Source: Anaerolineales bacterium
Lineage (GTDB): Bacteria; Chloroflexota; Anaerolineae; Anaerolineales; UBA4823
Length of the DNA stretch: 64,000 bases
Direction: 5' to 3'
Assembly: GCA_016929095.1 (NCBI GenBank)
Contig: JAFGJM010000004.1
Coordinates: 109,688 to 173,687, forward strand
Shown: piece by piece, positions 1 to 64,000 of the stretch
Position numbering within the stretch: the stretch's first letter is position 1
Layout of the letters: each line of letters starts with the position of its first letter
The notes under the pieces: model-generated
What the model saw: only the letters and a program-made list of their open reading frames with translations
The model's database searches: none
Told to the model about the DNA's origin: nothing
Position numbers and translations under genes: made by a program

Positions 1-431
1 CTATCCAGGGATACCTGGAAGCTGTCGGTATAACATTTACGGGTGGCGGCGTCGAATTTATGGATACCGGAAAGTTCTGGGATTTGGAAGGTAAAGTAGG
101 CGGATCGCAACTGCCGCCACTCTTTATGGACAGTTGGTCTTCTGATGGCGACCCATTTGGTCGGGTGAATGGTACCATGGGAGAAACCGGTTCCTACCGC
201 AACTGGTATGATCAACGAATCCAAGACCTTCTCGATACAATCCAAAGCACCGGTGATATGGATGTGATCAATAATGCCTACGCTGAAATTCAGAAAATCA
301 TGTTAGAAGATCCATTCTTTATCTTTCTGTATCAACCCTATACTTTCGAAGCAACCAGTGTTAATGTTGAAGGATATGCTCCCCTCTCAAATGAATACTT
401 CGACGTTTGGCCGATTTCTATCACAGAATAA
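1..431 (+). CDS. peptide/oligopeptide-type ABC transporter substrate-binding protein, C-terminal part (truncated by window edge)
   Basis: Open frame from the window edge through ORF 60..431; C-terminus resembles family 5 solute-binding proteins (YQPYTFEATSVNVEGY..) and is followed by dppBCDF-like genes. Confidence 0.75.
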   Translation, partial: IQGYLEAVGITFTGGGVEFMDTGKFWDLEGKVGGSQLPPLFMDSWSSDGDPFGRVNGTMGETGSYRNWYDQRIQDLLDTIQSTGDMDVINNAYAEIQKIMLEDPFFIFLYQPYTFEATSVNVEGYAPLSNEYFDVWPISITE

Positions 432-467
432 GTGTTTGAACATTAACTGAAAGTAATAAGCAACCAT

Positions 468-496
468 CCTGACCTCCCTTTTTAAAGGAGGTCAGG
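468..496 (+). terminator. perfect 10-bp inverted repeat after the substrate-binding gene
   Basis: CCTGACCTCC-cttttttaaa-type loop-GGAGGTCAGG between the SBP stop and the permease gene; no strong T-run follows, so it may be an attenuator or mRNA stabiliser. Confidence 0.6.
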
Positions 497-753
497 AATA
501 GGCACAATATATCACCCACACCGCGGTTTCATGAATGTGAAAAATAATATTCATAACGGCAAGTAATGGGCTGAGCATAATTAAAGCATTTATCCCCAAA
601 TATCGCGATTGGAGATGAAGTAAATTGCGCGATAGATCGTGGTGTCTTTCCTCGGTTGAAGTTTATCGTTTCTTTAGAAGGCATTAGACCTGTTGATTAT
701 TTGAAAATATTTAATAGCGTAAAAAATTTGCTGTAAAGTAGAATTGACTTGTT

Positions 754-1683
754 ATGAATCGATACCTTTTTAACCGCATCATCCAATCTATTCTAGTTTT
801 ATTAGGCGTGATGTGCCTGGTATTTTTTCTGCTACGCATTGTCGGCGACCCGGTGCAGATGTGGTTTTCGGGGAGGACGAGAGAAATCGACCCTGAGACA
901 ATTGCTGAATTTCGTAGATCGATGGGTTTTGATCTGCCTTTACCTGTGCAATTTATCAACTTCATGCGAAAAGCAATTGTCGGCGATTTTGGCAATTCAT
1001 TCCGCTATAAACTGCCTGCTTCAATGATGATCATCGAAAGAATACCGGCAACCCTAAAGTTGACATCTATTAGCTTACTGGTTGCACTCATCGTTTCGAT
1101 CCCATTGGGCGTGATGGCGGCAGTTAAATCGGGTGGAATTATTGATGATATAGCCCGTACATTGGCGCTCATTAGTCAAGCCACGCCTACTTACTGGCTT
1201 GGTTTAGTGTTAATTTCGATTTTCGCCGTCAAACTGCGCTGGCTGCCCTCTTCTGGGTCTGAAAATTGGAAACATTATATTCTTCCCGTTGCTTGCCTGG
1301 CGCTTTCATCGATGGGTGGATTAATCCGGTTGACGCGCTCATCTGTGCTGGAAGTGCTCCAAGAGGATTACGTTCGTACAGCAGTTAGCAAGGGATTGCG
1401 CAAGAATGTGATTTATTACCGCCATATCCTGGTTAATGCAGCACTGCCTTTGGTCACCGTCATTGGAATGAGTTTGGGTGGTTTACTGGGCGGCGCCCTG
1501 TATATCGAGACGATTTTTGCATGGCCGGGTATGGGGCGTCTGGTTTCAGACGCCGTAGGATTGCGCGATTTCCCGATCATACAGGGGGTAGCTTTCCTAA
1601 CTTGCTTGATTGTTGTGTGTGTCAATCTTTTGACTGACGTGATATACACTTTCATTGATCCCCGCATCCGCTATGGAGATTAG
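754..1683 (+). CDS. ABC transporter permease, DppB/OppB type
   Basis: 309 aa, N-term MNRYLFNRIIQSILVLLGVMCLVFFLLRIVGDPV and C-term ETIFAWPGMGRL..DPRIRYGD typical of DppB permeases. Confidence 0.92.
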   Translation: MNRYLFNRIIQSILVLLGVMCLVFFLLRIVGDPVQMWFSGRTREIDPETIAEFRRSMGFDLPLPVQFINFMRKAIVGDFGNSFRYKLPASMMIIERIPATLKLTSISLLVALIVSIPLGVMAAVKSGGIIDDIARTLALISQATPTYWLGLVLISIFAVKLRWLPSSGSENWKHYILPVACLALSSMGGLIRLTRSSVLEVLQEDYVRTAVSKGLRKNVIYYRHILVNAALPLVTVIGMSLGGLLGGALYIETIFAWPGMGRLVSDAVGLRDFPIIQGVAFLTCLIVVCVNLLTDVIYTFIDPRIRYGD

Positions 1684-1688
1684 CCTAA

Positions 1689-2621
1689 ATGTCGCTCCCA
1701 TCGTATGGTAAATTAGCCGACAATCGCCCGCGCTGGCTACAGCAATTAGCAACATTCATCCGTTTAGTTAAACGCGATAAGGGTGGCGCTTTCGGCATGC
1801 TTATTGTCATCCTGCTGATTTTCTGTGCCGTATTTGCCAACCATATCACGCCTTATGATCCATCGCTACAAAATCTGCGGGAAGGTAAAACCCCACCTGC
1901 CTGGTTTCCAAAGGGAAGTGGTAAAGTAACTCCATCCTGGGCGCATCCTCTGGGTACCGATCCCCTTGGGCGGGATTTACTCACTCGTATTATCTATGGA
2001 AGTCGTGTTTCGTTGACTGTAGGTGTATTCGGTGTACTTTTGGCATGTAGCCTTGGCTTGATCATCGGAATGATAGGGGGATATCTGGGAGGACGAGTGG
2101 ATGATATTATCGTTAATGTCATTAACATCATGTTGGGAATCCCTTACCTGCTTCTTGTTGTCGTCATTGCGACCGTATTGGGGCGAAGTTTAATCAATGT
2201 GATTTTAATTTTCGGTATAACCGATGCTCCTGTATTCGTGCGCGTTACTCGAAGTGTAGTGTTGCGTGCTCGAGAATGTGGATATGTCGAAGCAGCGGTT
2301 AGTATCGGGGCACAAAACTGGCGCATCCTTTTTGAACAGATATTGCCTAACCTGGTCGGCCCAATCATCACACTGGGCACTCTGGAAATGTCGAATTTAA
2401 TATTTGCCGAAGCCGGATTGGGATTTTTAGGTTTGAGTGTACCTCCCAGTGTTCCGAGTTGGGGGAATATGTTGAATGCAGCCCGAGAATATATATTATC
2501 TTACCCATGGATGGCGATGTGGCCAGGCTTTTCCATTATGATCACAGCGGTAGGGATGAACCTGATGGGTGACTGGTTGCGCGATATTATGGATCCACGC
2601 CAACGCCGGGCAAGGAGGTAG
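1689..2621 (+). CDS. ABC transporter permease, DppC/OppC type
   Basis: 310 aa, HPLGTDPLGRDLLTRIIYGSRVSL and GLGFLGLSVPPSVPSWGNML motifs. Confidence 0.92.
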   Translation: MSLPSYGKLADNRPRWLQQLATFIRLVKRDKGGAFGMLIVILLIFCAVFANHITPYDPSLQNLREGKTPPAWFPKGSGKVTPSWAHPLGTDPLGRDLLTRIIYGSRVSLTVGVFGVLLACSLGLIIGMIGGYLGGRVDDIIVNVINIMLGIPYLLLVVVIATVLGRSLINVILIFGITDAPVFVRVTRSVVLRARECGYVEAAVSIGAQNWRILFEQILPNLVGPIITLGTLEMSNLIFAEAGLGFLGLSVPPSVPSWGNMLNAAREYILSYPWMAMWPGFSIMITAVGMNLMGDWLRDIMDPRQRRARR

Positions 2622-2628
2622 CCATCTT

Positions 2629-3630
2629 ATGGAACCCTTACTTACGGTTAAAGATCTTTCTGTAAGTTTCAATACAACCGATGGTACCGTTTATGCTGTA
2701 AATAATATATCTTTCGATCTATACCCTGGCGAGACATTGGCATTGGTTGGTGAAAGTGGCTGCGGAAAAAGTGTTACCACGATGTCCCTCCTGGGTTTGA
2801 TTCCAAAGATATCGGGGAATAATATGAGCGGTACAGCCGTCTTTAATGACGGCGTATCAAAAAAAGATTTGCTAAAAATGAGTGAAGAGGGTATTCGAAA
2901 GGTACGCGGCGGTCAAATTGGTTTCGTTTTTCAGGATCCGCTTAATTCATTGAACCCAGTCATGACGATTGGACAGCAAATTGCTGAGCCATTGATGGAG
3001 CATCTGAAGATCGATAAAAATGAAGCAGAGAGACGTACCATTGAATTACTTGAAAGAGTCCATATCCCGGATGCTGCTGATCGAATTCGGATTTACCCAC
3101 ATGAATTATCCGGTGGAATGCGCCAACGCGTCATGATTGCCATTGCTATTTCATGTTCTCCCAAGATCCTTATCGCCGATGAACCTACCACTGCTTTAGA
3201 TGTCACTATTCAAGCTCAAATTGTCGATCTAATCGAGAACTTAAGTAAAGAATTAAACCTTTCGGTGATATGGATCACGCATGATTTGAGTGTTGTAGCT
3301 GGATTGGCAGATAGGGTGTTGGTAATGTATGCAGGTACCGGAATCGAAATTGCGCAAGTGGATGAATTATATGATTATCCGTCACATCCATACACACGTG
3401 GCTTGTTGGGAGCATTACCCAACCCGGACATGGAATCATCCAAACGGCTTATTAGCATACCTGGTTCACCGCCAGATATATATACTGCGCCATATAGTTG
3501 TGTTTTTGCTTCACGCTGCAAGTTTGCTTTCGATCTGTGTCATAAGGAATTACCGAAATTGGTCGAACTTGGGAATAATCATCAGGCTGCCTGTTTTATT
3601 GCCGAACAATTGAGATCAGAATATGTCTAA
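2629..3630 (+). CDS. ABC transporter ATP-binding protein, DppD type
   Basis: Walker A GESGCGKS, signature LSGGMRQR, Walker [13 protein letters not shown]; likely start ATG at 2629 ([12 protein letters not shown]) inside ORF 2569..3630. Confidence 0.92.
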
Positions 3631-4615
3631 TGAAAATAATAAAACCCTCATCGAGGTACAAGATTTAAAAGTTCATTTTTATCTAAAAGCGAGTGGGTTC
3701 TTCAATCGTAAACGCCAGGCAGTCAAAGCAGTTGATGGTGTGACTTTCGATGTGCGTGAAAATGAGACGTTTGGATTAGTAGGCGAGAGCGGTTGCGGGA
3801 AATCTACCACAGGTCGTGGAATCCTGCAGTTAATTCGACCAACAGCGGGGAGTGTACGCTTTGAGAATATCGAGTTAACCAAACTTGGCAAGGAAGCCAT
3901 AAGGTGTATGCGTCCTAAGATGCAAATGATCTTCCAGGATTCATATGATTCGCTTAATCCGCGTCATCCAATCGGCAGGATTATTAGCGACCCCTTGGTA
4001 ATCCATGGAATTGCCCGGCGAGGTAGTGCGGAATTGAAAGAGCGTGTAAGCGAATTGATGAACATGGTGTGTTTGAATCCGGGATATGTCAATCGGTTTC
4101 CCCATGAATTTTCGGGAGGACAGCGACAACGGATTGGCGTAGCGCGTGCTCTGGCATTGAATCCCAAATTTATCGTCTGCGATGAATCGATCTCAGCCTT
4201 GGATGTCTCAATTCAAGCCCAGATTGTGAATCTCCTTCAAGAACTGCAAGAGCAATTTGGGTTAAGCTATCTGTTTATTGCGCATGATTTGAATATGGTG
4301 CGTTTTATCTCGAACCGGGTTGCAGTCATGTATATTGGCAAGATTATGGAAATGGCAGACCGGCAGACTTTATTCAAAAGTCCATTGCATCCGTACACCA
4401 AGTCGCTTATCTCTGCCGCTCCGACACCAAATCCCAAATTCGAGCGTAATCGCCAGCGGATAATCCTTTCCGGCGAAGTACCCAGCGCCACTAATCCACC
4501 AAAGGGTTGTGTTTTCAATACTCGTTGCCCCATAGCGTTTGAAAGGTGCTCGCAAGAAATCCCGGAGTACCGAGAAGTTGCTCCACAACATTTCGTAGCC
4601 TGTCATGCAGTGTAA
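3623..4615 (+). CDS. ABC transporter ATP-binding protein, DppF type
   Basis: [31 protein letters not shown]-terminal CVFNTRCPIAFERC oligopeptide-type tail; overlaps the previous gene. Confidence 0.92.
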   Translation: MSNENNKTLIEVQDLKVHFYLKASGFFNRKRQAVKAVDGVTFDVRENETFGLVGESGCGKSTTGRGILQLIRPTAGSVRFENIELTKLGKEAIRCMRPKMQMIFQDSYDSLNPRHPIGRIISDPLVIHGIARRGSAELKERVSELMNMVCLNPGYVNRFPHEFSGGQRQRIGVARALALNPKFIVCDESISALDVSIQAQIVNLLQELQEQFGLSYLFIAHDLNMVRFISNRVAVMYIGKIMEMADRQTLFKSPLHPYTKSLISAAPTPNPKFERNRQRIILSGEVPSATNPPKGCVFNTRCPIAFERCSQEIPEYREVAPQHFVACHAV

Positions 4616-4643
4616 AAAAAAATAAGAAGAGGTTGGTTTAATT

Positions 4644-7205
4644 ATGAAGGAAAAACGACTGAAAACATCATTAATGCGAAAATACGGTTCCGATGCAAGT
4701 GCACTGGCTTTCCCTTTAGGCGGTATTGGTACGGGTAATATTTCACTGGGTGTTCGTGGGAATTTTATTGACTGGGAAATATTCAATCATCCCGGAAAAG
4801 GTGCTATAAATCCGAATTCTTTTTTTTCGATTTGGGTTAAAGAAGGAGATAACCAACCGGTATGTAAAGTACTGGAAGGCCTAATACAGCCGCCTTATAA
4901 TGCTTCCCAAGGGTACCAACCTTATTCAGTGGCGGGACTTCCTCATTTCCGAGAAGCACATTTCTATGGAGAATATCCTCTCGCAAATATTATTTTTAGA
5001 GATCCCGATATCCCACTAGAAATATCCTTAGAAGCCTTTACACCATTAATACCACTAAATACAGAAGATTCAGGTCTTCCCTGTGCTATTTTTACTTATT
5101 CGGTTAAAAACACATCGAAAGAAACTGTCAAGATAAGCCTGGTTGGATCTTTCATGAATCCTGTAGGGGAAATCCAAATAACTTCTTGCGGGAGTATTGT
5201 TCCGGATGACATCGGTCAAAGCCGAAATGAATTCTACGAAACTGAACGATTACATGGCATAAAATTTTCTTCGGATCGGTATCAAACACACGAACTTAAA
5301 TACGGAAATCTTTGTTTAACCACTAACTATCCAAATATCACTTATAAACAGGTATGGTTACGAGCAGGTTGGTTTGATTATCTGCGTGAATTTTGGAATG
5401 ACTTCCGTAATGATGGCATGCTTCAAGACCTAGGATATGACACACCTTCCCCGCTTGGAAAAAATGACACAGGATCTTTGGGTGTAATTGATGAACTTGA
5501 ACCTGGTCAGACTGGAAACTATCGATTCATCCTATCCTGGTTTTTTCCAAATCGGCCGAAAAGTTGGAATCAAAACCGCAGAGATAAAATTATACGTAAT
5601 CATTATGTTCTCAAGTTCGATAACTCCTGGGACGTGGCCGCATATGTTGTTGAGAATATAAACTATCTAGAGGGGAAAACACGAGAATTCCATCGGACAA
5701 TCCATCAAAGCACTTTGCCTGCTTATGTGAAGGATGCGCTTTCGGCAAATATTGTTCCGCTTCGAAGTACAACCTGTTTTTGGCATGACGACGGAAATTT
5801 TTATGGTTATGAAGGTTGCTGTAATGATCGAGGCTGTTGTGACGGAACTTGTACTCATGTCTGGAGTTACGCCCATACTCTTGCTTATTTATTCCCTGAT
5901 TTAGAGCGGAATATGAGAGCTACTGAGTTTACGAAGGAGACGGAGTCTGATGGGTATATGTATTTTCGCGGCTATAACCGTTTCGAAGAAGAATTCAAAT
6001 GGGATTGGGGTGATCAAAAACCCGAAGCGGCGATTGATGGTCAAATGGGATGTATCTTGCGCGTTCTGCGCGAGTGGCGTATTAGCGGCGATATCCAATG
6101 GTTGCGTGATGTATGGGGTGGTGTAAAACGCGCTATCTATTATGTTTCTCATCATTGGGATACTGATGGCGATGGATTACCAGACGGGCGTCAACACAAC
6201 ACCTATGATATCGAATTTTATGGCCCTAATCCATTGGGAACGATTTATTACCTGGCTGCTTTGCGGGCTGTTGAGGAATTAGCGAAAGTACTGGGAGAAA
6301 ATGATTTAGCAGATGAATATCACCAAATATTCTTATCGGTAAGCGAAAAAGCGGATCTTCTTTTATGGAACGGAGAATATTATACCCAGAAGCTGGATGA
6401 TATTAATCAATATAAATATCAGCATGGCACAGGCTGTTTATCCGACCAGTTGCTTGGGCAATTACACGCCAAAATACTTGATCTGGGATACCTGGTTTCT
6501 CCGGAGCATATTAAAACAACGGTAAAGGCTATCAATAAATACAATTTCAAAAAAGACTTCTATAACCATCATAATTGTCAAAGGAATTATACATTTAATG
6601 ATGAATCGGGATTGATCCTTTGTTCCTGGCCGTATGGTGGTGAACCGATCCAGCCATTTGTCTATTCGGATGAGGTATGGACTGGCATCGAATATGAAAT
6701 TGCTACTTTATTGATTTATGAAGGGATGATCGAAGAGGGGCTTGATATTGTGAAAGCGGTAAGAGAACGTCATAATGGTGTTCGCCGCAATCCGTGGAAT
6801 GAAGTCGAATGTGGCAATCATTATGCCCGGAGTATGGCCAGTTGGGGGCTTCTCCTGGCACTCACGGGATTTCATTATGATGCACACACCCATTCAATTT
6901 CATTCAATCCTGTATATCAATCAAATAATTTTCAGGGCTTGTTCACTACAGGTAGTTGCTGGGGAAGTTATTCCCAACAATTCGATAACGACAAATTTGA
7001 TTTATTCATAGACATAATTTACGGCACGTTAGAAATCGATGAATTAGTTATACACTTGCCAGGATCTTTTACAAAAGCGGCATCAAAAATTGGCTCAAAT
7101 AATGTTCCAATTATTTATGACAAATTATCCGGAAAAACAATAATAAAAATTGATCCAAGTATGATCATAAACGAGGAAAATCGATTGGAAATGAGGTTTG
7201 CATGA
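4644..7205 (+). CDS. GH116-family (GBA2-like glucosylceramidase/beta-glucosidase) glycoside hydrolase
   Basis: 853 aa; N-term FPLGGIGTGNISLGVRGNFIDWEIFNHP and catalytic-domain text HNTYDIEFYGPNPLGTIYYLAALRA / DEVWTGIEYEIATLLI match GH116. Confidence 0.85.
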   Translation: MKEKRLKTSLMRKYGSDASALAFPLGGIGTGNISLGVRGNFIDWEIFNHPGKGAINPNSFFSIWVKEGDNQPVCKVLEGLIQPPYNASQGYQPYSVAGLPHFREAHFYGEYPLANIIFRDPDIPLEISLEAFTPLIPLNTEDSGLPCAIFTYSVKNTSKETVKISLVGSFMNPVGEIQITSCGSIVPDDIGQSRNEFYETERLHGIKFSSDRYQTHELKYGNLCLTTNYPNITYKQVWLRAGWFDYLREFWNDFRNDGMLQDLGYDTPSPLGKNDTGSLGVIDELEPGQTGNYRFILSWFFPNRPKSWNQNRRDKIIRNHYVLKFDNSWDVAAYVVENINYLEGKTREFHRTIHQSTLPAYVKDALSANIVPLRSTTCFWHDDGNFYGYEGCCNDRGCCDGTCTHVWSYAHTLAYLFPDLERNMRATEFTKETESDGYMYFRGYNRFEEEFKWDWGDQKPEAAIDGQMGCILRVLREWRISGDIQWLRDVWGGVKRAIYYVSHHWDTDGDGLPDGRQHNTYDIEFYGPNPLGTIYYLAALRAVEELAKVLGENDLADEYHQIFLSVSEKADLLLWNGEYYTQKLDDINQYKYQHGTGCLSDQLLGQLHAKILDLGYLVSPEHIKTTVKAINKYNFKKDFYNHHNCQRNYTFNDESGLILCSWPYGGEPIQPFVYSDEVWTGIEYEIATLLIYEGMIEEGLDIVKAVRERHNGVRRNPWNEVECGNHYARSMASWGLLLALTGFHYDAHTHSISFNPVYQSNNFQGLFTTGSCWGSYSQQFDNDKFDLFIDIIYGTLEIDELVIHLPGSFTKAASKIGSNNVPIIYDKLSGKTIIKIDPSMIINEENRLEMRFA

Positions 7206-7266
7206 TCTTTCCTTTTGTAAAAATCCTCATGAATCTAGTGGATAGTAACATAGGAGAATTTCAATA

Positions 7267-8337
7267 ATGAGTGAACTATCACTTTCCAAGGTATACAACC
7301 CGAATGCTGGTTGGTACAAGGGTGATTTTCATGCCCACACTGACTGCTCCGATGGTCGATATTCTGCTGTTGAAGTGATTCAGCTTTCATTGGCTCAAGG
7401 TCTGGATTTTTTCGCTATCACCGACCACAATACCATAAATTCTTTCGATCAATTCGGTGATGACCCGGCGATGCTTGTCATCCCCGGGATAGAAGTCACT
7501 TTGGATATGGGACACTGTAATATTTTTGGGATGGAGGGTAACCCTGCTAGCGCCTGGCAACATTGGATGGAGGGTATTTGCGGGGATCAAATTTGGGTGC
7601 CATTATCAGATGGGCGAACCACAACTAGTCTGCTCCGGGAAATCGCGGCTTGTGGATTGTTCACTTCAATTAATCACCCGTTCTTAAACCCCTGGGAATG
7701 GCGTGATGCCGATACCGAGCTTAACAATGTACAATTTATTGAAGTGTGGAATGATCATCTATGGCCTGATAATCGACAAGCAACTCCGATGGCGTTGGAT
7801 TTCTGGACTCGTACTCTAAACGCTGGAATGCGGTTGACTGCTATTGGAGGCAGCGATTTCCATTTTCTACCTGGCGATCAACCTGAATGGCCCGGCGAGT
7901 ATATGGGTATGCCAAGTACCTGGGTGTATGCAGAGGAGCTTTCCGGAAAAGCAGTGCTGGATGGGTTGCGGCAGCATCGTGCTTTCATTAGTATTGGACC
8001 CAAATTGATATTTGAGGCAAAATGTGCTGACGAAATTGTAGGAATCGGGGGATCTTTGCCACTGGCTGAAAGTGAAATCGAGATATTTGCCAGAGTTGAA
8101 GCGCTTGAGGGTGAAGGCTGCCTCCGCCTTATTCAGAATGGGACGAATTTCGAAAATTTCCCTGTCAGAGGAGAGGAAGCGCAATTTAAAACACGGGTGC
8201 ATCTCGATGGAAGGGAGAACCAATGGTTCCGTCTGGAAGCATGCAATCGTAAAGGTGATTTGTTGGCTTTTACCAATCCGATATTCATCGGACCTGAACC
8301 ACAGCTTGTGTCAGGAAAATTTGGGGATTATTGTTAA
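7267..8337 (+). CDS. CehA/McbA-type PHP-domain metallohydrolase
   Basis: GWYKGDFHAHTDCSDGRYSAVEVIQLSLAQGLDFFAITDHNTINS is the PHP metal-binding N-terminus. Confidence 0.85.
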   Translation: MSELSLSKVYNPNAGWYKGDFHAHTDCSDGRYSAVEVIQLSLAQGLDFFAITDHNTINSFDQFGDDPAMLVIPGIEVTLDMGHCNIFGMEGNPASAWQHWMEGICGDQIWVPLSDGRTTTSLLREIAACGLFTSINHPFLNPWEWRDADTELNNVQFIEVWNDHLWPDNRQATPMALDFWTRTLNAGMRLTAIGGSDFHFLPGDQPEWPGEYMGMPSTWVYAEELSGKAVLDGLRQHRAFISIGPKLIFEAKCADEIVGIGGSLPLAESEIEIFARVEALEGEGCLRLIQNGTNFENFPVRGEEAQFKTRVHLDGRENQWFRLEACNRKGDLLAFTNPIFIGPEPQLVSGKFGDYC

Positions 8338-8480
8338 CGATTGAATCCCAGAATGTAATTTATTTTAGAATCGCCAGGAATTTGGTTTCCCGATATATTT
8401 TCTTTTTTAAAACATGACTACCAGACTCTTCGATTAGGCGGCGACTACTATTGATAATTGAATAAGATACCGGAGTCAAT

Positions 8481-10583
8481 TTAACTTATTTCGACTTCAT
8501 CACAAGTGAGAATCCCTTCTTTAACTACCAATGCTGCCGCGCCACCATTCAGGGGTTGATCGTTATCAACCAGGTCGAATAGTTGATTTCCATCTACCCA
8601 ACCCTGGAGGTGTGTACCATTAACCTTGAGCACCAGATTATATTTGACATTGAATTGGAGTGGGAAATCAACCTCTTTAAGTACAGAATTATCCCCCAAT
8701 GTTTTTACCAAACGGATTTTACCGTCATTACATAGCAGCAAAGCATAGTAACGCCTTAACCCTTGTACAGATACTGCAACCCCCATTGAATCTGCCATAA
8801 AGCTGCTAATGCTGGCTTTCACCTGGTAGTTATTCCATTCACGAGTACCTTGAATGATCATGCCTATCCCCTCGTTTTGGATTAATCGAAATGATTCACT
8901 AACCGAACCTTCCCAGTAGTCAACAGCATCAACCCAAGTGCGTTGCCAAAGGGAGTTTTCGACATTTGGTCGAGTTAGTCGCAGGTGAGGAGTGCCACTC
9001 CATGTCAGGTAATCCAGATATAGTGTGCCAGATTCTTCGCCATTTCCATGAATTTTTATACCAACAGCCTGGATAGGCAATCCGTTCAAGTCGGGTATTG
9101 TCCATGAAAAATGGCAACGTTCACCGGGGTTGAAAGAAACCATTGGTCCTTCGAATGCCTGGAGAGTATCTTTCGCACCATAATACTTTATAAAGAGACA
9201 CCCTTCTATTGTGCTTGAGTTTGTTGGATCTGCTTCAATTTCTGCTTTGATTGTTTGTCCCGGATAGAGCGTTGGGCTTGCAATCAATTCGTAAGTACGC
9301 TGCTTAAGATCTGAAAAAGGAATAAAGGTTTGGGTGGAAACAGCACAAAACCAATCGGGTTCCTTGCTATGAAATTGAAGCGCCAGACTTCGAGAGCCTA
9401 TAATACTATGACCTGCAATATTGGTAACTGTTATAGTGGCGTTCGATGAGAGCATTTCATCCCATTGAAAACCTTGGACTGATCCTGGCAATTCGAAATG
9501 GAATCGTGCTCCCCTCTTAGGATTGAGTGGTTCCTGATATGCTAGTGCTCGACCGATATTAACAAGGACGTATGTTTCTTGAACGGCATCGGTAATAGCC
9601 CGTCCACCATCAGAACTGGGTAAATATAGCCGGTCGGCTACCGGACCACGCCAATCGGGGCCATGATCAATACCGGCTAATCCGTTCTTGATACCCATAA
9701 AGCATCCGACATTACCGGAATTACAATCGGTATCCCATCCGCATGTGTTGACAATCATTAATGTCTTTTGGAAATCATCATCGCCGTAAAGGAGTGCCAA
9801 TTGAATCAATGCATGGTTAGGAACAATATGACAGTTGCCTGCGTAATTCGAGTATCCATATTTTTCATTGATTTTCTTACGCGACTTCCGCCAATCCGGT
9901 TCGATGGCGCGCCACTCTCTTAAATCGTTAATCAGGCGGTAAATATTTGAATCTTTTGGGATGAATTGCAAACCGGTATCTATCAGAGAACCTAGATCTC
10001 GTTCAACAAATGCCTGAGCTTCCATTGCAGCCAATACTTGAGCAGCATAAACAGCTTCCCCATCGTGACTGACACTGCTGGCTTTCTTTGCCAACTCGGC
10101 TGCCAGTTCCGGGTCGCCAGGAGCTACCATAGCCCAGCCATCGATGAAAATCTGTGCTCCAATTTGTTCGGCAACCACTTTACCATTCATGGCAATAGAC
10201 CCACTTTGAGGGGCTGGAATGCCATGTTTCAGTCGCAGATATGCGGTGTGCTCAGTTGAATGTCCCATTCCCCCCCACCATAAAATGGTACGTTTTTCTA
10301 TCAGATAATTCAACCAGGTTTGACCGATTTGAGCAGAAGTGATATTGCGTTGATTACCGTGATCGGGTAAAGCGCGAAGGAAGGTGAAAGTTCCTGCAAT
10401 ATCGTCATCAGGGACGACTAAAGGAACGTTGAACTTATTATGGACGTAATAATTTACCTCTCCGAGTTCAGCCATTATTTTTTCATATAACCAATTTTCG
10501 AAGGGGCGTCCCAAATAAACACCAATTATTTTTCCAAGGATTCCGGCATAGACTCGTTCAGTGTAATCATATGGAAGGGTCAT
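8481..10583 (-). CDS. ADP-ribosylglycohydrolase (DraG-like) family protein with long C-terminal extension
   Basis: DDDIAGTFTFLRAL and NTCGWDTDCNSGNVGCFMG motifs; C-terminal ~350 aa of beta-rich LamG/DUF1080-like character; start chosen at MTLPYDYTERVYAGILGKIIG with AGGAG upstream (ORF extends to 10643). Confidence 0.8.
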   Translation of the reverse strand: MTLPYDYTERVYAGILGKIIGVYLGRPFENWLYEKIMAELGEVNYYVHNKFNVPLVVPDDDIAGTFTFLRALPDHGNQRNITSAQIGQTWLNYLIEKRTILWWGGMGHSTEHTAYLRLKHGIPAPQSGSIAMNGKVVAEQIGAQIFIDGWAMVAPGDPELAAELAKKASSVSHDGEAVYAAQVLAAMEAQAFVERDLGSLIDTGLQFIPKDSNIYRLINDLREWRAIEPDWRKSRKKINEKYGYSNYAGNCHIVPNHALIQLALLYGDDDFQKTLMIVNTCGWDTDCNSGNVGCFMGIKNGLAGIDHGPDWRGPVADRLYLPSSDGGRAITDAVQETYVLVNIGRALAYQEPLNPKRGARFHFELPGSVQGFQWDEMLSSNATITVTNIAGHSIIGSRSLALQFHSKEPDWFCAVSTQTFIPFSDLKQRTYELIASPTLYPGQTIKAEIEADPTNSSTIEGCLFIKYYGAKDTLQAFEGPMVSFNPGERCHFSWTIPDLNGLPIQAVGIKIHGNGEESGTLYLDYLTWSGTPHLRLTRPNVENSLWQRTWVDAVDYWEGSVSESFRLIQNEGIGMIIQGTREWNNYQVKASISSFMADSMGVAVSVQGLRRYYALLLCNDGKIRLVKTLGDNSVLKEVDFPLQFNVKYNLVLKVNGTHLQGWVDGNQLFDLVDNDQPLNGGAAALVVKEGILTCDEVEIS

Positions 10584-10816
10584 TTCTTCTCCTTTTGAGT
10601 GATGGTAACCGGGTTGTAATATCCTGTTCAAGAAAGCATTCAACCTGAGATATTTAATTCATGCTTTTCTGGGTATTTTTGAATTTTCTGCCCATTATAG
10701 TCGATAAACGCCATATCAATATTTGTCTAAAAACCCGCTATGGCTAACTGTGTAGAATTGAATAAAAGTAACATTGTGGAGAAAAAACTTGTCAAGAGGG
10801 TTCCTCGCCTAGCATA

Positions 10817-10995
10817 GCGCCCTCGGCGCGATTCGAACGCGCAACCGTCTGATCCGAAAAGTGGAATAAGCGTTCTTTGGCGCTTATGTAGTCTACAGAG
10901 TCCTATATATGAGGGGTATTTTGTGTATTTCGTCTATATTTTCCAAGCTTTAGTGCCCATTTGCACCAGTCATGATGGGAGGGAAGGCAGCTCTG
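10817..10995 (-). repeat. tRNA-Arg 3'-half plus iteron repeat, copy A (att-like)
   Basis: Minus strand reads ...TTCGGATCAGACGGTTGCGCGTTCGAATCGCGCCGAGGGCGC; adjacent ~135 bp aligns with copies at 26789 and 63490, with one fewer 11-bp and one fewer 9-bp unit. Confidence 0.85.
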
Positions 10996-11378
10996 GTTTT
11001 TTATATAGAATGTTATATTACTAATATTCGATGGGTATGATGCCGTTTTAATAATTCATTGTGAGTGACAAGTATCACCCAATAACAGTGACAATTGGTC
11101 ATTGGATTTAAATAATTTTTTAGATATAAAATAATCATCTCGAATAATGGCACGGTGTTTCACTATTAGAAACGGTTTTACTCGTGAAAAAAAACATTAA
11201 GAAAATATCGTTATATTCTCATGTGAATGTTAATTATCGGTAAACATGTTTATGGAAAGCCATGAATGTTGAACGCATTTTTAGCGAAGGAGGTGGCTTC
11301 AACATAAATGTTGATTTTTAAGATCAATGATTATGGTTTATGAACAACTGAGATAAATAAAAATAAAAGGAGAAAAAG

Positions 11379-13061
11379 ATGAAAGTCCGATATACCAATA
11401 TTCTTGTCGTCATGGTGATCATTTTTTCCATGATTATTGTCTCTTGTCAGTCGGCTCCGACGCCTGAAGAAACAATACCAACTGAGGCAGTGCAATTAAC
11501 AGATGAAATTGAAGGGGTTGTTGAAGAAACAGAACAACCCGCGACTTCATCAGAAAAGCCGACTATTATAGTAGCCATTGATGGCGATATTGATCATATT
11601 GAATTACAACAATTCCGCACGATTGCCGGATATGACGCAACAGCAAACCTTTATGAACCACTTGTCACACAAAAAGCCGTGCAAGATGAAAATGGCGTAT
11701 GGATCGGATCGAACGATTATGTCGGTGCGGGCGCTGAATCTTGGGAGGTATCCGATGACGGTTTGGTTTACACCTTCCACCTTCGGAAAGAAGCAAAGTT
11801 TGCTGACGGTACACCTGTTACGGCAAAAGATTACTATATTACCTTTGATAGAGCCATAAACGGGAATGGTTATATAAAATTACTTTTGCCTTCTTTTGCA
11901 GGTGTTGAATCGATAGACCAGGTGAAAGTTATAGATGATTACACCCTGCAAATTACACAAAATAAAGCTTCTTCATTATCATTGATCATTTATGGTTTCC
12001 AGGTGCTTGGCGCAATGAGCGAAAAGACAATTAAAGATCATGCCACCGCTGATGATCCTTGGGCAGAAACCTGGCATCGAAATAATGCTAACCCCAGTGG
12101 GCCATATGTCATCACAAGCTGGAAACCTGGTGAGGAATATGTATTCGAACCGAATCCCTTCTACTGGCGTGGTCCAGATTATTATGGTAATTCAAAAGTA
12201 ATATATCGGGTCATTCCCGATGCATCCACCAGAGAGCAGCTTTTGAGAGCTGGGGACATCGATATCGCACAAGGTATTCCTTACAAGGATATTGCAGATT
12301 TACAGAAAGATTCTAATTTAACATTTTTCAAGATAAAGACTCCGCGCGTTTATCATGCCGGCATGAATGTCACTAAGAAACCCTTTGACGATGTCAGAGT
12401 CCGCAAAGCTGTTTCTATGGCAGTGGATTATCAAGCTATTGTTGATAATGTAATCTATGGCTTTGGAGAAAACCCAAAATCTCCGGTAGGTGTTAGTATG
12501 CCAACTCATACTGATGAATTTTGGCCATATGAAGGACCAAACATCGAAGATGCAAAAGCATTGCTGGCAGAAGCTGGATATCCGGATGGATTCGAGGTTG
12601 ATTTGCTTGTTCCTCAAGAAGATCAGGCACGGATGGATGCAGCGACCTGGATTCAAGCGGGATTGGCGACAATTGGCGTGAAGGTTAATATCAATGCACA
12701 GCCTACTGCACAATTCAACAGCTTACTTGACACGCATGAACAACCTTTCTATATGTTCGAGTGGTATTCATGGGGGAACGATCCTGCTTTCCAGCTCCAT
12801 TGGAATTTCCGTTGTGAGGCATGGACAAATTATGCGCTGTATTGCGATCCGGCTATGGATAAAATCATTGATGATTTGATTGTCACGTCTGATCCTGACA
12901 AACGCGAAGAATTAAGTTATCAAGGTCAAAAGATGGCACTTGATACGGCTACCTGGATTTACCTTTACCAAAACGATTGGGTCGTTGCTGCACAAAAGGG
13001 AGTGACTGGCGTAGGGTTCTTTAATGATCTTCATACTCACTTCTCAAATCTAACTAAATAA
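11379..13061 (+). CDS. peptide-type ABC transporter substrate-binding lipoprotein (SBP family 5)
   Basis: Lipobox region IIVSCQSAPTPEE; SWEVSDDGLVYTFHLRKEAKFADGTPVTAKD motif. Confidence 0.92.
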   Translation: MKVRYTNILVVMVIIFSMIIVSCQSAPTPEETIPTEAVQLTDEIEGVVEETEQPATSSEKPTIIVAIDGDIDHIELQQFRTIAGYDATANLYEPLVTQKAVQDENGVWIGSNDYVGAGAESWEVSDDGLVYTFHLRKEAKFADGTPVTAKDYYITFDRAINGNGYIKLLLPSFAGVESIDQVKVIDDYTLQITQNKASSLSLIIYGFQVLGAMSEKTIKDHATADDPWAETWHRNNANPSGPYVITSWKPGEEYVFEPNPFYWRGPDYYGNSKVIYRVIPDASTREQLLRAGDIDIAQGIPYKDIADLQKDSNLTFFKIKTPRVYHAGMNVTKKPFDDVRVRKAVSMAVDYQAIVDNVIYGFGENPKSPVGVSMPTHTDEFWPYEGPNIEDAKALLAEAGYPDGFEVDLLVPQEDQARMDAATWIQAGLATIGVKVNINAQPTAQFNSLLDTHEQPFYMFEWYSWGNDPAFQLHWNFRCEAWTNYALYCDPAMDKIIDDLIVTSDPDKREELSYQGQKMALDTATWIYLYQNDWVVAAQKGVTGVGFFNDLHTHFSNLTK

Positions 13062-13086
13062 ACCAAAAGATCATTTATATCGCATC

Positions 13087-13119
13087 GGAAGGACGGGGAT
13101 CTAAAAAACTCGTCCTTCC
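13087..13119 (+). terminator. intercistronic hairpin after substrate-binding gene
   Basis: GGAAGGACG ... CGTCCTTCC inverted repeat, 26 bp after the SBP stop. Confidence 0.6.
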
Positions 13120-13197
13120 AAAAGAATTCTATTATTATTAAAATGATTTTGGAATGTTGTTGGAAATTAACCATATACTCTCTTATGAATTGATATT

Positions 13198-14217
13198 ATG
13201 TCAAATTTCTTTAATTTTATTTTACGCAGATTTCTTCTTACGATAATCGCAGTTTTTGGTGTTATCATTTTGGTTTTTCTTTTAACCCGATTGCTTCCCA
13301 ATAACCCAGCTGCATTGCGAGCTGGACCTTTGGCAGATGCTGAATTAATTAAGCAATACGAAAGAGAAATGGGGTTAGATAAACCCTTGATTGTCCAATT
13401 TGGTACATATACAGGTCAATTAATGCGTGGTGATCTTGGCGATAGCTGGCGCACCAGCCAACCAGTTCGGGAAGAATTGGGTATTCGCATTCCTGCAACA
13501 TTGGAGCTGGCTTTATCTGCGTTTATTATCGCATTATTTTTTGGGGTACCCCTCGGAATTATTGCAGCTTTCTATTCTGACTCATGGATTGATCAAATAG
13601 TGCGAGTCTTTGCTACATTAGGTGCTTCGCTTGCTCTTTTTTGGTTGGCGTTAGTAGGTGTATACATTTTCTATTATTTATTGCATTGGGCTGCAGCGCC
13701 GGTTGGTCGATTAACAATCGGGATTAATGAACCTCCTGAAATTACTGGCCTTTTTCTTATTGATAGTCTCTTAGCGGGAGATATTGAAACATTTAAAGAC
13801 GCATTTAATCATCTATGGTTGCCGGCTTGCACATTGGCTTTTATTGTCAGTGCGCCGATTATTAAGATTTCTCGTTCATCTATGAAGGATGTATTGAATG
13901 CAGATTATATTCGAACTGCCAAAGCCATTGGTGTTCCACCTACGAAATTGTTATTTAAAGACGGCTTACTAAATGCTTTTATTCCGATTTTAACTATGTT
14001 GGGTATTGTCTTTGGGTATTTGATGGGTGGCAACCTGATCGTTGAACAGGTTTTCGCCTGGCCAGGGATTGGTCAATATGCATGGAAAGCATTGAGTACC
14101 AACGATTTTAATGCTGTTCAAAGTTTTGTATTACTAATTGCTGTGGTTTATGTGTCTTTGAATTTCATCATTGATTTGATCTATGCTTTGATCAATCCAC
14201 AAATTCGATTGGAATAA
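13198..14217 (+). CDS. ABC transporter permease, DppB type
   Basis: FNFILRRFLLTIIAVFGVIILVFLLTRLLPNNPA; EQVFAWPGIGQYAW. Confidence 0.92.
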   Translation: MSNFFNFILRRFLLTIIAVFGVIILVFLLTRLLPNNPAALRAGPLADAELIKQYEREMGLDKPLIVQFGTYTGQLMRGDLGDSWRTSQPVREELGIRIPATLELALSAFIIALFFGVPLGIIAAFYSDSWIDQIVRVFATLGASLALFWLALVGVYIFYYLLHWAAAPVGRLTIGINEPPEITGLFLIDSLLAGDIETFKDAFNHLWLPACTLAFIVSAPIIKISRSSMKDVLNADYIRTAKAIGVPPTKLLFKDGLLNAFIPILTMLGIVFGYLMGGNLIVEQVFAWPGIGQYAWKALSTNDFNAVQSFVLLIAVVYVSLNFIIDLIYALINPQIRLE

Positions 14218-14226
14218 AATTATAGA

Positions 14227-15123
14227 ATGAGCTCAACACAAAATAGTATTCAAAATATTGAAATTAAACCGAGTGTAATTAGCAGATCGGAGTTCTTGGG
14301 AAAGATTCGATTTTTTACTCGTTTCCCGTTATTTATTTTCGGAATATTAGTAATACTATTTTATTTACTGGTAGTGATTTTTGGCCCATCATTAACCGTT
14401 TACGATCCAACTATTCCTAATCCACAATATACATTAGGTCAGCCAAATAGCGATTATCCATTTGGAACGGATAAATTTGGGCGAGATATTCTTACCAGAG
14501 TAGTGTACGCGACCAGACTTGATTTAATGATTGCCTTATTAGTAGCTTCATTATCATTCAGCATTGGTTCTTTAATGGGGTGTATTGTTGGGTATTATGG
14601 CGGTTGGCTTGATAAAGTGATCATGCGGGTTGTTGATGTGATGTTTGCATTTCCCGCGTTTATTCTTGCGATGGCAATAACATCAGCTTTGGGGGATACA
14701 GTACAAAATGTAATTATTGCGATCGCGACCGCCTACACACCATACTTCATCCGTCTAACACGAGGAGAGATGCTCACGTTACGAACCCGTCAATACGCTG
14801 ATGCAGCCATTAGTGTAGGTAATCCAAGTTGGAGGGTAGCGTTAATTCATCTTTTACCCAATGCATTGACTCCGTCGTTAGTACAAATGACATTGGTATC
14901 AGGATGGGCAATTCTGGATGCTGCCGGATTAGCTTTTCTGGGTTTGGGGATAACGCCTCCCACGGCTGAATGGGGGGTTATGGTCTCAGAGGGCGCCCAA
15001 CGGATTATTACTGGTGAGTGGTGGGTTTGGTTATACCCTGGTGCGGCAATTGTGTTGGCTGCTTTTGCGTTTAATCTTGTTGGTGATGGATTGCGGGATA
15101 TTATGACCAGGGAGGAACAATAA
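14227..15123 (+). CDS. ABC transporter permease, DppC type
   Basis: YPFGTDKFGRDILTRVVYATRLDL; AGLAFLGLGITPPTAEWGVMV. Confidence 0.92.
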   Translation: MSSTQNSIQNIEIKPSVISRSEFLGKIRFFTRFPLFIFGILVILFYLLVVIFGPSLTVYDPTIPNPQYTLGQPNSDYPFGTDKFGRDILTRVVYATRLDLMIALLVASLSFSIGSLMGCIVGYYGGWLDKVIMRVVDVMFAFPAFILAMAITSALGDTVQNVIIAIATAYTPYFIRLTRGEMLTLRTRQYADAAISVGNPSWRVALIHLLPNALTPSLVQMTLVSGWAILDAAGLAFLGLGITPPTAEWGVMVSEGAQRIITGEWWVWLYPGAAIVLAAFAFNLVGDGLRDIMTREEQ

Positions 15124-16100
15124 TGTCAGCCCCGATTATTCGCGTTGAGGAATTAACGGTTTCGTTAAACACTGATGATCATCAGCGCAATATCATCGAT
15201 AGTATATCGTTTGATATGTTCCCCAAGGAAATCATGGGGTTGGTAGGTGAGAGCGGATCTGGAAAGACGATGACTGCGCTTTCGATTATGCAATTGCTTC
15301 CAAAGACAATAAAAATATGCGGGGGGAGTATTTGGTATGAGGATAAAGATTTATTGAAAATGACCTCGCGAGAAATTAGAACAATACGTGGGAATAAAAT
15401 AGCGATGATTTTTCAAAATCCGCGTATGGCGCTCAATCCACTCATGCGTGTTGGTGATCAGATTGCAAGAGCGGTTTGCTTACATTGTGAAGTTTCTTCC
15501 GAAAAAAGTAAGTCAATGGCAGTCGAACTGATGTCGCAGGTGGGGATTCCAGATGCAGAATCTCGGGCTCGCTCCTATCCACACCAATTGAGTGGAGGAA
15601 TGGCGCAGCGGGTACTGATAGCCATGATGCTTGCTTGTAAACCAAAATTATTAATTGCAGATGAGCCAACAACTGGTTTGGATGTAACAATACAAGCCCA
15701 AATATTTAAACTTATCAAAGAAATTCAATCTGAGATAGGAGTTGCGGTTTTGCTAATTACGCATGATTTTGGAGTGGTTAGCGAGGTTTGTGACAGAGTT
15801 GGAGTTATGTATGCAGGACAAATTATGGAAATTTCCAGTGTTATTGATGTTTTTACCAATCCAAAACATCCATATACACAACGTCTATTAAAAAGTATTT
15901 TAAGAGTTGATCGGAAAAGTGATTTGGATACAAATAAGGCTCTGTCTCCAATTTCAGCAGTTTTCGATTCACCAGGGTGTAGATTTGCCAGTCAGTGCGA
16001 TTGTGTTCGTCCGGAATGCTTATGGGAACGTCCAAAAATTTATACCGATTCACCTGGTCATTCTGTATATTGTTTTAATTATTCCAGGGATAATAAATAG
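15123..16100 (+). CDS. ABC transporter ATP-binding protein, DppD type
   Basis: GESGSGKT Walker A, LSGGMAQRVLIAMML signature, [12 protein letters not shown] Walker B. Confidence 0.92.
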   Translation: MSAPIIRVEELTVSLNTDDHQRNIIDSISFDMFPKEIMGLVGESGSGKTMTALSIMQLLPKTIKICGGSIWYEDKDLLKMTSREIRTIRGNKIAMIFQNPRMALNPLMRVGDQIARAVCLHCEVSSEKSKSMAVELMSQVGIPDAESRARSYPHQLSGGMAQRVLIAMMLACKPKLLIADEPTTGLDVTIQAQIFKLIKEIQSEIGVAVLLITHDFGVVSEVCDRVGVMYAGQIMEISSVIDVFTNPKHPYTQRLLKSILRVDRKSDLDTNKALSPISAVFDSPGCRFASQCDCVRPECLWERPKIYTDSPGHSVYCFNYSRDNK

Positions 16101-16167
16101 CAAAGTGTTTTCAGTGTAAATATCCCATCTATAAAAAATATTTCAGAAAAGGATTAAACCTACCTCA

Positions 16168-17121
16168 ATGGAACCGTTATTACGAGTGAAAGATTTGCAT
16201 AAACATTATAAGGATGGGCGTTACACAGTACATGCTGTCAATGGTGTTAATTTCGATATATTCCCGGGTGAAGCAGTAGGATTAGTTGGAGAGAGTGGAT
16301 GTGGAAAAAGCACAACTGCTCGTTGCATTTTAATGCTTGAACAACCTACTCATGGAAAGATAATTTTCAAAAATCAAGATCTCGCAGCTATGTCTGAACA
16401 TCCTTTGCGAAGTTGGCGTAGATTTTTCCAGATTGTTTTTCAAGACCCAAATGAGTCACTTAATCCTCGTTTCAATGTGAAACGAACATTGAAGGAACCG
16501 TTATTTCTCCATGGTTTGTATCAAGACAGTCATCAACTGGGTGAACTGATGAAACGCGTTACTCTGGAAATTGAGCATCTCGAAAGATATCCGCATCAAT
16601 TAAGTGGCGGACAAAAACAGCGCGTAGGTATTGCACGTGCAATTTCTACATCTCCTGATTTTGTTGTTCTCGATGAACCAACATCTTCATTAGATATGTC
16701 TCTGCGAATTCATATACTATCTCTATTACGTCGTTTACAGCGAGAAATGAATATGGCCTATTTATTTATTTCTCATGACTTGAGTACGGTTCACAACTTA
16801 TGTAACAGGGTGTTGGTAATGTATTTGGGTCGAATAATAGAAATGGGTACATCTGAAGATGTTTTTAATAACCCACAACACATATATACTCGTGCTCTTC
16901 TTTCTGCAATTCCAATCCCTGATCCTGCCATAAAGCGTAAGCGAATTCTATTACAAGGGGAGACCCCCAATTCTCGTGATATCGAAGTTGGTTGCAGTCT
17001 GCAAAAACGCTGCCCATATGTACGTCAGGAATGCAGTTTCCCGGTTCCTTACACCGATTTAGGTAAAAGACATTTAGTCGCTTGCGTATTAGCCGGAAGC
17101 GAAATTATCAACGGATCTTGA
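16168..17121 (+). CDS. ABC transporter ATP-binding protein, DppF type
   Basis: [40 protein letters not shown]. Confidence 0.92.
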   Translation: MEPLLRVKDLHKHYKDGRYTVHAVNGVNFDIFPGEAVGLVGESGCGKSTTARCILMLEQPTHGKIIFKNQDLAAMSEHPLRSWRRFFQIVFQDPNESLNPRFNVKRTLKEPLFLHGLYQDSHQLGELMKRVTLEIEHLERYPHQLSGGQKQRVGIARAISTSPDFVVLDEPTSSLDMSLRIHILSLLRRLQREMNMAYLFISHDLSTVHNLCNRVLVMYLGRIIEMGTSEDVFNNPQHIYTRALLSAIPIPDPAIKRKRILLQGETPNSRDIEVGCSLQKRCPYVRQECSFPVPYTDLGKRHLVACVLAGSEIINGS

Positions 17122-17204
17122 GTTAGCAACGAAGAGACTCCTTATTAAAGTCATGAATGAAATAACCATTCATGAATATAAAACAGGATACTTGAAGGAG
17201 AGAA

Positions 17205-17996
17205 GTGAAGAAAATATCTAAATCACCTAGTATGAAAACAAGTACGTTAGCTCATGGATTAATGCTTCTTGAGCTTACTGCCTTTATCGGCAAAAAGAAT
17301 GGTGTAACTCTTCAGGAAGCAACAAAGGCCAGTGGTATGCATCGCAGCAATGTATACAGGTATTTAAAAACCCTGGTCGATTGTGGTTGGTTAGAGTATG
17401 ACACAGAAACTTACCGATATCGTATTGGCGCAAAACCTCTTCAAATTGCAGGGGCATCACTCCAGCAATTGGATTTGCGAGTTGTAGCACATCCATTTTT
17501 GCAAGACTTGGTTGGCGAAACCTGTTTAGCCGTACATTTAGGTGTTTTGAACAAATCATCAATTGTTTACATAGACAAAGTCGAAAGCAATAGTCCGATA
17601 CAGATGCGATCCAGGCCTGGCATGATGGTTCCAGTTTATTGTACGGCAATGGGTAAAGCAATAGCGGCGACGATGAGTGAACAAGAAGTTAGGGATTTGC
17701 TTGGTACTAATTTTCCTCGACGTACTCCAAATACCATTACCTCCATTGAAGAATTTCTTATTGATCTTAAAAGAGTACAAGAACTTGGTTATGCGATTGA
17801 TAACGAAGAAAATGAGCCGGGAATCGGGTGTATTGGCGCGGCGATTTATGGTTACGATGATGAAGTAATAGGAGCAGTCAGCCTTTCAACTTTAATTCAG
17901 GATCTAACACCCGAAAACATTAAATTATTTTCCGACCGGGTAAAACGAACAGCAAATCGCATTTCACAATCAATGGGATGTCACCATAAAGATTAA
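17205..17996 (+). CDS. IclR-family transcriptional regulator
   Basis: GTG start; N-term HTH (SGMHRSNVYRYLKTLVDCGWLEYD) and IclR effector domain (MVPVYCTAMGKAIAATMSEQEV, GYAIDNEENEPGIGCIGAAIYG). Confidence 0.88.
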   Translation: MKKISKSPSMKTSTLAHGLMLLELTAFIGKKNGVTLQEATKASGMHRSNVYRYLKTLVDCGWLEYDTETYRYRIGAKPLQIAGASLQQLDLRVVAHPFLQDLVGETCLAVHLGVLNKSSIVYIDKVESNSPIQMRSRPGMMVPVYCTAMGKAIAATMSEQEVRDLLGTNFPRRTPNTITSIEEFLIDLKRVQELGYAIDNEENEPGIGCIGAAIYGYDDEVIGAVSLSTLIQDLTPENIKLFSDRVKRTANRISQSMGCHHKD

Positions 17997-18078
17997 TGTT
18001 GGAAAAATTTTGAAAAATCAAAAACATTATTAAATCAAACGAATGGCTATTTTTAGATAATTATCACAGGATAATCAT

Positions 18079-19989
18079 ATGAATTCATCAATTCTTGGTG
18101 ATGTATTATATATCGATCTAACAAACAAGAAGATTTCGAAAAGCCCCTATACCAAAGAATTAGCCAGTCAATACATTGGATCTCGAGGCTACAATGTTGC
18201 ATTGTTGTGGGAAATGGTTGCCAAGGGAATTGACCCACTTAGCCCGGAAAATGTTTTGATTTTTGGGGCTGGACCATTAACAGGTACTTCTGCTCCCTCA
18301 TCAGGTCGTATTTCTGTTACGGCTAAAAGCCCTGCTACAAATTTATATCTCAAAACAAATGTAGGAGGCGCTTGGGGGGGAGAAATTAGGTATGCAGGAT
18401 ATAGTTTTATTGTCATTACAGGAAAAGCAGATCGTCCAGTTTATCTATGGATAAACGATGGTAAGGTGGAAATCAGGGATGCTCAACATTTGTGGGGAAA
18501 AGATGTTCGTGAAACTGAACACATCCTTCAAAATGAAATTGGTGATGGGAATATAAAGGTTGCTTCCATTGGCCCGGCTGGGGAAAACCTGGTTTTATTT
18601 GCAGCAATTATGTGTTCTAACTACAATGCTGCTGCCCGAGGAGGAATTGGTGCAGTGATGGGCTCGAAAAACATGAAGGCACTCGCTGTGCGTGGAACAC
18701 AACCTGTTAGCGTTGCTGAACCGGAAAGGTTTAAGGATTTGATTGATTTTGCCTGGGATCTCTATCACAAACAAAGCGGTGCTTTAGATACTCATCTTTA
18801 TGGGACATCGGTAAGTGTAAGTGCAATAAATGAAATGAATAGCTTTCCAACATATAATTATCAAATCGGACATTTCGAGCATGCTGATAAAATTACCGGA
18901 CAAGCTTTAGTAGAAGGCGGGTATTTAAAGCATCGGGTTGGTTGTTATGCGTGTCCTATGGCATGTCATCGATATTCCGAAGTGAATAGAGGAAAATATA
19001 AAGGCGCTTATACAGGGGGACCAGAATATGAGACTTTTGGGTCATTGGGAGCTGGATGCGGGATTGGGGATATCGAAGCAATTATTCATGCCAATGAATT
19101 ATGTAATATTTACGGCCTCGATACAATATCTACCGGAAGTGTCATTCAATGGGCTATGGAGTGTCATCAGAGAAAATTAAATTTTGATAGGGATGGTTTG
19201 GATTTTTCGTGGGGTAATGCAGACACCGTTATTTCATTGATCAAGAAGATTGCATATCAGGAAGGCTTGGGTCGGATGCTTGCAAATGGGGTCAAAAGAG
19301 CTTCCGAGGAGATGGGACAAAACTCCGAAGAATGGGCAATACAAGCGAAAGGTTTAGAACAATCTCGTGTGGAAACGCGATCGGCTTACTCTTATGCTTT
19401 AGCTTTCATGGTTAACCCGAGAGGTCCCGACCATCTGATGACAGAAACTCTTGCAGAATTTGGCACGTCGCCCGAAATGGTAGATGTCATAGAAAAAATC
19501 ACCGGTGATAAAAAATACGCCACACCGCTCACCACTGAAAAACGTCCAGAAATTGTTCGTTGGCATGAGGATGTTTATGCCATAACTGATGGGCTTGGGT
19601 TGTGCGCTTTTGCATCCACTGCTCAATACTATATGACGCCTCAATTGATGGCTGATCTGTTTTCCGCTTCGGTTGGCATACCCTGTAGCGAGGAGCAGTG
19701 TATGAAGCTGGGTAAAAAGATAGTTACGATGGAGCGTTGTTTTAATACCCGCGAGGGAGCCACTCGGAAGGATGACCGTTTACCCAAACGTTTGATGACC
19801 GAAAAACTGAAAGACTCGCCCAATCGGCTAAATATCAATTCAATGGAAATTATGAGCCCATTGTTGGACCGTTATTATGAGATGCATGGTTGGGATATCG
19901 CAACCGGGCGACCAACCAGGTCTGTATTAGAAGAATATGGATTAAAAGCTTGGGCGGATGAGCTTAATAAACATAATTATTTACCATAA
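18079..19989 (+). CDS. aldehyde:ferredoxin oxidoreductase family protein (tungstopterin type)
   Basis: GSRGYNVALLWEM, GPLTGTSAPSSGRISVTAKSP, cluster motif CYACPMACHR and distal Cys in LGLCAFAS. Confidence 0.92.
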   Translation: MNSSILGDVLYIDLTNKKISKSPYTKELASQYIGSRGYNVALLWEMVAKGIDPLSPENVLIFGAGPLTGTSAPSSGRISVTAKSPATNLYLKTNVGGAWGGEIRYAGYSFIVITGKADRPVYLWINDGKVEIRDAQHLWGKDVRETEHILQNEIGDGNIKVASIGPAGENLVLFAAIMCSNYNAAARGGIGAVMGSKNMKALAVRGTQPVSVAEPERFKDLIDFAWDLYHKQSGALDTHLYGTSVSVSAINEMNSFPTYNYQIGHFEHADKITGQALVEGGYLKHRVGCYACPMACHRYSEVNRGKYKGAYTGGPEYETFGSLGAGCGIGDIEAIIHANELCNIYGLDTISTGSVIQWAMECHQRKLNFDRDGLDFSWGNADTVISLIKKIAYQEGLGRMLANGVKRASEEMGQNSEEWAIQAKGLEQSRVETRSAYSYALAFMVNPRGPDHLMTETLAEFGTSPEMVDVIEKITGDKKYATPLTTEKRPEIVRWHEDVYAITDGLGLCAFASTAQYYMTPQLMADLFSASVGIPCSEEQCMKLGKKIVTMERCFNTREGATRKDDRLPKRLMTEKLKDSPNRLNINSMEIMSPLLDRYYEMHGWDIATGRPTRSVLEEYGLKAWADELNKHNYLP

Positions 19990-20006
19990 AAAAAGAGAAA
20001 GTTACT

Positions 20007-21116
20007 ATGATTACAAAAGAAAATATAGATGCATTTCTGGAAGGTTTGGCAATCTTGGGTACGGGTGGTGGAGGTTCTCCTGAATGGGGTAAATCGATTT
20101 TGCACAATGATTTTGATCGGGGACGGAATGTAAAAATTGTAAAACCTGAGGATGTTCCTGATGACGCCACTGTTGCCAGTGGCGGCATTATGGGATCGGT
20201 AAAGGTGTTGGATAAAATTCAACCTCTGGAATTGATTGCGAGGTGGGAGAAACGCTTTGAATTAACCGAGGCTTTTAAACTGCAGGCGGAGACCATTGGC
20301 AAGAATATTGATTATATTGTTGCTTTCGAAATGGGCGGGTTGAATACCCCGGTCATGCTTTCACTTAGCGCGCGCACCGGAATACCAATAATCGACGGAG
20401 ATGGATTGGGTCGGGCTGCCCCGGAAACTCAAATGATTTCGTTTATTGGGTATGGTGTTTCACTCACCCCTATGCCTCTAGTCGATGCTGCCGGGAATGC
20501 AGTTGTCGTTCGTACTGGAGTCGAAAACACATTTCCCGATATGCTTGGTCGATGGGTCATTACACACGGTGGTGGAATGGGAGCAAACTGCCACTATCCA
20601 ATGAGTGGTAAAAAACTCAAGGAATCGGTGATTCCCAATACCATTAGTGGCGCATTAGCATTGGGTGAAGAAGTATTCAAAGCCAGGAAAGAAAATAAAG
20701 ATCCCATTAGCTCCATAACAAAGTTTGTTGGTGGATATTATATCCATACTGGTGTTATTGAAAAGATGGAAGAAAAAGAATGGGAAGGGTTTTATTTTAT
20801 CAATGTTCGATTGAGTAATGATGTTGAATTGATAATTAAAAATGAATACATGATTTTGATAATTAGTGGAAAACCGGTAACAATTTTCCCGGATTTAATA
20901 CTGGGATTAGATCCTAAAACAGGTCGTGGTTTGATGAGCGCAGATCTCAAAGTAGGAGATTCGATAGCATTGGTTGTAGCACCTTGTCATTCCCGTTTAC
21001 GCGCTGCACTAGATTCAGAAGAAGCAAAGAGAGCATTTTCACCGGTACGTTTTGGACAACCCCACTTATCTAATATTCCAATCGAAGAATTACTCAAGGG
21101 GAAATTAGGCAAATAA
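20007..21116 (+). CDS. DUF917-family (hydantoinase-like) protein
   Basis: GLAILGTGGGGSPEWGKSIL and PIIDGDGLGRAAPETQMISF motifs typical of DUF917 proteins. Confidence 0.8.
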   Translation: MITKENIDAFLEGLAILGTGGGGSPEWGKSILHNDFDRGRNVKIVKPEDVPDDATVASGGIMGSVKVLDKIQPLELIARWEKRFELTEAFKLQAETIGKNIDYIVAFEMGGLNTPVMLSLSARTGIPIIDGDGLGRAAPETQMISFIGYGVSLTPMPLVDAAGNAVVVRTGVENTFPDMLGRWVITHGGGMGANCHYPMSGKKLKESVIPNTISGALALGEEVFKARKENKDPISSITKFVGGYYIHTGVIEKMEEKEWEGFYFINVRLSNDVELIIKNEYMILIISGKPVTIFPDLILGLDPKTGRGLMSADLKVGDSIALVVAPCHSRLRAALDSEEAKRAFSPVRFGQPHLSNIPIEELLKGKLGK

Positions 21117-21134
21117 TTTTATAGGAGAGGTCAA

Positions 21135-21644
21135 ATGAAACAGATAAAAGTGGATGTTTCTAAATGTTCCGGGTGTGGTCAATGTGTCTTAACATGCTCA
21201 TTTAAGAATGTGGGTACATTTGATCTGAGCCAGAGCAATATCCGAATTATTCAATGGGAAGATATCTGTCTCTCAATTCCTATCCTTTGTCAGCAATGTA
21301 AAGATACTCCTTGTGTGGCTTCTTGCCCCACAGAAGCGATTACGGTGAATCCAGATACTGGTGCTATTGATATTGATAAAAATTTATGTGTGCAGTGCAA
21401 TTCTTGCATAGACGAATGCCGTTATCAGGTTATTCATATAGATTTAGAAGGCTACCCATGTACATGTGATCTTTGCAATGGCGAACCGAAATGCGTAATG
21501 GTTTGTTACCCTGGTGCGATAACTTTTGAAGAAATACCAGAACAAGACAAAGAACCGTTTAAACCAATAGCACAATTGTTGGTTTTAAAAACTGCTGGTA
21601 AACCTGTATCTCCGCCAACGGAATTTGTCACGAGGAATTTTTGA
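21135..21644 (+). CDS. HycB-like 4Fe-4S ferredoxin, probable electron-transfer partner of the AOR
   Basis: Four cysteine groups: CSGCGQCVLTC, CQQCKDTPCVASCP, CVQCNSCIDEC, CTCDLCNGEPKCVMVC. Confidence 0.88.
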   Translation: MKQIKVDVSKCSGCGQCVLTCSFKNVGTFDLSQSNIRIIQWEDICLSIPILCQQCKDTPCVASCPTEAITVNPDTGAIDIDKNLCVQCNSCIDECRYQVIHIDLEGYPCTCDLCNGEPKCVMVCYPGAITFEEIPEQDKEPFKPIAQLLVLKTAGKPVSPPTEFVTRNF

Positions 21645-21652
21645 CATCAAGC

Positions 21653-21910
21653 ATGCAAATAGTAGTGCATGGTGAAATACATGATTGGCTGGGTGTTCAC
21701 CTGAAGGATTTATTAATGAGAAAAGAGTAAGTTTATCTGATGTTTTGGATTTATTCTCTCAACAAGATTGGAATCGGGATTTGTTTGTTATATAAGATAT
21801 CCAGATTGAAATGGTGCCTGAGTTCCTGGTGATCATGGTATCAACAGTGTTGCTATATTGGAAGGCAGATAAAATCTGGGTGATTGATAATCAATATCTA
21901 CAAATTGTAA
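21653..21910 (+). pseudogene. possible frameshifted small ThiS/MoaD-like remnant
   Basis: Broken reading frames give MQIVVHGEIHDWLGVHLKDLL, VSLSDVLDLFSQQDW and GDHGINSVAILEG in different frames; identification tentative. Confidence 0.3.
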
Positions 21911-21922
21911 AAGTTAAAACTC

Positions 21923-22684
21923 ATGGATGAACCAATGACGCGAAAAGTTCAAATAATAGGTGTGTGTAGCAGTCCTCGCCATGCTAACACAGAAATCATG
22001 CTACAGGAAGCTTTAAAAGCTGCTGAAAAAGCATATCCAGAGATTGTCACCAAGATGATTAGTTTGAAAGGTAAAGTTATTAAACCTTGTTTTGATTGTA
22101 AAGCTTGTGAACGCCGAAGGATGTTTGTTCTCGTTGATCAATGTGTGCTTAAAGATGATTGGAAGGATCTTATCCAACCATTGGTGGATCCGGTTCCAAA
22201 TGGAATAATCATGGCTTCTCCGGTATATTTTTCTGATGTTAATGCTCAAATGAGAGCTTTTATGGAACGTTGTACATCATTACTTAAACCTTATTGGTTC
22301 CCAAGCATTTCATTTAACGCCCCGGATTTCTCAAGAACTGCCGCTGGTGCGTTATCGGTTGGATTCCATCGGCATGGAGGTCAAGAAACGGCTATCCTTA
22401 CGATTCTTCGTTTTTGCACGATTCTTGGCATGACGGTTGTTGGAAGTGTGGATCCATTACATGGACCGATTGGGTATCTTGGAGGCGCAGGCTGGGAAGA
22501 TGTTGCTGGTAAACAGGGAAGAGAGGCTGTAAAAGAGGATGCTTGGGGACTTTTTTCAGCTCGCGTATTAGGTCGCAGGGTTGCCCGGACAGCCATTATG
22601 CTTGCTAACGCACCTGCGGTGCCCCAAATAAGTGAACCATTTGTATCACCAATGTCATCATTTAACAACGAAAAGGAAAAATAA
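21923..22684 (+). CDS. flavodoxin/NADPH-dependent FMN reductase family (iron-sulfur flavoprotein-like)
   Basis: QIIGVCSSPRHANTEIMLQEALKAAE ... KPCFDCKACERRR ... GIIMASPVYFSDVNAQMRAFMER. Confidence 0.85.
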   Translation: MDEPMTRKVQIIGVCSSPRHANTEIMLQEALKAAEKAYPEIVTKMISLKGKVIKPCFDCKACERRRMFVLVDQCVLKDDWKDLIQPLVDPVPNGIIMASPVYFSDVNAQMRAFMERCTSLLKPYWFPSISFNAPDFSRTAAGALSVGFHRHGGQETAILTILRFCTILGMTVVGSVDPLHGPIGYLGGAGWEDVAGKQGREAVKEDAWGLFSARVLGRRVARTAIMLANAPAVPQISEPFVSPMSSFNNEKEK

Positions 22685-22812
22685 GTGGATTGGATAAAGC
22701 AAAAATATCTTATTGAAAATCAATTTTTATAAAGGGTTTCTTTTATATGTCATGAAAGGAGAATTGAGTCTTTAAACCTCATCTGATTGAGGTAATAAGA
22801 CTAATAAATGAA

Positions 22813-23916
22813 ATGGTTGATACAAACTTATTATTAATGATTCCAGGTCCTATACAACCAGAACGGGAAGTGATGAAAGTTATGGGCGACCCGGTTAAGG
22901 CACATTATGGATCAGAGTGGACTGAAATATATAATCTCACTATCGAAGCATTAAGAAAGATATTTAATACGCAAGGAGATGTATTTCTAATGGTTGGTTC
23001 TGGATCTTGCGCGTTAGATAGTTGTTTGGGAAGTGCCTTCAGTACGGGTGAAAAAGTCATTGTCGGTGTGAATGGATTTTTTGGTGAAAGGTTAAAGGCG
23101 ATTTCAGATTGTTATGGTTTAAATACCATAATCGTTGAATCTGAGTGGGGGGAACCATTTAAACCAAGTGATTTTGAAAAGGTAATACAAAAGAATCAAG
23201 ATGCAATCGGTGTTTGTGTTGTTCATCTTGAAACTTCGACAACGATTATCAACCCCATAGAGGAGATTGGAAAGATTGTTCGAAAACAAGGCATGTGCTA
23301 TGTAGTTGATGCCGTGTCATCACTGGGTGGCATTCCGTTAAAAATAGATGACTGGAATATTGATTTGTGTGCCAGCGCCTCACAAAAATGTTTGGGTGCG
23401 CCTCCGGGATTAGCCCCTGTGGCTGTTGGTGAAAGGGGTTGGGAATTTATTGATCGGAATAAATCTAAAGGGCATGGTTGGTATACGAATCTTAATATCT
23501 GGCGCAAATTTTCCAAAGAATGGGCTGATTGGCATCCTTTTCCAATTACGATGGCAACCAATAATGTATTGGCTTTAAAAACCAGTCTGGATAGTGTATT
23601 GCAGGAGGGGGTTGAATTGCGCATGGAACGATATCGCCAGCTTGCAATTCGCCTTCGAAATGGATTGCGTGGGCTTGGATTAAATCTCTATACACCAGAC
23701 GAATTGATGTCGCCAGTACTTACAGCATCTTATAGTTATCCGGGTATTCCCGCAAGTGAAGTAATCACCTATTTGGAAGAAAAACACCATATAAAAATTG
23801 CGGGAGGGTTGGGATCATTAAAAAATAAGATAATCCGAATTAGTCACATGGCTCCTACAACATCAGAAGAAGACATAGATCGGGTTCTTTCTGCATTGAA
23901 CCAGTTTAAATCGTAA
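22813..23916 (+). CDS. class V PLP-dependent aminotransferase (alanine/serine-glyoxylate aminotransferase-like)
   Basis: LLLMIPGPIQPEREVMKVM; VVDAVSSLGGIPLKIDDWNIDLCASASQKCLGAPPGLAPVAVG with the PLP lysine. Confidence 0.88.
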   Translation: MVDTNLLLMIPGPIQPEREVMKVMGDPVKAHYGSEWTEIYNLTIEALRKIFNTQGDVFLMVGSGSCALDSCLGSAFSTGEKVIVGVNGFFGERLKAISDCYGLNTIIVESEWGEPFKPSDFEKVIQKNQDAIGVCVVHLETSTTIINPIEEIGKIVRKQGMCYVVDAVSSLGGIPLKIDDWNIDLCASASQKCLGAPPGLAPVAVGERGWEFIDRNKSKGHGWYTNLNIWRKFSKEWADWHPFPITMATNNVLALKTSLDSVLQEGVELRMERYRQLAIRLRNGLRGLGLNLYTPDELMSPVLTASYSYPGIPASEVITYLEEKHHIKIAGGLGSLKNKIIRISHMAPTTSEEDIDRVLSALNQFKS

Positions 23917-23941
23917 TCATTTATCTTTTTGGAGGTGCTTA

Positions 23942-24709
23942 ATGAAAGAAAAATCATTGCAAGGAAAGATCGCGCTGGTAACAGGTTCGTATCGCAATTT
24001 AGGATTAGTCACTGCTGAAACCCTTGCCAGCTATGGTGCCTCGATTGTATTAAATGACATTGATCATCCCGATTTAGAAGAAATAGGAAAACAGGCACTT
24101 GAAAGAATTAATGGTATGGGTGTTCAGGCAATTGCTATTCCTGCTGATATGTCTAAGAGCGATCAGGTTAGAGCTATGTGCCATTCGGCTATTCAACACT
24201 TTGGAAAAGTGGATATTCTTGTTAATAACGCTGGTCCGTTCAATATGGATCCGTATTTATCTTTGAGGGAAGAAATTTATGACTTGGTAATGGATGTAAA
24301 CCTGAAAGCGATTTATTTGACTTCTCAGGAAATTATCCCGATTATGAAATCTCACGGCTGGGGAAGGATTGTGAATATGTCGGCTGGATCGGCTTATGTG
24401 CGCGATCATAGCGTTTATGGGTTGGCGAAATATGGAGTCCAGTTTATTACGGAGGAACTTGCCCTTGAAGCAGGTCCGGAGGTAACCGTTAACGCTATAG
24501 CGCCCGGGCAAATTTATGAGAGTTTACCAGATATCAATAAACTCGATCCCACATTTGGTGAACGTTATACTGCCAAATCCCCATTAAGAACCCTGGTAAC
24601 CCGCAAGGAGGTTGCTGCATTAATTGCGAGTATATGCACCCCTGCATACGATAAAGTGACTGGATCAATCTTTAAAATTGATGCTGGAGCAGAAATTTGG
24701 CGTTTTTAA
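23942..24709 (+). CDS. SDR-family oxidoreductase
   Basis: GKIALVTGSYRNLG, LVNNAGPF, S..Y...K (SAGSAYVRDHSVYGLAKYG). Confidence 0.88.
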   Translation: MKEKSLQGKIALVTGSYRNLGLVTAETLASYGASIVLNDIDHPDLEEIGKQALERINGMGVQAIAIPADMSKSDQVRAMCHSAIQHFGKVDILVNNAGPFNMDPYLSLREEIYDLVMDVNLKAIYLTSQEIIPIMKSHGWGRIVNMSAGSAYVRDHSVYGLAKYGVQFITEELALEAGPEVTVNAIAPGQIYESLPDINKLDPTFGERYTAKSPLRTLVTRKEVAALIASICTPAYDKVTGSIFKIDAGAEIWRF

Positions 24710-24719
24710 ATTGTTATAA

Positions 24720-24770
24720 GTCGCTATGCCGGGCAGAAAAACACCCGCATTATCCATGGAAGAAAATAAC
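24720..24770 (-). repeat. ~50-bp dispersed repeat, copy 1
   Basis: Minus strand GTTATTTTCTTCCATGGATAATGCGGGTGTTTTTCTGCCCGGCATAGCGAC aligns with 62632-62680 and 62797-62846 on the plus strand. Confidence 0.55.
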
Positions 24771-24782
24771 GCTTCATCGATG

Positions 24783-24830
24783 GCTTCGACAAGCTCAGCT
24801 ACCGATCCGTGGCCTGAGCCTGTCGAAGGC
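24783..24830. repeat. REP-like palindrome
   Basis: GCTTCGACAAGCTCAG ... CTGAGCCTGTCGAAGGC imperfect inverted repeat, a common interspersed palindrome type. Confidence 0.75.
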
Positions 24831-24913
24831 AGCAAAGGTTTATGGTTATTTTCATACTAGAAAATGATTCTAATTGAAATCTCGAGTAAATTATTCAGTG
24901 TGCTGTATTGCAA

Positions 24914-25561
24914 ATGGAGATTATTATGGACATTATTGAGATTACCGGAAAACATCGTCTTCTTACGGCAATTGAGTTACAGGATTTAAATAAAACTGTT
25001 CCACTAGGTCAAGCTCTGTTGGATGGTGGAATTTCTGTTGCAGAAATCACTTTTCGAACTGAGATTGCTGCTAAAGCTGTAAATAAGATGATACAAAGCT
25101 TTCCTAATATGATTATTGGCGCCGGGTCAATCATTCATGTTCACCAAGCAGAAGAAGCGATTACCGCAGGAGCAAAATTCATCGTTGCAGCCGGTTTTAA
25201 TCCTGTATTGGTAGATTGGTGTATAGATAAGCAAATACCTATCTTACCCGGAGTTGCAACAGCTTCCGAGATAACTATGGGGGTTGTGCGCGGGATTAAT
25301 GTGTTAAAGTTTTTCCCAGCCGAAGTTATGGGCGGAATCCATGGTTTGAAAGCTTTATCAGCACCATTCCCAGGAATAAAATTTATCCCGATGGGGGGTA
25401 TCTCTGCTAATAACCTCGAAAACTATATTCGATTACCCTTTATTCATGCAATCGGTGGCACGTGGATGGTCAATAAAAAATTGATCGAAGAAGGAAATTT
25501 TTCAGAAATCAGCCGTCTCACTCGTGAAGCATTAGCAATTATTAAAGAAGTCAGAGGGTAA
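24914..25561 (+). CDS. 2-dehydro-3-deoxy-phosphogluconate (KDPG) aldolase family
   Basis: DGGISVAEITFRTEIAAKAV, GAGSIIHVHQAEEAITAGAKFIVAAGFNP, VLKFFPAEVMGGIHGLKALSAPFPGIKFIPMGGI. Confidence 0.9.
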   Translation: MEIIMDIIEITGKHRLLTAIELQDLNKTVPLGQALLDGGISVAEITFRTEIAAKAVNKMIQSFPNMIIGAGSIIHVHQAEEAITAGAKFIVAAGFNPVLVDWCIDKQIPILPGVATASEITMGVVRGINVLKFFPAEVMGGIHGLKALSAPFPGIKFIPMGGISANNLENYIRLPFIHAIGGTWMVNKKLIEEGNFSEISRLTREALAIIKEVRG

Positions 25562-25563
25562 AT

Positions 25564-26619
25564 ATGGGCAACAAAAATCATCGTATCATTACATTAGGTG
25601 AAACCATGCTTAGATTGAAATCCCCAGGATTTGAGCGGTTTCTGCAATCTGGTATTTTCGAAGCTACCTTTGCTGGTGGTGAGGCAAATGTGGCTGTATC
25701 GCTAGCGAACTTTGGAATGGATGTGGCTTATATAACTGCATTACCCAACAATCCCATTGCCGATGCATGTATTACCTTTTTGCGAGGGTTGGGTGTGGAT
25801 ACCAGTTTTATCATTCGTTATGGGGAACGGATGGGGATCTATTATTTGGAAGCGGGAGCCAATCAGCGACCGTCTCGCGTAATCTATGATCGAGCGAATT
25901 CTTCAATAGCCGACATAGGTCCTGAGCAATTTGATTGGGAAAAAATATTTAGTGGCTCTTATTGGTTCCATATAACGGGAATCACACCGGCGATTAGTGA
26001 AAAAGCGGCAGAAACATCACTTGCTGCAGTCCAACAGGCTAAGAAACATGGATTAATTGTCTCTTGTGATTATAACTATCGCAAAAATTTATGGAAGTAT
26101 GGTAAGAAACCTGTTGAAATTATGAGTGAATTGGTGAAGTATGTAGATATCGGTATCGCTAATGAAGAGGATTGCCAACTTGCTTTAAATATTAAAGTAG
26201 ATGAGAAATCTTGGGAACAGGAAATTGAAACTGGGAAATTAAATATTGAAAAATATCGAGAACTTTGTGAAACGGTCTTGGATAAATATCCCAATCTAAA
26301 GATGCAAGCAATCACATTGCGTCATAGTTTCAATGCAAATCATAATGGGTGGTCCGGATGTTTGCATGATCGAAAATATTTTTATAATGGACCGTATTTT
26401 GATATTCCATATATTATTGATCGTGTTGGGTCGGGTGACTCTTTTGCTGCTGGTTTGATATATAGTTTAATAAAAAAGACAGATTTTAAAGATGCCTTAG
26501 ATTTTGCAGTAAGTACATCTTGCTTAAAGCATTCAATATATGGAGATTTTAACCGTGTATCTGTGGATGAAGTTAAGAGGTTGATGAAAGGAGATTCTTC
26601 TGGTCGTGTACAACGGTGA
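25564..26619 (+). CDS. PfkB-family sugar kinase, 2-keto-3-deoxygluconate kinase-like
   Basis: GETMLRLKSPG, FAGGEANVAVSLANFG, DRVGSGDSFAAGLIYSL. Confidence 0.88.
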   Translation: MGNKNHRIITLGETMLRLKSPGFERFLQSGIFEATFAGGEANVAVSLANFGMDVAYITALPNNPIADACITFLRGLGVDTSFIIRYGERMGIYYLEAGANQRPSRVIYDRANSSIADIGPEQFDWEKIFSGSYWFHITGITPAISEKAAETSLAAVQQAKKHGLIVSCDYNYRKNLWKYGKKPVEIMSELVKYVDIGIANEEDCQLALNIKVDEKSWEQEIETGKLNIEKYRELCETVLDKYPNLKMQAITLRHSFNANHNGWSGCLHDRKYFYNGPYFDIPYIIDRVGSGDSFAAGLIYSLIKKTDFKDALDFAVSTSCLKHSIYGDFNRVSVDEVKRLMKGDSSGRVQR

Positions 26620-26788
26620 ATTTATTTAATCGTTTATTGTATTAGATTACAAGTAGTTAGAGGAAATTAAGGATCCATAATTGGGTGATTGGGTGGTTGT
26701 CCAGATTGTTAGTATAAAGATATTATGTCGGAGAACAGGTATTTTCCTATTTTGTATCTGACAAATACAATGTTTTCACCCAATAAAT

Positions 26789-26990
26789 GGCGCCCCCGGC
26801 GCGAATCGAACGCGCAACCGTCCGACCCGAAGAAGTAGAACAAGCGTTCTATACCGTATATATAGCCTATTGAGTCTACAGAGTCCTATATATGGGGGGT
26901 ATTTTGTATATTTTATCTATATTTTCCGTGCTTTGGTACCCCATTTGCGCCACTTCTGCACCGGGCATGATGGGAGGGGAGGCAGCTCTG
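26789..26990 (-). repeat. tRNA-Arg 3'-half plus iteron repeat, copy B (att-like)
   Basis: Minus strand CTTCGGGTCGGACGGTTGCGCGTTCGATTCGCGCCGGGGGCGCC; adjacent ~155 bp nearly identical in layout to copy C. Confidence 0.88.
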
Positions 26991-27094
26991 TTTTTTCATA
27001 GCAATGGGGAGATCAAAATTTGTTGTCTCGTTAGAGAGATATTAATCTAGTGAAGTATTAATATCAATCCACGGAGGTAATAGATATGGTGGAT

Positions 27095-27790
27095 AGTTGG
27101 TGTAACATAATTTTTGTTAACTCTGGACTTTAACAGAAATCGAGAGTCAGAAGTATCCTTAAGGTATCACGACCTAAAAAGGAGAACATAATAACTCACC
27201 AAAGAGATTACACTTTTTCAGCCGATCTTGCAGAAGAATTACTGTCAAGCGGTTTAGATGGATTACTGGATTTGATGCGCATTATTGTCAATTCTGCCTT
27301 GCTAAGTGAGAGAGAAGCATCTTCAAGTAGATGAGTATCAATGACAAGGATATGCCGATGGGTGTAATTTAAATACGGTCAAAACCAGATTGGGCAAGAC
27401 CTTGTTTACTGTGTCTCAAGTGAGAGAAAGTGATTTCTATCCATCTGCCCTTGATAAAGGCTTAAGAAGTTAGCGAACATTGACCATGTTCCTGGCAGTA
27501 ATGAATATACAAGGGATATCCACAAACAAGATCAAAGCGTTCACTGAAAAATTGTGTGAAGTGAGTGTGTCCGCCATGCAAGTCAGCCGAGCTATGGTCT
27601 AATTATGTGCGGCGCTTCAAGAGTGGCATAAATGACCTCTGGGAGAAATCAGATTTCTTTTCTTGGATGCCTGGTAGGAGAAGTAAATCCGCAGATTAAT
27701 TCGTGTGGTTGGCGTCTTTCCCATTAAAGCTTCTTGTCTTCGCTTGATCTCTACAATACTGATGGAAATCAATGAACATTGGTAAATTGG
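27095..27790 (+). mobile_element. decayed IS256/Mutator-type insertion sequence, left end plus 5' part of transposase
   Basis: Starts AGTTGGTGTAACATAA; conceptual translation with stops gives TRLGKTLFTVSQVRESDFYPSALDKGLRS*RTLTMFLAVMNIQGISTNKIKAFTEKLCEVSVSAMQVSRA...PLGEIRFLFLDAW, which matches the IS256 transposase pattern; left 87 bp repeated at 63914. Confidence 0.82.
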
Positions 27791-28002
27791 AAAAAGATAT
27801 TGTTTCAGTAAGTTACTAATTTATTAAGGTGCGATTTGGAATTTTTGACTCATTTTACAGAAAAACGGTTGCGGGATTTTAGAGTAAACATAGTTTCACT
27901 TTTTGTTTTTCCTTTTTCCATTAAGTTATGATAATTCCCAATAATGAAATGGGCAGATTGAAGGATTCATAAACAACCTGATTTATCTTCCAAAATATAT
28001 AC

Positions 28003-29481
28003 TTAGAATTTTCGAGTCCATTCTTTTGGCCAACGCTCGATGACTACTTTCTCCTGTGTAAAAAATTCAACGGCATCCCTGCCTTGTCCGTGCAATACAC
28101 CAAAAAAGCTTTCTTTCCAACCGCTAAAAGGGAAAAATGCCATGGGCGCGGCAACACCAATATTCACACCGATATTCCCGGCTTCTGTTTCGTAGCGGAA
28201 TTTTCTGGCAGATTCGCCATTACTTGTGAATATGCAGGCCATATTTCCGTACTCATGATTGTTGATGAGTGATATCGCCTCTTCAATATCAATGACGTGT
28301 GTCATGCCCAATACAGGTCCGAAAATTTCTGTTTTAAAAACGAATCCATCGGTTGGAACATTTCCTAATAAGGTTGGTCCAATGAAATTACCTTGCTCGT
28401 AGCCTTCAACGACTGTCCCCCTGCCATCTACCAAAATCTTTGCCCCTTCTTTAGAACCCTGCTCGATGATATTTTCAATTCTTTCCTTACTTTGGGGTGT
28501 GATGACTGGACCCATCTCCACATCAGGATTTAACCCATACCCCACCACTCTTTTAGCGGCATTATCACAAATCATATCCGGGAACCAATCTCTCGCTTCT
28601 CCCACGGTCAAGACCAGAGACGTAGCCAAACAACGCTGCCCGGCGCTTCCAAAAGCACTATCCGCAATAACCCGGGTTGTCATTTCTCTGTCTGCATCAG
28701 GCATAACGATGGACAAATTTTTAGCCCCCCCCTGACATTGCGCTCGTTTCCCATTGGCGGCGGCTCTGGAATATATATATTTTGCTATGGGGGTTGACCC
28801 AACCATGCTGATCGCTTTAATATAAGGATGGTCCAATATGGCGTCCACTGCGACCTTGGCGCCATTAACCAAATTTATGACGCCCTCCGGGAAACCAACC
28901 TGCTCGATGAGCTTGAAAACCTTTTGCATGGTCAGGGGAACCCTTTCCGAGGGCTTTACGATATACGTATTTCCACATGCTAATGCGTAGGGCATGAACC
29001 AGAAGGGAATCATTCCCGGGAAATTAAAGGGGGCAATGACGGATGCCACACCGACTGGCTGACGTATCATAAATTCATCAATGCCTGAGGCGATGTCTTC
29101 TGAAAAATACCCTTGTAATAAAATGGGTATCCCGCAAGCCACCTCGATATTTTCTATGGCTCGTTTTATTTCACCACGCGCCTCATCGAATGTTTTTCCG
29201 CATTCCATAGTGATCGTGCGTGCCAAATTGTCAAAATTGGCTTCCATTAAACTTTTTAACTTAAAAAGATATTGCACCCGCTCGGTTGGCGGTATCCTTC
29301 TCCATTCGTGATACGCTTTATAAGCCGCTTGTGAAGCGGCTTCAATATCATTGATGGTAGATAAAGGCACTTTCCCCAATATCTCTTGTGTTGCTGGGTT
29401 TACTACATTCAAGTATTCTAATGTTTCTGAATTTCGCCATTCTCCATTTATGAAATTCATTATATTATTGTCATCATCCAT
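28003..29481 (-). CDS. mmsA: CoA-acylating methylmalonate-semialdehyde dehydrogenase family
   Basis: [43 protein letters not shown] region with catalytic Cys (GSAGQRC); [35 protein letters not shown]. Confidence 0.9.
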
Positions 29482-29566
29482 GTTGTATTCCTTTGATATA
29501 TTATCTTTCTACCGATACAGTTACCGGGGGAAGAATTGGATTATCGGAGACCGCAGCGCTCCCTGG

Positions 29567-30646
29567 CTACTTGACTTCCTCCGGTCGGACTTCTTTTCCG
29601 TTGGTTGCCGATTGCAGGGCTGCCAGCGTGAATTGCAGTACGGCCTTGCCGGTTGAGCCGTCGAGACGAGGTTGTTCTCCTGATTTTAATTTTTCGATGC
29701 AGTCTTGTGTAGCCGCGATGAAGCTGTCATGCCATTCCACCCCTTCGACCGGTATGGCGCTTGTCTTGCCGTCTTTGAAAAGCATCAGCTCCGGCAAATC
29801 TATGGTTTTGGCGGTATAACGGTTGACGAACAGGATGCCTTTCTCGCCGACGATTTCGATGCGGTCATCGTCACCGTAGTATTGCGAATAAATGCGCATA
29901 TCGGGGGTGTACTCGATGTCCAGCAGACCATAGCGGCTGGGCGCTTTATACTGGAATATGATGGTAGCCGGCGCGTCGATGGTAGCCATCCCCTCGCCTT
30001 GTGGAACGGGGGTTTTCTCGATCCAGGCGTAGACCCGCTCCACCAGGCCTCCCAGGAAATAGGCTACCGAGAACAGGTGGTAGCCATGATCGAAGACCAA
30101 TGGCCCACCACCGCATAGTTTTTCGTCGTAGCGCCATTGCCAGGCTGAAAGCGGCACCTCCCAGGCGGTGTCGGCTGTGCCGGTCGAGACGTGTAGCCGC
30201 ACGGTGCGCACGTCACCGATCTCACCGGCTTCGATGATCTGTTTCGCGCGGACGGCTGGAGCGTAATAGACGAAGTTTTCGAACACTCGCAGCATAACGC
30301 CGGCTTTATCGGCTGCCGCGATCATCCGGTCCGCTTCGTCGGCGGAGAGCGCCATCGGCTTTTGTACGGAGATGTGCTTGCCTGCCTGGGCTGCCTGCAC
30401 CGTCATAGGGCAATGCAAGTGATGGGGGGTGAGCAATTCCACCAGGTCGACCTGTTTGTCTTCCAACACTTGCTGGTAATCGTTATATACCTTCTCTACC
30501 CCCCATTCCGTGGCTTTCTTTTTAGCGAGTCCCTGGTTGGTGTCGCAGACCGCCACAATTTTGGCATCCTGGCGACCGCGATAGCCCATCTGGTGTAAGT
30601 CTGAGATGCGGCCACAACCGACAATGGCAACACGTATTGGGTTCAT
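29567..30646 (-). CDS. Gfo/Idh/MocA-family oxidoreductase
   Basis: RVAIVGCGRISDLHQMGYRGRQDAKIVAVCD; GKHISVQKPMALSADEADRMI; start chosen at MNPIRV (ORF extends to 30691). Confidence 0.9.
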   Translation of the reverse strand: MNPIRVAIVGCGRISDLHQMGYRGRQDAKIVAVCDTNQGLAKKKATEWGVEKVYNDYQQVLEDKQVDLVELLTPHHLHCPMTVQAAQAGKHISVQKPMALSADEADRMIAAADKAGVMLRVFENFVYYAPAVRAKQIIEAGEIGDVRTVRLHVSTGTADTAWEVPLSAWQWRYDEKLCGGGPLVFDHGYHLFSVAYFLGGLVERVYAWIEKTPVPQGEGMATIDAPATIIFQYKAPSRYGLLDIEYTPDMRIYSQYYGDDDRIEIVGEKGILFVNRYTAKTIDLPELMLFKDGKTSAIPVEGVEWHDSFIAATQDCIEKLKSGEQPRLDGSTGKAVLQFTLAALQSATNGKEVRPEEVK

Positions 30647-30687
30647 TGTTATATCTCCAATATTCCGGTTCCTGGAATTGTTCGTTT

Positions 30688-31314
30688 TCAAGCGAGCTTA
30701 TCCAGAGATGCTTGCATGTCTGGGAAACCCCTGGCGGCTTCCTCCAGTACGGGACGGAAAGCCGTGTAGGTTATAGCCGGGTGATACACCTCTTCGGGAA
30801 GGCGAAGCAAGATTTCCGCCATCTTCAGGTGGGTCGCCTGCGAGACCTGAGCCAATAACTCTCGCCCCCGACGCTGGGGTTCGGCGCGTTGGGTTGGATA
30901 GCCGGCGCCTGCCTGTGGCGTGAAGAGGTTTTCGAAGATCTGGCGCAGGTTGACCTCACCCGCCCAGCCATAACCCTGGTTCAGTGGAAGCGAGACGCAG
31001 TTCCCGGCGTTGATGCGTGCGAACAGGAAAGCATCCAGCGGGGTCAACAAGTGGCCGCAGAACACGCCCGGATATTGCATGACGGCGTTCAGGAAGCCCT
31101 GGCCTGTACCGCATCCACCGACGACGAAATCCACCGCTTTCAAGTTCAGCAGCAGCGCCGACATTAAGCCGGTGTGGATGTACAACAAGCCGGGAGTATC
31201 GTTGCGAGAGGTATTTCCCAGGTTAAAGATTTGGTGCCCCCAGCCCTCAAGAGCGCTCAAGATATCGGCATTCTTGTCGGCGGCGCTGATTTCATTGATG
31301 ATTGCTATTTTCAT
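30688..31314 (-). CDS. RpiB/LacA/LacB-family sugar-phosphate isomerase
   Basis: MKIAIINEISAADKNADILSALEGWGHQIFNLG; VDFVVGGCGTGQGFLNAVMQYPGVFCG. Confidence 0.82.
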   Translation of the reverse strand: MKIAIINEISAADKNADILSALEGWGHQIFNLGNTSRNDTPGLLYIHTGLMSALLLNLKAVDFVVGGCGTGQGFLNAVMQYPGVFCGHLLTPLDAFLFARINAGNCVSLPLNQGYGWAGEVNLRQIFENLFTPQAGAGYPTQRAEPQRRGRELLAQVSQATHLKMAEILLRLPEEVYHPAITYTAFRPVLEEAARGFPDMQASLDKLA

Positions 31315-31329
31315 GATTCACTTCCTCGT

Positions 31330-32274
31330 TTACTTCTTTTTTCTAGCCAGTACCCGTTGAGCCGCGGCGACCACTTCCATTATAGAAAGACCGCAGGCGT
31401 CCATTAATTTATCCAGGTCTCGCCCGGTTGGGCAGAAGCGGTCGCGGATGCCTACGCGTTCCAACGGTGTCGGGCAACCCTCAGCCAGGGCTTCGGCCAT
31501 GGCACTGCCCAACCCTCCGATGATACTATGTTCTTCAGCGCTGACCAGGGCGCCTGTCTCCTCGGCAGCTTGAAGGAGCAGTTCCTTATCGAACGGTTTG
31601 AGGGTGTGGAATTCGAGCAGCCGGGCATCGATCCCTTGGGAGGCTAATTGATCCGCCGCCAGAACGCACCGGCCGACCATCGATCCGGTGGCTACTAAAG
31701 TCAGGTCTCTACCGGATCGCAGGCTGCGCCCTTTCCCGATCTGCAACGGTGGATCCGCAGTATGCACCGGCAATGTCTCCGCCCGGCTGATGCGAAAATA
31801 GACCGGTCCGTCGTATTCGCCGATGATCGGCACCCAGGCCGCCGCTTCGCTAGCGTCTGCCGGGACGATCACGGTCATACCCGGCAGTGCGCGCAGATTG
31901 GCCAGGTCGGTGATGGCGTAATGGGTAGCCCCATCCTTGAAGTCGGAAACGCCTGCATAGCTGGCGGCAATCTTCACATTGGTACGGGCATAGCAGATAC
32001 AAGTACGGATCTGTTCCAGCGCTCGTAGCGATAAGATGGATGCAAAGCCGTTGACGAACGGCAGGAAGCCACCCAGAGCCAGCCCGGCAGCCACGTCTAC
32101 CATACAAGGTTCGGCGATGCCGATGTTGAAGAAACGCTCGGGAAAGCGCCGAGCGAAGATATTCGAGAGCGTGGAGGCGGAAGTATCCACATCCAGGGCG
32201 ACAACTTGTAGATTGAGAGCGCCGTACTCAGCCAGGGCTTGCCCGTAGGCGGCCCGCATGGCGATTTCAGCCAT
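31330..32274 (-). CDS. transketolase C-terminal subunit (split transketolase)
   Basis: FFNIGIAEPCMVDVAAGLALGGFLPFVNGFASIL; ALVSAEEHSIIGGLGSAMAEAL. Confidence 0.9.
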   Translation of the reverse strand: MAEIAMRAAYGQALAEYGALNLQVVALDVDTSASTLSNIFARRFPERFFNIGIAEPCMVDVAAGLALGGFLPFVNGFASILSLRALEQIRTCICYARTNVKIAASYAGVSDFKDGATHYAITDLANLRALPGMTVIVPADASEAAAWVPIIGEYDGPVYFRISRAETLPVHTADPPLQIGKGRSLRSGRDLTLVATGSMVGRCVLAADQLASQGIDARLLEFHTLKPFDKELLLQAAEETGALVSAEEHSIIGGLGSAMAEALAEGCPTPLERVGIRDRFCPTGRDLDKLMDACGLSIMEVVAAAQRVLARKKK

Positions 32275-33109
32275 GAGTCACCTCCCCGAGCTCGACCAAA
32301 GCCTGTTCAAGCTGCCCGGTGCTGGGGGCAATACCATGCCACGTGTTGAGATTCTCCATAAACGAAACACCCTTTCCTTTAGTGGTGTAAGCCAGGATGA
32401 CTGTCGGCTGGTCGTGGATGTTGGTCGCCAGGTCTAAAACTTCTGCCACTTGCCGGACATTGTGCCCGTTCACTTTCTCCACATGCCACCCGCAGGCTGC
32501 CCACTTATTTGCCATCGGCTCGAGCGGCATAATCTCGTGGACAGGTCCATCGAGTTGGACGTCATTGTAGTCCACGATAGCGGTAAGGTTCGAGAGATGG
32601 AACTTGGCTGCCGTCATAACACCTTCCCACAGGATGCCAGCCTGGCACTCGCCATCGCCGAGCAAGACGTAGGTGCGATAGCTTTGCTGCTTCATACGGG
32701 CCGCCAGCGCTAACCCAACCCCTACCGCCACGCCATGACCGAGCAAACCACTGGTCATATCTACGCCAGGCGTCTTGAACCGATCGGGATGCCCCTGGTG
32801 GGGACAATCCAGTTCACCCCAGCAATCCAGCTCAGAGAGAGGGAAGAAGCCGCGCCGTGCCAGCGCACCGTACAGTACTGCCGAGGCATGACCCTTGCTA
32901 AGGATAAAACGGTCACGCTCCTCCCAATCCGGGTTGGACGGATCGATGAGTAAGGCGTGGAAATACAATACAGCTATGATTTCCGCTGCTGAGAGCGCCC
33001 CGCCAGGATGCCCTGCACCACGGCGATGGATAAACCGCAGGCTATCCACGCGTAATCGGCGGGCTATTTCTTCCAGTTCGTTGATCTTTTCAGGAGATAA
33101 TGTTTTCAT
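32267..33109 (-). CDS. transketolase N-terminal subunit (split transketolase)
   Basis: GAGHPGGALSAAEIIAVLYF; DRFILSKGHASAVLYGALARRGFF; LLGDGECQAGILWEGVMTAAKF. Confidence 0.9.
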   Translation of the reverse strand: MKTLSPEKINELEEIARRLRVDSLRFIHRRGAGHPGGALSAAEIIAVLYFHALLIDPSNPDWEERDRFILSKGHASAVLYGALARRGFFPLSELDCWGELDCPHQGHPDRFKTPGVDMTSGLLGHGVAVGVGLALAARMKQQSYRTYVLLGDGECQAGILWEGVMTAAKFHLSNLTAIVDYNDVQLDGPVHEIMPLEPMANKWAACGWHVEKVNGHNVRQVAEVLDLATNIHDQPTVILAYTTKGKGVSFMENLNTWHGIAPSTGQLEQALVELGEVTHG

Positions 33110-33148
33110 AGCACCTCGATGTGTTGGAATCTTTTCTTAATTCCTCGA

Positions 33149-35035
33149 TTACAAACCGATCTTGTGCCGTAACGCTTGCACCTGATCGCACCAGTTACCC
33201 ACATTCCAGCGCCCGTATACACCCATGCCGCCCAATGGGTCTGGACCGAAATATATCGGCACATGGATAAGACTCAAGCCGGGATATTCTCCCGCCTTAT
33301 CCAGGGCTGCCCGGAGTGACTCGGGGTTGCGCCCGCCATCCACAGCCAGCACACCTGGGATAGCGCTGGCCCATGCCAGATAGTCCACGTGAATCGTGTT
33401 CCAGGTGGCAAAAGCCTGGCCGTACTGGTCGTTTTGCAAGCTGGAGATGGCGCCCATGCGCCCATTATCGAGTAACAGAATGCATCCATGAGCCCCGTGT
33501 TCGGCGCCATCGATCAGGATTTGCGGGTTCATGGTGAAGGCACCATCGCCGGTCAAAGCCAGGGCATAGAATGGCTGTGACGCCAGTGCTGTTGCCAGCA
33601 CGGCTGAGGCGGCAAACCCCATGTACGAAGCGCCAATTTCGGTGAAGCTGCGCCCAGGCTGGTCGTCTTCGATGATCTGGAAGCCGTTGGCTTGCACATC
33701 TCCGGAGTCAAAGAAGCATAGTGCTCCATGTTTCTTGGCCCAATCTGTAGCGATTTTGATCGCCGCAGGCTGGGTTAGAACAGCTTCGCCCCAGTATTCA
33801 TCGTCTAAAACGGGGCGGCGCTCTCGCTCCGCTTTGAGGGCTTGCCACTCGTATTTCTTCGTTGCACATTCTGACAGCCATTCACTTTTATCGACCTTCT
33901 CTTCTAGGGATGGCTCAATGATGAGGCTATTTAGCGCTTCACTCAATTTGGCAAGGGTACGGCTTACGTCGCCAACCAGCGCCAGGGTATGGTTGTAGTG
34001 TGTGGCGTCCAGCGTATCGGCATTTATATTGATCACGTTTTTCACGTTGGGATAGCCGGTGCGTGAGCAATCCGATTGGCAGACAGCTCGCGTCCCCACA
34101 GCGATGAGCAAGTCGGCGTTTTCCATGGCATAGTTGCCGCATAACGATCCCTTCGAGCCGCTCACCCCCATGTAGTGTGGGTGGGTATAGGGAATGCAAC
34201 CGCTGGCAATTGGGGTATGCACCAGGACGCCACCGGAGTTTTCTAAGAGAGGCTGCAAATCTTTTTTTGCCCCTCGCCCGCCGCCCCCAACTTTCACGAT
34301 CACACGCTCGGCTTGACGGATCCATTCGGCTGCTTTCACATAATCTCCCTCTGCTGCACCCAGGGAGATCTGGTGGGGTTCCGGCAACTCACCCAGGTTG
34401 AAATTCGGTATCCAGGCTGATTGTGTATTCATTGGCAGCAGCAAATAAAAGGGTCCTGGACGATAGGGGTGATCCACGATGGCGGAGCCGCGGCGCAAAG
34501 CGGTTGGAAGCGCACCCGAGGTGTGCAGGCTGTAGGCGTGTCCCATCGTGGAGGTCAATTGCAAAAACAAGCCCTGCTGGTGCTTGGGTATTTGTTGCAT
34601 GTTATAGCCCTCGTCCTCGGTGGTCTCGTCGCCAAACAAATACCAAAGACCGATGCCGTTGGAGGCGGGCGCCAATGAAGCCGCCAGTGCCTGCAAAGCC
34701 CCCGGTCCGATGGAGGTCACTACAGCCGCTTTTTCACCTGTCGCCCAACGCAAGGCGGCTGCAGCGTGTGAAGCTTCGATCTCGCTGCGCACCCCGTAGA
34801 CGTTCACCAACCCGGCCTCATGATAAATACGCAGTACCTCACCGATTTCGGTGGAACCATGTCCGAAGACAGTAAGATACGTTTTGACCCCCAACCGAAT
34901 AAGACCAATGATTAAAGCTTCAGATAAGGTCAGGTCCAGGTGTAAGGGTAAACCGGTGCCATTTGCAATGGCTTCGGTATGGGCCGTTCGCTGGGAGACC
35001 AGATCTAGTGGAGATGGCTTTTGGGAGAAAATCAT
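33149..35035 (-). CDS. ThDP-dependent enzyme, acetolactate synthase/IolD-like
   Basis: VFGHGSTEIGEVLRIYHEAGLVNVYGVRSEIEASHAAAALRWATGEKAAVVTSIGPGALQAL; ThDP motif GDGAFTMNPQILIDGAEHGAHGCILLLDNGRMG. Confidence 0.82.
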   Translation of the reverse strand: MIFSQKPSPLDLVSQRTAHTEAIANGTGLPLHLDLTLSEALIIGLIRLGVKTYLTVFGHGSTEIGEVLRIYHEAGLVNVYGVRSEIEASHAAAALRWATGEKAAVVTSIGPGALQALAASLAPASNGIGLWYLFGDETTEDEGYNMQQIPKHQQGLFLQLTSTMGHAYSLHTSGALPTALRRGSAIVDHPYRPGPFYLLLPMNTQSAWIPNFNLGELPEPHQISLGAAEGDYVKAAEWIRQAERVIVKVGGGGRGAKKDLQPLLENSGGVLVHTPIASGCIPYTHPHYMGVSGSKGSLCGNYAMENADLLIAVGTRAVCQSDCSRTGYPNVKNVININADTLDATHYNHTLALVGDVSRTLAKLSEALNSLIIEPSLEEKVDKSEWLSECATKKYEWQALKAERERRPVLDDEYWGEAVLTQPAAIKIATDWAKKHGALCFFDSGDVQANGFQIIEDDQPGRSFTEIGASYMGFAASAVLATALASQPFYALALTGDGAFTMNPQILIDGAEHGAHGCILLLDNGRMGAISSLQNDQYGQAFATWNTIHVDYLAWASAIPGVLAVDGGRNPESLRAALDKAGEYPGLSLIHVPIYFGPDPLGGMGVYGRWNVGNWCDQVQALRHKIGL

Positions 35036-35175
35036 AATTGCCTCGAAATTGTTCCATATTGTGCAACGTAGTTGATTGTATTAAGCAACAATGCACCCGC
35101 TATGTGGTATGCGTATGTAGATTGCCTTTATACCAGCGACCTGACTGATCAAATGAGAGCAGAGTGGTTGCCATA

Positions 35176-36237
35176 TTATTTGTCCAACACCAATACCGCT
35201 TCGCGCGGACAGGCTACTTGTACGTGCTGGCCGGTTTTGGGTAATTCGAGATACGGATTGTTGAAGATATCCATACACAGCATATTATCGCCGCAAGTGA
35301 TAAGCACGCGCACAATGGAACCCAGGAAGGTCACAGACTTGATTGAGCCTTCCAGCAAGTTGTTATTTTGATCGGCGGATGCGAAGTTGATGCGTTCCGG
35401 GCGGATCGCAATAGATACGTATTCCCCGCGTTGTTTTGCACTCAGATCATGGACGACTGCGAGTGTCTGGTCGCCCACTTTCAATGTGCATTGTTCTGGG
35501 TCGATAATTTCTGCGCTAAAGGTGTTCAACGTTCCAATGAAATTGGCTACAAACGAGGTCTGGGGGAAGTTGTAAACTTCAAAGGGAGAGCCAACCTGTT
35601 CGATAGCTCCGTTGTTCATGACGACCACCCGGTCGGAGATGGATAGGGCTTCTTCCTGATCGTGGGTGACGTAAATGGCGGAAATCCCAAGCTCTTGTTG
35701 AATGGCGCGTATTTCCGAACGTAATGAGACCCTGAGTTTCGCATCTAAGGCTGAGAGGGGTTCATCGAGCAGTAGTATTTGAGGACTCAATGCCAGGGCA
35801 CGGGCGAGAGCCACACGTTGTTGTTGCCCACCGGAGAGCTGGTAGGGGTAGCGGTCGCCAAACTCCGACATGTGGGTAAGGTCAAGCATATTATCCACAC
35901 GCTTTTTAATCTCGTTGACGGGCTTTTTGGCTATTCTTAAGCCATAACCCACGTTTCCAGCCACTGTCATATTGGGGAAGAGGGCGTAGCTTTGGAAAAC
36001 CATACCCACGTCGCGTTGGTTGGGTGGTTTATTGGTAATATCTTCACCATTGATGACCACCCTTCCGCTGGTCGGCGTTTCGAAGCCTGCTACCATACGC
36101 AGGGTAGTAGTTTTTCCACAACCGCTCGGTCCAAGAAAGGAGACGAATTCGCCTTTTTGTAATTCCAGGTTGAAATCCTGGACGGCTATCGTTTTCCCAA
36201 ATGCCTTATTCACCTTGTTTATTACTAAGAATGCCAT
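35176..36237 (-). CDS. ABC transporter ATP-binding protein, PotA/FbpC type
   Basis: GPSGCGKTTTLRMVAGFETPTSG, LSGGQQQRVALARAL, LLLDEPLSALD; start at MAFLVINKV. Confidence 0.92.
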   Translation of the reverse strand: MAFLVINKVNKAFGKTIAVQDFNLELQKGEFVSFLGPSGCGKTTTLRMVAGFETPTSGRVVINGEDITNKPPNQRDVGMVFQSYALFPNMTVAGNVGYGLRIAKKPVNEIKKRVDNMLDLTHMSEFGDRYPYQLSGGQQQRVALARALALSPQILLLDEPLSALDAKLRVSLRSEIRAIQQELGISAIYVTHDQEEALSISDRVVVMNNGAIEQVGSPFEVYNFPQTSFVANFIGTLNTFSAEIIDPEQCTLKVGDQTLAVVHDLSAKQRGEYVSIAIRPERINFASADQNNNLLEGSIKSVTFLGSIVRVLITCGDNMLCMDIFNNPYLELPKTGQHVQVACPREAVLVLDK

Positions 36238-36253
36238 AATGACCTCATTATGA

Positions 36254-37087
36254 TTAGTGTGCGCCGGCAACGTGTCCTTGTCCGCCGGATATCTTTTGGA
36301 TGATGCCCATCGCTGCCCATGTCATTAGAAAAGTGGTAAAGGAAAGTGCGGCTGGCTCGTACGAACGCTGTTGCCCCAACAGGAGTAAATAGGGGCCAAA
36401 TGTTTTAATACCCAAGAACGAAGCCAACACGACCTCCCCCACAACGATGGCAAATATCAGCAGAGCGCCGCTAAGTAAAGAAGCCCGAATGTTCGGTAAG
36501 ATTACGGTAAGAATGATGGTATACCAGTTGGCACCCAGGCTTTCTGCGGCTTCAGTGAGGGTCCTCACGTCGACAGTGCGCATCCCCAGGTCTACAGACC
36601 GGTATATATAAGGTAAACCCAAGACCATATAGCCAGCCACCATCAAAACATTTGTGCCAAAAACCGTATTGGTCAGGGGCGGTAATAACACGATACCTGC
36701 AACCGGCAGTGTAATGGGCGAGCTGAATAAACGGATCAAGCCAAATACGAGGACGATGGCAGGTATCACGAACGGCAGCAAGGTGATAAATTCGACGATC
36801 CTGCGCGCCTCGGGAAGACGTAAGCGTATCCAATAAGCTGTCGGCACGATCAAGCAGATGCTCACGATGATGGTCATCGTCGCCAGAAAGAAAGAATATC
36901 CGAATGTTTGCCAGAATGCCTTATCGGCAAAGGCCATATGGTATGCTTTTAAACCGATCACATCTCGCTGCATACGCAGCGAAAAATCGAGTGTGCCATA
37001 TAAAGGCAATACAAAGTACAAAAGGCCCAGGATAAACCATATCCAACTCCAAAGTGGTAACTTGCGCAAACCGGCGAAAGTATTCAT
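36254..37087 (-). CDS. ABC transporter permease, PotC-like
   Basis: MNTFAGLRKLPLWSWIWFILGLLYFVLPLYGTL; ESLGANWYTIILTVILPNIRASLLSGALLIFAIVVGE; ATGA overlap with the upstream gene, so the longer ORF start to 37405 is unlikely. Confidence 0.85.
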   Translation of the reverse strand: MNTFAGLRKLPLWSWIWFILGLLYFVLPLYGTLDFSLRMQRDVIGLKAYHMAFADKAFWQTFGYSFFLATMTIIVSICLIVPTAYWIRLRLPEARRIVEFITLLPFVIPAIVLVFGLIRLFSSPITLPVAGIVLLPPLTNTVFGTNVLMVAGYMVLGLPYIYRSVDLGMRTVDVRTLTEAAESLGANWYTIILTVILPNIRASLLSGALLIFAIVVGEVVLASFLGIKTFGPYLLLLGQQRSYEPAALSFTTFLMTWAAMGIIQKISGGQGHVAGAH

Positions 37088-37983
37088 TTCAACCACCTTT
37101 CTGTCCTTTGTTGAAGCCATGAATAACCTGCCAGCGAGATTGCCATGATGATCACCATTCCCAATGCCATAGCGTATCCCAGATTCATGTTGTGCATCAC
37201 ATCGCCCTGGATTTGCTCTCCGATCTGGATGGTGATGAGGGGTAGAGTCCCCCCTGCCAATGCCAGGGCGGTGGCATATGCTCCGAATGCATTTCCAAAT
37301 AAAAGGATGATAGCGCCTAAAATTGATGGCAGGAGAATCGGCAAGGCAATGTCCCGCCAATATTGTAATGATGATGCCCCGAGATTTTCTGCCATCTCGC
37401 GCCATTCGCGTTTCAATCCATCCAGCGCTGGCGCTACGATTAAGACCATCAAAGGGAATTGAAAATACATATAAACCAGACTCAGACCTGCAAAGCTGTA
37501 CAGGCTGAAACCAAGGTCATACAGATTCAACTTAAAAACTCGCATCAATATGGCTGTTATAAAACCAGTTCGCCCCAATGTGGCTACAAAGGCGAAGGCG
37601 AGCGGTACACCGGCAAAGTTGGAAGCCACACCAGAAAATGTGATCAAGGCTGACCGGATTACGCGGGGTAATCCCCCAACAGTTATCGAGTAAGCCAGTA
37701 AAAACCCAAGTAACCCACCTCCGAGCGCGGAGACAGCGCTGATACGTATGCTCAGCCAGTAAGCGTCCCGTATTGTGGGCACCGTGAATAGCTGGATTAT
37801 ATTTGATATGGTGAAGTGGTTCTGGTTATCTGTAAAACTGCCTATTAACAAACGAAAAGATGGCCAGAGAAGGAAGAGAAATGCGAAGATAAAGAAAGGA
37901 ACGATCCCAAGCCATCTTCCAATTTTGGAGTTTAGTACCCTGACTTTCGGGGGCGGAAGTGTATTTTCAGTCATGTTTGTCAC
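37084..37983 (-). CDS. ABC transporter permease, PotB-like
   Basis: GIVPFFIFAFLFLLWPSFRLLIGSFTDNQNHFTISN; ENLGASSLQYWRDIALPILLPSILGAIILLFGNAFGAYAT. Confidence 0.88.
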   Translation of the reverse strand: MTNMTENTLPPPKVRVLNSKIGRWLGIVPFFIFAFLFLLWPSFRLLIGSFTDNQNHFTISNIIQLFTVPTIRDAYWLSIRISAVSALGGGLLGFLLAYSITVGGLPRVIRSALITFSGVASNFAGVPLAFAFVATLGRTGFITAILMRVFKLNLYDLGFSLYSFAGLSLVYMYFQFPLMVLIVAPALDGLKREWREMAENLGASSLQYWRDIALPILLPSILGAIILLFGNAFGAYATALALAGGTLPLITIQIGEQIQGDVMHNMNLGYAMALGMVIIMAISLAGYSWLQQRTERWLK

Positions 37984-38059
37984 CTAAAATTCGGTGGGAT
38001 TTATGGAGAGGCTCCGCATCCTGGCGAAACCTCTCCCGTGTTGAAACGATCGTATCTGT

Positions 38060-39277
38060 TTAAGGTGCTTTCTGGATCTCGACTCCTACTACTGAAACCC
38101 AGCCTTCGGTGATGACTTTTTGCGCTGCTTCGAGTTGGCCGAGGGACGGGAACACAACACCACTGACGTCGGGTAACTTAGCGAGAATATCATCTGAGAT
38201 GGCATTGCGTTGGCGCATATCCGTCTCACGGATGGGGTGGCAGTAACCTTTCATCCAGATTTCTTGACCTTCATCCGAATAGAGGAATTCCATCCACAGC
38301 TTGGCTGCATTTGGATGCGGCGCATAGGCGCTGATAGCCTGGATGTAGATACCGGCGATGCGTCCGTTCTTGGGTATTACAACTTCGGCTTTGGGATTGC
38401 CTTCGAAAGAATCCACAGCGGCAAGCAAGTTGTAGTCCCACGCGATGCGGATGGGAGTTTCGCCTTTGGCTACCAGACCGTTGGTAGCGCTTAGTGGGAT
38501 GAGGTTGCCAGCTTTGTTTAGGTTCGCAAAGAAATCCAAGCCGGGCTGGGCATCATCCAACGAGCCGCCATTGGCGAGCGCTGATGCAAACACCGCCAGG
38601 ATGTCCTGGGTTCCGGTGCGCGGGTCGCCAGAGAGTGCAACCTGTCCCTTATATTCTGGTTTGAGTAGATCAGACCAATCTTGAGGAACGCTTGGTTGGA
38701 CATCGATGTTGGTAAGGAAAGCGATCACGCCATAATAGTCGCCATACCAGTATCCATCGGGATCTTTGGTTTCAGCAGGGATGCTATCCCAGGTGGAAAC
38801 TTTATAGGGCATGAGTAGCCCTTCTTCTTTGGCTTGCGGGCCGAATGCAAAGCCGATGTCGACCACGTCTGGAGCCTGCGGACCTTTATTGTCTTTGTTG
38901 GCTTTGATGGCTTCAATTTCTTCACCCGAGCTTGCCAGGGGACTTAGTTCGTTCACCTCCAGACCGTACTTAGCCTTGAACGCTTCAATGGCTTCACCAT
39001 AATTGCACCAATCGTGCGGCAAGGCGATCGTGGTTAACGTGCCTTCCTCTTTAGCTGCCGCGATCAGTTCTTCCATGGGGCTTGGAGCTGATGTTGCCGG
39101 AGCGCTCTGCTCGACAGGTGCGCTTTCCTCGGCGGGTGCACTCTGTTCGGCAGGTGCACTTTGCTCAACGGGTGCTGTTGTTGGCGCCGGGGTGGTAGCT
39201 GGGGTGCAGGCGGAAATCAGCGTGGCGCCAACAATCAGAACCGATAGCAGTCGAATGATCAATATATTGGCTTTCAT
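38060..39277 (-). CDS. ABC transporter extracellular substrate-binding lipoprotein (PotD/FutA-like, family 1)
   Basis: LISACTPATTPAPTT lipobox; EELIAAAKEEGTLTTIALPHDWCNYGEAIEAFKAKYGLEV. Confidence 0.88.
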   Translation of the reverse strand: MKANILIIRLLSVLIVGATLISACTPATTPAPTTAPVEQSAPAEQSAPAEESAPVEQSAPATSAPSPMEELIAAAKEEGTLTTIALPHDWCNYGEAIEAFKAKYGLEVNELSPLASSGEEIEAIKANKDNKGPQAPDVVDIGFAFGPQAKEEGLLMPYKVSTWDSIPAETKDPDGYWYGDYYGVIAFLTNIDVQPSVPQDWSDLLKPEYKGQVALSGDPRTGTQDILAVFASALANGGSLDDAQPGLDFFANLNKAGNLIPLSATNGLVAKGETPIRIAWDYNLLAAVDSFEGNPKAEVVIPKNGRIAGIYIQAISAYAPHPNAAKLWMEFLYSDEGQEIWMKGYCHPIRETDMRQRNAISDDILAKLPDVSGVVFPSLGQLEAAQKVITEGWVSVVGVEIQKAP

Positions 39278-39558
39278 GGTTTTTTCCTTGTCTTTGTCAT
39301 TTGGTGGATTATTCTTTAAAATGGTTTAATCATCTTTTTTTGTTAATTGTATTCGATCCACCTCCTTACTGAGGGTCGTCCACATAATGATTTTCACCTC
39401 CCTGTTTTTATTAATTGTTCTCAACTTTTGAGTGCAATGTTTTTGCAGTCTCTTCTTCGGCAAGCAATTAGGTGACAAGGGAGTGGCTACGCCGTTCGCT
39501 GGTAGTTTTCATGGGGGGAGTATAATTTTGTGAAAATTATCATATTGACCTCAGAGGA

Positions 39559-39575
39559 GTTGCGTATTATGCAAC
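39559..39575. promoter_or_regulatory. candidate IclR-type operator upstream of the 39277-35176 ABC operon
   Basis: GTTGCGTATTATGCAAC near-palindrome; closely similar GTTGTATATAATGCAAC lies upstream of the IclR gene. Confidence 0.5.
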
Positions 39576-39597
39576 TATGTTGTGTCAAATAGACAAC

Positions 39598-39626
39598 AAA
39601 AACACCCGCCATTCAACTGGCAGGTG
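39598..39626 (-). terminator. hairpin terminator for the IclR gene (minus strand)
   Basis: Minus strand CACCTGCCA-gttgaa-TGGCGGGTG followed by TTTTTGTTG, just downstream of the stop at 39631. Confidence 0.7.
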
Positions 39627-39630
39627 AAAC

Positions 39631-40371
39631 CTAACTGGCAAAAGTCATGCGCTCCGAGAGTGCCTTACTGATCTCGATTACGACGCCAGCCAATCTGGGC
39701 AATTGCTCGAGTGTGATGCGTGTGGCTGGTCCGGAGATACCGATCGACCCCACCGCTTTGCCGCGGTGGTCGAAAACTGGCGCAGCGATACAGCGCACGT
39801 CAAGATCGAATTCTTCATCATCTACGGAGTAACCCAGACGGCGTACCTCGTCCAATGCAAGGCGCAAAACGTTGGGGTCCGTAATGGTGCGCGGGGTGAA
39901 TGAGTCGAGTTTTTTGGGTAAATCCAGGTCGCCGAAAGCCAATAAAGCCTTGCCGAGGGCAGTGCAATGCATGGGATTCATTGTCCCCACCTGGGCATTG
40001 ACGCGCAAGGTGGCTGGCGACTCGACTTGATCGATATATAAAACCTTGCCTTGAGCCGGGACAGCCAGGTGGGTGCATTCGCCGGTTCGTTCCATCAACT
40101 GGCGTAAATAAGGCTTGGCAGCTTCGCGCAAGGATATGCGGTTTAACAAGCTACGGCTGAGGCTGACTACCTGTGGACCGAGGTGGCAGCGGCGGGTTCG
40201 CTCGTCTTTCTCGACATAACCGTAGCGCTCGAGTGTAGACATCAGCCGTGAAGCGCTGCCTTTATCGATGTCCAGGCTCTCAGCGGTTTCGGTGATGCTG
40301 AGACCGTCGGGGGCATTTCGGAGGAGATCGAGTATTTTCAAGCCACGTGCAAGGGATTGGATTTCGCTCAT
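39631..40371 (-). CDS. IclR-family transcriptional regulator
   Basis: LARGLKILDLLRNAPDGLSITETAESLDIDKGSASRLMSTLERYGYVEKD; MNPMHCTALGKALLAF; GYSVDDEEFDLDVRCIAAPVFD. Confidence 0.92.
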   Translation of the reverse strand: MSEIQSLARGLKILDLLRNAPDGLSITETAESLDIDKGSASRLMSTLERYGYVEKDERTRRCHLGPQVVSLSRSLLNRISLREAAKPYLRQLMERTGECTHLAVPAQGKVLYIDQVESPATLRVNAQVGTMNPMHCTALGKALLAFGDLDLPKKLDSFTPRTITDPNVLRLALDEVRRLGYSVDDEEFDLDVRCIAAPVFDHRGKAVGSIGISGPATRITLEQLPRLAGVVIEISKALSERMTFAS

Positions 40372-40392
40372 TGTTGCTAATTATACAATAAA

Positions 40393-40409
40393 GTTGTATA
40401 TAATGCAAC
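40393..40409. promoter_or_regulatory. candidate IclR-type operator upstream of the IclR gene
   Basis: GTTGTATATAATGCAAC, 22 bp upstream of the IclR start (minus strand). Confidence 0.5.
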
Positions 40410-40505
40410 AGTTAATTTTCGTATTATTGTGTAGAAAGCATCTAATCGTATTGAAATGTTTGAACGTGTCCCGTTCAAACGTTTTTCCTCGATATTCATT
40501 GTCGA

Positions 40506-41417
40506 TCAATCATTTTCCAACAACGTTTGATTGAAAAATCCGATGACCCGTTTCTCATATTCTTCAGGCTGATCGAAAATTGCATCAATCTGATGACCGG
40601 GCTCATCTCTTATCCACAGATATTTTTCACCCCTGGCTTCATCAAAGTAAGCCTGGCTGGTCGCCAGTTCTCCTTCTGCAGTAATAAGAAGAATTGGAGT
40701 AGGGGGCATCATGGAAACAGCTTGTTGCATGGATTCAGGATTTCTAACACCTGAAACCAATTCGGCATATTGATAGGACAACCATTCTGTCGGAATCCAG
40801 ATATACCATTTCGGCGGCAAGTCAATCATCATATCTTCGAAGGTGCGCCATCTTGTCCCTTCTGCCACCACGGCAGCAATTTCATCTGTTTGAGTAGCTG
40901 CGTAAAGGGATGCTTTCGCTCCCGCGGATAGCCCAAGCAAGCCGATCCTTGTAGGGTCGATTTCTTCTCTTTGCTGTAAATAATCTAATGCGGCGTAAAT
41001 ATCCAGGTGATCTTCCCATCCTAACGCATAAAGGTCGCCACCACTTTCACCTTGTGCCCGGGTGTCATAGAGCAATACACCGTATCCGTGTTTGGCAAGC
41101 AAGGCGGCATGATATATTGTGCCTGTTCGATTGCCGTTATAGGCGTGGACAAGGATAACCGCCGCTCGATTTGTAGAAGGAATATACCACCCCTTAAGCT
41201 GAAGATTGTCTTCTGTGATCAATATGACATCTTCGTACTCTAAATCCAAGCCCGCAGGTGAAATATCTCCTATGGGGAACCGGGTGGGGTGCATCACCAG
41301 ATGCGCCTGATAGATTGGTATACCGAAATAAAGGCTGAGCGCGGCGATCAGAAGTGTCCAACCTGCGAATGCAGCCAGATTTTTATAATATTGTTTATCA
41401 CGTTTTAAGCGTATCAT
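40506..41417 (-). CDS. alpha/beta hydrolase with N-terminal membrane anchor
   Basis: AVILVHAYNGNRTGTIYHAALLAKHGYGVLLYDTRAQGESGG; nucleophile elbow GLLGLSAGAKASL; N-term TM segment. Confidence 0.85.
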   Translation of the reverse strand: MIRLKRDKQYYKNLAAFAGWTLLIAALSLYFGIPIYQAHLVMHPTRFPIGDISPAGLDLEYEDVILITEDNLQLKGWYIPSTNRAAVILVHAYNGNRTGTIYHAALLAKHGYGVLLYDTRAQGESGGDLYALGWEDHLDIYAALDYLQQREEIDPTRIGLLGLSAGAKASLYAATQTDEIAAVVAEGTRWRTFEDMMIDLPPKWYIWIPTEWLSYQYAELVSGVRNPESMQQAVSMMPPTPILLITAEGELATSQAYFDEARGEKYLWIRDEPGHQIDAIFDQPEEYEKRVIGFFNQTLLEND

Positions 41418-41959
41418 TGATTTCTATTTGGAGTCAGTCACTGATATCGAAGCGGTTGAATAGATGCCTTGGATAAATACATTATACATGTAATTGCTGA
41501 ATCCTATCTAACGTGCGAATGTTATTATATGAGAACGTTTTTATTTACTTTCTAATAAAATTACGAATCCTGCGCATGTTCGCCATTGATCAGTAAATAA
41601 TGGCTATAATCCAGTTTCATTTTGAGCTGCTGCCCGACTAACTTGCGCAGCTGAGATTTCAACCCCACACAACCGTTCTGTTGATCTGTATAAGTGAACA
41701 GTGACAAAGTTGCAGGATATTCAACAGGAATAATGACTTTCCTTAAGTATATAATTGACCTGAACAAGTAATAGGAAAATGAAAATGTGTTCCAGGAAAG
41801 AAATCAGGTAACAAATCAAACCAGTAAATGTTGACTGTTTTGATGTGCTAAGGTTCTGGAATAAATCTCTGAGTACCAATTAATAGGTCCTTAATTTATT
41901 TTGAGTCTTTTATAAATTTCACCCACAGCTTAAGTTACAAACATGTTGAATAAATTGTA

Positions 41960-41988
41960 TTGACAGTAATAATCAATAATGTTATATT
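41960..41988 (+). promoter_or_regulatory. sigma70-type promoter for the LacI gene
   Basis: TTGACA, 17-bp spacer, TATATT; followed by operator-like CGATTACGTAAACG at ~41998-42011. Confidence 0.75.
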
Positions 41989-42029
41989 AATTTAAACGAT
42001 TACGTAAACGATTTAATAAAGGTCTTCGA

Positions 42030-43034
42030 TTGACTACTATAAAAGATGTCGCTCAATTGGCAAATGTAAGTATCGCAACGGTTTCTCATGTCCTTAATGG
42101 TACACGGTTCGTGAGTAAAGAAGTCCAATTGCGCATCATGAATGCCATGGAAACGTTAAATTATCAACCAAGCGCAGTTGCACGAGGGTTGCGGACAAAA
42201 AAAACGAACACGATGGCAATCATTATCCCGGATATTACCAATCCATTTTTTGCTGATTTTACCAGGGGGTTTCAAGACGTAGTCGATCAAAAGGGTTTTT
42301 TGGTTTTGGTGTGTAATAGTGATCGAATTCTCACTCGGGAAATTCGATTTTTAGAAATGATATGGCAACAGAGGGTGGATGGAGTGGTATTAAATCCTGC
42401 AATGGTGAAAGTGGAAGATCTGAGTCGTCTGGTAAAAGCGCGTATTTCAGTAGTATTAATTGGTTCGCAGATCGACAATCCTGATTTTAATGTGGTCATG
42501 ATCGATAATGTCAAGGGTGGTTTTGATGCAACACAACATCTGATCGATTTAGGGCACCGAAAAATCGGATTGGTATGCGGTTTGTTGAATACAACTTCAG
42601 GTGGGTTGAGATACCAGGGATATTTAAAAGCTCTGGAAGAAAATGGAATACCATTTCAAGATGACCTGACTGCAGAAGGACCGATAACCTATGAGGGTGG
42701 GTATCAGTGCACGCGGCAGTTGTTATCTAAAAACGAACTGCCCACAGCTGTGTTTGCTACCAGCGATGTAATGGCATTAGGCGCGAAAACAGCCATTGAA
42801 GATGTGGGATTGCAGATTCCTGGTGATATATCTTTAATCGGTTTTGATGATATTCCGGAAGTATCGAGAACCAGACCCAGGTTGAGCACCATTGCCCAAC
42901 CGAAATACGGAATGGGTCAAGAAGCAGCAATTATTTTACTGGAACAAATAGAAAATAAACAAACTAATACTCGGAAGCGGGTTGTAATGACGCATAAAGT
43001 AATTGCACGCGAATCTACGGCTGCGTTAAAGTAA
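42030..43034 (+). CDS. LacI-family transcriptional regulator
   Basis: TTIKDVAQLANVSIATVSHVLNGTRFVSKEVQLRIMNAMETLNYQPSAVARGL; TTG start. Confidence 0.93.
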   Translation: MTTIKDVAQLANVSIATVSHVLNGTRFVSKEVQLRIMNAMETLNYQPSAVARGLRTKKTNTMAIIIPDITNPFFADFTRGFQDVVDQKGFLVLVCNSDRILTREIRFLEMIWQQRVDGVVLNPAMVKVEDLSRLVKARISVVLIGSQIDNPDFNVVMIDNVKGGFDATQHLIDLGHRKIGLVCGLLNTTSGGLRYQGYLKALEENGIPFQDDLTAEGPITYEGGYQCTRQLLSKNELPTAVFATSDVMALGAKTAIEDVGLQIPGDISLIGFDDIPEVSRTRPRLSTIAQPKYGMGQEAAIILLEQIENKQTNTRKRVVMTHKVIARESTAALK

Positions 43035-43052
43035 TTAATTTTTTTTTCATTA

Positions 43053-43070
43053 TACGTAAACGTTTACGTA
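43053..43070. promoter_or_regulatory. 18-bp perfect palindromic LacI-type operator
   Basis: TACGTAAACGTTTACGTA between the LacI gene and the ADP-ribosylglycohydrolase/ABC operon; similar half sites upstream of LacI itself. Confidence 0.8.
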
Positions 43071-43125
43071 AAGGTTTTACTGTTTTTTTTCGTTTTTTTT
43101 AAATCCAATATAAAGGATACGAGTA

Positions 43126-44124
43126 ATGAGTGAACAAACCAAATTGAGCATACCTAAAGATGATTTATTTGAACGTGCATTCGCCTCTTTGATTGGGTTG
43201 GCTATTGGAGATTCAATCGGTGATCAGGCTCGTTCTCAGGAAAATAAAGCTGTATACGGCATAACAAGAGATATGTATGAGAACACTTCCTGGAGTACAG
43301 ATGATACAGAGTTTGCACTGCTTGTTGCGCTAGAAATGATCAATTCAAAAGGGGAACTTACAACGCAACATGTTGTGGATGCCTGGATGGAGCACGTGGT
43401 GGCTCAAACAGCTTTAGGTGAAAAAGGCGGCGAAAGTGAAAAAGGTGCTGTAAACAATCTGCGGCGAGGTGTAATGCCACCTTATTCTGGTATCGATAAT
43501 TCGTTCAATGATAGCGATGGGGCTGCTATGAGAATTGCTCCTATTGGCATTGCCTGTGCAGGTGATCCGGATCGAGCGGCTAAGTTAGCTGCAATCGATG
43601 CCTCGATCAGCCATGACCGAAACGGTGTTTGGGGAGCGCAAGCAGTTGCCGCTGCAGTAGCAATGGCGATGATCGGAGCCTCAACCGAACAAATTATATC
43701 AACAGCAAGAAGCGTTATTCCCGACGATTCTTGGCTTGGGCGTTGGTTTGATATAGCGATGCACATCGTTGACGATGCGAATGGCGATTTATGGAAAGCC
43801 TGGAATCCACTTCACCATCGATTACGAGCTGAATATCGTGCATCATGTGCTGAAGCCATATCAGAGACATTTGCAATTTTTCGATTAACAAAAGGTGAAT
43901 TTGTGGATGGAGTGCTGGCAGCCTCCAACTTTGGTAGGGATAGCGATACTTTAGCTGCCATAGTCGGTGCGCTTGCAGGCGCTAAAAACGGGATAAAGGT
44001 AGTTCCTGAGGATTGGATTATGAAAGTTCGGAGACCAACTGGACGATGCCTCGCATTTACCAGCAAGTTGGATATTCAAGCATTGGCTTTAGATTTAGCG
44101 CAACTAATTTCAATAGATAAATGA
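43126..44124 (+). CDS. ADP-ribosylglycohydrolase family protein
   Basis: SLIGLAIGDSIGDQ, WSTDDTEFALLVALEM, NFGRDSDTLAAIVGALAGA. Confidence 0.9.
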   Translation: MSEQTKLSIPKDDLFERAFASLIGLAIGDSIGDQARSQENKAVYGITRDMYENTSWSTDDTEFALLVALEMINSKGELTTQHVVDAWMEHVVAQTALGEKGGESEKGAVNNLRRGVMPPYSGIDNSFNDSDGAAMRIAPIGIACAGDPDRAAKLAAIDASISHDRNGVWGAQAVAAAVAMAMIGASTEQIISTARSVIPDDSWLGRWFDIAMHIVDDANGDLWKAWNPLHHRLRAEYRASCAEAISETFAIFRLTKGEFVDGVLAASNFGRDSDTLAAIVGALAGAKNGIKVVPEDWIMKVRRPTGRCLAFTSKLDIQALALDLAQLISIDK

Positions 44125-44278
44125 TATTACTATGTAGTAACCATTCATGAGTAAATAAAAAAGCGTTACGAGAAAAAATGGACTATACGAATAACTCAGA
44201 AAGGAGTAATAGGAGAAGATAAAATTAAATTCAATTATAAATCGCCAATAAAAATTCATTCAATAACGGGAGTTAAAG

Positions 44279-45724
44279 ATGAGAAGTAAATTTATGCCAA
44301 TAATTACGATTTTGTTTATTGCGAGCCTTGTATTTTCGGCTTGTACATCCACTCCGACCGCGGCTCCTCAAGAATCGGTTGCTACAGAAGCACCCATTGA
44401 AGCGCCTGCGGAGTCTGAGGAACCCGCGGTTACTGAAGCTCCGGCAGAACCAGAGGAAGCTACTACTGAGCCAGTGAAACTTTCCTTATACTCTTTAGCC
44501 TGGATTCAAGATAACCAGGATATGACTGTCGAACTTATCAACCAGTTCAATGAAGAGCATAAAGGGAAAATTGAGATCGAATACATTCAGGGAGATTGGG
44601 GCGAAGTGGAAAATTACATCACCTCAGGTGTTGCTGGTGGCGGTGGTATCGCAGATATTGTTGAAGGCGATACCGGCATGGGATTGGGCTGGTATGATCA
44701 AGGTTTCCTGGTTGATTTGACGCCTTACATCACCGATGAAATACGCGCCACAATGCCTGAAGAATATTGGGCTTCCCGCACTGCAAGAGATGGCAAAGTT
44801 TTCTTAAGTGGTACGGTAACTGGCAGTGAAATCATTGTTTTCTATAGCCCTGCCGCTCTTGAGAAAGCTGGTATTGAACCATCCTCACCGGACAATCTAT
44901 GGTCATGGGAGCAATTGGTTGAGAATGCCAAGTTATTAACCCTGGATGCGAATGGAAAACACCTGGGTGAAGATGGATTTGATTCTGCCAATGTAGCTCA
45001 GTGGGGCTTCATGCCTCGGTTGGATAACGAGAAAATTTGGGAAGAAGGTCAGATATTCGTCATGCAAGCCACCGGTCAACCTATGATTCGTAAAGGCGAT
45101 GATGGTGTTTGGGATATCTTTTTTGATGAAGCCGGAATCCCGGTTTTGGAGTCCTATTTGAATATTGTCAATGTTGGCATTACACCCGATAAAGCCATCG
45201 GACTTACCGGCGATTCCCAGAATGAAGCTTTCGCACAGGGGCAGGCGGCTATGATCCTGCGTGGATATTTCAATATCAGCGTATTAAAAGGTTTGTATCC
45301 CGTCTTCGAATTTGCGGTTATGCCTATCCCGATGTCTTCAGAAAACAAAGAATATTATGTCGATAATTGGGGACAGGGATTTAGCATTCCGGTAACCAGC
45401 GAGCACCCCGCAGAAGCTGCCGAATTCATTTTTTGGGTTCAAGAAGCTATACAAAATGCCAAATATGCCAGTTCTATCAGCATGGCGCCGGTCAACCCAG
45501 ATGCATTGCAAGATCCGGTTCTGCTAGACGATCCCAATTGGGATACGATGCGTTTCTATCGTTCAATCGAAAAACTGCTGGTAGTTGAATACAATACAAA
45601 TCAATCGGAATTTGTGACATCCGTTTATGCGCCTACTCTGATGGCGGTTGTCTCTGGAGAAAAGACATTGGATCAAGCCATGGAGGAAATCAAAGCGCTT
45701 TCAAAAGATATATTAAATCAATAA
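44279..45724 (+). CDS. sugar-type ABC transporter substrate-binding lipoprotein (family 1)
   Basis: LVFSACTSTPTAAPQ lipobox; VELINQFNEEHKGKIEIEYIQGDW; FAQGQAAMILRGYFNISVLKG. Confidence 0.9.
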   Translation: MRSKFMPIITILFIASLVFSACTSTPTAAPQESVATEAPIEAPAESEEPAVTEAPAEPEEATTEPVKLSLYSLAWIQDNQDMTVELINQFNEEHKGKIEIEYIQGDWGEVENYITSGVAGGGGIADIVEGDTGMGLGWYDQGFLVDLTPYITDEIRATMPEEYWASRTARDGKVFLSGTVTGSEIIVFYSPAALEKAGIEPSSPDNLWSWEQLVENAKLLTLDANGKHLGEDGFDSANVAQWGFMPRLDNEKIWEEGQIFVMQATGQPMIRKGDDGVWDIFFDEAGIPVLESYLNIVNVGITPDKAIGLTGDSQNEAFAQGQAAMILRGYFNISVLKGLYPVFEFAVMPIPMSSENKEYYVDNWGQGFSIPVTSEHPAEAAEFIFWVQEAIQNAKYASSISMAPVNPDALQDPVLLDDPNWDTMRFYRSIEKLLVVEYNTNQSEFVTSVYAPTLMAVVSGEKTLDQAMEEIKALSKDILNQ

Positions 45725-45743
45725 CCTCCGATAAGTTTTTACC

Positions 45744-45779
45744 ATACCTGGTCAGGGGAAGGGTATCCTGACCAGGTAT
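45744..45779 (+). terminator. intercistronic hairpin after substrate-binding gene
   Basis: Perfect 13-bp inverted repeat ATACCTGGTCAGG ... CCTGACCAGGTAT, 20 bp after the SBP stop. Confidence 0.75.
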
Positions 45780-45801
45780 CCCAAATTTTGGAGAAATATA
45801 A

Positions 45802-46713
45802 ATGCATTCATATACTGCTTTGCGTAAAAATAGCACCCCTTATTTGTTAATCCTCCCAACAGTCATCACGATGATCATTTTCTCGGTTTACCCTTTTGTC
45901 AGTGGAATTCTATACTCATTCACTGATATAAAATTTGTTGGTGGAACTGCTACCTGGGTGGGTTTGGAGAATTTTACTCGTTTGTTTGGCGGTAAAGTAA
46001 ACACCTCGATCAATTTTTATAAAGCGTTTCAAAAAAACATTCTTTGGACAGTTTGTGTTATCGGCGGGCAACTCATTATTGGTTATATTGCTGCACTGTT
46101 GTTGAATGAAAAACTGCCCGGTCAAGCTATTTTCCGTACGTTAATTATGCTACCCTGGGCAATTCCAAGCGTGGTTATGGCGCTAACCTGGCAATGGATG
46201 TACGATCCGTTTTTTGGACTTATCAATTATTATTTAAAAGAGTTAGGTTTTATTAAAGAATATATAACCTGGGTTGGTCAGCCCAATTCAACAATCTGGC
46301 CATTGGTGATAATAGGGATCTGGCGGGGTGTTCCGTTTTTGACTCTGATGCTACTTTCGGGGTTGCAATCTATCCCTGATGAGTTATATGAAGCAGCAAA
46401 AGTAGATGGCGCGTCAGTTATACAACGTTTCAGATATCTTACTCTTCCTCTGATGCGACCGGTAACCATGGTTGTGTTGATGTTAACCACGATGTGGTGG
46501 TGGAATTCATTCGATATTCAACGTGTGATGACTCCGGTGCTTAGTTTGGGGTATAACTCGATGACTCTCCCTATTTTGGCATGGCACGAAGCCTTTCAAT
46601 GGAAACACCTGGGAAGAGGTGCTGCCATTTCGGTTATTTCTCTTGTGGTAATGTTTGTTTTTATTATCATCAATGCCCGAAGAGAATTAGGCGACGTAAA
46701 AGAGAGCAGGTAA
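45802..46713 (+). CDS. sugar ABC transporter permease, MalF/UgpA type
   Basis: YLLILPTVITMIIFSVYPFVSGILYSFTD; YEAAKVDGASVIQRFRYLTLPLMRPV. Confidence 0.92.
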   Translation: MHSYTALRKNSTPYLLILPTVITMIIFSVYPFVSGILYSFTDIKFVGGTATWVGLENFTRLFGGKVNTSINFYKAFQKNILWTVCVIGGQLIIGYIAALLLNEKLPGQAIFRTLIMLPWAIPSVVMALTWQWMYDPFFGLINYYLKELGFIKEYITWVGQPNSTIWPLVIIGIWRGVPFLTLMLLSGLQSIPDELYEAAKVDGASVIQRFRYLTLPLMRPVTMVVLMLTTMWWWNSFDIQRVMTPVLSLGYNSMTLPILAWHEAFQWKHLGRGAAISVISLVVMFVFIIINARRELGDVKESR

Positions 46714-46716
46714 TAT

Positions 46717-47622
46717 ATGGATACAATCATAACCAGAAAAAACGCAAAGGATCTGTTCCGTATGAAAAAAAATTTTCTTACTCGCAAGAAAGTATTGAAT
46801 GTATTACGGATAACCTTCTGTTATATTCTTTTAATCATTATTACCGTATTTTGTATCTTTCCAATTGCATGGATTATAAAAACAGCCTTTGAAACACCGC
46901 AATTCATTCGCAATCCACAAATTCAATGGATGCCTCTTGAACCAACGCTTGAAAATTTCACCGAAGTCCTTCAGAATCCCAGGGCAATGGTAGGTAGATC
47001 GTTTCTAAATAGCTTGATAGTGGCTGGTATTTCTACACTGCTTTCTACATTGATTACCGTGTTGGCAGCTTATGCCATTTCCAGATTCAACTTTATTGGA
47101 AAAAATTTCTTCGCGATTTATTTATTAATGATTAATATGGTGCCTCCGACTCTTATCTTGATATCTATGTTTATCTTTTTAGTGAAAATAAAATTGGTTA
47201 ATTCTCATCCCGGCTTGATTATTTATTACACTGCCATTGGTCTGCCACTGGCAATTTGGATGCTGAAAAGTTATTTCGATACCATCCCTATCGATCTGGA
47301 AGAACAGGCGATGATCGATGGCGCGACACGCCTTCAGGCAATCAGATATATCATTTTGCCATTAGCGCTTCCCGGAATTGTGTCTGTTACTGTTTATGTA
47401 TTCATGACGCACTGGAATGAGTTTATGGCAGCCCTTACCATTGTGCAGAAACAAGAGCTGCGAACACTACCGGTTCAAATCATCAATTTCCTGGGATTTG
47501 AACGAACAGATTGGGGACCAATGATGGCATTTAGTGTTTTGATTTCCATTCCTGCAGTAGTTTTATTCGTATTCGCCCAAAAACATTTAGTGGGTGGCTT
47601 AACCACGGGATATACCAAATAG
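46717..47622 (+). CDS. sugar ABC transporter permease, MalG/UgpE type
   Basis: LEEQAMIDGATRLQAIRYIILPLALPGIVSV; QKHLVGGLTTGYTK C-terminus; start may be the internal ATG near 46762. Confidence 0.9.
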   Translation: MDTIITRKNAKDLFRMKKNFLTRKKVLNVLRITFCYILLIIITVFCIFPIAWIIKTAFETPQFIRNPQIQWMPLEPTLENFTEVLQNPRAMVGRSFLNSLIVAGISTLLSTLITVLAAYAISRFNFIGKNFFAIYLLMINMVPPTLILISMFIFLVKIKLVNSHPGLIIYYTAIGLPLAIWMLKSYFDTIPIDLEEQAMIDGATRLQAIRYIILPLALPGIVSVTVYVFMTHWNEFMAALTIVQKQELRTLPVQIINFLGFERTDWGPMMAFSVLISIPAVVLFVFAQKHLVGGLTTGYTK

Positions 47623-48956
47623 TGAAAACAGGTAATGATTTGATGCTTATTCAAAAAGATTTATATCCTGAGAATTTACATTTAGCCGAAATTAGCCGGC
47701 TTGAAGAATCGGGAATTAATACCGGCAATCTAAAGACTCGAATTGAAGCTGAAATCCAATCGAGTGATTATGCATTTCGTGAAGAGGAGTTTTGGAAAGA
47801 GCTTGAAGAACTTGCCCAGCACCCTACTCTATATAACGAGCCATCGGATTGGGGATCCATTGAAAGCTTGAAATCTGGATTGTTCAAACCAAGCAGTGCG
47901 CAAATCGATAAAAAAGATTTGTATGATCGCGTTTATGGCGCCTGGTCAGGCAGATGTGCCGGTTGTGTTTTAGGGAAACCTGTCGAAGCCTGGACACGGC
48001 AAAAGATCGAAGCCTATTTACATTCAGTGGATGCATACCCGCTAAAATCATACATTCCGATGCGAACGTCGTTTGCCGATGGGTTGCAATTAAACTCCTG
48101 CCATCCGGTAGCAACTTTAGGAAATATTCATTTCATGCCGCGTGATGATGACCTCGATTACACAATCCTTGGTTTATATATTCTAGAAACATATGGACGT
48201 GATTTCACCGCAAATAATGTCGCTCAGGCGACATTCAGTACATTGCCATTCTATCTTGTATATACGGCTGAAGCCATTGCTTACCGAAATTTGGTAAACG
48301 GTCTTACACCACCTCACACGGCTTCTTATCGTAATCCATATAAGGAATGGATTGGCGCTCAAATTAGGGCAGATATGTGGGGGTATGTCAACCCCGGCAA
48401 TCCACAACGGGCAGCTGAATTTGCCTACCGGGATGCTTCATATACACACACCGGGGTGGGTATATATGGCGAGATGTGGGCGGCTGCTTGCATTGCAACG
48501 GCGTTTCTAGAAGACGATCCTTGCCGGGTTATTCAAGCCGGGCTGAGTGTAATTCCGGAAGATAACCGATTATCTGAAGCGATATCGTCAACCATGAAAT
48601 GGACTCAAGAATCCAGGGATTGGCTAACTATCTGGGAGCAAATTCATACCAAATATGGCCATTATCATTCCATCCATGTAATTCCCAATACTTGTTTTAT
48701 TGTGATGGGATTGATTCTGGGTGAAGGTGATCTGGAAAATAGTATCTGTACCACGGTCATGGCAGGTGGTGATACCGATTGCACGGGTGCGACAGTTGGC
48801 TCGATGGTCGGTGCTATGAAAGGGTTTAAAGCACTCCCCGAAAAATGGATTGCGCCATTGAATGATCAGGTAAAAAGTTTGATCATAAATTTTCAAGATA
48901 TGAAAATATCTGACCTGGCAAAACGGACAATTTCTTTGATAAAGATGGGTGATTAA
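47622..48956 (+). CDS. ADP-ribosylglycohydrolase family protein with ~100-aa N-terminal extension
   Basis: DRVYGAWSGRCAGCVLGKPVEAWTRQKIEAYL; RDDDLDYTILGLYILE; VMAGGDTDCTGATVGSMVGAMKG. Confidence 0.88.
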   Translation: MKTGNDLMLIQKDLYPENLHLAEISRLEESGINTGNLKTRIEAEIQSSDYAFREEEFWKELEELAQHPTLYNEPSDWGSIESLKSGLFKPSSAQIDKKDLYDRVYGAWSGRCAGCVLGKPVEAWTRQKIEAYLHSVDAYPLKSYIPMRTSFADGLQLNSCHPVATLGNIHFMPRDDDLDYTILGLYILETYGRDFTANNVAQATFSTLPFYLVYTAEAIAYRNLVNGLTPPHTASYRNPYKEWIGAQIRADMWGYVNPGNPQRAAEFAYRDASYTHTGVGIYGEMWAAACIATAFLEDDPCRVIQAGLSVIPEDNRLSEAISSTMKWTQESRDWLTIWEQIHTKYGHYHSIHVIPNTCFIVMGLILGEGDLENSICTTVMAGGDTDCTGATVGSMVGAMKGFKALPEKWIAPLNDQVKSLIINFQDMKISDLAKRTISLIKMGD

Positions 48957-51501
48957 ATTGGATGGGAAATTTACTCCGGTTTTCCTGGAACCATTTTTCA
49001 ACATTGACCGAGCAGGGGAAGGTTGGCATGCGGCAGTAGGTTCGCGCCTTTCTTCCTTACCCCATGGAAAACAAAATTTCCGTGGCATACCTTTTGAGCT
49101 GGGTTCTCATGAGGAAAACTGTTGGCTGGCACTCAAAGAAAAGGATAGCCGGATAGATATTCCGTTGTCGGGAACTGCATCTTATTTAATATTTGTGCAT
49201 TTCTGTGACCTGGTAAAAGACGATCAGCAAAATCCATGGTTAACATCCGACAATGAGGTCGGTTTTCATGCACACGCTGGTGAAATATTAGCCAATTACA
49301 CACTTTGTTATGAGGATGGTGAAGATTTCACAACGCCAATCCGCAGACGATTTGAGATTGAACAGGCATTAAGAGTATGGGGACAAGAAGCATTTGCTGC
49401 ATTACCTCACGAAGGTTTTCGGCCTGTTTCGTTCAAAGGTACTATTCCACAAGGGAAATGGGGTTTTTATCAACAGGGATTAACCAGTGATCAATCGCCA
49501 ACTTCATTACGCTATTGGATATATGCCTTAAAAAATCCCAATCCGAGAATGCCATTAAAAGCTCTTCGAATTTCATCCACTGGTATTAGTGGGGTGGTTA
49601 TTGCGGGAATAACCATGTATCATGGAAAAGATCATCCACTTCGTTACAGTGCATTGAAAAGCCTAAAAATCAATTTAAAGCAACCAATATGCCTGGATGA
49701 GCTGCATATAGAGATTGATACCGGGATTATTACCCGCCGCTATCAAACAATTCCGATCGAACCTCAACAATGGTTACAGGCACCTACAGCAGGGTTGGGG
49801 GAAGAGACTTTATCAATTCTACAAAATTCTTTTCAGTGGTTAGATATAACTGCGAATTGTGATGCCATTTTATCCATTGAAAATCACAAGTTTGACCTTG
49901 GCGAGGCCTTTGCGAATTTTAAGGGTGAGAGCAAAGATGAATTGGCGTCGATTGAAATCCTTTCACCTAATACAGTATGTATCCAAGGCAAGGTCATTGA
50001 AGAAACAACTTCTCAAGTCACACCGGTGCGAATCAGTTTTCGAACAATCGACGGACGCTATTTTCCTCCATATGGTCACCGGCATACGATCAATGCCAAT
50101 TGGTTCGAAGATTACGGGGGCGACTTGTTACTAGGCTCCACACCTTATGCATACATCGATGGTACATTCCGAATTGAGTTGCCTGTGGGAGAAGAAGTTC
50201 TGGTTGAAATAACCAAGGGTTTTGAATATAACCCTATTCGTAAACGGCTGACGGTCGAGCCGGGACAAAGCGAACTCACGTTTTTAATGCAAAGAGCTGC
50301 TCATTGGCGGGAACACGGGTGGGTTACTGCCGATACGCATGTCCATTTTATATCCCCTCAAACTGCCTGGTTGGAAGCGAGAGCAGAAGGTGTAAATCTG
50401 GTTAATTTACTGGCTTCTCAGTGGGGTGAGCTTTTCACTAATATTCATGATATTTCCGGTAAAGTTAGTGGTGCCAGCGAGGACGATACCATTATATGGG
50501 TAGGAACAGAAAACCGCCAGCATGTGCTTGGACATATTAGTTTATTGGGAGTAAAAGGTAATCCGGTTTTCCCGATGGGGACAGGAGGACCGGATGAAGG
50601 TTATTTTGGTGATCCTACCGTGATATGTCTGGCGGAATGGGCTGATCTTTGCCATGAACGAGAAGGATTAGTAATTCTTCCCCATTTTCCTCAACCTTAT
50701 TGCGAGGCGGCTGCCGATATTGCCCTGGGAAAAATCGATGCGGTTGAAATACGCAACTTCATTCCCGGTATCGAGAGTTCCAGTATGAAAGAGTGGTATC
50801 GCTATCTTAATTGTGGATACCAGGTGCCGGTTGTTGGGGGAACCGATAAGATGTCAGCCGGTATACCGATAGGCGGTGTTCGCACATATGCCCGATTATT
50901 AGGTGATCAGGATTTATCATTTGACTCATGGGCGCAGGCGGTTCGAGCCGGACGTACATTTACCACCAGTGGACCTTTGATCGAATTTGCGGTTGAAGGC
51001 AAACACCCTGGCGATTGCATCAAACTATCCGAAAAGGGCGGGAAATTATTCTACGAAGCGAATATTGAATCGATCTATCCGGTTGATGAGGTACAAATTA
51101 TATTAAACGGGAACATAATCGACAGCGTTGTTTCACAGAAAGGTGAAAGAAAGCTGAATATTGGCGGCGAAGTAATCACACAGGAGAGCTGTTGGTTGGC
51201 AGCTCGCTGTGTGAGTAAATTAAAAGCACAACACACATGGCCGGTAAATCATGTAGCAGCGCATACTTCTCCGGTTTATATTCAATGTGGTAATTCTGAG
51301 GTTTTCAACCTTTCTGATGCAACCCATATTCTCACGTTACTTGAAGGCGGATTAACCTGGCTGGATACATTATCTATCCCAATTAGCTCTGAACGACACA
51401 ACGTATTAAAAAACACGTTTAATACTGCGCATGAGGTGGTCACTAAGCGGTTATATAGCCACCATTATCATCACCAAAAATCAAAAGGAATACAACCGTA
51501 A
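48949..51501 (+). CDS. CehA/McbA-family PHP-type metallohydrolase with large N-terminal region
   Basis: EHGWVTADTHVHFISPQTAWLEARAEGVNLVNLL; VPVVGGTDKMSAGIPIGGVRTYARL; 850 aa. Confidence 0.8.
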   Translation: MIKLDGKFTPVFLEPFFNIDRAGEGWHAAVGSRLSSLPHGKQNFRGIPFELGSHEENCWLALKEKDSRIDIPLSGTASYLIFVHFCDLVKDDQQNPWLTSDNEVGFHAHAGEILANYTLCYEDGEDFTTPIRRRFEIEQALRVWGQEAFAALPHEGFRPVSFKGTIPQGKWGFYQQGLTSDQSPTSLRYWIYALKNPNPRMPLKALRISSTGISGVVIAGITMYHGKDHPLRYSALKSLKINLKQPICLDELHIEIDTGIITRRYQTIPIEPQQWLQAPTAGLGEETLSILQNSFQWLDITANCDAILSIENHKFDLGEAFANFKGESKDELASIEILSPNTVCIQGKVIEETTSQVTPVRISFRTIDGRYFPPYGHRHTINANWFEDYGGDLLLGSTPYAYIDGTFRIELPVGEEVLVEITKGFEYNPIRKRLTVEPGQSELTFLMQRAAHWREHGWVTADTHVHFISPQTAWLEARAEGVNLVNLLASQWGELFTNIHDISGKVSGASEDDTIIWVGTENRQHVLGHISLLGVKGNPVFPMGTGGPDEGYFGDPTVICLAEWADLCHEREGLVILPHFPQPYCEAAADIALGKIDAVEIRNFIPGIESSSMKEWYRYLNCGYQVPVVGGTDKMSAGIPIGGVRTYARLLGDQDLSFDSWAQAVRAGRTFTTSGPLIEFAVEGKHPGDCIKLSEKGGKLFYEANIESIYPVDEVQIILNGNIIDSVVSQKGERKLNIGGEVITQESCWLAARCVSKLKAQHTWPVNHVAAHTSPVYIQCGNSEVFNLSDATHILTLLEGGLTWLDTLSIPISSERHNVLKNTFNTAHEVVTKRLYSHHYHHQKSKGIQP

Positions 51502-51502
51502 A

Positions 51503-52588
51503 ATGATGCAAATCGGGAATTCATCTCTAACAAATATAGCACGCCTCCGTGAAGGTGTGTCCCGAGAACGGGTGTCATCCTGGGATAAAACGGGGGGAAA
51601 CCAGGATTATTGGGTATTGAATCCGGGAGAAACACAAACAATTTTCGAGAAGACCGGAGCTGGATGTATTAAACATATTTGGATCACCTTGGGTTGTTCT
51701 GAGATACATTACGCACGGAAAATTGTGTTACTTGCCTGGTGGGATGGTGAAAATGATCCCAGTATTGCATGCCCTATTGGCGATTTTTTTGGTATCGGAC
51801 ATGCTATCATAAAAAACTTCTGGAGCATGCCATTACAAATGAGCCCGGAAAACGGGAAGGGTTTTAATTGTTGGTTCCCCATGCCATTTTGCGAACAAGT
51901 CAAAATTTCAATTATGAATGAAACGCAATCGGAAGTCACACTGTTTTTCTATGTGGATTATGAGAGTTATCCATCACTGGACGGTGGTTTTGGGAGGTTT
52001 CATACGCAATGGCGACGACAAAATCCGACTCCCGGTTGGGGAGATGACAATCGCCATTTCTGGATCGATAAACAATACCGTGATGATATCTACGGCACAT
52101 CAAATTTGACTGCCGGGAAAAATTACGTGATATTGGATGCAGAGGGTAAAGGACAGTATGTGGGTTGTCATCTCGACGTGGATTGTTTTAAATTAGGTAA
52201 AAACCGATGGTGGGGGGAGGGGGATGATATGATATTTATTGATGGATTAGCTTTTCCACCCCGCCTTCATGGCACCGGCAGCGAAGATTATTTTAATATG
52301 GCTTATTGTCCGACACAGGAATATTGCTCTCCATACCACGGTATCACTGTTAATTCCGGGAATACTGAGTGGGCATGGGCGGGTAAAAATTCTGTTTACC
52401 GTTTCCATATTGAGGATCCAATATATTTTGAGAAATCTATCTTGGTAACCATCGAGCACGGACATGCCAATAACCTGACCAACGATTATTCTTCAACTGC
52501 ATATTGGTATCAATGCGAACCACATAAACCATTTCCAGAATTGTTGCCAGTTTCTCTTCGATTACCTCGAGAATATATTCATTTTTAA
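51503..52588 (+). CDS. DUF2961 / GH172-family protein
   Basis: SWDKTGGNQDYWVLNPGETQTIFEKTGAGCIKHIWITLG; GEGDDMIFIDG..PPRLHGTGSEDYFNMAYCPTQEYCSPYHG; start at MMQIGNSS. Confidence 0.88.
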   Translation: MMQIGNSSLTNIARLREGVSRERVSSWDKTGGNQDYWVLNPGETQTIFEKTGAGCIKHIWITLGCSEIHYARKIVLLAWWDGENDPSIACPIGDFFGIGHAIIKNFWSMPLQMSPENGKGFNCWFPMPFCEQVKISIMNETQSEVTLFFYVDYESYPSLDGGFGRFHTQWRRQNPTPGWGDDNRHFWIDKQYRDDIYGTSNLTAGKNYVILDAEGKGQYVGCHLDVDCFKLGKNRWWGEGDDMIFIDGLAFPPRLHGTGSEDYFNMAYCPTQEYCSPYHGITVNSGNTEWAWAGKNSVYRFHIEDPIYFEKSILVTIEHGHANNLTNDYSSTAYWYQCEPHKPFPELLPVSLRLPREYIHF

Positions 52589-52597
52589 GGGATTCTA

Positions 52598-53671
52598 ATG
52601 CAACCAAAAACATATCCAACTGATCATATGTTACGGGGAGCTCTTATTGGCTGCGGACATATTTCTATCCATCACTTGCGAGCCTGGGCACAGGTCAAAG
52701 GTGTTAAGATTGTAGCCCTGGCAAATCGCACTAAAAACAAGGCTGAAGAGCGTGCCAGGGAATTCGGAATTCCTATTGAGCATGTTTATAGTGATTATCG
52801 GGAATTATTACGAAATGAAGTGCTGGATTTTGTCGATATAGCCACAGCTCCGGATATTCACCGAATGCAGGTCGAAGATGCTGCTGCTCACGGGGTAAAT
52901 GTTTTTTGTCAAAAACCGTTTGCACCTTCCCTGGAGGACGCACTACACATGATGAGAAGCTGCAATGAGGCTGGTGTTCTCTTTGCTATCAATGATAACT
53001 GGCGCTGGCGAAGCTGGTATAGGGATCTTAAACGATATCTTCAGCAAGGAATAATTGGTTCTCCCCATTATATGCGCATAGAAAAACACAATGATTTAAC
53101 GTTGCCTTTACCGGATGGTAGTTTACCACAAGTATTTATTAACCAATCCTATATGCTTACTATGGAAAAATTGATTGTTTTCGAATGGGGCATTCACTTG
53201 ATCGACGTGATGCGCTTCTTATTTGGCGAGGTGAAAAACATTTATGCCCGTATGGATCATGTCAGCCCGATTTGTTCCGGAGAAGATAGGGCGATCATCA
53301 ATTTGGAAGTCGGTTCGATAAATGGCTTGATCGATATCAGTTGGGCGAGTGTCAATGGTGAAAAACGAGCCAGTCAGTTGGAGCAAGTGACTTTAGAAGG
53401 AGATGTCGGTACAATCGAGTTGATTCCAGATCGACAGGATCTGTTGAAAATATCCAAAAAAGAAGGAACGCACCAAAAACCAGCCTTCGATTGTACACCG
53501 GAAGAAGCATATCAAGCCAGTTATAACGCCGCTCAGCGACACTTTGCTGAATGTCTGCGGAATGGGAGGCTACCTGAAACCGTAGCGGAAGATAATTACC
53601 GTACATTACAAGCTACCTTTGCTGCCTATGAATCGGCAGCAGGAAATAAAGTGGTGTTTTTGGAGAAATGA
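52598..53671 (+). CDS. Gfo/Idh/MocA-family oxidoreductase
   Basis: GALIGCGHISIHHLRAWAQVKGVKIVALANRTKNKAEERAREFGI; GVNVFCQKPFAPSLEDA. Confidence 0.92.
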   Translation: MQPKTYPTDHMLRGALIGCGHISIHHLRAWAQVKGVKIVALANRTKNKAEERAREFGIPIEHVYSDYRELLRNEVLDFVDIATAPDIHRMQVEDAAAHGVNVFCQKPFAPSLEDALHMMRSCNEAGVLFAINDNWRWRSWYRDLKRYLQQGIIGSPHYMRIEKHNDLTLPLPDGSLPQVFINQSYMLTMEKLIVFEWGIHLIDVMRFLFGEVKNIYARMDHVSPICSGEDRAIINLEVGSINGLIDISWASVNGEKRASQLEQVTLEGDVGTIELIPDRQDLLKISKKEGTHQKPAFDCTPEEAYQASYNAAQRHFAECLRNGRLPETVAEDNYRTLQATFAAYESAAGNKVVFLEK

Positions 53672-54498
53672 TGGAATACGATCTTAGCGGGATTATCGAT
53701 ATGCATATACATACACAGCCAGATGTTTCACCTCGACAATTGGATGATATTCAAGCTGCTCAACAGGCGAAAGATGCTGGTATGCGTGCTATCCTGATTA
53801 AATCGCATGTGGTATTAACCGCTGATCGGGCGGCTATTGCCGAAAAGGTGATGGGGGATATTAATGTTTTTGGAGGTTTAGCGTTGAATTATGCTTCGGG
53901 AGGTTTTAATCCAGAAGCAGTGGAAACTGCCATAAAAATGGGGGCAAAAGTGATATGGATGCCAACGCGCAGCGCCAGGAACATGTTTTCTCGGGCAGGT
54001 TTGGAAGGTGGATTGAGTATCTTCAATGAAGATAGATCGATTCTACCGATTATCCATACTATTCTGGAGCAAATCAAGCAAGCGGGAATTGTGCTAGCAA
54101 CCGGCCATTTATCGGTTGACGAATCGATTGCGCTGGTTAACCTGGCAAAAACCAAGAATCTCCCGAAAGTTATGATCACTCATCCGGAGGCGGAATTTAT
54201 CAAAATGCCTGTAAGTTTACAAAAAGAGATCCACGCTTCAGGGATATTTTTCGAGCGATGTTTTGTGGATACAACGCCCCTCATGCACCATGCGACCAAT
54301 ATAGAGGAAATCGGTGATCATATCCGCGAGGTTGGTGTTGGGTCCACGGTGCTTTCAACGGATTTAGGGCAACCTGAAAACCCATCCCCGGTGGAGGGTA
54401 TGGTTACATATCTGGCTTCTTTAGCGAAATTCGGATTCAGCAAAAGTGAGATATCAAAGATGGCTGGCCAAAACCCAGCATTTTTATTGGATTTATGA
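53668..54498 (+). CDS. amidohydrolase-like DUF6282-family protein
   Basis: GIIDMHIHTQPDVSPRQLDDIQAAQQAKDAGMRAILIKSHVVLT; conserved metal-type HIH and H/D residues. Confidence 0.75.
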   Translation: MMEYDLSGIIDMHIHTQPDVSPRQLDDIQAAQQAKDAGMRAILIKSHVVLTADRAAIAEKVMGDINVFGGLALNYASGGFNPEAVETAIKMGAKVIWMPTRSARNMFSRAGLEGGLSIFNEDRSILPIIHTILEQIKQAGIVLATGHLSVDESIALVNLAKTKNLPKVMITHPEAEFIKMPVSLQKEIHASGIFFERCFVDTTPLMHHATNIEEIGDHIREVGVGSTVLSTDLGQPENPSPVEGMVTYLASLAKFGFSKSEISKMAGQNPAFLLDL

Positions 54499-54504
54499 GG
54501 CATT

Positions 54505-55482
54505 ATGAGCAAAATCGAAACTGACTTATCCCCGGAAATTCAATTGGAAATGCTAAAAACCATGTTGAAAATCCGATATTTTGAAATGACGGCTGGATCT
54601 TTATATAAAAGAGGGTTACTCAAAGGCGGAGTTCATGCCTGTATCGGTCAAGAAGCGATACCGGTGGGTATTAGCGCTCATCTAAGAACCGATGATTACA
54701 TCACCAGCACCCATCGCGGGCATGGCCACCACATTGCCAAGGGAGCAGATGTCAAACGCTTAATGGCAGAATTGATGGGCAAAGAAACCGGGTATTGCAA
54801 AGGACGCGGTGGCTCGATGCATGTGGCAGCGTTTGAGGTGGGAAGCCTGGGAGCTTTCCCTATTGTAGCCGCCGGAGTTCCGTGCGCTGTGGGGGCGGCT
54901 TTTTCGATGATGCACCAAGGGAAAGATCAAGTGGCGGTGGCCTACTTTGGAGATGGGGCGCTCGGACAGGGGACGATATATGAAGCCTTTAACCTGGCAT
55001 CTGTCTTGAAATTACCGGTAGTTTTCGTTTGCGAGAATAATTGCTTTGCAGTTTCAACCAGAACAGAAGCAACTGTGGCTTTAAAAGATATCCCTTCCTT
55101 CGCTGCTTCTTTCGGTTTTACGGGCGTGCGAGAAAATGGACAAGATGTCCTTAATGTATATAAAACAGCAAGAGCAGCGATAACACGTGCAAGAGAAAAC
55201 CAAGGTCCGACATTACTTTATTTTGATACTTATCGCTTTGAAGGGCATTACTTTGGAGAACCGGAAATTTATCGCACACGAGAGGAAGTTCAGAAATCCA
55301 GAGATGAATTGGACCCTATTGACATATTCAGTGCCTACTTACTTGATGCAGGAATGATGAATAAGCAATCCAGAGATGAAATTGAAATATCTGCCAGGGC
55401 AGAGATAGAAGAAGCAATTGAGTTTGCCAAACAAAGCCCCGACCCCAATCCGGAGGAGTTTGCTAAATATGTCTACGCGTGA
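54505..55482 (+). CDS. 2-oxoacid/acetoin dehydrogenase E1 alpha subunit-like
   Basis: GLLKGGVHACIGQEAIPVGI, HRGHGHHIAKGADVKRLMAELMGKETGYCKGRGGSMHVA, FGDGALGQGTIYEAFNLASVLKLPVVFVCENN. Confidence 0.92.
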   Translation: MSKIETDLSPEIQLEMLKTMLKIRYFEMTAGSLYKRGLLKGGVHACIGQEAIPVGISAHLRTDDYITSTHRGHGHHIAKGADVKRLMAELMGKETGYCKGRGGSMHVAAFEVGSLGAFPIVAAGVPCAVGAAFSMMHQGKDQVAVAYFGDGALGQGTIYEAFNLASVLKLPVVFVCENNCFAVSTRTEATVALKDIPSFAASFGFTGVRENGQDVLNVYKTARAAITRARENQGPTLLYFDTYRFEGHYFGEPEIYRTREEVQKSRDELDPIDIFSAYLLDAGMMNKQSRDEIEISARAEIEEAIEFAKQSPDPNPEEFAKYVYA

Positions 55483-56482
55483 GCAGGGCACTTCACCAAG
55501 AAAATTAAGTTACCTTTTGGCAATTCGGGAAGCGATGCAAGAAGAAATGCGCCGGGATAAAAACGTGATCCTGTTGGGTGAAGATGTAGCGCGACACGGC
55601 GGTGGTTTTGGTGTATCGAAAGAATTATGGGAAGAATTCGGGGATGCCCAGGTGAGAAACACCCCAATTTCGGAAAATTGTCTGGCTGGGATGGCATTGG
55701 GTGCTGCCATGACCGGTTGTCGCCCGATCTTGGAATTCATGTTCATGGACTTTTCTGCCCTGGCAATCGATCAAATTTGTAATGAAGCTGCCAAGGTGAG
55801 TTATATGTATGGCGGACAAACTAATGCGCCAATTGTATTTCGCTGTCCGCAAGGCGGGTTATCCTATAAAAGCGCAGGAGCCCACCATTCCCAAAGCCTG
55901 GAAGCCTGGTATGCCCATATTCCCGGATTGAAAGTGGTTTTCCCTGCCACACCGTACGATGCAAAAGGATTGTTGAAAGCAGCAATCCGCGACCCTAATC
56001 CGGTCGTATATATCGAGCATAAGGCATTATATAGCACCGAAGGTCTTGTCCCTGAAGAAGAATATCTCATCCCAATAGGGAAAGCGGATATCAAGCGCAG
56101 CGGCAATCAAGCCACAATTATTGCTGCCGGATATATGCTGCAATATGCTCTAGAAGCCGCGCAAAATCTGGCTATCGAGGGTATCGAAGTGGAGGTAATC
56201 GATCCACGTACGTTAAATCCTATGGATGAAGATTGTATTTTTACATCTATTCGTAAAACCCATCGAGTTGTATTAGTTCAGGAAGCATGTCGGTCTGGTG
56301 GCGTAGCCGCAGAGTGGGGTATGCGTATAAATGAAGCGTGTTTTGATTGGCTGGATGCCCCAATCACCCGTGTGGCGGGTGCGGATGTCCCCATCCCCTA
56401 TGCCCAATCGTTGGAGAATAAAGTATGGCCAAACCCGACTCAAATAGTCGATGTAGTTAAGAATGCGTGTTATTTCAAATAG
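55469..56482 (+). CDS. 2-oxoacid/acetoin dehydrogenase E1 beta subunit-like
   Basis: VILLGEDVARHGGGFGVSKELWEEFGDAQVRNTPISENCLAGMALGAAMTGCRPILEFMFMDF; ATG at 55469 overlaps the E1 alpha end. Confidence 0.92.
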   Translation: MSTREQGTSPRKLSYLLAIREAMQEEMRRDKNVILLGEDVARHGGGFGVSKELWEEFGDAQVRNTPISENCLAGMALGAAMTGCRPILEFMFMDFSALAIDQICNEAAKVSYMYGGQTNAPIVFRCPQGGLSYKSAGAHHSQSLEAWYAHIPGLKVVFPATPYDAKGLLKAAIRDPNPVVYIEHKALYSTEGLVPEEEYLIPIGKADIKRSGNQATIIAAGYMLQYALEAAQNLAIEGIEVEVIDPRTLNPMDEDCIFTSIRKTHRVVLVQEACRSGGVAAEWGMRINEACFDWLDAPITRVAGADVPIPYAQSLENKVWPNPTQIVDVVKNACYFK

Positions 56483-56495
56483 ATAAGGTGGATTA

Positions 56496-57701
56496 ATGGC
56501 TAGTGAAGTTTTCATGCCTCGTCTGACCCATGATATGACCAGTGGTCGTTTATTACATTGGTTGAAAAAGGAAGGCGATTTGGTGAGTATCGGTGAAACA
56601 TTGTTTGAGGTTGAGACCGACAAGGCTGTATCGGAAGTTCAGGCAGAAGCCAGTGGATTATTACAAAAAATCGCGTTTCAAGAAGAGCAAGATGTACCAG
56701 TTGGCGCGGTGATGGCTTTGATCATTGCATATGGTGAAGAATTACCAGTATCAGCAAAGGGAATTTTGGGAAAATCCATTTTTCCCCCTTCCCAAGATAA
56801 TAGGAGAGTACAAGAACAGAATCAAAATCGAGATGTCGCACAAAGAGAATCACCACCAGAACGACGGGTGTTCATTACCCCAATTGCTCGCAAACTGGCG
56901 ATTGAGAACAACATCGATCTCAACCTATTGAAGGGTAGCGGACCTCGCGGCAAGATTGTTGAAGCGGATGTTCGTGCTTGGATCGCGCAGCGGAATGAGC
57001 TGGCATCTGTTGCTTATACACCAGTTGAGGATATGGCATATGAGATTATTCCATTAACCGATATCCAACGAATCACAGGTCAGAGGATGACCCAATCTGC
57101 AACTACTATCCCTCAATTTACCCTGGAAGTGGATGTCAATATGGCGGAAGCATCCCGATTGAGGAATTTCTTATCATCTCAATTAGGTGTGAAAATATCT
57201 TTTACAACCCTAATAACTGACGCGACAGCTAAAGCTCTCCACCTTCACCCGCGCCTCAATGCTACATATGTAGAGGGTGAAATCCGATGCTATAAATCAA
57301 TCAATATAGCTGTGGCTACGGCTACCGGGCAAGGATTATTAGCGCCGGTAATCCATGATGCGGATACATTGACTTTGGCGCAAATCCAGGAAAGGATAAA
57401 TTATTTCCAAAGTCACTCAGATGGTAAATCATTCAGCATCGAAGATTTAAGCCATGCAACGTTTACACTATCCAATCTCGGGATGTATAGTATCGACCGG
57501 TTTACGGCTTTGATCAACCCACCCCAGGCAGCGATATTGGCTGTGGGAAAAATATGTGAACAAGTAACCATGAAAACCGATAAGCCATTGATCTATCCTT
57601 TGATGACTCTTCGTTTGAGTATTGATCACCGAATTTTGGATGGGGCAACTGCGGCTCCGTTTTTGATGGATGTAAAAGAGATACTTGAAACCACCCGTTA
57701 G
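56496..57701 (+). CDS. 2-oxoacid dehydrogenase E2 (dihydrolipoyl acyltransferase)
   Basis: Lipoyl motif EVETDKAVSEVQ, peripheral-subunit-binding FITPIARKLAIENNIDLNLLKGSGPRGKIVEADV, catalytic LRLSIDHRILDGATAAPFL. Confidence 0.93.
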   Translation: MASEVFMPRLTHDMTSGRLLHWLKKEGDLVSIGETLFEVETDKAVSEVQAEASGLLQKIAFQEEQDVPVGAVMALIIAYGEELPVSAKGILGKSIFPPSQDNRRVQEQNQNRDVAQRESPPERRVFITPIARKLAIENNIDLNLLKGSGPRGKIVEADVRAWIAQRNELASVAYTPVEDMAYEIIPLTDIQRITGQRMTQSATTIPQFTLEVDVNMAEASRLRNFLSSQLGVKISFTTLITDATAKALHLHPRLNATYVEGEIRCYKSINIAVATATGQGLLAPVIHDADTLTLAQIQERINYFQSHSDGKSFSIEDLSHATFTLSNLGMYSIDRFTALINPPQAAILAVGKICEQVTMKTDKPLIYPLMTLRLSIDHRILDGATAAPFLMDVKEILETTR

Positions 57702-57709
57702 GTTTAACC

Positions 57710-58831
57710 ATGAAAATCAACCCTTCAGAATATTTATCACGTGCTGAACAACTTCGCGCTGAAATGGTATTACGAAATTTAAATGCCTTACTTTTTTATG
57801 GTTGGAAACGCGGACAGATATTTTTTGTCTCCGGTTACTATCCGAACTATATTGCCAATGTAGCCATGGTACTGCTGCCCCGAGAGGATGAACCTGCATT
57901 ACGTATTCGCTTTCCCTTTGATTTGGATCGGGCAAAAGGTGAAAGCTGGATAAAAGATGTGGGGGCCAGCGGAAATGTTCTCAATCTGGCTGATGATTGT
58001 GCGGACATTTGCCAGAGAAAGGGATTGACTACTGCTCACATTGGATTGGTTACAGGCGATAATGTGATGGATGAAATGCCACGAAGTCTATTTATTGCCC
58101 TTCAAAAAGCACTTCCCGATGTGGAATGGGTGGAAGCAAACGATATGATCCAAAGTGCCCGGTTGATTAAAACATCAACCGAATATGGGGCATTAAGAGA
58201 GTCAGCGAAATTAGCCGATCTGGGGATCAGAGCTGCGAAAAGTGCGATAATGTCCGGTTGTACCGAGTATGAAGTAGTGGCATCTGCAGAAGCGGAAATG
58301 CGGAAGAAGGGTGCTGATGCTCATCTGGTGGTGATTGCCTCTAAAGGATTGACAGATCTAATTGGGCCTCCAGAAAATAAAATACTGGAACCTGGAGATA
58401 ACGTTATCCTGGAAGCCGCAGTACAAAAAGATGGCTATTGGACTCAGGTCGCCCAGGTTGCTTACGTGGGAGGTCCTTCAGAAGCGCAATCGAAAATCTA
58501 TAAAGATACTTACCAGGCATTTCAAGAAGGTGTAAAAGCAGTTAAACCAGGAATGCTATGCAGTGGTGTAGCGAAAGTGATCCAGACTTTTTTAGAAGAT
58601 CGTGGCTATGGCGGTTCCATTGAGCAGGATTTCGGGCATGGCATTGGTTTAGATTTGCCCGAACCCCCGCTTATCGAATTCAAAGATAACACCATCATTA
58701 AAAAAGGGATGGTTATTGTTATCCACCCATCGGTTCGAAAAATGGGGGTTGGTGGGGCATTTATCGGGGGAACGGTTTTGGTACATGATGATTACGCCGA
58801 GATTATTCATGAGATCCCTGAGCTCGCTTAG
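57710..58831 (+). CDS. M24-family Xaa-Pro peptidase/creatinase-like protein
   Basis: QDFGHGIGLDLPEPPLIEFKDNTIIKKGMVIVIHPS. Confidence 0.85.
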   Translation: MKINPSEYLSRAEQLRAEMVLRNLNALLFYGWKRGQIFFVSGYYPNYIANVAMVLLPREDEPALRIRFPFDLDRAKGESWIKDVGASGNVLNLADDCADICQRKGLTTAHIGLVTGDNVMDEMPRSLFIALQKALPDVEWVEANDMIQSARLIKTSTEYGALRESAKLADLGIRAAKSAIMSGCTEYEVVASAEAEMRKKGADAHLVVIASKGLTDLIGPPENKILEPGDNVILEAAVQKDGYWTQVAQVAYVGGPSEAQSKIYKDTYQAFQEGVKAVKPGMLCSGVAKVIQTFLEDRGYGGSIEQDFGHGIGLDLPEPPLIEFKDNTIIKKGMVIVIHPSVRKMGVGGAFIGGTVLVHDDYAEIIHEIPELA

Positions 58832-58852
58832 CTTAGACTGGAGAATTAAACG

Positions 58853-59635
58853 ATGAAGACCAAGATACGCTTTTTAGGCGTGGCAGCTTTTGAAATTACC
58901 AATACACAAGGGAATGTGATTCTTATCGACCCATTTTTAGATGAAAATCCTGCCTGCCCGGTAAAAGTCACTGAATTGGAAAGGGTAGATTTGGTTCTGG
59001 TGACACATTTGGCTTATGACCACCTTGGTGATGCTGCGGAAATTGTAAACAGGTTTAAATGCCCGGTGGTTTGTGGCGCAGAAGTGAAGGTTTACTTGAT
59101 GCAAAAAGGGGTAGATCCAAGTCTCATACGCACGGTACCCTGGGGCGGGCAAGTTAATCCCCGGGGAATTCGCGTAAGAGCCGTAGAGTGCCACCACACA
59201 TCTTTTCGTAAGGCACCCAATGGCGAGTATTTATGTGGAAATCCTCTTAGTTTTATTCTTTATGCTGACCCAGGGGTACGGATTTACCACTCAGGGGATA
59301 CAGCTATTTTTAGCGATTTGAAATTAATCGGTGAGCTTTACCGACCAAATATCGGTTTAATGTGCGCCTGTGAGATTGAAAATGATTATCTTGAAAAACT
59401 GGGATTGATGGATCATTATGGCAATGAGATGAATGGCGATGAAGGGGCATTAGCGGCGATGTGGTTGCGATTGGATTATGCCATCATATGCCATTATTTA
59501 AATATTAAGGGCCACCCGGATATCGACCGGTTTTTTGCAATCCTGCAAAATCGAAGTTCAGATGAAAAACCCCTTACCAAACCTCTGGTATTAAACCCTG
59601 GCGAAACTTTTGAATATGAGGGAAAGGGTGAATGA
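58853..59635 (+). CDS. MBL-fold metal-dependent hydrolase (UlaG-like)
   Basis: VDLVLVTHLAYDHLGDAAEIVNRF; VRIYHSGDTAIFSDLKLIGELYRPNIGLM. Confidence 0.85.
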   Translation: MKTKIRFLGVAAFEITNTQGNVILIDPFLDENPACPVKVTELERVDLVLVTHLAYDHLGDAAEIVNRFKCPVVCGAEVKVYLMQKGVDPSLIRTVPWGGQVNPRGIRVRAVECHHTSFRKAPNGEYLCGNPLSFILYADPGVRIYHSGDTAIFSDLKLIGELYRPNIGLMCACEIENDYLEKLGLMDHYGNEMNGDEGALAAMWLRLDYAIICHYLNIKGHPDIDRFFAILQNRSSDEKPLTKPLVLNPGETFEYEGKGE

Positions 59636-59636
59636 G

Positions 59637-60389
59637 ATGGATTTAAGTGGAAAAGTTGCCATTGTAGCCGGCGGGAGTATGGGAATTGGTAGAGCTGTAG
59701 CTATGTTATTAGCCCAAAAAGGCGCCAACGTGGTTGTCGCTGACCTGAATGAGGAGGGAGGTTTGGAAACGCTCAAGGGTATCCGATCCAATGGTGGAGA
59801 TGGGATGTTTATTCAAGTCGATGTTACGGATTGGGAAGATATTACACAATTGGTTTCCCAAACATTAAAGCTATTCCGAAAAATCGATATACTGTTTTCA
59901 AGTGTTGGTGTGTATGCCAGGGCGAGGTTGATAGATACCGATGAAATATTGTGGGATCGCATTATGCAAATCAATGTTAAAAGTGCTTTCTTACTATGTA
60001 AAGCAGTGATCCCGGAAATGGTCCGCAATCAGGGTGGATCGATTATTTTATCCTCATCATCCGTAGGGTGGCATGATTCTGCACCAAATATCGCGGCATA
60101 TGCCACCAGTAAATTCGCCATTACAGGGTTGACCAAATCCGTTGCGTGCGAACATCTGACCGATCATATCCGCGCGAATTGCATTTGTCCTGGTCCAACC
60201 GATACACCGATGATCAGGGGGGGCAGGAGCCCGGAAGAATTGGAGGCTTTTGTTGGTAGTATTCCTATTAAGCGACTGGCTGCCCCTGAGGAAATTGCAC
60301 AAGCGGTGTTATTCCTGGCATCTGATGAAAGCGCATATATAACAGGAGTGGCGTTTCCTGTGGATGGTGGGCAAACAGCCTTCGTATAG
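59637..60389 (+). CDS. SDR-family oxidoreductase
   Basis: MDLSGKVAIVAGGSMGIGRAVAMLLAQKG; S..YATSK; ESAYITGVAFPVDGGQTAFV. Confidence 0.92.
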   Translation: MDLSGKVAIVAGGSMGIGRAVAMLLAQKGANVVVADLNEEGGLETLKGIRSNGGDGMFIQVDVTDWEDITQLVSQTLKLFRKIDILFSSVGVYARARLIDTDEILWDRIMQINVKSAFLLCKAVIPEMVRNQGGSIILSSSSVGWHDSAPNIAAYATSKFAITGLTKSVACEHLTDHIRANCICPGPTDTPMIRGGRSPEELEAFVGSIPIKRLAAPEEIAQAVLFLASDESAYITGVAFPVDGGQTAFV

Positions 60390-60406
60390 ACATTATTTTT
60401 GTTGTC

Positions 60407-61372
60407 ATGAACCAAAAGGAAAATGCATTAAGAATTATTCACTTCGATCACCCAGAATGGGTTATGGAACAACCTCCTTGTTATATGGTTTCATACCAGG
60501 GATGCGATCATGAAGGTTATCAGGGCATAGGAGACGAACACCCGCCTGGTTCTAGATGGACAGATATTTGGGGTGTGGGGTGGCATAAGGAACTGGATGA
60601 GATGATGGGGCTGCCAGTAGAGAATCCTTTATCTGAAATGCAATACCTCAAGGATTATCAATGGCCTGACCCAAATGATCAGCGGATTATTGAGAAAATT
60701 TATCGACTTAAGTCAGAATATGTTTATGAAAGTACTTTTATCACTGGTTCTCACCGCGATACTCTATGGGAAAAAGCCTACATGCTGGTGGGGATGAAAA
60801 AATTAATGGGTTATTTTTATACTGAACCCGAATTTGTGAGAGAAATATTTCATAGGATTATGGATTTTCACCTGGGGATAGCGAAGCATTATATCAATAT
60901 TGGGGTTGAGATGGTGAAAATGACCGACGATCTTGGGATGCAAATTGGACCTCTCTTGGGGCCAAAAATAGTCAATAAATTTTTAATTCCGGAATATAAA
61001 CGCTTGTTCAAATTCTATAAAGATAAAAATGTTTTGATCAATTTCCACTCATGTGGCAATGTTTTATCCATTCTTGAACCGCTTATGGAGTTGGGAGCCG
61101 ATATTTTAAATCCAATTCAGGATAGCGCTAACGATTTGTCCAGGGTACGCCAGATTACTCAAGGGCGATTAGCCTTGCAAGGCGGAGTAAGTTCAAAGAC
61201 TATTTTGAAAGGATCAGAAAAGGAAATCAGTAATGTGGTAAAAGAGCGAATTCATCTTCTTGGTCAAGAAGGTGGTTATTTTTGTTGTGTGGATCAAACG
61301 ATGCCTTATCCACAAGCTCATTTGGATTATCTAAAGGCAGCTGTACAACATTATGGAAAATATCCATTTTAG
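60407..61372 (+). CDS. uroporphyrinogen decarboxylase (URO-D) family protein
   Basis: MVKMTDDLGMQIGPLLGPKIVNKFLIPEYKRLFKFYKDKNVLINFHSCGNVLSILEPLMELGADILNPIQ. Confidence 0.85.
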   Translation: MNQKENALRIIHFDHPEWVMEQPPCYMVSYQGCDHEGYQGIGDEHPPGSRWTDIWGVGWHKELDEMMGLPVENPLSEMQYLKDYQWPDPNDQRIIEKIYRLKSEYVYESTFITGSHRDTLWEKAYMLVGMKKLMGYFYTEPEFVREIFHRIMDFHLGIAKHYINIGVEMVKMTDDLGMQIGPLLGPKIVNKFLIPEYKRLFKFYKDKNVLINFHSCGNVLSILEPLMELGADILNPIQDSANDLSRVRQITQGRLALQGGVSSKTILKGSEKEISNVVKERIHLLGQEGGYFCCVDQTMPYPQAHLDYLKAAVQHYGKYPF

Positions 61373-61444
61373 ATTCTTCTATCTATTTGTTACCAGTTTT
61401 ATGAGTGCACGCAATTATTGCGACTATGAAAGGACACGAATGCT

Positions 61445-62500
61445 ATGAATACAAACGATAGATACTTTCATCGGGTTTTAGAACAAACTCCCACTAGGTT
61501 TTGGATCAATAATCCTACCCGCGAGCAAGCTGACTGGGCAATTGCGGAAGGGGCTTTAGGTTGCACCAATAATCCTTCTTACACACAAAAAATGCTCGAT
61601 CATCCCACGGAAGGTGCATATGCACTAAATGTATTGGATCAGGTGCTCAGGGATGTCCGTGATGATGCCAAGGCAGCCGTTGAATTTCAAGCGCGCATGG
61701 CGAAACCCATTGCAGAGAAATTTATTCCCATCTACGAGCAAAGTGGTGGAAGACATGGTTATGTGAGTATTCAGGGTGATCCTTTCCACGATGAAGAGGC
61801 TGACTATATTGTGCAAGAATCGTTTGAAAACCGCAAAATCGCTCCAAATATTTGCTGTAAAATCCCCACCACGGAAACTGGCATCAAAGCCATGGAAACA
61901 TTAGTGCCAATGGGAATACCCCAAAATGCCACTGAATGCTTTGCGGTCAGTCAGGTGTATGGGATTTGTAATTCATACGAGAAATTGGCAAAAGAAAGCG
62001 GCAAAAAACCGTATTTTGTTGTTTCGCATATTGCCGGTATTTACGACGATTATTTGAAAAAATATGTCGAAGATAACGAAATAGAGATCAGTTCAGATGT
62101 AATGGCTCAGGCAGGATTAGCTGTGGCGCGCAAGGTTTATGCCCTAATGGTGGATGAAGGATATAGTGCGATATTCGTGGGTGGAGGGGCACGTGGGCTA
62201 CATCATTTTACTGAAATGGTGGGAGGTAATGTTTGTATCACAATTAATTGGGAAGGCACCGCCGATAAACTATTGGACTTGAATCCCTCGGTGATTTATC
62301 GCTTGTTTAACCCGGTACCATCGAAGGTTATTGATGAGTTGATGGAGAAACTACCTGATTTCCGAAAGGGTTACCAGGCAAATGGGTTGGCAGTAGAAGA
62401 ATATGAAGGATTTGGTCCGGTACAATTGTTTCGCAGCAGTTTTGTTAAAAGTTGGAGTAAGGTGATGGAAGTGATAAAAGAGCGAAGAAAAATCATATAA
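61445..62500 (+). CDS. transaldolase-family protein
   Basis: FWINNPTREQADWAIAEGALGCTNNPSYTQKML; NICCKIPTTETGIKAMETLVPMGIPQNATECFAVSQ. Confidence 0.75.
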   Translation: MNTNDRYFHRVLEQTPTRFWINNPTREQADWAIAEGALGCTNNPSYTQKMLDHPTEGAYALNVLDQVLRDVRDDAKAAVEFQARMAKPIAEKFIPIYEQSGGRHGYVSIQGDPFHDEEADYIVQESFENRKIAPNICCKIPTTETGIKAMETLVPMGIPQNATECFAVSQVYGICNSYEKLAKESGKKPYFVVSHIAGIYDDYLKKYVEDNEIEISSDVMAQAGLAVARKVYALMVDEGYSAIFVGGGARGLHHFTEMVGGNVCITINWEGTADKLLDLNPSVIYRLFNPVPSKVIDELMEKLPDFRKGYQANGLAVEEYEGFGPVQLFRSSFVKSWSKVMEVIKERRKII

Positions 62501-62631
62501 TTATTGTTTGTAAAACGAAAAACTAAATATAACTGCCCATAACAGTTATAAAATATTAACCATTAATATAAAAATAAACGATTTATGAGGAAACCAGGAG
62601 AATTATTTTTTGGAAAGCAGGAAAGCAAGAA

Positions 62632-62680
62632 AATTATTTTCCGTTAATAATATACGGGTGCCCTCGTCTGGCATCGCGAC
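62632..62680 (+). repeat. ~50-bp dispersed repeat, copy 2
   Basis: ATTATTTTCCGTTAATAATATACGGGTGCCCTCGTCTGGCATCGCGAC. Confidence 0.5.
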
Positions 62681-62796
62681 TATTATGAAAATTGAAGATT
62701 AATAAGGATACCAGGAGCCAGTAAATTTCCTCTTTTCTCCTCTGTTCTACGAAATTAGGGGTATATCCATGGAACAAGGGGATAGGAAAGTAAGAA

Positions 62797-62846
62797 ATAA
62801 TTTTCAGCCATGTAAAATGCGGGTGTGCTTTCGCTAGCATGGCAAC
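62797..62846 (+). repeat. ~50-bp dispersed repeat, copy 3
   Basis: ATAATTTTCAGCCATGTAAAATGCGGGTGTGCTTTCGCTAGCATGGCAAC. Confidence 0.5.
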
Positions 62847-62956
62847 GTGTATCAAAAATACTAAAGGTAAATTACTCCATTTTTTAGAGTTATGTTGAAA
62901 ATATTCTCTCGAAATAAAAAACACGAATGAATAAAATTTTGGCTTATTTATTACTT

Positions 62957-63283
62957 TTATGAAGATATATTTTGGATTAACGGCAGATTTATTTTATGGG
63001 GTGTTGACAGGATTAATGCGGTAGAGATTGTTCCAAAAGCGCTTAACGTCTGTACGATTTTCTCTAATCTTTCCATCGATCCTACAGCTAAGCGTAGATA
63101 AAAAGCATCTTCACCGGTCACATGATGGCATTCAAGAACTTCCGGTTCATCTTCCAATGCAGTCATCAAACGGGCATATCGTTCTGGTGGGGTGCGTAGA
63201 CGGACAAATGGTCGAATGGGTAATCCGATTGCATCTATTAAATCTCTTCGTGATGACCCTGGATTATATCGGCTGATTCCATC
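62957..63283 (-). pseudogene. Lrp/AsnC-family regulator C-terminal remnant
   Basis: Open minus-strand text DGISRYNPGSSRRDLIDAIGLPIRPFVRLRTPPERYARLMTALEDEPEVLECHHVTGEDAFYLRLAVGSMERLEKIVQTLSAFGTISTALILSTP; no HTH domain found upstream. Confidence 0.75.
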
Positions 63284-63296
63284 TCCATAAAAAAAC

Positions 63297-63418
63297 CGTC
63301 TATACTATCAATTGTCTTTAATGTCTATAGAGTTCTATATATGTAGGACAATTTATATAAATAGTAAAAATTATTCAAGCTATGGTTTCCCAATTGCACT
63401 AACTTGCACCAGCATTAA
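63297..63418 (-). repeat. decayed att-like repeat, copy D
   Basis: GTCTATAGAGTTCTATATATG ... GCTATGGTTTCCCAATTGCACTAACTTGCACCAGCAT aligns with the iteron part of copies B and C; tRNA portion essentially lost. Confidence 0.65.
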
Positions 63419-63489
63419 ATAATCCGTTTTGTTTTCGAACTTTTTACAGCCAAATATTTATATATTGATATCGATAACTCCCACTTAAG

Positions 63490-63691
63490 GCGCCCCCGGC
63501 GCGATTCGAACGCGCAACCGTCTGATCCGAAGTCCTAGAACAGATGATCTATACCGTATATGTAGTCTATTGAGTCTATTGAGTCCTAGATATGGGGGGT
63601 GCTTTATATATTTTGTCTATATTTTCCATGCTTTGGTACCCCATTTGCACCACTTCTGCACCAGGCATGAAGGAAGGAAAGGCAACTCTGT
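63490..63691 (-). repeat. tRNA-Arg 3'-half plus iteron repeat, copy C (att-like)
   Basis: Minus strand CTTCGGATCAGACGGTTGCGCGTTCGAATCGCGCCGGGGGCGCC plus the same ~155-bp flank as copy B. Confidence 0.88.
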
Positions 63692-63913
63692 TTGTTAACT
63701 AACTAGTGAAGAATTGAATTTAAAAAATTATGCACGAATGGTTTAAACATGTTATTGGGTGTGATAAGTTTAATCTAATACAATTACCATAATTCGGTTC
63801 AAAAATTGATAATTTGTTGTAAAAAATCATAAGATATCTAATTTTATAGTTGATATTGGTACACGTTTTATTCAATATTGATTTTAAATATATCTCCCAG
63901 ATCATCAGGAAAA

Positions 63914-64000
63914 AGTTGGTGTAACATATTTTCTGTAAATTTCTGAACCTTAACAGAATGGTGAGTCAGAAGTATCCTTAAGGTACCACAACCTAAAAAG
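63914..64000 (+). mobile_element. left end of a second IS256-type element, running off the window
   Basis: AGTTGGTGTAACATA...TTAACAGAA...GAGTCAGAAGTATCCTTAAGGTACCACAACCTAAAAAG matches 27095-27181. Confidence 0.7.

Follow-up and report, generated by a model that had tools for sequence, protein, structure and literature searches.

Integrases of the lambda and Tn916 families use arm-type sites on both sides, and the Xis sites of lambda lie between the core and the arm sites. The attP of ICEMlSym has five 10-bp IntS arm sites and a wHTH factor, RdfS, which has the fold of HTH_17 excisionases and for which no consensus motif could be identified (PMC11963761). For phage 186 Apl, the RDF sites are direct repeats one helix turn apart (PMC7498355), and protomers of the Streptomyces transcription regulator BldC each occupy one 9-bp direct repeat, head to tail (PMC5859096). 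At a larger scale, accreted cis-mobilizable elements (CIMEs) accompanying ICESt1/ICESt3-type ICEs are islands without an integrase that are bounded by att sites and pile up at the 3' end of a single tRNA gene, where the same genome also has a related ICE (PMC5704250), and tycheposons (Prochlorococcus; Methylophilaceae, PMC10872708) place large metabolic cargo at tRNA genes with a tyrosine recombinase in the system.

Here, we analyzed a 64,000-nucleotide stretch of DNA (the window) from an Anaerolineales bacterium, in which arrays of short repeats adjoin broken copies of a tRNA gene. It is very likely that the proteins that integrate and excise a family of mobile elements dock at these repeats, and that the repeats mark the junctions of metabolic blocks that were inserted successively behind a tRNA gene, in a layout that recurs throughout the order. 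With the accretion and the protein roles included, we consider it probable that positions 10859-10995 are the integrase-distal attachment-site arm of a family of mobile islands. We found no literature on this system in Anaerolineae or Chloroflexota.

The nearest known kind of system is the accreted CIME beside an ICE, with which the locus shares both the stacked, integrase-less islands and the related element at the same tRNA. As judged from sequence alone, the island between cores B and C (BC) fits the structural definition of a CIME and the island between cores A and B (AB) does so only in part. Unlike in known CIMEs (PMC5704250), the cargo here consists of whole catabolic operons, or of defence genes elsewhere in the order, and the distal arm has two clusters of 9-bp repeats and a very high copy number across one order; the large two-cluster array and this scale are what is new. 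The layout is that of the lambda P arm, from core to Xis sites to arm sites, and as at other tyrosine-integrase att sites with an RDF, tandem arm-type sites lie in the integrase-distal arm beyond RDF-type repeats. An HTH_17 RDF gene is shared with ICEMlSym (PMC11963761), although here it sits beside int, and in contrast to the lambda and ICEMlSym sites there is a long array of about eight units with a 9-bp pitch, split into two clusters by a conserved ATATATGGGGG block. We rejected membership among the tycheposons because tblastn with the integrase revealed no tyrosine recombinase in AB or BC. Integrons were considered for the cassette-like arrays; the sites here consist of tRNA remnants that carry iteron arms, and the closest integrases with solved structures are not IntI.

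Displaced tRNA-Arg fragments in the window

The window is part of contig C35 of a 61-contig genome (G000) and runs to the end of that contig. ARAGORN identified no tRNA genes in it. It does contain three cores on the minus strand, each corresponding to the 3' terminal 42 nt of tRNA-Arg(TCG), which span the anticodon loop through the acceptor end: core A (10817-10858; 41/42 identity to the intact gene), core B (26790-26831; 39/42), and core C (63490-63531; 42/42). Intact tRNA-Arg(TCG) was found as a single copy in the genome, on contig C29, and elsewhere in the genome the core matched only a different arginine tRNA. The displaced 3' fragments on C35, together with the intact gene and its adjoining integrase on C29, form the pattern of an island site. 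Core C carries both a distal and a proximal arm and is therefore an attP-like junction of two elements. We sought synteny between the left flank of core A and the tRNA-Arg flanks of related genomes and found none; thus, the host side of the array was not located.

Contig C35 stops 0.5 kb beyond core C, inside a multi-copy repeat, and is presumably contiguous with C29. A repeat starting TTGGTGTAACATA lies at the ends of contigs 35, 19, and 48, and in the window at 27090-27700 and 63915-64000. Near core B it is followed by broken transposase-like reading frames (family assigned by eye), and the repeat is probably an insertion sequence responsible for the breaks in the assembly.

Repeat arrays in the arms

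Core A directly precedes the stretch 10859-10995, and an equivalent stretch follows cores B and C. The original prediction placed its iterons correctly there, and the repeats are real. They adjoin the core as it described, but they do not flank it: all units lie on one side. It had counted about two 9-bp units in copy A and three in B and C; in a fixed register, cluster I has four units in A and five in B and C, and a second cluster of three further units per copy had been missed.

We built a 138-position, sequence-only model (R1) from 11 arms, with the tRNA core excluded. All arms in the window lie on the plus strand. In arm A (10859-10995), which was aligned with B and C, R1 matches 10861-10971 with 70 bits. 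Cluster I (10873-10908) consists of four 9-bp units, TTCTTTGGC GCTTATGTA GTCTACAGA GTCCTATAT, and cluster II (10923-10949) of GTGTATTTC GTCTATATT TTCCAAGCT, whose register is kept over 42 arms. The outer zone (10950-10967) has a degenerate TAGTGCC box and a TTGCACC box, one 11-bp unit fewer than in B and C. Arm B (26832-26989; 101.5 bits) has cluster I at 26847-26891 (5 x 9 bp), cluster II at 26906-26932 (3 x 9 bp), and the 11-bp boxes TGGTACC (26934-26940), TTGCGCC (26945-26951), and CTGCACC (26956-26962). Arm C (63532-63690; 103.6 bits) has the same organization, with cluster I at 63547-63591 (5 x 9 bp), cluster II at 63606-63632 (3 x 9 bp), and TGGTACC (63634-63640), TTGCACC (63645-63651), and CTGCACC (63656-63662) in 11-bp steps. 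In fixed register, cluster I of copy C reads ATCTATACC GTATATGTA GTCTATTGA GTCTATTGA GTCCTAGAT; it is followed by ATGGGGGG and a spacer, then by cluster II (ATATATTTT GTCTATATT TTCCATGCT) and the 11-bp boxes. The conserved ATATATGGGGG block separates the two 9-bp clusters (e.g., window 26887-26897), and a similar CCATATATGGGGG is found again near the core in proximal arms (e.g., at loci L035 and L063).

In the alignment, copy A is exactly 9 bp shorter than B, C, and the two aligned copies of a congeneric genome, G128, at a GTCTATTGA-type unit. Its outer array is 12 bp shorter than those of B and C, one 11-bp unit plus 1 bp, in agreement with the prediction that copy A lacks one such unit. One G128 copy (C200) lacks 5 bp and another (C162) has one extra G, so the predicted quantisation in 9- and 11-bp steps is partial: it is exact for the 9 bp of copy A and fails for these 5- and 1-bp differences, the only arbitrary indels of the kind that would speak against iterons, and minor ones. 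Within the window, GTCTAYWGA occurs six times compared to 1.0 expected, with five of the six inside the arms, and the best lag-9 self-match falls within the highest-ranking 0.07% of positions for A, 0.03% for B, and 0.002% for C. On its own, the 11-bp repeat does not stand out locally; it was established through comparison.

A fourth, degenerate arm (D; 63292-63412, R1 41 bits), absent from the copies of the original prediction, passes straight into an integrase-proximal arm (63394-63489, plus strand) that closes island BC on its right side. This proximal arm resembles the stretch between int and tRNA-Arg on C29, and left of core C it has the boxes TTGCACT (63394-63400) and TTGCACC (63404-63410) at 10-bp spacing, then a spacer to the core. 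Arm D has the look of a distal arm joined onto a proximal arm, as would result if an element had been deleted by recombination between TTGCAC boxes. A minus-strand frame at 62957-63304 that resembles, by eye, the end of an Lrp/AsnC regulator abuts this arm.

Arms across the order

R1 detected arms in at least 143 of 400 genomes of the order (E ≤ 0.01; best eight candidates scored per genome). In a phylum sample of 400 genomes, it matched eight at E ≤ 1e-4, every one from the same order, and none from other orders. Across 42 arms, self-identity at lag 9 is 0.372 in the inner zone (z 11.4) and at lag 11 is 0.438 in the outer zone (z 14.3); these z-scores ignore kinship among arms and hence overstate significance, though relatedness does not by itself select lags 9 and 11. 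The KTCYA motif occurs 135 times in these arms versus 26 in shuffles, and 43 versus 0.16 times at 9-bp spacing. The distance between the two 9-bp clusters is fixed in regular arms, the 9-bp register is retained across arms of low similarity, and the array adjoins the recombination core at a constant distance in every copy.

Three related loci in other genomes (L063, L064, L078) hold the integrase, proximal arm, partial tRNA core, and iteron arm within one stretch. On a single contig of genome G027, tRNA-Arg(TCG) and int at 406-408 kb are followed by three same-strand sites at 435.7, 449.8, and 479.0 kb, which lie some 29, 43, and 72 kb away from the tRNA; the last scores weakly (24 bits). Some genomes are rich in arms yet have no close homologue of the G000 integrase, such as G175 with 14 arms and no integrase homologues at E ≤ 1e-30. 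The usual orientation is same-strand; at L062 (G128:C200), arms at 629-757 (minus) and 1176-1302 (plus) are inverted, about 0.4 kb apart. At L075 (G201:C234), a second set made up of the 3' end of the integrase gene, the proximal arm, and the tRNA core directly follows the first, making a small tandem site.

Integrase and excisionase genes at the intact tRNA-Arg

The tyrosine recombinase called for by the original prediction is encoded on C29, with its stop codon 134 bp from the 3' end of the intact tRNA-Arg(TCG), at the tRNA-proximal end. This 385-aa protein (P0001) matches Phage_integrase (103.7 bits) and SAM_3; its Arm-DNA-bind_4 Pfam score of 19.8 is under the gathering score of 22.3. Three TTGCACC boxes at 10-bp steps lie between int and the tRNA, and this stretch recurs in diverged form left of core C. 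The nearest solved relatives by sequence include XerD and the "Int protein" entries 6emy-6en2, which we take to be Tn1549 Int. Homologues at E ≤ 1e-30 are present in 55 of 301 genomes of the order. Most of the approximately 30 that we examined terminate at the 3' end of a tRNA gene (Arg, Lys, Asn, Leu, Thr, Val, or Ala). Many have tandem TTGCACC, TTGCAGT, TTGCTGT, or TAGCTGT boxes at 10-11 bp, and in most, TTGCAC-type boxes sit just past the int stop, beside the tRNA 3' end. Searches with the integrase returned one unrelated SAR86 match among GTDB contigs, no match in IMG/VR, and only distant relatives (<60% identity) among plasmid and phage records. A congeneric homologue with 61% identity and one in-frame TAG lies at tRNA-Lys(CTT) (L059 and L069, G128:C296).

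An HTH_17-like gene precedes int at about 24 of 31 loci. In G000, it lies at L024:1900-2106 and encodes a 68-aa HTH_17/AlpA protein just upstream of int (PF12728, 42.7 bits), which also matches Phage_AlpA. A phmmer search of this excisionase against the PDB gave no matches, and we therefore compared it by fold. Foldseek searches of the PDB with its AlphaFold model (pLDDT 88) ranked the BldC-DNA complexes 6amk and 6ama first (E 0.006-0.02, rmsd 1.5-2.0), followed by RacA, the GIsul2 excisionase, and Pukovnik Xis; owing to the small size of the fold, these E-values are modest, with 0.006 as the best. The top structural match is thus a MerR-like BldC/HTH_17 protein that acts on 9-bp direct repeats. 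The BldC consensus is AATTNNNNC, whereas the unit here is GTCYATWNW; a phase-shifted TATTGAGTC of the arm unit resembles AATTCGGTC, which is a resemblance only.

Upstream of int and the HTH_17 gene, the element encodes a Replic_Relax protein and TrwB/TraG-type coupling ATPases, and it also encodes a primase (AEP and DnaG zinc-ribbon domains) and an HTH_36 protein. No complete transfer system was identified in the tRNA-Arg element, which is interrupted by the contig end. This conjugative element also carries, at L026:1-6867 on C29, the end of a Piwi-domain protein, a BrxL-type Lon protease, and a PIN and Phd/YefM pair, likely a defence cluster.

Islands between the cores

The window is a tandem array in which metabolic islands of 16 kb (AB) and 36.7 kb (BC) lie between cores. 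Based on Pfam, island AB (10996-26789) encodes an Opp/Dpp-type ABC transporter, an IclR regulator, aldehyde:ferredoxin oxidoreductase, an S-Me-THD protein, ferredoxin, an aminotransferase, an SDR, KDPG aldolase, and a PfkB kinase. Island BC (26990-63291) encodes two ABC systems, IclR and LacI regulators, aldehyde dehydrogenase, a GFO/IDH oxidoreductase, RpiB, transketolase halves, a TPP enzyme, transaldolase, ADP-ribosylglycohydrolase, PDH E2, and URO-D. Neither island yielded an integrase by tblastn with P0001 or in Pfam scans of part of the ORFs, and the same scans revealed no transfer genes. BC has att features at both ends, a distal arm at B and a proximal arm at C; AB has no recognisable proximal arm left of core B.

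Neither island shows signs of recent movement. Island AB as a whole was not found in G128. What G000 and G128 have in common is core B with its arm and the 0.34 kb immediately left of the core, and the genes beyond differ; this suggests that core B predates the split, with its left flank at least as old, and that the contents differ. In genome G117, two 212-bp site copies, identical at 209 of 212 positions (99%), bracket an 8.4-kb operon without an integrase (LacI, RbsD, sugar ABC transporter, PfkB, ADP-ribosylglycohydrolase), with a TTGCAGT proximal-arm box at the right end. This operon is either a recently placed integrase-less cassette or one whose ends were recently homogenised. In G298, sites bound TIR and STAND/TPR genes, and the arrays of G298 and G027 may also hold defence cassettes. 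Between sites at L145 and L153 (G298, G027), we observed TIR, STAND/TPR, and protease-NACHT-like proteins, the last by eye.

Assigning proteins to the repeats

The 11-bp TTGCACC units are, in all likelihood given their sequence and placement, integrase arm-type sites. TTGCAC-type units are present in both arms, including proximal arms without a 9-bp array, and their spacing (11 bp in the distal arms) is about one helix turn. Within an element, the box variants of the two arms mostly match: G027 and L144 each have TTGCAGT in both, and G000 and G117 have TTGCACC-type boxes. By analogy and from the structural model, the 9-bp units are a reasonably good candidate for the binding array of the HTH_17 excisionase, since these arrays are seen mainly in the integrase-distal arm, between core and arm sites, the position of the lambda Xis sites. 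The original prediction had offered integrase arm-type sites or an excision protein array; both gain support from int beside tRNA-Arg and from the three loci that hold all parts, and probably both hold, the 11-bp repeats serving the integrase and the 9-bp repeats the excisionase.

Proposed origin of the array and rival explanations

In the mechanism that we propose, a Tn916/Tn1549-like tyrosine integrase would recombine the attP of an element with the half of tRNA-Arg(TCG) that runs from the anticodon loop to the 3' end. Every insertion would rebuild the tRNA on one side and leave a 42-nt remnant with a distal arm on the other, so that repeated insertion at the rebuilt tRNA would stack elements in tandem (cores A, B, and C), with the conjugative element that carries a live integrase most likely closest to the tRNA. 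The N-terminal domain of the integrase would bind the 11-bp TTGCACC-type units of both arms, and the excisionase would occupy the 9-bp units (two clusters, about eight units) in the head-to-tail manner of BldC and thereby bend the arm and promote excision. Islands AB and BC would have lost, or never had, an integrase, keeping att sites that make them mobile only via the integrase of a partner. Which protein binds which repeat, and whether the islands move at present, is what we infer here.

The same attachment site could work with the roles exchanged, the integrase on the 9-bp array and the excisionase on the 11-bp TTGCACC repeats. Modest Foldseek E-values and a helix-turn spacing that is commoner for RDF sites allow for such a swap, phage 186 Apl being an example of RDF sites as direct repeats one helix turn apart (PMC7498355), and the excisionase also matches Phage_AlpA. 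We nevertheless think the swap unlikely, given that TTGCAC units occur in both arms even where the proximal arm has no 9-bp array, that 9-bp arrays lie mainly in the distal arm, and that BldC, the nearest fold, uses 9-bp sites. The constant distance from the array to the recombination core in every copy makes it very improbable that the repeats are a replication iteron array from a plasmid-like origin carried by the element, despite its AEP/DnaG zinc-ribbon primase, Replic_Relax, and HTH_36 proteins; those genes sit elsewhere in the element, and units of the outer type turn up again next to int, on the opposite arm. That the repeats are due to chance or low complexity, or are what is left of a coding sequence, is hardly credible: the 11-bp repeat is inconspicuous locally, but the arms are conserved order-wide, with lag 9 peaking in one defined zone and lag 11 in another, and the integrase reading frame terminates on the other arm, as the original prediction required. 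We therefore rejected a replication origin, a coding remnant, and chance on array position, conservation, and the int frame.

A reading that agrees on what the sites are and differs on their present function is that the window arms are decayed remnants of conjugative elements, functionless today and alike by descent only. AB and BC lack an integrase, copy A has lost units and arm D is degenerate, and no close integrase homologue accompanies the 14 arms of G175, all of which makes this a serious possibility, although we lean against it: the 9-bp register is kept among arms of low similarity, the G117 site copies around an integrase-less cassette are 99% identical, and G000 has intact int and xis at the same tRNA. 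Beyond the attachment-site arm itself, one can envisage an order-wide system in which integrase-less cassettes (sugar operons, defence genes), each with a tRNA-core site and an iteron arm, would be captured serially and moved in trans or cis by the tRNA-directed integrases of resident conjugative elements, with a BldC-like filament on the 9-bp array gating excision and array length tuning how easily a cassette exits; we offer this as a speculative and rather doubtful extension.

Implications

The 138-position model is a sequence handle for the junctions of integrase-less accreted islands, which island finders easily miss. No site consensus is known for certain wHTH excisionases such as RdfS (PMC11963761), and we offer the linked, regular 9-bp array as a candidate site. 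If the cassettes move, they would provide a route for trading whole sugar-uptake and defence operons among these bacteria.
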